Shown piece after piece: positions 1-34,027 of a stretch of DNA of 34,027 nt. Position numbers and translations under genes: made by a program. Source of the DNA: a virus; IMG/VR virus record IMGVR_UViG_3300030329_004568, positions 1 through 34,027 of that record, one strand, 5' to 3'. How positions within the stretch are numbered: the stretch's first letter is position 1; every line of letters begins with the position of its first letter. A model generated the notes under the pieces. It was given only the letters and a program-made list of their open reading frames with translations, was not told the origin of the DNA and did no database searches.

Positions 1-1160
1 ATTCCGACGTTACCCAACGAAACCGTAATGGACAAACAAAGTCTGGTTTATATTCTCTTTTTATCCCAATGGAATGGAACTATGAAGGATTTATTGACCA
101 ATACGGATTACCAGTTTTTAATAACCCAGATTATGATGCAATCGGACCTGATGGCGAATTAATAGATTATGGGATTATAGAACACTGGGATAATGAGGTA
201 GAAGGGTTAAAATCAGATCAAGATGCTTTAAATGAATTCTACAGACAATTCCCAAGAACTGAAGAACATGCTTTTAGAGATGAGGCTTTAAATAGTATAT
301 TTAATTTAGTTAAAATATATGAGCAAATAGATTATAACGATGGAGTTGGAAGATCTACTAATATTGGAAATTTTCAGTGGGTTAACGGAATAAAAGATAC
401 ACAAGTAGTATTTTATCCAAATCCAAAAGGAAGATTTAAAATTAGTTGGATGCCGCCTATCAATCTACAAAGTAGAATAATAGAAAGAAATGGTATAAAA
501 TATCCCGCTAATGAACACATAGGTGCTTTTGGTTGTGATAGTTACGATATATCAGGAACAGTAGATGGTAGAGGATCAAATGGAGCTTTACACGGTTTAA
601 CAAAGTTTAGCATGGAAGATGCGCCTTCAAATCATTTTTTCTTAGAATATGTTGCAAGGCCCCAAACAGCTGAGATATTTTTTGAAGACGTTCTTATGGC
701 CATAGTGTTTTACAGTATGCCAATATTAGTAGAGAATAATAAACCTAGATTATTATACCATTTAAAAAGAAGAGGATATAGAGGTTTTAGTATGAACCGT
801 CCTGATAAAGTTTGGAATAAACTTTCTATATCTGAAAAAGAAATAGGTGGAATACCAAATTCAAGTGAAGATATTAAACAGGCTCACGCAGCAGCTATTG
901 AAATGTATATACAAGAACATGTTGGACATTTAGGAGATGGAAATTATGGTAATATATATTTTAATAGAACATTAAATGATTGGGCTAGGTTTGATATAAC
1001 AAAAAGAACTAAATACGATGCAACAATAAGTTCTGGATTAGCTATAATGGCTTGTAATAGACATTTGTATAGGCCAAATGCTAAATTAGAAAAACCAAAA
1101 CTAAATATAAATATCGCTAAATATGAAAATAAAGGCGATATATCTAAAATAATAAAATAA
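1..1160 (+). CDS. terL: Terminase large subunit, C-terminal part (5' end outside window)
   Basis: This is the nuclease-bearing C-terminal half of the large terminase, the motor that cuts and packages phage DNA into the procapsid. The reading frame is open from base 3 through the first ATG at 69. The residues before that Met (…GQTKSGLYSLFIP) continue the family pattern, so the true start lies upstream of the window. The ATPase Walker motifs would be in the missing part. The RNase H-like nuclease fold is supported by the acidic motif GCDSYD (Asp codon at 537-539), a second acidic site in FFEDVLMAIVFY (about 685-715), and a late Asp in KYDATISSG (codon 1017-1019). These match the three-acid arrangement of terminase nucleases. 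The portal gene follows after 2 bases. Family identity is based on recognised motifs and gene order. Confidence 0.92.
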   Translation, partial: SDVTQRNRNGQTKSGLYSLFIPMEWNYEGFIDQYGLPVFNNPDYDAIGPDGELIDYGIIEHWDNEVEGLKSDQDALNEFYRQFPRTEEHAFRDEALNSIFNLVKIYEQIDYNDGVGRSTNIGNFQWVNGIKDTQVVFYPNPKGRFKISWMPPINLQSRIIERNGIKYPANEHIGAFGCDSYDISGTVDGRGSNGALHGLTKFSMEDAPSNHFFLEYVARPQTAEIFFEDVLMAIVFYSMPILVENNKPRLLYHLKRRGYRGFSMNRPDKVWNKLSISEKEIGGIPNSSEDIKQAHAAAIEMYIQEHVGHLGDGNYGNIYFNRTLNDWARFDITKRTKYDATISSGLAIMACNRHLYRPNAKLEKPKLNINIAKYENKGDISKIIK

Positions 1161-1162
1161 AT

Positions 1163-3583
1163 ATGGCAGAGTCTGTACATAAAAGCTTTCCTAGTCAAGT
1201 CGTAAGTGATCTTGAGAAACTAAGTTATGACTATGGTTTAAAAGTTGCTAAAGCTATAGAAAGCGAATGGTTTGAAGTAGACAACAACTATCAAAGATAC
1301 ACAGCGAATAAAAATAATTTTCACAATTTAAGATTGTATGCTAGAGGAGAACAATCTATTCAAAAATATAAAGATGAACTTTCTATTAATGGAGATTTAT
1401 CTTATCTCAACTTAGACTGGAAACCAGTCCCAATTATCCCAAAATTTGTAGATATAGTAGTAAACGGTATATCAGAAAGAACTTACGATATCAATGTTTT
1501 TGCTCAAGATCCATATAGTAGTAAAGAAAGAACTATGTATATGGAATCCGTGTTACGTGATATGGAAACAACAGAATTTAATGATTTTGTAACAGAAGCT
1601 TTTGGGTTAGATTTATATGAAAATAAGAAAGGAGATTTACCAGAAAACAAAGAAGAGTTAGCTTTGCATATGCAATTAACGTATAAACAAGGTATAGAGT
1701 TAGCAGAAGAGCAAGCGTTAAATGTTATTTTTGAAAAAAATAAATACGAGTTAACAAGAAAAAGATTTTATTATGATTTAACAGTTTTAGGTATGGGCGC
1801 TGTTAAAACTAATTTTAATACTTCAGAAGGTATAAAAATAGAATATGTTGATCCAGCTGATTTGGTTTATTCTTATACCGAATCCCCTTATTTTGACGAT
1901 GTTTATTATGTTGGGGAAGTTAAAGAAATACCTATAAATGAATTAGCAAAAGAATTCCCACATTTAACACACGAAGAGTTAGAAGATATAACTCAAAACA
2001 AATCACCTCATACATACAATATAAATCACGGTACAACTAGAAAAAAAGAAGTAGATGTAAATAAAGTTCAAGTTTTATATTTTAACTATAAAACTTATAT
2101 GAACGAAGTTTATAAAGTTAAAGAGGTTTCTACAGGTGCTGAAAAAGCTATTGAAAAAGATGATACTTTTGATCCACCAGAAGAAAAAGCAGGTTCATAT
2201 ACTAGATTATCTAGACAAGTAGAAGTTTTATATGATGGCGCTTTAATTTTAGGTAGTGAAAAATTACTAAAATGGGAGATGTCAAAAAATATGATGCGGG
2301 ACAAAAGTGATCAATCTAAAGTTAGAATGAACTATTCTATAGTTGCGCCTAGAATGTACAAAGGAAGAATAGAATCATTAGTAAAGCGTATTACAGGTTT
2401 TGCAGATATGATTCAATTAACACATTTAAAATTACAGCAAGTGATGTCGCGTATGGTACCAGATGGTGTGTATCTTGACGCAGATGGACTTGCTGAAATT
2501 GATTTAGGTAATGGAACTAATTATAACCCACAAGAGGCATTAAACATGTTCTTTCAAACAGGATCTGTAATTGGTAGATCATTTACACAAGAAGGCGATA
2601 TGAATCCTGGTAAAGTTCCTATTCAAGAAATAACAAGTGGAGCAGGTGGAAATAAAATACAAGCCTTAATAGCTAATTACAACTATTATTTACAAATGAT
2701 ACGTGATGTAACCGGATTGAATGAAGCTAGAGATGGTAGTATGCCAGATAAAAACGCTTTAGTTGGTGTACAAAAATTAGCAGCCGCAAACAGTAACACA
2801 GCTACTAGACATGTTTTACAAGCTGGATTATTTTTAACATCAACAATTGCAGAATGTGTTTCTCTTAGAATATCTGATTTATTAGAATATTCACCTCTTA
2901 AAGAAGAGTTTATAAATAATATAGGGGCACATAATGTTGGTAGTTTAGAAGATGTAAAAAATCTTTATCTTCATGATTTTGGTATATTTATAGAATTATC
3001 TCCAGATGAAGAAGAAAAAATGTTATTAGAAAACAATATTCAACAAGCTTTAGCGCAACAAAGTATAGAATTAGAAGATGCTATTGATATTAGAGATATA
3101 AAAAATATTAAACTAGCTAATCAATTATTAAAGTTACGTAGACAAAAGAAACAAGTTAAAGATCAACAAATAGCTGAGAGAAATATACAAGTTCAAGCAC
3201 AAGCTAATATGCAAACACAACAAGCGTCTGCACAATTAGAAGTACAAAAAGAACAAGCTAAAACTCAAGCTGAAGCAATGTTAGAAAACATGAAAGGTCA
3301 AATGGATGCGCAAAAAATGATACAAGAAGCAGAAATTAAAAAGCAACTTATGGCTTTAGAGTTTCAATATAGTATGCAATTAAAACAAATGGAGGTTGAT
3401 AGAGATAAACAAAGAGAAGAAAATAAAGAGGATAGAAAAGACGAAAGAACTAGAATACAAGCGACTCAACAATCTGAAATGATTGACCAAAGAAATAATC
3501 AACAACCAGCTAAAAACTTTGAATCATCAGGTAATGATATAATAGAGGGTGGTTTTGGTTTAGGACGAATGGGTCCTAGATAA
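1163..3583 (+). CDS. Portal protein
   Basis: An 806-residue protein at the standard portal position between terminase and capsid genes. Portals form the dodecameric ring at one capsid vertex through which DNA is packaged and ejected. The segment around residues 513-560 (IRDVTGLNEARDG followed by ALVGVQKLAAANSNTATRH) is the pattern I associate with portals of crAss-like and related marine podoviruses. Residues from about 650 to 780 are a long Gln/Lys/Glu-rich helix, plausibly the barrel or crown extension seen in P22-type portals. The C-terminus ends in a Gly-rich FESSGNDIIEGGFG…PR tail that is also typical of this group. The start at 1163 has no Shine-Dalgarno; the leader is A/T only. The length fits large podovirus portals. 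Confidence 0.9.
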   Translation: MAESVHKSFPSQVVSDLEKLSYDYGLKVAKAIESEWFEVDNNYQRYTANKNNFHNLRLYARGEQSIQKYKDELSINGDLSYLNLDWKPVPIIPKFVDIVVNGISERTYDINVFAQDPYSSKERTMYMESVLRDMETTEFNDFVTEAFGLDLYENKKGDLPENKEELALHMQLTYKQGIELAEEQALNVIFEKNKYELTRKRFYYDLTVLGMGAVKTNFNTSEGIKIEYVDPADLVYSYTESPYFDDVYYVGEVKEIPINELAKEFPHLTHEELEDITQNKSPHTYNINHGTTRKKEVDVNKVQVLYFNYKTYMNEVYKVKEVSTGAEKAIEKDDTFDPPEEKAGSYTRLSRQVEVLYDGALILGSEKLLKWEMSKNMMRDKSDQSKVRMNYSIVAPRMYKGRIESLVKRITGFADMIQLTHLKLQQVMSRMVPDGVYLDADGLAEIDLGNGTNYNPQEALNMFFQTGSVIGRSFTQEGDMNPGKVPIQEITSGAGGNKIQALIANYNYYLQMIRDVTGLNEARDGSMPDKNALVGVQKLAAANSNTATRHVLQAGLFLTSTIAECVSLRISDLLEYSPLKEEFINNIGAHNVGSLEDVKNLYLHDFGIFIELSPDEEEKMLLENNIQQALAQQSIELEDAIDIRDIKNIKLANQLLKLRRQKKQVKDQQIAERNIQVQAQANMQTQQASAQLEVQKEQAKTQAEAMLENMKGQMDAQKMIQEAEIKKQLMALEFQYSMQLKQMEVDRDKQREENKEDRKDERTRIQATQQSEMIDQRNNQQPAKNFESSGNDIIEGGFGLGRMGPR

Positions 3584-3614
3584 CAAATTTTTATTAATTA
3601 TATAATATTTTATT

Positions 3615-4841
3615 ATGGCAAGAAAGAAAAAAGAAAAAGTAGTTGAAGAAACTACTCAAGAAACAAAAGTGAACGAACCAAAAAATGAAGAAACAAAAGG
3701 TGATGTCACTAAGGTAAAACAAAAAATGAAAATGAAACCTATGGTTGAAAAAGAAACAATTACCAAGGTTGATTTAAGTAACCCACCAAAAACAGAAGAA
3801 GATACTGTTCAAGAATTAGAGACAGAAAAAGTAGATGTTCAAGAACAAACTGAATCTAATAAAGAGGTGAGTGAAGAAAAACAGCAAGAAGAAGAAAAAG
3901 AAGAAATAGTTTTAGAAGAAATTAAAGAAGAAGAAAATAAAGAAGAAGATAAAGAAGAAGAAGTTGAAGAAGTTCTTGAAGAACCTATCAACGAATCTAC
4001 TGAAACTAATGAAAATATTCCTGAGAATATTCAGAAGTTAATGAAGTTTATGGAAGAAACTGGTGGTGATATAAACGATTACGTAAAATTAAACCAAGAT
4101 TATTCTGATTTAGATGACAAATCATTACTTAAAGAATATTATAAACAAACAAAACCTCATCTTGATTTAGAAGAAATTGATTTTTTAATGGAAGATCAAT
4201 TTTCTTATGATGAAGAAGAAGATGAAGAAAGAGATATAAAAAGAAAGAAATTAGCTTTGAAGGAGCAAGTTGCTCAAGCAAAGCAACACTTGGACAGTGC
4301 AAAGTCCAAATATTATGAAGAAATTAAAGCTGGTTCAAAGCTTACATCTGAACAACAAAAAGCTATAAATTTCTTTAATAGATACAACAAGGATTCACAA
4401 GAAAAAACCAAAGCATCAAAGCAAGCTCAATCTATTTTTACTCAAAAAACAAATGAGGTCTTTAACGACAAATTCAAAGGTTTTGAATATAATGTTGGAG
4501 AAAAAAAATATAGATTTAACGTAAAAGATGTTGATAATATTAAAAGCACACAGAGTGATATCGGTAATTTTGTCAAAAAGTTTTTGAACAAAAAAAATGA
4601 AATGTCTGATGCTAAAGGTTATCACAAATCTATATTTACAGCTATGAATTCTGATGCTATCGCTAATCACTTTTACGAACAAGGTAAAGCTGATGCTTTA
4701 AAAGAAAGTGTTGCTAAATCCAAAAATGTTAATATGGATCCAAGACAACAACATTCTGGAGAAGTTGAAGCTGGAGGAATAAAAGTAAGAGTATTAGGTG
4801 ATAATTCTAGTGATTTCAAATTTAAAATTAAACAAAAATAA
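3615..4841 (+). CDS. Acidic Lys/Glu-rich protein, putative capsid scaffold
   Basis: A 408-residue protein between portal and major capsid genes, the usual place for a scaffolding protein. Residues 1 to about 130 are very low complexity, dominated by Glu and Lys with runs such as EEKQQEEEKEEI, and are probably disordered. Residues 200-260 are predicted-looking charged helix (KLALKEQVAQAKQHLDSAKSKYYEE). The C-terminal 40 residues (GGIKVRVLGDNSSDFKFKIKQK and preceding) look like an ordered β-rich tail that could touch the capsid protein. Helical, charged and disordered composition is typical of scaffolds, but no specific family motif is seen, so the role rests on position and composition. An alternative is a virion-internal protein. 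The leader is A/T-rich without a Shine-Dalgarno. Confidence 0.55.
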   Translation: MARKKKEKVVEETTQETKVNEPKNEETKGDVTKVKQKMKMKPMVEKETITKVDLSNPPKTEEDTVQELETEKVDVQEQTESNKEVSEEKQQEEEKEEIVLEEIKEEENKEEDKEEEVEEVLEEPINESTETNENIPENIQKLMKFMEETGGDINDYVKLNQDYSDLDDKSLLKEYYKQTKPHLDLEEIDFLMEDQFSYDEEEDEERDIKRKKLALKEQVAQAKQHLDSAKSKYYEEIKAGSKLTSEQQKAINFFNRYNKDSQEKTKASKQAQSIFTQKTNEVFNDKFKGFEYNVGEKKYRFNVKDVDNIKSTQSDIGNFVKKFLNKKNEMSDAKGYHKSIFTAMNSDAIANHFYEQGKADALKESVAKSKNVNMDPRQQHSGEVEAGGIKVRVLGDNSSDFKFKIKQK

Positions 4842-4861
4842 CAATTTAAAATTACAAAATT

Positions 4862-6433
4862 ATGGCAATTACTGCAGGAAGTGTGTTGAATAGTACGCCG
4901 TCGGCGATTAAACAAGCACTTTCAACAAACTATTTAGATTTAGCGACTACCGCGGACGAAGGGTGGGCGCAACAATTTGTACCAGATCTTATGGAGAAAG
5001 AAGCAGAGGTATTTGGTCCTAGGACTATATCTGGTTTTCTTTCACAAGTAGGAGCTGAAGAGGCTATGACTGCTGATCAAGTAGTATGGTCTGAACAAGG
5101 TAGATTACATCTATCATTTCAAGCTAACATGAAAAACGGTCAAGGTGCTGGTGGTTTAGTATCTGGTGGTCAAATAGAGATTACTCATGATATTGATGGT
5201 AACGCAATTGATTCATCTTCAATAGCTGCAAATCACGGTATTAGAGTAAATGATACTATCATTTTTGCTGGTTCTGAAGCAGTTGTTAAGTGTTTAGTAG
5301 TAAAAGCTGATACTGACAACGATATCGATGTTGCTCCTTACGGCGTAGCTAGTTTAGACGCTGCTGGATTTGATGATGGTACAGCTGATACTGCTCAATC
5401 TTGTACTGTATTAGTTTATGGTTCTGAATTCCAAAAAGGTAGAAGTTACAATACTTCAGCTAACGTTGGTAATGATGGAACTGCAACTGAGCAAAGAGGT
5501 GCTAACCAACCACGATTTAAATCTTTCATGAATAAACCAATTATCTTAAAAGATTACTACGAAGTATCAGGTTCTGACGCTTCTAGAGTTGGTTGGGTTG
5601 AAATTTCCGCTGAAGACGGAACAGCTGGATACCTTTGGTATTTAAAAGCTGAGGCTGATACAAGAGCTCGTTTCACTGATTATTTAGAAATGGCGATGTT
5701 AGAAGCAAAAATGGGAGGTGGTTCTAATGCTGGTGCCACTGGTCATCCAGTTGTAGACGCTGCTGACTTAACTGACGACGCTTTTGATTTAACTGCAAAT
5801 ACAGCTACAGGTACTCAAGGTTTATTTGACGCTATCTCAACTAGAGGTAATGCAACTTCTGGTGTTACTGGTGTTTCTGGACCTCAAGATTTATCTGAGT
5901 TCGATGCTATTTTAGCTGAATTTGATAATCAAGGTGCTATTGAAGAAAACATGATGTTCGTAAATAGAGCTACGTCTCTAGCAGTGGATGATATGTTAGC
6001 TTCTATGAATTCTTATGGAGCTGGTGGTACTTCTTACGGAGTATTCTCTAATTCAGAAGATATGGCACTTAATTTAGGTTTCTCAGGATTCCGTAGAGGT
6101 TCTTATGATTTCTATAAATCAGACATGAGATACTTAAATGATAAGGCTACAAGAGGTGGTATTAATTCTGCTAACGCTGCTAACGCAATTAGAGGGGTTA
6201 TTATTCCAGCTGGTGTATCTTCAGTTTATGATCAAACAGTTGGTTCTAATATAAGACGTCCTTTCTTACACGTTAGATATAGAGCTTCACAAACTGATAA
6301 TCGAAGAATGAAATCTTGGGTTACTGGTTCTGTTGGTGCTACTACGTCTGCGTTAGATGCGATGCAAGTGCACATGTTATCTGAGAGATGTTTAATCACT
6401 CAAGGTGCTAACAACTTTATGTTAATGAACTAA
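4862..6433 (+). CDS. Major capsid protein
   Basis: A 523-residue protein following the portal and scaffold genes and ended by the strongest terminator in the window. Length, position and the C-terminal pattern (VHMLSERCLITQGANNFML) fit an HK97-fold major capsid protein of the large podovirus type. Residues about 95-200 (Gly, Asp and Thr-rich β strands including HGIRVNDTIIFAGSEAVV) may be an inserted surface domain. Residues 205-230 (MNKPIILKDYYEVSG) and 240-290 include the long helix region (ADTRARFTDYLEMAMLEAK) expected of the fold. By eye the gene is noticeably richer in G and C than its neighbours at its 5' end (codons near 4900-4975), consistent with selection on a very highly expressed gene. 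The fold assignment is inference. Confidence 0.85.
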   Translation: MAITAGSVLNSTPSAIKQALSTNYLDLATTADEGWAQQFVPDLMEKEAEVFGPRTISGFLSQVGAEEAMTADQVVWSEQGRLHLSFQANMKNGQGAGGLVSGGQIEITHDIDGNAIDSSSIAANHGIRVNDTIIFAGSEAVVKCLVVKADTDNDIDVAPYGVASLDAAGFDDGTADTAQSCTVLVYGSEFQKGRSYNTSANVGNDGTATEQRGANQPRFKSFMNKPIILKDYYEVSGSDASRVGWVEISAEDGTAGYLWYLKAEADTRARFTDYLEMAMLEAKMGGGSNAGATGHPVVDAADLTDDAFDLTANTATGTQGLFDAISTRGNATSGVTGVSGPQDLSEFDAILAEFDNQGAIEENMMFVNRATSLAVDDMLASMNSYGAGGTSYGVFSNSEDMALNLGFSGFRRGSYDFYKSDMRYLNDKATRGGINSANAANAIRGVIIPAGVSSVYDQTVGSNIRRPFLHVRYRASQTDNRRMKSWVTGSVGATTSALDAMQVHMLSERCLITQGANNFMLMN

Positions 6434-6446
6434 TCATTCATATATT

Positions 6447-6478
6447 AAAAGAGTCGAGGCTTAGGCCTCGGCCCTTTT
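6447..6478 (+). terminator. Intrinsic terminator after the capsid gene
   Basis: A hairpin starts 14 bases after the capsid stop. The core stem CGAGGC (6455-6460) pairs with GCCTCG (6465-6470) around a TTAG loop. The stem extends outward with one A-C mismatch to AAAAG paired with CTTTT, giving a T tract on the 3' side followed by ATTTTATT. The symmetric A and T flanks mean it could also work on the opposite strand, although no opposing gene is present. It separates the head genes from the 279-residue protein gene. Confidence 0.85.
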
Positions 6479-6507
6479 ATTTTATTAATTTTATTATATA
6501 TTATATT

Positions 6508-7347
6508 ATGGCAAAAAAAACAAAAGTAGAGGTTGAAGAGCCTCAAATTAAAGAAGAAATGGTGGTAGAAACTCCACCGGTAATGGATATTCCAGAGCCT
6601 AAAAAAGAAACTCATCCAGAAGATGGTTGGGAAATAAAAGATAGAGTTTATTATTTAAAAGGTAATCAAAAACCTTTATCTAAACTTATTAGAGGATCAA
6701 ATATATTTTGGTTCGATAAAGAGAAAGGATATCAAAGAGAACTAAAGTATTGTCAAAATCAACAAACTTGTTTTGTAGATGAAATGAAGGGAGAACAAAG
6801 GTTGTCACACATTATTTTTAGAAGTGGCGCTTTATTTGTACCTAAACAAGAAACTGTTTTACAAAAACTACTTTCTTTATATCATCCTCATAAAGATAAA
6901 GTTTATTATGAGTTTAAGCCAGCTGCAGTAGCTGAAGAACAAATTGACGTATTAGAAAGAGAAGCAGATGCAATAATAGCCGCTAGAAATATTGATATTG
7001 AGCAAGCTGAAGCTATTATGCGTACAGAAATTGGTTCTAAGGTATCTAAGATGAGTTCTAGTGAACTTAAACGTGATTTATTGATATTTGCAAGAAGAAA
7101 TCCTGAATTATTCTTACAATTAATACAAGATGATAATGTTCAACTTAGAAACTTTGGTATAAAAGCAGTTGAATTAGGGATAATAAAAATATCTTCAGAT
7201 CAAAGAAACTTTTTATGGAGCTCTAATAATAGAAAGTTAATGACAATTCCATTTGATGAACATCCATATTCAGCTTTAGCCGCTTGGTTTAAAACTGATG
7301 AAGGAATGGAAATACATGCGAATATAAAAAAGAGATTAAATAATTAA
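6508..7347 (+). CDS. Conserved phage protein of unknown function between capsid and neck genes
   Basis: A 279-residue protein. Residues 1-38 are a Lys/Glu/Pro-rich flexible leader (MAKKTKVEVEEPQIKEE). Residues 40-130 form a compact domain with the pattern RELKYCQNQQTCFVDEMKG and GALFVPKQETVLQKLLSLYHP. Residues 140-270 are helical, containing RNPELFLQLIQDDNVQLRNFG and a C-terminal FDEHPYSALAAWFKTDEG. I recognise the combination as recurrent in large marine phages, but I know no established function. Head completion, decoration or an assembly factor would fit its position. It is isolated by a hairpin on each side (6447-6478 and 7361-7387), so its transcript level could be set apart from both the capsid and the tail genes. 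No Shine-Dalgarno; the start follows TATATTATATT. Confidence 0.6.
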   Translation: MAKKTKVEVEEPQIKEEMVVETPPVMDIPEPKKETHPEDGWEIKDRVYYLKGNQKPLSKLIRGSNIFWFDKEKGYQRELKYCQNQQTCFVDEMKGEQRLSHIIFRSGALFVPKQETVLQKLLSLYHPHKDKVYYEFKPAAVAEEQIDVLEREADAIIAARNIDIEQAEAIMRTEIGSKVSKMSSSELKRDLLIFARRNPELFLQLIQDDNVQLRNFGIKAVELGIIKISSDQRNFLWSSNNRKLMTIPFDEHPYSALAAWFKTDEGMEIHANIKKRLNN

Positions 7348-7360
7348 TCAAACTGTAGTA

Positions 7361-7387
7361 AGCAATCGCCCTACGGGGCGATTGTTA
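7361..7387 (+). terminator. Stable hairpin with UACG tetraloop, probable terminator or processing site
   Basis: CAATCGCCC (7363-7371) pairs perfectly with GGGCGATTG (7376-7384), nine base pairs closed by a TACG loop. In RNA this is a C(UACG)G tetraloop of the exceptionally stable UNCG class. It lies 14 bases after the stop of the 279-residue protein gene. The downstream sequence TTATACTATAT is only moderately U-rich, so termination may be partial, or the hairpin may act as an RNA-stability or processing element. Confidence 0.7.
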
Positions 7388-7407
7388 TACTATATAAAAT
7401 AAATATA

Positions 7408-7566
7408 ATGAAATCAAAAGGACTAGGAGATACAGTAGAAAAATTTTTAAAAACAACAGGGATTAAATCAGCAGTTAAATTAGGGACAAAATTAACTGGA
7501 GTAAAAGATTGTGGATGTGGAAAAAGAAAAGAAGCGTTAAATAAAGCGTTTCCTTATAAAAAATAA
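7408..7566 (+). CDS. 52-residue Cys-Gly-Cys microprotein
   Basis: A short gene starting at ATG 7408 and ending at TAA 7564-7566. It encodes 52 residues, beginning MKSKGLGDTVEKFLK and ending with DCGCGKRKEALNKAFPYKK (residues 34-52). It fills the only sizeable gap between long genes and stops 6 bases before the next ATG. The two halves are a Lys-rich amphipathic helix, GLGDTVEKFLKTTGIK, and a CxC tail with the pattern DCGC-x-KR-x-x-LN-x-FPY. I recognise this pattern as recurring in short proteins of Bacteroidota and marine phages, but I know no established function. The paired cysteines suggest metal binding in a dimer, or a disulfide. It is basic, so nucleic acid binding is possible. The A/T-only leader matches those of the neighbouring genes. 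Real coding is likely; function is unknown. Confidence 0.8.
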   Translation: MKSKGLGDTVEKFLKTTGIKSAVKLGTKLTGVKDCGCGKRKEALNKAFPYKK

Positions 7567-7572
7567 TAAAAA

Positions 7573-8274
7573 ATGGCAGTAAGCGTAGATACAGTATATC
7601 AAAGAGTTTTAGCTATAGCTAATAAAGAACAAAGAGGTTATATAACTCCTCAAGAATTTAATTTATTTGCTAATCAAGCTCAAATGGATATTTTTGAACA
7701 GTATTTTTATGATTTAAATCAGTTTTTAAGAATACCAGGTAATGATACAGAGTACTCTGATATGGTAAATATTTTAGAAGAAAAAATAAATATATTTGAA
7801 ACATCAGCAAATTTAGATAATACTTATAGTTCATTTAATGGGGGTTTTAACACGAGTACTGTAGCGAATATATATAGAATTGGTAGTTTAGATTTTAGAG
7901 GGGTGGAAATGGAAAAAATAGAACATAAAGAATTTAATAGCATAAATAGATCTCCTTTAACAAAACCAACTTTAGATAGACCTATATATTATATGAAAGA
8001 TATATCTATATTTGTTCGTCCTTCAAGTATTACAGAGGGTGTAAATATAAATTTTATTAGAAGACCTAGTAATGTAGCGTGGGGATATGTTGTTCAAAAT
8101 GGTAAAGCATTATATAACGCTAGTCGTTCTACTAATTTTGAACTACATGATTCTGAAGAAACAGATTTAGTTATGAAAATACTAGCTTTAGCAGGTATAA
8201 CAATGGAAGAACAATTACTTTATCAAGCTGCCTCACAAGAAGACATGAAAAATACTCAACAAGAAAAACAATAA
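7573..8274 (+). CDS. Neck/ring-like virion protein
   Basis: A 233-residue protein immediately upstream of the 441-residue neck protein and near the stabilization gene. The N-terminal pattern (VDTVYQRVLAIANKEQRGYI followed by TPQEFNLFANQAQMDIFEQYF, residues 5-46) is one I recognise from structural modules of crAss-like and marine environmental podoviruses, where such proteins are assigned to the collar or ring region. Residues 100-185 are β-rich (SIFVRPSSITEGVNINFIRRPSNVAWGYVV) and the C-terminal 40 residues are helical (DLVMKILALAGITMEEQLLYQAA). A role in joining portal and tail is likely but not proved by any motif. The next gene starts 4 bases after its stop, suggesting translational coupling. 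Confidence 0.6.
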   Translation: MAVSVDTVYQRVLAIANKEQRGYITPQEFNLFANQAQMDIFEQYFYDLNQFLRIPGNDTEYSDMVNILEEKINIFETSANLDNTYSSFNGGFNTSTVANIYRIGSLDFRGVEMEKIEHKEFNSINRSPLTKPTLDRPIYYMKDISIFVRPSSITEGVNINFIRRPSNVAWGYVVQNGKALYNASRSTNFELHDSEETDLVMKILALAGITMEEQLLYQAASQEDMKNTQQEKQ

Positions 8275-8278
8275 ATAA

Positions 8279-9604
8279 ATGGGATTATTAGACGATACAA
8301 CTCAACAAAGTTATTACGAGGGTAATAATTTTGGAACTTATCAGTTTACATCTTTAAATGATATCATCAATCAATTTATGATTGCTTATGTTGGAGAAGA
8401 TAAATTAATAAGTAAAGTAAGAAGAACTGAAGTAGCTTTCCACGCACAAAGAGCGTTAAGTGAGTTGAGTTTCGATACATTTAAATCTTGTAAATCCCAA
8501 GAAATAGAAATACCTGATTCAGGTGTTATGAAACTTCCACACGATTATGTTAACTATGTTAAATTAACGTGGAAAGATACAGCTGGTGTAGAACACATAA
8601 TATATCCAGCGTCGAAAACTTCTAACCCATTCCCAATAAAACAAAATACAAATGGTAGTTACTTTACTAATTTAATAACTAATGGAACATTTGCTGGTAA
8701 CTCAGATGATTGGACGTTATCAGGGACCGGAAGTGGAGCAAATGTAACTGGCTGGACATATAGTTCTAATAAAATAGTTGGTTTTGAGGTTTCAGACACT
8801 AATTTACTAACTCAAACTATAACAGCATTTACACTTGGAAAAAATTATACTATTAGATATACTATAAGTAATTATTCTGCTGGATCATTAACACCTGTTA
8901 TATCTGATTCAAGTGGTAATAGTGTGTCGTTTGATCCGGCTTCAAATAACGGGGTGTATGAACAAACATTAAGATTACATTCTGATACAAGTGGTTTTAT
9001 AAATAATAATACTAATACAAATTTATTTTATTTTCAATCATCCAATACGAATGATGATTTTACAGGTACTATAGATAATGTTTCAATAATAGAGCAAGCC
9101 TCAACAGATTTAGATTTGTCAACACAATTAATTGATCAAGATGGGACTGAATTATCTGATACTTGGGGAAGTTATAGTTCACACACGCCAAACGATCGTA
9201 TAAATAGATATGACGATGGAACTTATGATTTAATAGATGGAGAAAGATACGGAATGAATCCTCAATATGCACAAATAAATGGATCTTATTATATAGATTG
9301 TGATAAGGGATTAATTTATTTTGGTTCTAATATATCAGGTAAAACAGTTACACTAAAATATATAAGTGATAGTTTAGGAACAGACGAAGAAATGAAAGTT
9401 CATAAGTTTGCTGAAGACGCAATGTATAAATGGATAATGTATTCTATATTATCCACAAGATCTAATATTCAAGAGTTTGTTGTAGCTAGATATAGAAGAG
9501 AAAAAATAGCAGCAACTAGAAAAGCTAAAATTAGATTATCAAATATAAAATTAGAAGAGATTACACAGATATTAAGAGGTAAATCTAAATGGATTAAACA
9601 CTAA
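8279..9604 (+). CDS. Neck/tail adaptor protein with an inserted carbohydrate-binding-like β-sandwich
   Basis: A 441-residue protein of two parts. Residues 1-128 (RTEVAFHAQRALSELSFDTF followed by MKLPHDYVNYVKLTW) and 275-441 (GLIYFGSNISGKTVTLKYIS, then a basic C-terminal helix with YRREKIAATRKAKIRLSN) form a conserved adaptor or tail-tubular protein, comparable in position to P22 gp4-like proteins. Residues about 131-272 interrupt it with a separate domain that begins LITNGTFAGNSDDWTLSG and ends FTGTIDNVSI. This is the recognisable start and finish of a CBM4/9-like carbohydrate-binding jelly roll; the middle is strand-rich (KNYTIRYTISNYSAGSL). The insertion would put a sugar-binding domain on the neck surface. 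The stop is 3 bases before the stabilization gene. The adaptor role is inferred from context; the inserted fold is recognised from sequence pattern. Confidence 0.7.
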   Translation: MGLLDDTTQQSYYEGNNFGTYQFTSLNDIINQFMIAYVGEDKLISKVRRTEVAFHAQRALSELSFDTFKSCKSQEIEIPDSGVMKLPHDYVNYVKLTWKDTAGVEHIIYPASKTSNPFPIKQNTNGSYFTNLITNGTFAGNSDDWTLSGTGSGANVTGWTYSSNKIVGFEVSDTNLLTQTITAFTLGKNYTIRYTISNYSAGSLTPVISDSSGNSVSFDPASNNGVYEQTLRLHSDTSGFINNNTNTNLFYFQSSNTNDDFTGTIDNVSIIEQASTDLDLSTQLIDQDGTELSDTWGSYSSHTPNDRINRYDDGTYDLIDGERYGMNPQYAQINGSYYIDCDKGLIYFGSNISGKTVTLKYISDSLGTDEEMKVHKFAEDAMYKWIMYSILSTRSNIQEFVVARYRREKIAATRKAKIRLSNIKLEEITQILRGKSKWIKH

Positions 9605-9607
9605 AAC

Positions 9608-12600
9608 ATGCCAGAGATTAAAAATGCCTTTACTGAAGGTAAAATGAACAAAGATCTCGATGAGAGATTAGTTCCAAATGGACATTATATTCACGCGGTG
9701 AATGTTGAAGTTACAACATCTGAAGACTCTGATGTTGGAACTGTTCAAAATATATATGGTAATTTAGGTATGTCTGGTAATGAACATGTACCTACTAATT
9801 CTGTATGCGTGGGTACTATTTCAGACGAAAGTAATGATAATTTATATTGGTTAACCGCAACAGATAAAATATCTGTAATGCAGAATAGAGCGTCTATTAA
9901 TCCTGACGCTCCCTTTAAAACATTTAACGCTATTTTTCAGTATAACGTAAACAATACTAATAGTGGTACCCCTATAGATCCTGTACTGGTAGATATACAT
10001 CAAATAGCAATTGCTCAAGAAGATTTTCAAAATTATCAAAGCGTTGTAACTACAATCGCCAACAAACGACTTATTATTTGTAATTATCCTATAGACATAA
10101 ATATTGGTATGCAAGTTGTATTTCATAATACTTCAAGTCAAGTTTCCTATCCTGCTGGACAAGTAATTGGAATAGAAGTGGGCCACCTTTTAGCTCCAAA
10201 TGGAACAGTAATAATTATGGATATTGGTCATAATGTAGGATTAACAGGGGATTATAATGTTGTAGAGTTTAAAGGGCATGTTACAGGATGGAATACTAGA
10301 ACCTTAATAACAGGTATCAATATAATTGATGATATGTTGTTTTGGACTGATAATGAGAATGAGCCTAAAAAGATAAATATAACTAGATCTAAAGAAGGTA
10401 CTTTTCAATATGGTACTCCTTCACAAGCAATACACACTAATCTTATATCTAATAATGAAAATAAAGGACCAATAAGAGAAGAGCATATAACAGTTATAAG
10501 AAAAAGACCTTTAACGCCAATTGTTTTAGGTATGAAAGGTGACGAAATTATTAATTCTGGAATTAGAGGAGAATGCACTTGGAATGGAAAGTATAGTGTG
10601 AGTAACACCGGAAGACGTCCCCGTGCAGGTGATCAGATTAATTGGACTTTATCTAATAACGTTGCTTCTTTAGATTCTGCTTCTTTTAATGGCACAAATA
10701 GATTTGATTTAGAAGAAGGTGATAATATAGTTATAAAATACCAATCAGATTCTATTGCTACTGGTGCTGATTTTCCTATTATAGATTATGATATACGTGC
10801 TAAAGTAATTTTAATAGATAATAACACGTGGGGAGGTGGACCAACAATTATTAGATTTGAAATTCTTCATTTAAAAACAGAAAATTATCCATTATCAGCT
10901 AGTAATGGTATGGTTTGGACCTTCCAAAAAGAAATTAAAAGAGAAGGTTTATTTGAATTGAAGTTTCCTAGATTTTCTTATAGATGGAAATTTGAAGATA
11001 GCGAATATTCTTCTTTTGCACCGTGGAGTAATGTTGCGTTTTTATCTGGTGATTTTCAATATCAAACTAAAGAAGGTTTTAATTTAGGAATGGTAAATCA
11101 ACTAAGGGAACTAACTTTATTTGATTTTGTAACGATGGATATGCCAGATGATGTTATTCAAGTAGACTTGTTATATAAAGAATCAGATTCTCCCAATGTA
11201 TATATAGTAGATAGTTTAAAGAAGGATGATCCTATTCCATTTGGTGGTTTAAAAAATCCTTGGTTATCTGAAGGATCACAAAGTATAGACGAACAAGGTT
11301 TACCATCTGGTTATAGTTTATCAAATTATTCTCAATTAGCAAAAGGCGCTTATAAAGTACAGTCAGATACTATATTTGCTTCAGTAGCTCCTAATCAATT
11401 ATTAAGAAATTGGGATGCTGTTCCTAGAAGAGCTTTAGCACAAGAAGTCATTGGTAATAGACTTGTTTACGCTAATTATACTAGGAACTTTGATTTAAAA
11501 CCAAATAATATTACTAAATTTGTAACAAATTTAACTACAGCCTTTAATTCTTTTAACGTTGGAGAGTGGCAAAGTAAATCTGTAAAAACAATGAGGGAAT
11601 ACCAAATTGGTATATCATATATGGATAAATATGGTAGAGAAACACCAGTATTTGCAAACAAAACATCAACTGTCACTATACCGAAATTATTTTCTGAAAA
11701 ATCTAACATTTTATATTCAAAAATAAATCATCTTCAACCTACAAATGCTAATTCTTATAAGTTTTATGTAAAAGAAACTTCTACTGGATATCATAATTTA
11801 ATAATGGATAGATGGTATGATGCTGAAGATGGAGATATTTGGCTATCCTTTAATTCACATGATAGAAATAAAGTTGATGAAGAAACATTTTTATATTTAA
11901 AAAGAGGTCATGGGGGAGATATTATAGATGATGAATATAAATATAAAATTATATCTATAAAAAATGAAGCCCCTGATTTTGTTAGAAAAATAAGAAAACA
12001 ATATGGTATAAAACCTAATGATCCAGTAAATGATTGGGGTATAACTACAGCAACTACACCACCTTTACCACCAACCGACATATATCATAGTGGAGGTACT
12101 TATAATAAAATGTTTTTCTATAATGATGGAAATCCCACAGTTGGTAAAAATGAGTTTCATATAAACGCAAATGTTATCAATGATACTAGTTGGAGTAAAG
12201 TTGGAGACTCGGAACCTTGGCAAGACGATCATAATATAAGAATACGTTTTCATAGATTTGCTGATACCGCACAAAACGTAATGCATAGAGGTAGTGGTAA
12301 TTTTTTCTATAAAAACGATCCACAAAATACATCTGGTTGGTATAAAATAACTAAAGTTACTTTAAATCATTCTGGAAGACAACACTTAATTCAGTTAGAT
12401 AGAGAATTAGAAAATGATTGTTTATTTGTTAATCCAACTGGAACAATAACAAGTAATGGAGCTATAGCCAGCCGTATATGTGTTGAAATAGCAGATGAAA
12501 CCCATGAGAATCTTCCTGAATTTGATGGTAGATTTTTCGTTAAAATAATAAATGATGCGACAATATCAAGTAAAATTATACAACAAGAGTCACATACGGT

Positions 12601-15286
12601 TGTAAAATCTCAACCGTTGTATTATTTTGATCAAAACGATATAACAGGACCGACATATGATGATGGTAACGCAAATTTAACATTATATAAAGAACAAGCA
12701 TATGGTGATATAGATTATTCCCAACCAGTTGAACCCGCTGATGATGGACATTTTCAAACTGTATGGGCAGAATGGGCGGATGCTTTTGGAGATGGAACAA
12801 GTCTTACAACCGCAACAGCAGCCTCAGGCGCAACTAATCAACCAAAGTGGTTTATTGATAAATTAAAATATGCATCATCACAACACGGTGCTCAATGGGC
12901 GCCTGCAGGTGGAGTTAGTTTTGCCCCATGGAATTTATCAGATAAAATACCAGGTGCTGGAGAAGGTGTAAACGACGCCAACCCAGGTGGCCCAGCTATA
13001 GATATATCTTTTTGTGGTATTACAGCTGATAATATAAATATTCCTGGATACTGGCCTCATACTCAAACTAATTATACTAATAGTCTTAATTCTTTAAACA
13101 AACGTTTTGCTTTCAACGAAGGTTCTCAATTTGGTTCTACAGCAGCAAATTCTACCCACACTTGGAATTCTATTCCTCACAACTCAGAAACTGATCTTGT
13201 AAAAAATTATTTTAAAGTTGGTAAACAATTTCGTTTTAGTGGAGATGGGGCACAAACAGTATACACTATAATAGGTATAGAAACTTATAATAGATGGAAT
13301 TATTTAGATGAAGATCTTTGGTTAGATGGAACTTCAGATTATTCAGATATTACTGGGTCTAATGATTATGCTTTCGGTTATGATGGAGGTATAAACGCGG
13401 CAAATGATCCAACCGGAGGAACAACTCCTAATTTAATAGCTAATATACAAGATCATGTAGTAACGGCAAATAATAGAAGAATAACATTTAGACTATTCCT
13501 AGATAAACCTATTGGTAGTAGCGGTCATGATCCAACAAATGGCGTTACAACAAACAGTACAGACACAAGTATACAATTTGTAGAAAGAAATATATCAAGT
13601 ATTACTGATAGAACTAGTGATAAACCAGCAATATGGGAAACAGAACCAAAAGAAAATGCCGATATAGATATATTTTACGAAGCAAGTCAATTATATCCAA
13701 TGTATTTAGATCTTGATAATATTGCTAATATATTTTCTATAGGATCAAAAGTAATATCTGATTCTAATTATATTGGCGTGAATTTTGATCCACCTCCAGG
13801 TGAATTACCAGAAATCATTGGTTTTGATGCTCTTGTTCCAGGTAGAATACATATTAAAAATGTTAATGCTACAGGTAGTTGGAGTTTTGCAAATGGATCA
13901 TATATAAAAATATTAGATAAAAACAGTGCTAACTATATTCAATTAACCGCAAGTCAAACTGCTAACCCACCTTTCGGGGGTTTTGTTCATCTTGATGTTG
14001 AAACCAATACCCATAAATGGGGAAGAACGTTAGATTGGTTTAATTGCTTTTCTTTTGGAAATGGTGCTGAATCTAACACTATAAGAGATGATTTTAATCA
14101 AGTTATAATAGACAATGGGGTTCAAGCGTCTACCACTGTTGGTTGGCAATATGAAGAAGAAACTTTAAAAAGTGGATTAATATTTTCTGGTTTATACAAT
14201 GCTAAAACAAGTTTAAACGATTTGAATCAATTTATAGAAGCTGAAAATATAACAAAGGAATTAAATCCTTCTTATGGTAGTATTCAAAAATTACACACTA
14301 GAGATTCTGATTTAGTCGCTTTATGTGAAGATAAAATTATAAAAATATTAGCTAATAAAGATGCTTTATATAATGCTGATGAAAATGCGCAATTAATAGC
14401 AACAAATAATGTTTTAGGTCAAGCAGTTCCTTTTATTGGTGATTGGGGTATAAGTGACAATCCTGAGTCTTTTGCAAAAGAAAACTTTAGATCTTATTTT
14501 GCTGATAGAAAAAGAGGTGCTGTTTTAAGATTATCAAGAGATGGTTTAACGCCTATATCAGAAAACGGTATGAAAGATTGGTTTAGAGATAATCTTTTAA
14601 ACAACGATAGAATACTTGGTAGTTATGATACGCATAAATCACATTATAATTTAACACCTATTTCAGTTGGACAAACAGTTTGTTTTAATGAAAGTAGTAG
14701 AGGATGGAGTAGTTTTAAAACTTTTGTTCCAGAAAATGGGGTAAGTATGAACAATGATTATTTTACTTTTGATAAAGGTTTATTATACAAACACCACATT
14801 GGAGCTATAAATAGTTTTTATAATCTTCCATCAGTAGATTCTTCTATAAAATTTGTTTTTAACGAAGCGCCATCTGTTGTGAAAAGTTTCAAAACATTAA
14901 ATTATGAAGGAACGCAATCAAAAGTTATTCCAAGAGATTATGACAGTGAATATACGAATTTAAACTCTCAAAACGGTTGGTATGTTCATAATATAAAAAC
15001 AGACCTTCAAGAAGGTAGTGTACCTGATTTCGTTGAAAAAGAAGGTAAATGGTTTAATCATATAATGGGGGAGATTGTATTAGATAATCTAACGCCACTA
15101 GCAATAGACGAAAGATATGACATTATAGATGGTAGTGAGTTTTCTTTTCAAGGAATAGATGTTGTAGCAAATGAACCTGAGTTAATAACTGATACGTTAC
15201 ATTTTGGATGTACAAATGCTGATTTTGAGGGATATGATGCCGCCGCTAATATAGATAATGGGAATTGTGGTGTAATAGCAGAATAA
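9608..15286 (+). CDS. Tail stabilization protein (crAss-like/marine podovirus type), 1892 residues
   Basis: This large structural protein carries the signature N-terminus GKMNKDLDERLVPNGHY (residues 11-27) followed by SDVGTVQNIYGN, which I associate with the so-called stabilization proteins of crAss-like and related marine phages. Further family-like blocks are RFSYRWKFEDSEYSSFAPW (from about residue 455), a receptor-like β-rich middle (about 800-1450), and RGAVLRLSRDGLTPISENG (from about residue 1635) leading to a conserved stretch ending in VEKEGKWFNHIMGE. Such proteins sit at the portal-tail junction. The last 26 residues add a short Cys-bounded repeat (residues 1867-1887, starting GCTNADFEGYD and ending IDNGNC). 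It belongs to the same family as the repeats of the secreted protein at 30181. The protein is likely one of the most visible parts of the short tail. Confidence 0.82.
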   Translation: MPEIKNAFTEGKMNKDLDERLVPNGHYIHAVNVEVTTSEDSDVGTVQNIYGNLGMSGNEHVPTNSVCVGTISDESNDNLYWLTATDKISVMQNRASINPDAPFKTFNAIFQYNVNNTNSGTPIDPVLVDIHQIAIAQEDFQNYQSVVTTIANKRLIICNYPIDINIGMQVVFHNTSSQVSYPAGQVIGIEVGHLLAPNGTVIIMDIGHNVGLTGDYNVVEFKGHVTGWNTRTLITGINIIDDMLFWTDNENEPKKINITRSKEGTFQYGTPSQAIHTNLISNNENKGPIREEHITVIRKRPLTPIVLGMKGDEIINSGIRGECTWNGKYSVSNTGRRPRAGDQINWTLSNNVASLDSASFNGTNRFDLEEGDNIVIKYQSDSIATGADFPIIDYDIRAKVILIDNNTWGGGPTIIRFEILHLKTENYPLSASNGMVWTFQKEIKREGLFELKFPRFSYRWKFEDSEYSSFAPWSNVAFLSGDFQYQTKEGFNLGMVNQLRELTLFDFVTMDMPDDVIQVDLLYKESDSPNVYIVDSLKKDDPIPFGGLKNPWLSEGSQSIDEQGLPSGYSLSNYSQLAKGAYKVQSDTIFASVAPNQLLRNWDAVPRRALAQEVIGNRLVYANYTRNFDLKPNNITKFVTNLTTAFNSFNVGEWQSKSVKTMREYQIGISYMDKYGRETPVFANKTSTVTIPKLFSEKSNILYSKINHLQPTNANSYKFYVKETSTGYHNLIMDRWYDAEDGDIWLSFNSHDRNKVDEETFLYLKRGHGGDIIDDEYKYKIISIKNEAPDFVRKIRKQYGIKPNDPVNDWGITTATTPPLPPTDIYHSGGTYNKMFFYNDGNPTVGKNEFHINANVINDTSWSKVGDSEPWQDDHNIRIRFHRFADTAQNVMHRGSGNFFYKNDPQNTSGWYKITKVTLNHSGRQHLIQLDRELENDCLFVNPTGTITSNGAIASRICVEIADETHENLPEFDGRFFVKIINDATISSKIIQQESHTVVKSQPLYYFDQNDITGPTYDDGNANLTLYKEQAYGDIDYSQPVEPADDGHFQTVWAEWADAFGDGTSLTTATAASGATNQPKWFIDKLKYASSQHGAQWAPAGGVSFAPWNLSDKIPGAGEGVNDANPGGPAIDISFCGITADNINIPGYWPHTQTNYTNSLNSLNKRFAFNEGSQFGSTAANSTHTWNSIPHNSETDLVKNYFKVGKQFRFSGDGAQTVYTIIGIETYNRWNYLDEDLWLDGTSDYSDITGSNDYAFGYDGGINAANDPTGGTTPNLIANIQDHVVTANNRRITFRLFLDKPIGSSGHDPTNGVTTNSTDTSIQFVERNISSITDRTSDKPAIWETEPKENADIDIFYEASQLYPMYLDLDNIANIFSIGSKVISDSNYIGVNFDPPPGELPEIIGFDALVPGRIHIKNVNATGSWSFANGSYIKILDKNSANYIQLTASQTANPPFGGFVHLDVETNTHKWGRTLDWFNCFSFGNGAESNTIRDDFNQVIIDNGVQASTTVGWQYEEETLKSGLIFSGLYNAKTSLNDLNQFIEAENITKELNPSYGSIQKLHTRDSDLVALCEDKIIKILANKDALYNADENAQLIATNNVLGQAVPFIGDWGISDNPESFAKENFRSYFADRKRGAVLRLSRDGLTPISENGMKDWFRDNLLNNDRILGSYDTHKSHYNLTPISVGQTVCFNESSRGWSSFKTFVPENGVSMNNDYFTFDKGLLYKHHIGAINSFYNLPSVDSSIKFVFNEAPSVVKSFKTLNYEGTQSKVIPRDYDSEYTNLNSQNGWYVHNIKTDLQEGSVPDFVEKEGKWFNHIMGEIVLDNLTPLAIDERYDIIDGSEFSFQGIDVVANEPELITDTLHFGCTNADFEGYDAAANIDNGNCGVIAE

Positions 15287-15303
15287 ATAGTAAATAATTA
15301 AAA

Positions 15304-16491
15304 ATGAAAGAAATAAGAAGTTTTGTTATAGATAGTTCTAATATGAGTAAAGGCGCTACTACTAGACATCTTACTATCAAAGGTGATGCTGGCGCCAAAT
15401 TTATATTATATATATCAAATGAAGATCCTAAATATTATAATTTTAAAACAGATACATTTGGTACAACAGAACTAAAATTAATAGATGAATTAGATGATAG
15501 TGGAAATTATACTAGAAAAATAGATTTTCCTGCTATTACAGATGATGATCAGTATGACTTTCAGTTAATAGCAAATCCCCATTATGATGTTAAATTATCT
15601 GAAGATCTTTCTCCTTCAAATTCAATATATTATAGAACAAAAATATTACAAAAAAACGATGTTACTTTGACATTTGCTGTCGATACAGCAACTACAGGAG
15701 ATTTTCAAACAATGCCTAGTAGTATAACATTAACTAAACCTCCTTCTTCTACATTGACTTACAATAAAAAAATAAGTTGGACCGTAAAAGCTGTAGATGG
15801 AATAAGTGGTGGCGCTTTAAAATTAACTAGACAACCAGTAGGAACAGATTTTAAATTTGAAATAACTCAAACTTCCAATGGTACTGGTTCTTCTGGAACT
15901 GTATTATATTTAGATAGTGTAGAAAATTTAATTAACGGAATGGCAGTATCAGCAATTCAATCTGGATCAGTATCTGGATCACCAGTTATTACTAATGTAA
16001 GTAGATTAGCTAAAAGCGTAACGTTGTCTGTAGCGCAAACATGGGGAGATGGTAAAAATATAACGTTTAAAGGAGATGTTTCTAATGCAGTTAACTCTCT
16101 TGATACTAAATTAACTTTCTCTGATTTATCTGTTGAATTAACACCTTTTACCGCCACGGTAAATCAACCGACGTGGGATGGTACTCAAACAGCAACAAAT
16201 GATATCATTTTAGATGATGCTCTTGGAATTAACGCTGGTGGTGCGGTAGAAGTAAGAAGTATAAATATGGAAGCAACAGCTGGAACTCAATTTGTCACAG
16301 GTGTTACATATGGATCCAATGCTATAACTATAACAAGTAATCAACAATTAGAAGACAATGAAATAATAACCTTTGTCGGTAGTTCTCAAGAGGCTGTTAT
16401 ACAAGCCACTGTTGATGTAACAAAAATGCCTAAATCTAGTATGACATTTACTTTAGATTTAGATAGTTTATTAACCTCTACATTATCATAA
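15304..16491 (+). CDS. β-rich virion structural protein, possible fibre or appendage
   Basis: A 395-residue protein made almost entirely of predicted-looking β strands rich in Thr, Ser, Asp and Val. The N-terminal domain (residues 1-110) contains LTIKGDAGAKFILYISNED and a repeated Tyr/Asp pattern like an immunoglobulin-type sandwich. Residues 120-270 and 290-385 each contain a strand series of the type TLSVAQTWGDGKNITFKGD and SNQQLEDNEIITFVGSS, suggesting two related modules. No catalytic motif is seen. Position between the stabilization protein and a small conserved structural protein supports a role as a virion appendage or tail fibre. I know similar proteins only as hypotheticals in marine phages. 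The gene starts 17 bases after the stabilization stop, in an A/T leader, and the next gene begins 3 bases after its own stop. Confidence 0.55.
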   Translation: MKEIRSFVIDSSNMSKGATTRHLTIKGDAGAKFILYISNEDPKYYNFKTDTFGTTELKLIDELDDSGNYTRKIDFPAITDDDQYDFQLIANPHYDVKLSEDLSPSNSIYYRTKILQKNDVTLTFAVDTATTGDFQTMPSSITLTKPPSSTLTYNKKISWTVKAVDGISGGALKLTRQPVGTDFKFEITQTSNGTGSSGTVLYLDSVENLINGMAVSAIQSGSVSGSPVITNVSRLAKSVTLSVAQTWGDGKNITFKGDVSNAVNSLDTKLTFSDLSVELTPFTATVNQPTWDGTQTATNDIILDDALGINAGGAVEVRSINMEATAGTQFVTGVTYGSNAITITSNQQLEDNEIITFVGSSQEAVIQATVDVTKMPKSSMTFTLDLDSLLTSTLS

Positions 16492-16494
16492 ATT

Positions 16495-16893
16495 ATGGCA
16501 ATAGCTCATACTCAATTATTTTTTAACAACCCTATAAACGTCTCTGTTCAAGTAGGTGATTATGCTTATTATGTTAACACTGTTAACTCAGCACAAAGTG
16601 GACAAGGAACATTATTTTCTATTAATTCTAATAATTTACAAGAAATAGGTAGAATAACACATATATTTAACGAAAACAATTCTATTGTATGTCAATTTGA
16701 TTGTACACAAGTACCAGACACTTGCTCTGCTCATATACCTGATCAAGATCAATTTATAATGTTTTTAAAAGATAATGCTACAAACGTGTCTTCAATACTT
16801 GGTTATTATGCAGAGGTTGATATACGAAATAACTCTTCTGAAAAAGCTAAATTATTCGCCGTATCTACCGAAATTAGTGAAAGTAGTAAATAA
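16495..16893 (+). CDS. Small conserved structural protein, function unknown
   Basis: A 132-residue protein with the pattern NPINVSVQVGDYAYYVN (residues 12-28), then IGRITHIFNENNSIVCQFDC and a C-terminal QFIMFLKDNATNVSSILGYY followed by NNSSEKAKLFAVSTEI. It looks like a compact all-β domain followed by a conserved helix-strand tail. I recognise the pattern as recurring in marine phage structural blocks but not as a named family. The three cysteines (residues about 69-80, FDCTQVPDTC and QFDC) could form a disulfide only outside the cytoplasm. Head fibre, decoration or baseplate subunit are all possible. It is placed 3 bases after the β-rich protein gene and 43 bases before the internal-protein trio. 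Confidence 0.5.
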   Translation: MAIAHTQLFFNNPINVSVQVGDYAYYVNTVNSAQSGQGTLFSINSNNLQEIGRITHIFNENNSIVCQFDCTQVPDTCSAHIPDQDQFIMFLKDNATNVSSILGYYAEVDIRNNSSEKAKLFAVSTEISESSK

Positions 16894-16936
16894 ACAGCAA
16901 AAAGTGTAACTATAAAAATACAATAAATACAATATT

Positions 16937-17668
16937 ATGGCAAGAAAAATAATACCATTAAAATACAAACCTAGTCCGTTTACATGGACATGGTCTCAAG
17001 ACCCAACAAAACAATCAACTGGATTCCAAGATTTTATAGGGAACATGTCAGAGAGGTTGTCGTTTGGGTTGTTTGATTATGATCCAAATACTAGACTAGA
17101 AGCAGAATTTGCTAGTCAAAAACAAGATTTAATAGGAATGAAAGATGAAGTTGGTAAAAATATTTATGCTGATTTAGTAAATCCATATGCTGGATTGACA
17201 GATCCAATGGCTAGTTTAGAAAATGTAGCAGAAGATTTAACAGTTGATCAAAGAGCTTTTGAGCAACAAAAAAGAACATTACAAAGTGGATTGAGTCAAG
17301 CTCTTGAAGCTTCTAAACAAACAGGTGTTTCAAGCGCTCAAGTTATAGCCAATCAATTATCACAAGCTTCGGGTGATATATCAGCATCTATAGGAGCGCA
17401 AGAATCTGCAAACGAAAGACTAAGAGTACAACAAGCTGCTGATTTACAATTAAAGAAAGCTCAAAGTGCGCAACAAACAGATTTAATGAAAAGACAAGGA
17501 AAGTTCCAAACAGAGATGCAAATGAGAAAAGGTGAAGAAGATGCTTTAGCTAGAACTCTAAATTTAAACCAGGCTTTATTATCATTAACTTCAGGAGAAC
17601 TTGCAAGAGAAGATCTTCAGGCTCAACAAGGTAGAGGATGGATGCAAAAGTTCTTTCATTTTTGGTAG
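16937..17668 (+). CDS. Ala/Gln-rich coiled-coil protein, putative internal (ejected) virion protein
   Basis: A 243-residue protein. After a Pro/Trp-containing start (MARKIIPLKYKPSPFTWTW), residues 100-215 are nearly continuous amphipathic helix rich in Ala, Gln, Ser and Lys, for example QTLQSGL-like and SAQVIANQLSQASGDISASI segments. The last ten residues are aromatic (GWMQKFFHFW) and could dip into a membrane. It is the first of three consecutive genes (243, 566, 3355 residues) after the tail genes. The size trend and order recall T7 gp14, gp15 and gp16, where the small partner is also Ala/Gln-rich and helical. The comparison is structural analogy, not demonstrated homology. The leader ends CAATATTATGGC with no Shine-Dalgarno. 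Confidence 0.55.
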   Translation: MARKIIPLKYKPSPFTWTWSQDPTKQSTGFQDFIGNMSERLSFGLFDYDPNTRLEAEFASQKQDLIGMKDEVGKNIYADLVNPYAGLTDPMASLENVAEDLTVDQRAFEQQKRTLQSGLSQALEASKQTGVSSAQVIANQLSQASGDISASIGAQESANERLRVQQAADLQLKKAQSAQQTDLMKRQGKFQTEMQMRKGEEDALARTLNLNQALLSLTSGELAREDLQAQQGRGWMQKFFHFW

Positions 17669-17690
17669 ACAAATAATTAAAATTTAAATA

Positions 17691-19391
17691 ATGGCAAGTA
17701 AAAGATCAAATACAAATATACTAGATGTAGCTGCTATGTATCAAGCTGGTGCCGCTGGAGCAAGTGCAAAAGGTTCTACTAAGCAAGATAAAAGTGGTCA
17801 AATACCATCGTTTTTAAAAACTATAGGTAATTATGCTTTAAGTTTTTATATGAAATCTATTGATTTACAAAAATCAGCTAGACTTTCTGAAAATAAACTC
17901 TTTATGGAATTAGACGAAGGAACAAAACATTTAGATATGGTAAGTGATAAAGTTGTTGGGTATAAAACAAAACTTACAGAAGCAAACACAATATTAAATA
18001 GCGCTAAATGGATGTTACGTCCAAATAGTGAAACTTATAAGAAAGCTGAAAAAGATAAATATGAAGCTGAATTTGCTATAAAAAATCTATCAAAACAATA
18101 TACAAATTACGGTGATTTTATACAAGCACAAACCCAAATAGCAGCGGGTAATTTTGTTTTAAACCCTGGCACTGATAAAGAAAAAATGGTTGGAATAAGT
18201 GGTGGAGCAACACCATTACAAGTGTTCAATACTTCTTTAGCTGCGGCTGGATTATTAGATCAAGCTATAGAACCTGATGAATTAGGTAATTTAGTTGTGA
18301 ATTATGAATTAATTACAGATTGGGATGATCCAAACACACCAGATGTAGTAGAAACCGTACAAGATTGGTTGGTAAAAGCTGGTGATACAGATGGTGATGG
18401 AGTGTTAAGTCAAGAAGAATTAAAAGTTTTTGGTGCTGATGCTCATCCAGGCATGTTTGATGCTATTACTACTACTTTAGCTGCTAGAAGCGCATATTCA
18501 TTAGCATCAGATTTACCAGGATATGATCCAGTAAAAGACTTTAATAGATTAGGTGTATATAAAGAAGATGGACAACCCTTAACAAAACCAAAAACAATTA
18601 AACTAGATGATATGATTGATAACTTTGCTTTTCCAAATAATCCTTATCTTGCAGATACTGGTAATAACTATGTCATGAAATTTTTAAGTTCTGGTGCTGA
18701 TGGAGAAGTTCTTACTTCTTATGATATGACTATTTCAAAAACTGGATTAACAAAAGATATAAATGATTTCACACCCACGGCTTTGGCAGATTATGTTTTT
18801 GGAGATAAAATATTTACATTAAGTCAAGACCAAAGAGACGCGTATAAGGCTAAATTTGGAATAGATGTGCCTCAAGATCTTAGTATAGGAGATGGTTTAA
18901 CTTTAAAGTGGATGTTTGATAATGACATGGCTTTTACTGACATGGATAATAGTGGTACTATAGACGCTACAGATGTAAAGTTACAATTACTTGGTGCGAA
19001 TGAAATTACAAAAGAAAGTATATTAAATAAATCATATGATAGAGGAAAAATTGTTAATTTATTTCACGATCAAGCTGTAGAAGGTTATAATAGAAACAAA
19101 AAACAATGGGATGCTGATAATCCAGCAACATCTTCAAGAACTAATGCTGAAAAAATATCAAGTGATCATTTCCATAAATTATATAATGTTGGAACAAGTA
19201 TTGATGATGGAACAATGGTAGCCGGAGATACTTTTGACATGAGTGGCATAACTTTCACGTACACTGGAACTGGTTATAATTTTGAATACCTCGATGCTTA
19301 TGGAATAAAGAAGACAAGAACTCTAAGTAATTTACGGTCATCACCTGAGGGAGCCCCAATGCACACGAGAAGAACTTTTCCATTCTTATAA
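17691..19391 (+). CDS. Internal virion protein candidate with EF-hand calcium loops
   Basis: A 566-residue protein, the middle member of the internal-protein trio. Residues 1-30 are small and Ala/Gly/Ser-rich; residues 40-150 are helical. Residues 232-243 (DTDGDGVLSQEE) form a perfect 12-residue EF-hand calcium loop, with Asp at positions 1, 3 and 5, Gly at 6, hydrophobic at 8 and Glu at 12. Residues 417-428 (DMDNSGTIDATD) form a second loop of the dockerin or EF-hand type ending in Asp. The C-terminal 100 residues are β-rich (MSGITFTYTGTGYNFEYLDA). Calcium could control folding before packing and after exposure to seawater during ejection. I know no named family for the whole protein. It begins 22 bases after its neighbour and is followed by the giant gene after 11 bases. 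Confidence 0.55.
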   Translation: MASKRSNTNILDVAAMYQAGAAGASAKGSTKQDKSGQIPSFLKTIGNYALSFYMKSIDLQKSARLSENKLFMELDEGTKHLDMVSDKVVGYKTKLTEANTILNSAKWMLRPNSETYKKAEKDKYEAEFAIKNLSKQYTNYGDFIQAQTQIAAGNFVLNPGTDKEKMVGISGGATPLQVFNTSLAAAGLLDQAIEPDELGNLVVNYELITDWDDPNTPDVVETVQDWLVKAGDTDGDGVLSQEELKVFGADAHPGMFDAITTTLAARSAYSLASDLPGYDPVKDFNRLGVYKEDGQPLTKPKTIKLDDMIDNFAFPNNPYLADTGNNYVMKFLSSGADGEVLTSYDMTISKTGLTKDINDFTPTALADYVFGDKIFTLSQDQRDAYKAKFGIDVPQDLSIGDGLTLKWMFDNDMAFTDMDNSGTIDATDVKLQLLGANEITKESILNKSYDRGKIVNLFHDQAVEGYNRNKKQWDADNPATSSRTNAEKISSDHFHKLYNVGTSIDDGTMVAGDTFDMSGITFTYTGTGYNFEYLDAYGIKKTRTLSNLRSSPEGAPMHTRRTFPFL

Positions 19392-19402
19392 TCCTATAGT
19401 AA

Positions 19403-22400
19403 ATGAAGAAATATAAACATTCAAACGGACAAACATATACTGAAAGTCAACTTTTAGAATGGGCACAAAGTGAAGGTATGACTTTAGATGAGTATTTCGC
19501 TCAATATGGACATCATTTTAAAGACGTTGCTTTAGGAAGTGATGAGCATGCTGATATAGATGGTTTTCTTGATGCTGCCTCTTCTGTATTTAGAGCGGAA
19601 GAGAATGTTGTTCCTTATTTAAATGAATATTATAAAGATAAAAAGTTTAATGGAAAATCTGTTAGATTTTCTCAAGCTCAACCTGGAAGAGATACGTTTG
19701 AAGTATTTATAGGTGAATGGGTGGTAGGAGAAAATGGTGAAATGGAATGGGTTGGCGAAGAATTTGTTACAGACAAAGGAAGTGGAACCCAATTTAATTT
19801 AGATTGGCGAAGACATGATAATAGAGACGTTTTTAATAATATGACGAAATATATAGATGAAGCGACTCAATCAACAAATGAATCTGAAGATTGGCAGGAA
19901 ATTGAAAGTGAATTAACGAGGATTTTTGAACCAAAATTAGTAACACAAACAGCAGCGTCAAGAGGCGCGTCTGGAGATGATTTTTATTATACACAAGAAG
20001 AAACAGCTACACAAGAACTAACTACATTATTAAGTGAAAAAGGTTTTGAAGTTAAAGAATCTGGTAAACTTGGAAACGAAATAATTATAACAACACCAGG
20101 TAATGTAGAAGGAAAATTTGATTTAGATAAATTAACAAGACTTCATGATTATTATCTTGATAAAGGTATTAATAAAAATCCTTATCAAAAGATTTTTGAT
20201 TTTATTAAAAGAAATCCAACTAAAGATCCCGAAATACTTGAACAAGAAAAAGAATTTATAAACTTCTTATCAAATCCAGCTATTATTTCTGAAAGAGGAG
20301 GAATTTTACCACCAAGTGAATCAAATCAACCTTGGGGTTCTATTGGAGAACAAGATATATATGGAGGTGGAATTTTTAGTCCAGAAAATATGAAAATTAT
20401 TACTGGAGATGAGTTTTTAAGAGGAATTGCAACTAGTGATGAGTTTGTAAAAAAACTACGTGATGAATTTGGTTATTCTTTTTGGTGGGATGATTCAGAA
20501 AATAATGAAAATAGAATGAGGTTTCCCAAGCTATCTAAAGAACGTATGGAAGAGTTAGTTACAGAAACTTTCAATAATTTAGTTTACATAGAAAGAAGTA
20601 AATATTTAAATGGTTTAGCAACAGATCAAATATCAGATATAGAAAACGCTATAGAGTCCGAAGGCTATTATGAGTTTATGGGGGAAAAAGTGACTACATT
20701 TGCTGAGTTTTTTGAGGTTTATAGAAATGATTTTATCTCAACATTTGCTGATGAAAACGAAAGATTATTAGCTGAAGCTAATATGAAATTAATGTATGAT
20801 AGTACTTTAACGGAAGAGGAGAAAGCAGGATATATACTTCAAAGAGACGAAGCTATAGCGGCTATGGATAACTACATACCTCTTATAAATTATGAGACTG
20901 GTATGAGAATTAATGTTCCTGAAAATCAATTAGAAATATACGAATCACAAGGATATACTAGTAATAAAACTAATATAGATTTAGCTTTAGCAGAAATAGA
21001 ATCAAACATCTTAAGTTATAAAGAAAATAATTCTGATAAATCAGAGTTTGAAATAATTGAAGATGCAGTTGAAGAGAATACTTTGCAAATAATTAGAATG
21101 CAAGATTATTTAGATACTGAATACACGTTTTGGCAAAGAAAATATATAGGAGGATCACAACCTTCTCTTCAAAGTTATAAAGAAACAGCACAAGTTGAAG
21201 AAGGTCCTTATAAAAAATGGGGGACAGAAAAAGTTACTTTAACATTAAGAGAGGCAATACGCTTAAGTAAACACAGTGATCATGAACTTTATCCTGCTGA
21301 AGATATACCTTTATTTCAAAAACCTAATGGAGATGTTATTAATATTAATCCAGATTTAGGACATCCTGATTTTGAAGTTGACAATTTAACAGGGAACGAT
21401 ATAACTGGTTCAATGAAAGGTCCTAAATATATTTACAAAGGTAGAGATGAAGGATCTGTTGTAAAAGAATTAAACAAAAAACATTGGACTCAATTTGCAG
21501 AAGTTGTACAAACAGATCTTAATTATTTACTTGATAAGCAAGAGGCTTATAAAACATTATTTTATTTAAATGAAGATATAACAAGTATTGGGGATAAACA
21601 AGAAGGTTATTTTGGAGGATCTAGTACATTATGGGGTAATTTTGGTGTTCAAACAGTTAGCGGTATTATAGGTGGTGAAAACTATAAAAGGATGTTTGGA
21701 ATGAGTGAGATGGATAAGATAGATAATGCTGCAAATGAATTAACAAACTTAGGGTTTAAACTAACACCTGATCAAAAAAATTACCAATATAGAGGTTTAG
21801 GACAAACAGTTATGGAGGGATTTGGTGGAAGTATTGGTATATTATTAGAATTTGCTCTTGCTAACAAAGCCACTGCAGCATTAAAAGCAACTAAACTTCT
21901 TGGAAAAGGAAAAACATTAAAAACTGTTTTAGATACATATAAAGGAAATAGATATAAAAATTCTTATAGAGTTTTAAGTCAACCACAAATAGAAAAATTA
22001 GCAGCATTTAAAAATATGACTGTACCTGAATATGCGGCTCAATGGGGCATGAAAAGTATAGGTCCAAACAGGATACAGTATGGCGCAGCTATGTTTACAG
22101 AATCTTTAATAGAAGGAACAAAATTTTGGGCAATTGGAGGAGAAGGTGTTTTTGGTGGAGTTGGTGGAAGTAGAGAGTTTTTTACTGGGTTTGGATTTGG
22201 ATTAGCAGGGCAAATTTTTGCGCCTATTTTTGGAACAATAACGGAAAGTACTTTCACTGCTTCAAAAATTCTTAAAGCTGCTAACGTACCTAAAACAACT
22301 AAATGGTTAGCAAATCAATCCTCTAAATTAAATAAAATATATGAATTAGGATTTAAAAATCCTACAAATTTCGTTATTGGATCTGAAATAGGAGAACTTG

Positions 22401-25400
22401 CTAACGCTATATCTCAAGAAGCATTCCTAAATTTACCAGGTTGGAGTCATTATATGGAAGAACATTGGGGTGAATATAGTGAGCCTTCTAAAAGATTAAT
22501 GTCTAATTTTATAATTGGTATTGGTTTTGGATTTACTCATAAAGCTACGTATGGAAAAAGAATTGGTGGAAAATTCCAATGGTTCCCTGATTTTAGAACA
22601 ATAGAAAGCATGAAAAATGCTAAGAAAGAAGCTTGGAATAAAATGTATAATTGGGATACAAGATATGAAGTTAAAGATAAAAAAGGAAATATAGTAAAAT
22701 TAACTAAAGAGCAAATGAGTAAAAAAGCTCTAGATAGAGGATGGAGAATAGTGAAAGGTCCTGGATGGAAGATAAATAATAAACTATCTAAAGAAGAATT
22801 CCAAAAACATGAAGATACGTTTTCTGTATTCGATAGCATGTATAAACGTGCTAAAGGATTGCTAGAGTTAAAAGATCCTATTAGAGGAAGAGAAAAATTA
22901 GATAAAGCATACCGAAAACAATTAAAATACTATGAAGAAGCAGGTTGGAAAGTACATATAGAATGGGGGACAAATAAGACAATGAAAAGCAAGGCTTATG
23001 AGGAAAGCATAGTAAATAAAGATGGTAAACCCACTAAACATATAAGAATAAAATACAATGTTGATCAAGTTAGTTTAGGATTAGCGCCTCATGAAATGGG
23101 ACATTCTGGTATGAAAGTACTATTTGGTGAAAACGCTAGACTTAAAGCTGATTTTTTAAATAAATTATGGAGAGTAGCTAAAGAAATAGAAATAGATCAA
23201 ATACATACTGAAGGACCTAAGAAGGGAGAGTACATGTCTTTAGCTGCGGCTTTAAAGTTAAAAAATGGAAAGTGGGATTTAACTGCTTCGCCGTGGGAAA
23301 ACGCTAGAATATCTGAATGGGAATTATTCAGTCATATAGCTGAAAGATTAGCAGATCCAGCAAATTTAGTAAAATTAAAAGCATCTAATGCTTTTGGTAA
23401 ATTTAAAAATTTACTTAATGAAACTATTGGTAATGAACTTGGACAAAAATATGATTTAAAATTAGAATCAGATGTAGTTAGATTTTTTGGTGATTATATA
23501 GAATCTATAAATAAAGGGGCTAATTCTTTAAAAGTTTTAAAACATTTAAAAGATGTTATTATAGATCCTAAAGATTTAGGTAAAGAAGAGTTAGCTATGT
23601 GGGAAGCTGAAGGTTTTTCATTTACAAGACAGGGCACTGCAAAAGCAACAACATTAGAATCAAGTGAATTAATACAAAAAAATAAAAAACTATTATCTGA
23701 ACATTATAAAGATGGAAAATGGACAAATAAAAGTAAAAAAGTTGAATTTGAAAAAAATATAGAGAAAATAAAGAAACAAAAAAGTCTTATTGAAAAAGTT
23801 GTAAAAAAAGAATCTGGAGAATTAGGTTATAAAGAAGGAAGATCTAATAGTGAAATTAAAAATGAAAATTCTAGAATAGTAGAAACAGTAATTGAATTAT
23901 TAAGACAATCAAAAGTAAATAGAATAAAAGATCTTCCAAGAGGTGAAATTAAAGATGCTATAATAACTAATTTATTAAATAATAATATAGGTGTTATAAA
24001 TAAACTAGCTGGTAAAGCTGAACAAACAGCTTTAAAAGATAAAAATGTTCCTAAAGATCAAATTCCATCTAATAAAAGTTTTGTACAAGAATATACTTTA
24101 GAAGCTTTAAAATTAATAAATAATTATAATCCAAAACTTAACCCAGAGTTTGGGGCTTATTTACAAAATAAAAAGACAGGTTTACCTGTTAAATATGGTG
24201 CTGTTTTAAAATCTTTATTAAAAGGACAAACAAAACATAAGGCTGATGTTGGTAAAGCAGATGTTGAAACTAAGGCTGAATACCAAAAAGATTTTGAAAT
24301 TGGCAAAGGTGATAGAGTTAAAGCTGAAGATGGTATAGTGTTAATAAATGAGTTTTTTAGATCTAAAGAAATAGAAACTAAATTATTAGAAGAAGGATTA
24401 GCAAAAGATCCTAATTTTAAAATAAAAACTGAACAAACCATAGATATTAAAAAACGAGATATGGTTGTTAAAGAGATCGAAAGTGTAATTGAAAAATTAT
24501 CACCAAAAGAATTAGTTAATATTGATTTTGTGAATATTAGAGAGTTTCATAAAAAATTCGGAGGAGAAAAACCACATGAAATATACACCGCTATAAGTAA
24601 AAGAATATCAGATATAATAACTGGTAAAGGATATTCTAATAAAGTTAATTTTCTTGGAGAAAAATGGAGTGGATTTTATAAATCAGAACCACCTAATAAT
24701 GTGGTGAGAATGTCTGGTGTTAAAACACAAAAAGGAGTAAAAGGTGGAGAAGGTAGATCTATAGAATTAAGAAACCGTATTTTAAATATGGATTACAAAA
24801 GAAGTGGGAAAAGAACTACTGATGATGCTACAGGTGCTTCAATTGAAGTATGGAACAAAGTTAAGAACATGACTCAAAAAGAGTGGTTAGCCAAAAGACA
24901 TATAGAGATGGTAGATGTTCCAGTACCACGTCCAGAAGGTGGTTTTAATATAGAAGTTCAATATAAACTTAAAAAGAATATTTCAGCAAGCAAAAAGTTA
25001 GATATTGATGTAACACTTCAAGAAGGATATAGAAGTCTTGTAGACCAAGTGTTAGTTAGGTGGATGGAAAAAAATTATAGTAAAAATCCTAAGTTAATGA
25101 CTATGATGTCTGAGGGTCAAATAATAGCTAAATATACAGCTGGAAGATCTCCTAGATTAGCATCAGATAGACTTGGTAATCAAACGTTTAAAAATCAAGA
25201 TTTTTTCTATAAAGAAATAAATAGTGAAAGATTTGGTAGAATACTTCATTATTATAGATCTAAATTTGATAGTGAGAAAGGTGTTATAGAAGCAATAAAA
25301 GAACATTTTACATTTCTTTCTGGAAAACACACGATCTCTAAAGATGATTTAGCACAAATTGGTAAAGATTTTGCTAAAGAATTTAAATTTGCACCAAAAA

Positions 25401-28400
25401 TAACACAAGAAATGATTACTCAAAAAGCAATTAAATCTATTGAGTTTACAACAAACCTTGATGTTATAGATGGAAAAGCTAATGTAGAGAAGTATGTGAA
25501 CGAAAAAGCATGGAAAAGTGTTGACAGGATAATAGATTTACAATTAGCATCTAGAAAAATAACAAAAGAAATAATAAAGAAACATGGTCCTGAGGCTTAT
25601 GAAGCGATGCTTTCAGCCGGTGAGTCTGGAGGTGGAGGTTTTGGTTACGCTAGAAGTATAGGAGATTTAGTGGTTGGTAAATACCATAAAAATAGATATT
25701 CTATATGGGAATCTATAGAGATGACTCGTGATATGGTAAAAGATATTGTTGCCGAATTAAAAGCTGAAGGATTTAAATTAAAAAAATATAAAGGACCTAA
25801 AAAACCAGAATCTGATCTACAAGGAATAAAAGGGAGTGAAACTACGAAAGGAGTATTTGTAGAAATAGGTGGTCTTAGTACTAAATGGAATCAAAAAGCG
25901 ATAAATAAATCTAATAAAATAGCCGAATATAATAAAACTATTCTTAAGGACGCGTCTAAAATAATACGAGAACTTTATAAAAAAGGAGAAATAAATAATA
26001 TACAAGCTAGAATGTGGGTGGAGATGCATTTTGCTAATATGACAGGTTTAGGTAAAAAATCTGCGTCTTTAGCATTGGTACCAAACATGACTCCAGCTCA
26101 AATGAGGGCTACATGGGGAGGTAAAGCTAAAGATTATGTATTAGAACATACTACTCCAGCTCAATACGTTAAAGCTAGAATGTATGATTATATTATAAAT
26201 GGCGGAAAAAATAAAAAGAATGCATTTGATTTAACGATTAGAGATTATCATACAACTTTTATACCTAAAGGATTGGATATAATGGTAAATAAAGTATTTA
26301 AAACTAATTTACCTAGTGCTCATTTACCAGGTATGGATCCTATTTCAGCTCGATATTATGAAGCTTTTTATTCGTCTGATTTTAATTTTGGATTAAAAAA
26401 CGTTATGTTTGGTAAAAATAATTTACAAAAAACTTATGATCATCATCCAAATTTAAATTTTAAACAAAAACAAGAAAAAATCCAAGAAATTGGTTTACAA
26501 TATCAACAAATATTTCAAAAACTAGGTTTATCAAAAGGAACTTCTAAAAGATTAAATTCTGAAAATTTAGATAATTTACGTAGCATTCATGACGCTCTAA
26601 GTAAAGGAAAGGTATCTAAAAAGAAAAGAGGTATGAGTACTTGGGATTTTGATGATACATTAGCTAAAACAAAATCAAAAATTAAATTTACAAGACCTGA
26701 TGGAACAAAAGGAAAGTTAAATGCAGAGCAATATGCTAAAGATTATGTTAAATTAGCTGAACAAGGATATAAGTTTGATTTCTCAGAGTTTAATTTAGTT
26801 GTAGAGCCAACAATAGGTCCTTTCTTTAAAAAGTTTAAGGAAAGAGTTAAGAAATTTGGTCCTGAACATAACTATATATTAACAGCAAGACCACCAGAAT
26901 CTGCAAAAGCAATTTATGAATTTTTAAAATCTCAAGGTGTAAATATACCTTTAGAAAATATAAAAGGATTAGGAAATAGTACTGGAGAGGCAAAGGCATT
27001 GTGGATGCTAAAGAAATTCTCAGAAGGATATAATGATATGTATTTTGCTGATGATGCTTTAGCAAATGTTAAAGCCGTTAGAGACGTTTTAAGTCAATTA
27101 GACGTTAAATCAAAAGTACAGCAAGCTAGACGTTTAAATAGCGATAACATGAGTTCGGACTTTAATAAGATATTAGAAGAAACCAAAGGTGTTGGAGCTG
27201 AAAAAACTTATAGTGAAATACAAGCTAAAATGAAAGGCAAGAGAACTATAAACTGGAGAACACCTGGGGCTGAAGATTTTTCAGGATTAGTGACATATGC
27301 TTTTGCTGGTAAGGGTAAAAAGGGCGAAGCACATAAAAAGTTTTTTGATGAAAATTTACAAAAACCTTTTAATAGAGCTTATGAAGAAATACATGCTATG
27401 AAGCAAACTATTTCTGGTGATTATAAAGCCTTGAGAAAAGAGTTTAAAGAGGTTAGAAAAGATTTAAATGTTAAACTTAAAGATTTTGAAGGTAAATGGG
27501 GTGAAGGTTCAACTGGTGAGTTTACTGTTGATAATGCTTTAAGAGTTTATCTTTGGAATAAAGCTGGTTATGAAGTACCTGGGATATCTAAGAAAGACGC
27601 AAGAACACTTAGTGATTTTGTTACTAAAGATGCTAATTTAGTAGCATTTGCAGAAAATTTACGAGCTATAACAAAGTTAAAAGAAGGTTATATTAAACCA
27701 TCAAAACATTGGTTAGGTGAAAATATAACTATGGATATGAATAATGTTGTTGAAAAAGTTTATAGAAAAGAATTTTTAACTGAGTTTGTTCAAAATAGAG
27801 AAAAGATATTTGGAAAATGGGACAATGGTAGAATAATTGGTTCAAACATGAATAAGATTGAGGCTCTTTATGGTTCTAGACATAGAGAAGCACTTGAAAA
27901 TATATTATGGAGAATGGAAAAAGGTACAAACAGAACAGTTGGTAAAGACTCTAATGTTAACCGATGGATGAATTGGATGAATAATGCTACTGGTACTATA
28001 ATGTTTTTCAATCAAAAATCTGCGGCTTTACAAACTATATCTAGTTTGAATTATGTGAACGGAACGTTTAATAATCCACTTAGAGCCGCTCAAGCTTTTG
28101 CCAATCAACCTCAATATTGGAAAGATTTTGCTAAAATTTGGAATTCAGATATGATGCTACAACGACGAGCTGGATTAAAAATAAACGTTGAAGCATCTGA
28201 AATGATAGAGAGAATTGGGGATGGTAAAAACGCCGCTGAAAGAGCTTTAGCATATCTTTTAGAGAAAGGATTTATACCAACTAAATACGCTGATAGTTTT
28301 GCTATTGCTTCTGGTGGTGCTAGTTTTTATAGAAATAGTATAAGAAAATATAAAAAACAAGGTTTAAGCATAAAAGAAGCAGAAGCGAGAGCTTGGGAGG

Positions 28401-29470
28401 ATCTTATGTTTATGACTGAAGCTACACAACAATCATCTAGACCTGATTTAATATCTATGCAGCAAGCCTCTGCTCTTGGTAGACCTATATTAGCTTTTGC
28501 TAATACACCAATGCAAATGCTTAGAAGACATAAAAGACGTATTCAAGATATTGCTAATCAAAGAGGTAATACAGCAGAAAATGTATTAAGCGCGTTATAT
28601 TATGGATTTGCACAAACAATGGTATTTAGCTTTTTACAAAACGCTATGTTCGCTGTTGATGATGAAAGCGAAGATCCAAAAGATATAAAACACGCTGAAA
28701 AACAAAAAACTAGATATGTTAATACTATAATGGATTCCTATTTGAGAGGTTGGGGTACTGGTGGAGCAACTATATCTGCTCTAAAAAATGGTGTTGTAAG
28801 TTTTGTTAAAGAATCCGAAAAAGATTATAAAGCTGATTATGGTAACACTATTATAGAGTTACTCAATGTTTCTCCTCCTATTGGTTCTAAAGCTAGAAAG
28901 CTATATAGTTCTTTTAAAACATATAAATACAATAAAGAAGTTATAGGTGAAATGGGAATGGATATAGATAATCCAGCTGTATTGGCAGTTGCTAATGTTA
29001 TATCTGCTGTTACAAACGTACCTACTGATCGAGCAGTTATGAAAGTAAATAATATTAGAGATGCTGCATATGGTGATTTTGAAACTTGGCAAAGATTAGC
29101 TATGCTTATGGGTTGGAACAAATGGGTTCTAGGAGTAGAAGGAGGACCTGGATTGGAGAAAGTTGAAAAAACTAAAAGTGATATTAAGTTAAAAAAGAAA
29201 ATGGAGAAATATGGAGTTGAAACAGAGCAAGAGGTATTAAATATTGAAAAAGGAAAAGAAGTTCGTAAATTAAATAAAAAACAACAACAAAGAGTTTTAA
29301 CAGCTATTGGATTAGAAAGTTGGGAAGTTTTAGAGCTACGTAAAGAGCAAGATAGAATAGATGCAGTAATAAAATATTGGAATAATAATCCTGAAAAAAT
29401 TGATTCAATATTAACGCTTCCAACAGATTCACTACCAGAATTTATTCAAAGAACATCGATTACTTATTAA
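19403..29470 (+). CDS. Giant polyvalent internal virion protein with zinc-protease motif and HAD phosphatase domain
   Basis: A 3355-residue protein occupying 30% of the window. Residues 1-37 form an N-terminal box (HSNGQTYTESQLLEWAQSEG, then MTLDEYFAQYG) that recurs at the start of giant marine phage proteins. Three Gly-rich hydrophobic stretches lie near 804-830, 908-947 and 1036-1046 and could insert in membranes. HEMGH at 1230-1234, with downstream acids E1305/E1307 in SEWELFSHIAERL, fits a gluzincin-type zinc protease. Residues 2412-2560 hold a full HAD set: DFDDT (2415-2419), T2494 in YILTARP, K2531, and DD (2550-2551) in YFADDALANV. The C-terminal part (about 2860-3130, with SAALQTISSLNYVNG and ASALGRPILAFANTPMQML) resembles the LPD38-type domain of large polyvalent phage proteins. 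The likely role is ejection with the DNA and action in the host envelope or cytoplasm. No RNA polymerase motif is seen. Confidence 0.72.
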   Translation: MKKYKHSNGQTYTESQLLEWAQSEGMTLDEYFAQYGHHFKDVALGSDEHADIDGFLDAASSVFRAEENVVPYLNEYYKDKKFNGKSVRFSQAQPGRDTFEVFIGEWVVGENGEMEWVGEEFVTDKGSGTQFNLDWRRHDNRDVFNNMTKYIDEATQSTNESEDWQEIESELTRIFEPKLVTQTAASRGASGDDFYYTQEETATQELTTLLSEKGFEVKESGKLGNEIIITTPGNVEGKFDLDKLTRLHDYYLDKGINKNPYQKIFDFIKRNPTKDPEILEQEKEFINFLSNPAIISERGGILPPSESNQPWGSIGEQDIYGGGIFSPENMKIITGDEFLRGIATSDEFVKKLRDEFGYSFWWDDSENNENRMRFPKLSKERMEELVTETFNNLVYIERSKYLNGLATDQISDIENAIESEGYYEFMGEKVTTFAEFFEVYRNDFISTFADENERLLAEANMKLMYDSTLTEEEKAGYILQRDEAIAAMDNYIPLINYETGMRINVPENQLEIYESQGYTSNKTNIDLALAEIESNILSYKENNSDKSEFEIIEDAVEENTLQIIRMQDYLDTEYTFWQRKYIGGSQPSLQSYKETAQVEEGPYKKWGTEKVTLTLREAIRLSKHSDHELYPAEDIPLFQKPNGDVININPDLGHPDFEVDNLTGNDITGSMKGPKYIYKGRDEGSVVKELNKKHWTQFAEVVQTDLNYLLDKQEAYKTLFYLNEDITSIGDKQEGYFGGSSTLWGNFGVQTVSGIIGGENYKRMFGMSEMDKIDNAANELTNLGFKLTPDQKNYQYRGLGQTVMEGFGGSIGILLEFALANKATAALKATKLLGKGKTLKTVLDTYKGNRYKNSYRVLSQPQIEKLAAFKNMTVPEYAAQWGMKSIGPNRIQYGAAMFTESLIEGTKFWAIGGEGVFGGVGGSREFFTGFGFGLAGQIFAPIFGTITESTFTASKILKAANVPKTTKWLANQSSKLNKIYELGFKNPTNFVIGSEIGELANAISQEAFLNLPGWSHYMEEHWGEYSEPSKRLMSNFIIGIGFGFTHKATYGKRIGGKFQWFPDFRTIESMKNAKKEAWNKMYNWDTRYEVKDKKGNIVKLTKEQMSKKALDRGWRIVKGPGWKINNKLSKEEFQKHEDTFSVFDSMYKRAKGLLELKDPIRGREKLDKAYRKQLKYYEEAGWKVHIEWGTNKTMKSKAYEESIVNKDGKPTKHIRIKYNVDQVSLGLAPHEMGHSGMKVLFGENARLKADFLNKLWRVAKEIEIDQIHTEGPKKGEYMSLAAALKLKNGKWDLTASPWENARISEWELFSHIAERLADPANLVKLKASNAFGKFKNLLNETIGNELGQKYDLKLESDVVRFFGDYIESINKGANSLKVLKHLKDVIIDPKDLGKEELAMWEAEGFSFTRQGTAKATTLESSELIQKNKKLLSEHYKDGKWTNKSKKVEFEKNIEKIKKQKSLIEKVVKKESGELGYKEGRSNSEIKNENSRIVETVIELLRQSKVNRIKDLPRGEIKDAIITNLLNNNIGVINKLAGKAEQTALKDKNVPKDQIPSNKSFVQEYTLEALKLINNYNPKLNPEFGAYLQNKKTGLPVKYGAVLKSLLKGQTKHKADVGKADVETKAEYQKDFEIGKGDRVKAEDGIVLINEFFRSKEIETKLLEEGLAKDPNFKIKTEQTIDIKKRDMVVKEIESVIEKLSPKELVNIDFVNIREFHKKFGGEKPHEIYTAISKRISDIITGKGYSNKVNFLGEKWSGFYKSEPPNNVVRMSGVKTQKGVKGGEGRSIELRNRILNMDYKRSGKRTTDDATGASIEVWNKVKNMTQKEWLAKRHIEMVDVPVPRPEGGFNIEVQYKLKKNISASKKLDIDVTLQEGYRSLVDQVLVRWMEKNYSKNPKLMTMMSEGQIIAKYTAGRSPRLASDRLGNQTFKNQDFFYKEINSERFGRILHYYRSKFDSEKGVIEAIKEHFTFLSGKHTISKDDLAQIGKDFAKEFKFAPKITQEMITQKAIKSIEFTTNLDVIDGKANVEKYVNEKAWKSVDRIIDLQLASRKITKEIIKKHGPEAYEAMLSAGESGGGGFGYARSIGDLVVGKYHKNRYSIWESIEMTRDMVKDIVAELKAEGFKLKKYKGPKKPESDLQGIKGSETTKGVFVEIGGLSTKWNQKAINKSNKIAEYNKTILKDASKIIRELYKKGEINNIQARMWVEMHFANMTGLGKKSASLALVPNMTPAQMRATWGGKAKDYVLEHTTPAQYVKARMYDYIINGGKNKKNAFDLTIRDYHTTFIPKGLDIMVNKVFKTNLPSAHLPGMDPISARYYEAFYSSDFNFGLKNVMFGKNNLQKTYDHHPNLNFKQKQEKIQEIGLQYQQIFQKLGLSKGTSKRLNSENLDNLRSIHDALSKGKVSKKKRGMSTWDFDDTLAKTKSKIKFTRPDGTKGKLNAEQYAKDYVKLAEQGYKFDFSEFNLVVEPTIGPFFKKFKERVKKFGPEHNYILTARPPESAKAIYEFLKSQGVNIPLENIKGLGNSTGEAKALWMLKKFSEGYNDMYFADDALANVKAVRDVLSQLDVKSKVQQARRLNSDNMSSDFNKILEETKGVGAEKTYSEIQAKMKGKRTINWRTPGAEDFSGLVTYAFAGKGKKGEAHKKFFDENLQKPFNRAYEEIHAMKQTISGDYKALRKEFKEVRKDLNVKLKDFEGKWGEGSTGEFTVDNALRVYLWNKAGYEVPGISKKDARTLSDFVTKDANLVAFAENLRAITKLKEGYIKPSKHWLGENITMDMNNVVEKVYRKEFLTEFVQNREKIFGKWDNGRIIGSNMNKIEALYGSRHREALENILWRMEKGTNRTVGKDSNVNRWMNWMNNATGTIMFFNQKSAALQTISSLNYVNGTFNNPLRAAQAFANQPQYWKDFAKIWNSDMMLQRRAGLKINVEASEMIERIGDGKNAAERALAYLLEKGFIPTKYADSFAIASGGASFYRNSIRKYKKQGLSIKEAEARAWEDLMFMTEATQQSSRPDLISMQQASALGRPILAFANTPMQMLRRHKRRIQDIANQRGNTAENVLSALYYGFAQTMVFSFLQNAMFAVDDESEDPKDIKHAEKQKTRYVNTIMDSYLRGWGTGGATISALKNGVVSFVKESEKDYKADYGNTIIELLNVSPPIGSKARKLYSSFKTYKYNKEVIGEMGMDIDNPAVLAVANVISAVTNVPTDRAVMKVNNIRDAAYGDFETWQRLAMLMGWNKWVLGVEGGPGLEKVEKTKSDIKLKKKMEKYGVETEQEVLNIEKGKEVRKLNKKQQQRVLTAIGLESWEVLELRKEQDRIDAVIKYWNNNPEKIDSILTLPTDSLPEFIQRTSITY

Positions 29471-29536
29471 AATATTCTCGTAATGAGACAAGTAAACAAA
29501 TTTAAAAACAAGTGATTATATAACAAACTAGTAATA

Positions 29537-29815
29537 ATGGCAAAAGAATTAAACGAAGAAACAGGATTTAAGGTAAGTATAAAAACTTTAGTAGGTATTG
29601 GTTTTGGAATGGCTACAATTATAAGTATGTGGTTTATGCTTCAAGCTGATATTGCTGAGGCTAAAGAGTTGCCAGAGCCAGCTGAACCAGAAGTTTCTAG
29701 AATGGAGTTTGATATGAAAGATCAAATGATTAGACAAACTATAATAACAACTCAAGAAGATGTAAAAGAAATAAAAAAATCAATTGAGAAAATAGAAGAT
29801 AAGCTTTATGAATAA
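29537..29815 (+). CDS. Small single-span membrane protein with coiled coil (spanin- or holin-like candidate)
   Basis: A 92-residue protein with a short cytoplasmic leader, one hydrophobic span at about residues 17-35 (LVGIGFGMATIISMWFML), a Pro/Glu-rich linker (AKELPEPAEPEVS) and a C-terminal charged helix (residues 55-92, TTQEDVKEIKKSIEKIEDKL). N-in topology with an outward coiled coil is the layout of an inner-membrane spanin, and single-span holins also exist. No lysis enzyme is visible in the window, so lysis is only one option; another is anchoring of the exported proteins encoded next. The next gene begins inside its last codons (overlap 29808-29815), so the two are translationally coupled. 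It is the first gene of the operon running to 34011. Confidence 0.5.
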   Translation: MAKELNEETGFKVSIKTLVGIGFGMATIISMWFMLQADIAEAKELPEPAEPEVSRMEFDMKDQMIRQTIITTQEDVKEIKKSIEKIEDKLYE

Positions 29816-30179
29816 AATAGATGCTACTTGGAAGGTGTTTAGTGTGTATATGTTAATAATTATATTTATGATACTCGCTACAACAGTTAAAGGACAAAAC
29901 ATTTGTAAAAGCGATGTTTGTGTTGTTGAATTTAATGCAGGGTGGAATGAAAACAATAGCGTTGATTGGTTAAACAAACTAACCGATTGCGGTGTTAAAA
30001 AAATAAGTATTGATGAAGGAGATTGGCAAAAGAAATACAATATAGTTGTTGTTCCAACAATTATAGTTTTTAATGGTGAAGAAGTTGAAAGATTTCAAGC
30101 AGATTTAAGTTTTGCAATGCAAGCTAAACTAGAAGATGTACAAGAAATTGTTGATGAAATATTAATGGAAGATTTTTAA
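29808..30179 (+). CDS. Exported thioredoxin-fold protein lacking the catalytic cysteines
   Basis: A 123-residue protein. Residues 8-29 are hydrophobic (signal peptide or anchor, possible cleavage after VKG at 29), so the rest would lie in the periplasm. The mature part follows the thioredoxin plan: VCVVEFNAGW (residues 37-46) aligns with the active-site strand and its Trp, and VVPTIIVFNGEEVERFQADL (81-100) carries the cis-proline (P83). The two catalytic cysteines of the CGPC motif are replaced by Asn (N47 and N50 in WNENN), so it cannot exchange disulfides by the usual route. The remaining Cys (33, 38 and 61) lie elsewhere. A binding or chaperone role is more likely than redox catalysis. Host thioredoxin is a polymerase partner in T7, but here the signal peptide argues against that. 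It is followed after one base by the secreted repeat protein. Confidence 0.7.
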   Translation: MNKIDATWKVFSVYMLIIIFMILATTVKGQNICKSDVCVVEFNAGWNENNSVDWLNKLTDCGVKKISIDEGDWQKKYNIVVVPTIIVFNGEEVERFQADLSFAMQAKLEDVQEIVDEILMEDF

Positions 30180-30180
30180 A

Positions 30181-32400
30181 ATGAAAAAACTATTACTCTT
30201 ATTACTATTACCTGTTATAACTTTTGCGCAAAAAGAAGTTGTTATACACATTAAAACAGATAGTTATCCTAGTGAAACTAAATGGGTTTTACATAAAGAC
30301 TCATATCCAAATGGTGATACTATAGGTCATGTTCCTTATGGCTATTATACTCAAGGAAACACTATGCATAGAGATACTATTTATATGGCAGATAGTATTA
30401 CTAATATTGCTTTTGTTATATATGATAGCTATGGAGACGGTATAGTTAATGGAGAGTATTATGTAACTATATGTGGTGATACAGTAGTTAATTACCCTGT
30501 GTCTACGTTTTCAAACGGTTTAATACATAATAGAACTGTTCCACAATGCTTACCGAATCCGCCTCCTAGTTGTATACCAACTATGGTAAACATTAATTTA
30601 GATCAATACCAAAGTGAAACAACATGGGATATAAAAGATACTAATGGTGCTATTTTAGCCGCAGGAGGACCATATACAACTGCTCCTGATTATCAACCAC
30701 AATTTGAATCAGTGTGTTTACCCACAGGTAATCTAACTTTTACAATATATGATTCTTATGGAGATGGACTAGCTGGTAGCTTGTGGGGAGGACAAGATGG
30801 ATCTTACTATCTGATACAATGCGGAGATACCTTAGTGCACGGTACAGTTGCTAACTTTGGGACAGATTCCACACACTCATTTATATCAGATACCTGCGTG
30901 CCTCCACCACCAGTACCAGGATGTATGGATGAGAATTATTTAGAGTATAATCCATTAGCTACAATTAGTGACAGTAGCTGTTTAACTTTAAAGGTAATTG
31001 GATGTACTGATAGCACAATGTTTAATTATGATTCATTAGCAAACTTTATGGATTATATCGACAGTTGTGATTATACTCTTATATTACATGATCTTGTAGG
31101 TAATGGTTGGGTTGGTAGTAAATTAGAAATATATCAAGGAGATGATACTAGTGTTTTTTATATGAACACGCCTAGTTTGAACCAACAATTTACAATACAA
31201 CTAAACGCGCCTAAAGAAGTTAAAGTTAAGTTCTTTGTTACATCACAAGCTCAACACACGGCTTTAGAATGTGGGTTTACATTACGTAATCCAATGGGAG
31301 ATACAGTATTAAGTGTTGTCCCTCCGTTTATTGTTCCATTTCAAATATATACAGGTATTACATATTGCGGTAACGAATGTGTTGAAGTGGTTAACGGGTG
31401 TATGGATTCATTGGCTTTTAATTATGATTCTTTAGCTAATACAGCAGAGCAGTGTTATTATGTTCCAGGATGTACATCTCCTGCATATCTAGAGTATCAT
31501 ATCGATACATCTAACGCAGTTTATTCAGATTTTAATATACAGGATAGTTGTCAAACTTTAGCTGTATTTGGGTGTACAGATTCAACAGCGTTTAATTATG
31601 AGTCTGAGGCTAATGTAGATAACGGTGGATGTGTTCCTATTATATATGGATGCATGGAAAGTTTAGCATTTAATTATAATCCGTTAGCTAATACTCCCGA
31701 CACGTGTATAGCACATATATACGGATGTACTGATCCTACTATGTTTAACTATGATTCATTAGCAAATACCGATGATGGTAGTTGTATAGAATTCGTGTAT
31801 GGATGTACTGATTCAACTATGTTTAATTTTAATCCTTTAGCAAATGCTTCTAGTAATCTCGTTCCTTGTATCCCTTATACTTATGGTTGTACTGACCCAA
31901 GTATGTCCAATTACAACCCAGAGGCTAATACGGAAGATTTCAGTTGTATACCATATATTTATGGGTGTATGGATTCTACTGCTCTTAATTATGATTCAAC
32001 TGCTAACACGGATAACGGTTCTTGTATCCAAGTTATACAGGGCTGTATGGATCAAAGCGCTTGGAATTACGATATCTTGGCGAACGTCCACGATAGTAGC
32101 TCTTGTCTTTATGATGCTGGTTGTATTACTGGTCCTGGCGTTCCTTATTGGTTAAACGACCCTTGTTATGAATGGGTAATATTAGTTGATGATTATTGCT
32201 GCGAGAACGAATGGGATACTATATGTCAAGCTACATATAATTATTGTGAAGGCACTTGGATAGGACCTTTACCAAAAAGATTTAATAAGGAATTAATAAT
32301 GGTTACAGACATATTAGGTAGACCAGCAAAACCAAATAGTCGACAAGTATTATTATTTATTTACGATGATGGAACAGTGGAGAAAAAATATATAAAATGA
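30181..32400 (+). CDS. Secreted Cys-rich repeat protein with a probable T9SS sorting tail
   Basis: A 739-residue protein that looks like a host-type Bacteroidota secreted protein. Residues 1-16 (MKKLLLLLLLPVITFA) are a signal peptide with a likely cut before Gln17. Two related β domains follow (about 22-125 and 136-240), each with IYDSYGDG (residues 80-87 and 189-196) and Cys pairs. A third divergent copy is at 298-400 (ILHDLVGNGW). Eleven short repeats start at 247, 274, 406, 430, 464, 490, 515, 541, 569, 595 and 621, with consensus GC-[TM]-D-x-x-x-x-NY-[DN]-x-x-AN-x-D-x-x-x-C. The motif CCENEWDTIC (673-682) follows. The end (residues 702-739, with VTDILGRPA and FIYDDGTVEKKYIK) matches the second half of a type A T9SS sorting domain. 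It would be exported across the inner membrane and passed to the host T9SS. Adhesion or cell-surface modification is inferred. Confidence 0.75.
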   Translation: MKKLLLLLLLPVITFAQKEVVIHIKTDSYPSETKWVLHKDSYPNGDTIGHVPYGYYTQGNTMHRDTIYMADSITNIAFVIYDSYGDGIVNGEYYVTICGDTVVNYPVSTFSNGLIHNRTVPQCLPNPPPSCIPTMVNINLDQYQSETTWDIKDTNGAILAAGGPYTTAPDYQPQFESVCLPTGNLTFTIYDSYGDGLAGSLWGGQDGSYYLIQCGDTLVHGTVANFGTDSTHSFISDTCVPPPPVPGCMDENYLEYNPLATISDSSCLTLKVIGCTDSTMFNYDSLANFMDYIDSCDYTLILHDLVGNGWVGSKLEIYQGDDTSVFYMNTPSLNQQFTIQLNAPKEVKVKFFVTSQAQHTALECGFTLRNPMGDTVLSVVPPFIVPFQIYTGITYCGNECVEVVNGCMDSLAFNYDSLANTAEQCYYVPGCTSPAYLEYHIDTSNAVYSDFNIQDSCQTLAVFGCTDSTAFNYESEANVDNGGCVPIIYGCMESLAFNYNPLANTPDTCIAHIYGCTDPTMFNYDSLANTDDGSCIEFVYGCTDSTMFNFNPLANASSNLVPCIPYTYGCTDPSMSNYNPEANTEDFSCIPYIYGCMDSTALNYDSTANTDNGSCIQVIQGCMDQSAWNYDILANVHDSSSCLYDAGCITGPGVPYWLNDPCYEWVILVDDYCCENEWDTICQATYNYCEGTWIGPLPKRFNKELIMVTDILGRPAKPNSRQVLLFIYDDGTVEKKYIK
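30919..32106 (+). repeat. Array of 11 diverged Cys-bounded repeats within the secreted protein
   Basis: Eleven coding repeats of roughly 21-30 residues, some separated by spacer or by the third β domain (residues 298-400). Core features are an opening GCTD or GCMD, a central NY with a following SLAN, PLAN or STAN, an acidic D-N-G or D-D-G step, and a closing Cys. From residue 464 onward the units run in near-perfect tandem at 25-28 residue spacing. DNA identity is only moderate, so this is an old protein-level expansion rather than a recent DNA duplication. Confidence 0.85.
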
Positions 32401-32603
32401 AGAAATTAATATTTATATTATTAATAGGTTTAACTTCTTGTGTTGTACCACAACATATTGAGTCTGAAAAGTGTTGTGATAAGCATACTTATTATGAACC
32501 TTATTATACACCCACACGTGTGATTGTAATAAATAAAAATAAACCGGTATATAAAAAAAGACATATAAAAGTCAAAGTAAATAAACATAGAAAAAGAAAA
32601 TGA
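32397..32603 (+). CDS. Small basic lipoprotein
   Basis: A 68-residue lipoprotein. Residues 1-14 are a Bacteroidota-style signal (MKKLIFILLIGL) followed by the lipobox L-T-S-C at 12-15, with Cys15 as the lipidated residue. The mature part is 54 residues, contains a second Cys pair (SEKCCDKH), a Tyr/Pro-rich stretch (TYYEPYYTPTR) and a strongly basic end (KKRHIKVKVNKHRKRK). The lipobox supports membrane anchoring; outer-membrane placement is inferred. The size and lipobox fit an outer-membrane spanin or a superinfection-exclusion lipoprotein, but no family motif decides it. The start overlaps the previous stop in an ATGA junction, and its own stop overlaps the next start in the same way. Confidence 0.65.
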   Translation: MKKLIFILLIGLTSCVVPQHIESEKCCDKHTYYEPYYTPTRVIVINKNKPVYKKRHIKVKVNKHRKRK

Positions 32604-33643
32604 AGAAAATATTAATATTACTTTTATTACCATTATTTAGTTTTTCTCAAGATAAAGATTTTGATTTAAAAAAGATATTTAAGTTTTCTACATTTTATGG
32701 TGCTGTAAATGGAGGAACATCTATATCTGATGTAGAAACATTTTCAATTACTAATGGGTTAGAAACATCAACAATACAAACTCCTTATGACTATAATGTA
32801 ACTTTAGGTATTAGAAAAATCGCTAGATTTGGATATGAAAATAAAGCTAATACTTTTTATGATGGAACTGAAACTAGCTATGGAGATGCTGCAACTGTAG
32901 GTAAAGTATCTGGTTTTGAGTTTTTGTTTGAAACAAATTATAAAAGACAAGAAGGGGTTGATTATATAGATCAAAATCATTTTCTTAGATATGTTGCTGA
33001 TAACTACGTGTTAAAAGGTGAATATGTTCAAGATGGTTTTGCAGATGTAAATTATTTTGAAACATCAGCTAGATATAGAAAGAAAATAAACGATAAACTA
33101 TCTTTTAATATCGGTATTGCACAAAGAATTGCTGAGCCTTATGGTTATGATCCATTGAATGATTGGAGACTAGATAATGGAAATATTCATTATACATATT
33201 TAGCTTTACAAGAAGGTTATAATGTTGATGTGTATAACTCTATATATACTGATCCAGATGATGTTGTAGTTGCTACTTCTCCTGAAGTTTGGGAAAGTGT
33301 TGTTATACCAGAAGTTTTGTTTGGTTACACAGAAAGAAAAAGAAATGAATTAGATAGACAGTTTAATTATTCTTGTGTAGTGGGTTTTGATTATTATTAC
33401 TATGATAAAAATTATTGGTTACATAGTTGGGGCAACTTAATGCCCTATCATTATGATAATGGAGATGAGTTTTCATATCATAATTATAATAATAATGAAC
33501 AATGGTATGATTATTCCGGTGGGATTATATTTGGTAGAAAAATAGATAAACAATTAGGCGTGTTTGCAGAAGGAAAATATAATAAATATTGGAACCGTGA
33601 ATGGTATGATTTCAAATTTGGTGTTAACTATATAATAAGATAA
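32600..33643 (+). CDS. Exported outer-membrane β-barrel-like protein
   Basis: A 347-residue protein with a signal peptide (MKKILILLLLPLFSFSQDKD, likely cut before Gln17). The rest is rich in Tyr, Asn and Asp with alternating hydrophobic and polar residues typical of β strands, for example FEFLFETNYKRQ, FETSARYRKKINDKLSFNIG and GGIIFGRKIDKQLGVFAEG. The final strand (WYDFKFGVNYIIR) resembles an outer-membrane barrel terminus but ends in Arg, not an aromatic. I recognise the pattern FSTFYGAVNGGTSISDV as recurrent in marine phage proteins of unknown function. A barrel made by the phage could change surface receptors or block superinfection. Start ATGA overlap with the lipoprotein and TAATG overlap with the nuclease gene show translational coupling. 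Confidence 0.6.
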   Translation: MKKILILLLLPLFSFSQDKDFDLKKIFKFSTFYGAVNGGTSISDVETFSITNGLETSTIQTPYDYNVTLGIRKIARFGYENKANTFYDGTETSYGDAATVGKVSGFEFLFETNYKRQEGVDYIDQNHFLRYVADNYVLKGEYVQDGFADVNYFETSARYRKKINDKLSFNIGIAQRIAEPYGYDPLNDWRLDNGNIHYTYLALQEGYNVDVYNSIYTDPDDVVVATSPEVWESVVIPEVLFGYTERKRNELDRQFNYSCVVGFDYYYYDKNYWLHSWGNLMPYHYDNGDEFSYHNYNNNEQWYDYSGGIIFGRKIDKQLGVFAEGKYNKYWNREWYDFKFGVNYIIR

Positions 33644-34011
33644 TGTATACTTATAAAATCTCTCCATTAAAAATAGTTGATGGAGATACAATTGATGCTG
33701 AGATCGATTTAGGTTTTGATATCAAAGTAAAAAAAAGAATCAGATTCATGGGAATAAATGCTCCAGAATCTAGAACTAAAGATTTAGAAGAAAAGGCTAA
33801 AGGTTTAGCTGCTAAAGATAGAGTTAAACAATTATTAGATGGTTGTGAAAATATAACATTGAAATCACATGGTGTGGGTAAATTTGGTAGATGTTTAGGA
33901 GAAATATTTTTAGATAAAGTAGATGGACAAGAAAAAATAACATTAGAAAGCTTAAATGAATTATTAATAAAAGAAGGTCATGCAAAAGAATATCATGGCG
34001 GAAAAAGATAA
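33643..34011 (+). CDS. Thermonuclease-family (SNase-like) nuclease
   Basis: A 122-residue protein of the Staphylococcus nuclease family. The core motifs are in place: VDGDTIDAEID (residues 12-22, with D13 and D15), RIRFMGINAPE (32-42) with Arg34 and Glu42 matching catalytic Arg35 and Glu43, and FGRCLGEIF (81-89) with Arg83 matching Arg87. The calcium-ligand Asp40 position is Asn39 here, a change also common in other phage versions. No signal peptide is present, so it probably acts in the cytoplasm, for example on host DNA or RNA for nucleotide recycling or in genome processing. The TAATG overlap with the barrel gene places it in the same operon, at its right-hand end before the next gene. Family assignment is firm; its exact substrate is inferred. 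Confidence 0.88.
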   Translation: MYTYKISPLKIVDGDTIDAEIDLGFDIKVKKRIRFMGINAPESRTKDLEEKAKGLAAKDRVKQLLDGCENITLKSHGVGKFGRCLGEIFLDKVDGQEKITLESLNELLIKEGHAKEYHGGKR

Positions 34012-34022
34012 AATATAAAATT

Positions 34023-34027
34023 ATGCC
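34023..34027 (+). CDS. Start of a further gene, cut by the right edge
   Basis: The last five bases read ATGCC, preceded by the leader AATATAAAATT, which matches the A/T-only leaders in front of the other starts (for example at 4862 and 16937). Only Met and probably Pro are visible, so nothing can be said about the product. The gap from the nuclease stop is 11 bases, so this is probably another operon member. Confidence 0.35.

Follow-up and report, generated by a model that had tools for sequence, protein, structure and literature searches.

The window (the whole stretch of DNA that was analysed, 34,027 nucleotides) is a 34-kb linear virus fragment from IMG/VR. Its + strand opens with a truncated terminase gene; then come the portal gene, one for a 408-aa protein, a gene at the capsid position that encodes a virion structural protein, several more structural genes and the gene of a 1892-aa protein. 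Genes for smaller proteins follow and, lastly, those for proteins of 243, 566 and 3355 aa. The 3355-aa protein, hereafter the giant, is encoded by the final gene of a podovirus structural operon. The window's portal shows 53% identity to that of a Manatee Spring podovirus and 44% to that of Flavobacterium phage elemo. The 1892-aa protein (9608-15286) has at its end a muzzle C-terminal domain of the crAss type (PF25729, E = 1.4e-10), a link between the tails of these podoviruses and crAss-like phages. A sequence-only reading of the window had described the giant as one uninterrupted frame of 3355 residues at 19403-29470, and we confirmed this frame from its ATG to its stop codon. The relevant genes and features are as follows:

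16937..17668, + strand: upstream gene, 243 aa, without cysteine; homologous to Gundel_1 ORF72, phi38:1 gp99 and phi18:3 gp120
17691..19391, + strand: upstream gene, 566 aa, without cysteine; second of the proposed ejection set
19403..29470, + strand: giant polyvalent/ejection protein, 3355 aa, cysteine-free; uninterrupted ORF
19403..21739, + strand: N-terminal variable region, residues 1-779; tested segments mainly in the closest relatives
21806..22234, + strand: Gly-rich hydrophobic stretches, residues 802-944; Kyte-Doolittle peaks at 802 and 926; possible membrane-interacting segment
22877..23521, + strand: zincin (metallopeptidase) domain, residues ~1159-1373, predicted from conservation and model
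23090..23104, + strand: HEMGH active-site motif, residues 1230-1234, from sequence and alignment
23321..23323, + strand: E1307, invariant glutamate (alignment), predicted third zinc ligand
25940..26602, + strand: conserved domain of unknown function preceding the HAD, residues 2180-2400; in 60 of 122 giants
26621..27133, + strand: HAD phosphatase domain, Pnkp 3'-phosphatase-like, residues 2407-2577, from motifs, profile and model
26645..26659, + strand: HAD motif I, D2415-x-D2417-x-T2419 (alignment)
26698..26699, + strand: kinase nesting point (P2432/D2433), vacant in the window; 12 relatives carry a P-loop kinase here
26882..26890, + strand: HAD motif II, T2494-A-R2496 (alignment)
26993..26995, + strand: HAD motif III, K2531 (alignment)
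27050..27055, + strand: HAD motif IV, D2550 D2551 (alignment)
27200..29182, + strand: C-terminal conserved block, residues 2600-3260, helical; in 121 of 122 giants

Downstream of the giant lie a 123-aa protein (29808-30179) with an N-terminal hydrophobic helix, thioredoxin-like by eye, and a 739-aa protein (30181-32400) with 37 cysteines, a signal-peptide-like start, GCTDSxMFNYDxxANxxDGSC repeats and a C-terminus resembling a type 9 secretion tail. Pfam scans of both proteins gave no match. Cysteine-rich ORFs are also found downstream of the giant in relatives L015 and L018.

Searches with the whole giant against Pfam, NCBIfam and PHROGs returned nothing apart from phrog_415 on the HAD; no match was found in the PDB by sequence, and tblastn in named phages gave just one weak match, in Gundel. 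Relatives were more informative. The first scan found a single one, L004, in which an HExxH motif is followed by a HAD, the order being kept, and further scans queried with alignments of the conserved blocks gave overlapping sets of 542 and 548 confirmed relatives, 80 of each being retained; the giant has more than 500 relatives in IMG/VR. Our comparison set consisted of 122 non-redundant complete giants with a median length of 2995 aa. All 122 contain HExxH; where its distance to HAD motif IV was measured, in 106 giants, it lies ~910-1720 residues ahead of that motif. Profiles of window segments matched the C-terminal block in 121 giants and the HAD in 114 (both counts are partly a selection effect, as these blocks served as queries). 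For the zincin segment the count was 86, for the 2180-2400 domain 60 and for the tested N-terminal segments 5. These counts indicate a family architecture in which the C-terminal core stays constant, the HAD and the zincin nearly so, and the front is exchanged; the N-terminal third would be a rapidly exchanged region, and any role for this variable front can be suggested only tentatively. Genome bins contributed ten of the relatives' contigs, and for half of these the bin was of Flavobacteriales or Saprospiraceae type; the host of this marine phage is probably a flavobacterium. Two relatives, L182 and L183, are on contigs binned as Candidatus Woesearchaeota, which are probably misbinned phage contigs.

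The HEMGH noticed near residue 1230 in the sequence-only reading is located at residues 1230-1234, and invariant alignment columns rule out a chance occurrence: when the protease segment was aligned for 70 relatives, each 11-43% identical to the window, the sole invariant columns were H1230, E1231, H1234 and E1307. The predicted model has the order expected of a zincin: a helix comes first, then a three-stranded sheet and the HExxH helix, and further on a helix begins at E1307. This order has been reported for the zincins of polyvalent proteins (PMC5512222). VIA-align placed Zmp1- and lethal-factor-type zincin-like chains on this segment, a weak match (Z 5.4-5.6 over 136-167 residues); Foldseek against the PDB with the 701-residue model returned nothing significant, and a search with the MPTase-PolyVal profile gave no matches. 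Most VIA rows for the 701-residue model were left unused, being coiled-coil matches of its C-terminal helix pair, and PDB matches of the zincin-segment profile were dismissed as located in coiled-coil stretches. In the elemo giant, the HEIFH region is also matched by the zincin profile (E = 1e-6, single-comparison E-value). The domain is thus predicted to be a metallopeptidase, with a fold match weaker than that of the HAD.

Zincins are the commonest domain of polyvalent proteins as described in PMC5512222, for which self-processing is the usual proposal, and we tentatively suggest that the zincin of the giant (H1230, E1231, H1234, E1307) most likely cuts the giant itself, which would release domains in the virion or after entry. 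The same domain could instead be a maturation protease acting on other virion proteins during head assembly, or could cut a host target after injection, leaving the giant intact. Invariant catalytic residues say nothing on substrate, and PMC5512222 discusses both in-head processing and action after injection; set against the precedent of self-processing among polyvalent zincins, we consider this alternative plausible but somewhat doubtful.

The second enzyme is more sharply defined. A complete four-motif HAD had been proposed at residues 2412-2560, and each motif is in place: D2415/D2417 (W-DFDDT), T2494 (ILTAR, with R2496), K2531 and D2550/D2551 (YFADD). Across 58 relatives none of the motif residues varies, the R of LTAR included. 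Structure prediction, which the sequence-only reading had named as a check on both enzymes, gave the HAD its Rossmann-like core, with pLDDT mostly 76-89, and gave the zincin its weak fold match (Z about 5.5); four motifs on such a core place the domain in the HAD superfamily. The best fit to the model was Pnkp1 (Z 13.3, 2.3 A over 128 residues), followed by the T4 Pnkp 3'-phosphatase (Z 13.2), all other HADs scoring at most 10.9, and the sole PHROG match of the domain is the polynucleotide kinase phrog_415 (E = 5.6e-4), so that by both structure and family it lies closer to Pnkp than to other HADs. Foldseek against the PDB with the 1186-residue model found nothing significant, the first, non-significant rows being class C acid phosphatases; the HAD profile had no match in the PDB by sequence, and HAD-IA and DUF2608 matches in relatives are weak and generic. 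With moderate confidence, then, the domain appears to resemble Pnkp-type polynucleotide 3'-phosphatases most closely, and would heal DNA or RNA ends early in infection.

In twelve relatives (e.g., L111, L019, L021, L022, and L169) HAD motifs I and II are separated by an insert of ~200 residues, a P-loop kinase that keeps its P-loop; the insert matches AAA_33 with E-values down to 1e-12, and Zeta_toxin matches nearly as well (E = 5e-9 to 8e-12), AAA_33 being the better of the two in most inserts. By sequence, no match to the insert was found in the PDB. Two relatives, L069 and L082, have the same type of kinase and lack the HAD motifs. On a tree of the C-terminal block, whose 14 rows labelled "kinase" include these 2 with kinase alone and no HAD, the kinase label must change at least 8 times; the relatives with a kinase fall into more than one clade, and a single gain without losses was rejected for this reason. 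Together with four relatives, all of them bearing the kinase, the window makes up a group of five with full support, and judging from this tree its lineage probably lost the nested kinase. The HAD core superposes on T4 Pnkp and bacterial Pnkp1 (Z 12.4-13.3), and some relatives resemble T4 Pnkp in holding both kinase and phosphatase; unlike those enzymes, the HAD is here part of a giant protein, and the kinase is absent in the window. The kinase and phosphatase of T4 Pnkp are in tandem, whereas in the relatives the kinase is nested inside the HAD.

A Pnkp-like HAD together with a nested or swapped kinase suggests a nucleic-acid end-healing unit, and this is probably what the HAD/kinase module is. 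Alternatively, the protein might be ejected with a HAD that acts on a small molecule or a protein (as a nucleotidase, phosphoserine phosphatase or similar) and, in relatives, a Zeta-toxin-like UDP-sugar kinase, altering host metabolism. The Zeta_toxin matches of the inserts, the annotation of one BFVD relative as UDP-N-acetylglucosamine kinase, the class C acid phosphatases leading the Foldseek rows and the generic HAD-IA and DUF2608 matches are all compatible with this. We nonetheless think it rather unlikely: Pnkp phosphatases are clearly top in structural alignment, phrog_415 is the only PHROG match, AAA_33 is ahead of Zeta_toxin in most inserts, and kinase and phosphatase interchange at the same position.

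The C-terminal block is helical and conserved to position ~3260. In BFVD, matches to its predicted model include proteins whose annotation reads "Large polyvalent protein associated domain," "ART-PolyVal-like," or "PolyVal ADP-ribosyltransferase," as well as MuF proteins and the Gundel giant, to which the block is also homologous by sequence (E = 8e-7, single-comparison E-value). The C-terminal region had earlier been called LPD38-like; the Pfam LPD38 profile gave no sequence match, although the LPD38 control gave no signal either, so the label survives only in the broader sense that the predicted fold matches polyvalent-annotated proteins. The C-terminal part of the N4 virion RNA polymerase is required for packaging, and by analogy the conserved ~660 residues may form a common packaging/ejection core.

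The polyvalent proteins described in PMC5512222 are likewise very large, combine unrelated enzyme domains with a zincin metallopeptidase hub and are thought to be injected. On the other side, searches with the Pfam LPD38 and MPTase-PolyVal profiles gave no match to the giant, the LPD38 control being silent as well, and the main text of PMC5512222 names no HAD or Pnkp-type phosphatase. Two unrelated predicted enzyme domains with invariant catalytic residues, the zincin and the HAD, reside in one large polypeptide, and the earlier idea of a multi-tool protein with at least two enzymatic activities is upheld by conservation and structure prediction for both folds, less strongly for the zincin. 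We read the giant as a polyvalent/ejection protein of a known kind; what is new is the combination of a zincin with a Pnkp-like HAD and, in relatives, the nested kinase.

The giant has no cysteine in its 3355 aa. Across the 122 giants there are 28 cysteines in 351,924 residues outside the last 120 residues and 261 inside them. Fingers of the C-x9-C-x9-C-x2-H type are present at the C-termini of 52 of the 122 giants, e.g., L015 and L101 (DUF5763 in L101), and the finger label requires at least 13 changes on the tree. Where giants have cysteines, these mostly come in threes or sixes as C-terminal fingers. In the family, the two genes directly upstream encode 0.03% and 0.02% cysteine, compared with 0.61% for other upstream genes. 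A similar pattern was found in eight phages (T7, SP6, phiKMV, P-SSP7, N4, LIT1, P22, and epsilon15), whose ejection proteins contain 7 cysteines in 21,652 residues (0.032%) and whose other virion/terminase proteins contain 146 in 21,382 (0.683%), a ~20-fold difference. This comparison was designed after the pattern in the window had been seen, with controls hand-chosen from the same loci and an ejection role that is annotation-based in some of the phages. Epsilon15 is a partial exception, its gp14-17 holding 5 of the 7 cysteines found, and the lambda tape measure protein gpH has 0 cysteines in 853 residues. Cysteine depletion is a correlate of ejection, not proof of it. In a limited search of the literature we found no earlier statement of cysteine-free ejection proteins as a rule, and cysteine goes unmentioned in a review of ejection proteins (PMC8954989), which describes their refolding after portal passage and an oxidising periplasm; either of these could select against cysteine.

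The same slot is occupied in isolated flavophages by proteins of 3694 aa (elemo), 3859 aa (ctfjg026), 2482 aa (Gundel), 1691 aa (phi38:1) and 1935 aa (phi18:3). The slot proteins gp120, gp121 and gp123 of phi18:3 were annotated from virion MS/MS, and gp123 is the positional counterpart of the giant. Most of the isolates' giants share with that of the window only the slot, the absence of cysteine or the size, sequence homology of the giant reaching only Gundel (C-terminal) and elemo (zincin). Homologues of the 243-aa upstream gene are Gundel ORF72 (E = 5.8e-8, single comparison), phi38:1 gp99 and phi18:3 gp120, and the cassette is in this way linked to a virion protein through sequence as well as position; for the 566-aa gene, homology to the isolates' counterparts was not detected. 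As in the gp16-type arrangement, the tail genes are followed by a run of three genes, of which the last and longest encodes the giant, virion presence being taken from the phi18:3 counterparts.

Like gp16 of T7 and of P22, then, the giant would be the largest of three consecutive internal virion proteins, and it is cysteine-free as they are. T7 gp16 bears a transglycosylase (PMC8954989), and relative L087 has a reminiscent peptidoglycan hydrolase, GH108, at its N-terminus (residues 17-132). The giant is, however, 2.5 times larger than T7 gp16, has a zincin and a HAD, and has no detectable sequence homology to either gp16. N4 gp50, the virion RNA polymerase, is comparable in size (~3500 aa), is cysteine-free and sits beside two smaller cysteine-free virion proteins; a zincin has been reported in its C-terminal part (PMC5512222). 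Unlike gp50, the giant contains no recognised polymerase, and its conserved blocks have no significant profile match to gp50. Profile comparison of these blocks with the ejection/cargo proteins of T7, N4, P22, SP6 and crAss phages gave background level only; we propose that the giant works like podovirus ejection proteins, and do not claim homology to those of T7, P22, SP6 or N4.

On the basis of the slot, the virion MS/MS of the phi18:3 counterpart, the homology of the 243-aa gene and the cysteine depletion, it is very likely that the giant is carried inside the particle and enters the host along with the DNA. In this reading the three adjacent genes at 16937-29470 would encode a set of internal virion (ejection) proteins, with the giant as the largest; it would be packaged into the head and then driven with the DNA through portal and tail. 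A purely structural inner-core or tape-like protein, its enzyme domains being relics, would also suit a positional counterpart found in virions and a length that is mostly helical without recognised fold; this is improbable, however, given that the catalytic residues of both enzymes are retained across divergent relatives, those of the zincin while the surrounding sequence drops to 11-40% identity, and that the nested kinase retains its P-loop. Still less probable is a late-expressed, never packaged enzyme of the infected cell (for assembly, lysis or host take-over), since the phi18:3 counterpart was detected in virions, the gene sits within a structural operon, and the cysteine depletion is common to ejection proteins and absent from most surrounding genes. 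An ejected giant with a C-terminal core, a self-cutting zincin, a Pnkp-type HAD and an exchanged N-terminus is thus the reading we favor, and we hold it to be likely as a whole, with strong support for its anatomy, family, slot, catalytic residues and cysteine depletion.

A formerly unannotatable giant now belongs to a family with readable architecture and testable active sites. In the widest form, which we put forward as a conjecture that may well not hold in full, the giant belongs to a large and uncharacterised family of enzymes, delivered by the virion, that heal nucleic-acid ends; with a Pnkp-like phosphatase, and with or without a nested kinase, they would repair ends cut by host nucleases at infection. 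In the same conjecture, portal-ejected proteins would in general be constrained to avoid cysteine other than as C-terminal zinc-finger ligands. The near-absence of cysteine offers a cheap rule for spotting ejected proteins in unannotated genomes, and also a testable hypothesis on the unfolding of ejected proteins or the oxidising periplasm that they traverse. The nested or swapped kinase and phosphatase, for their part, point to end repair that may be supplied by the virion itself when host nucleases strike.
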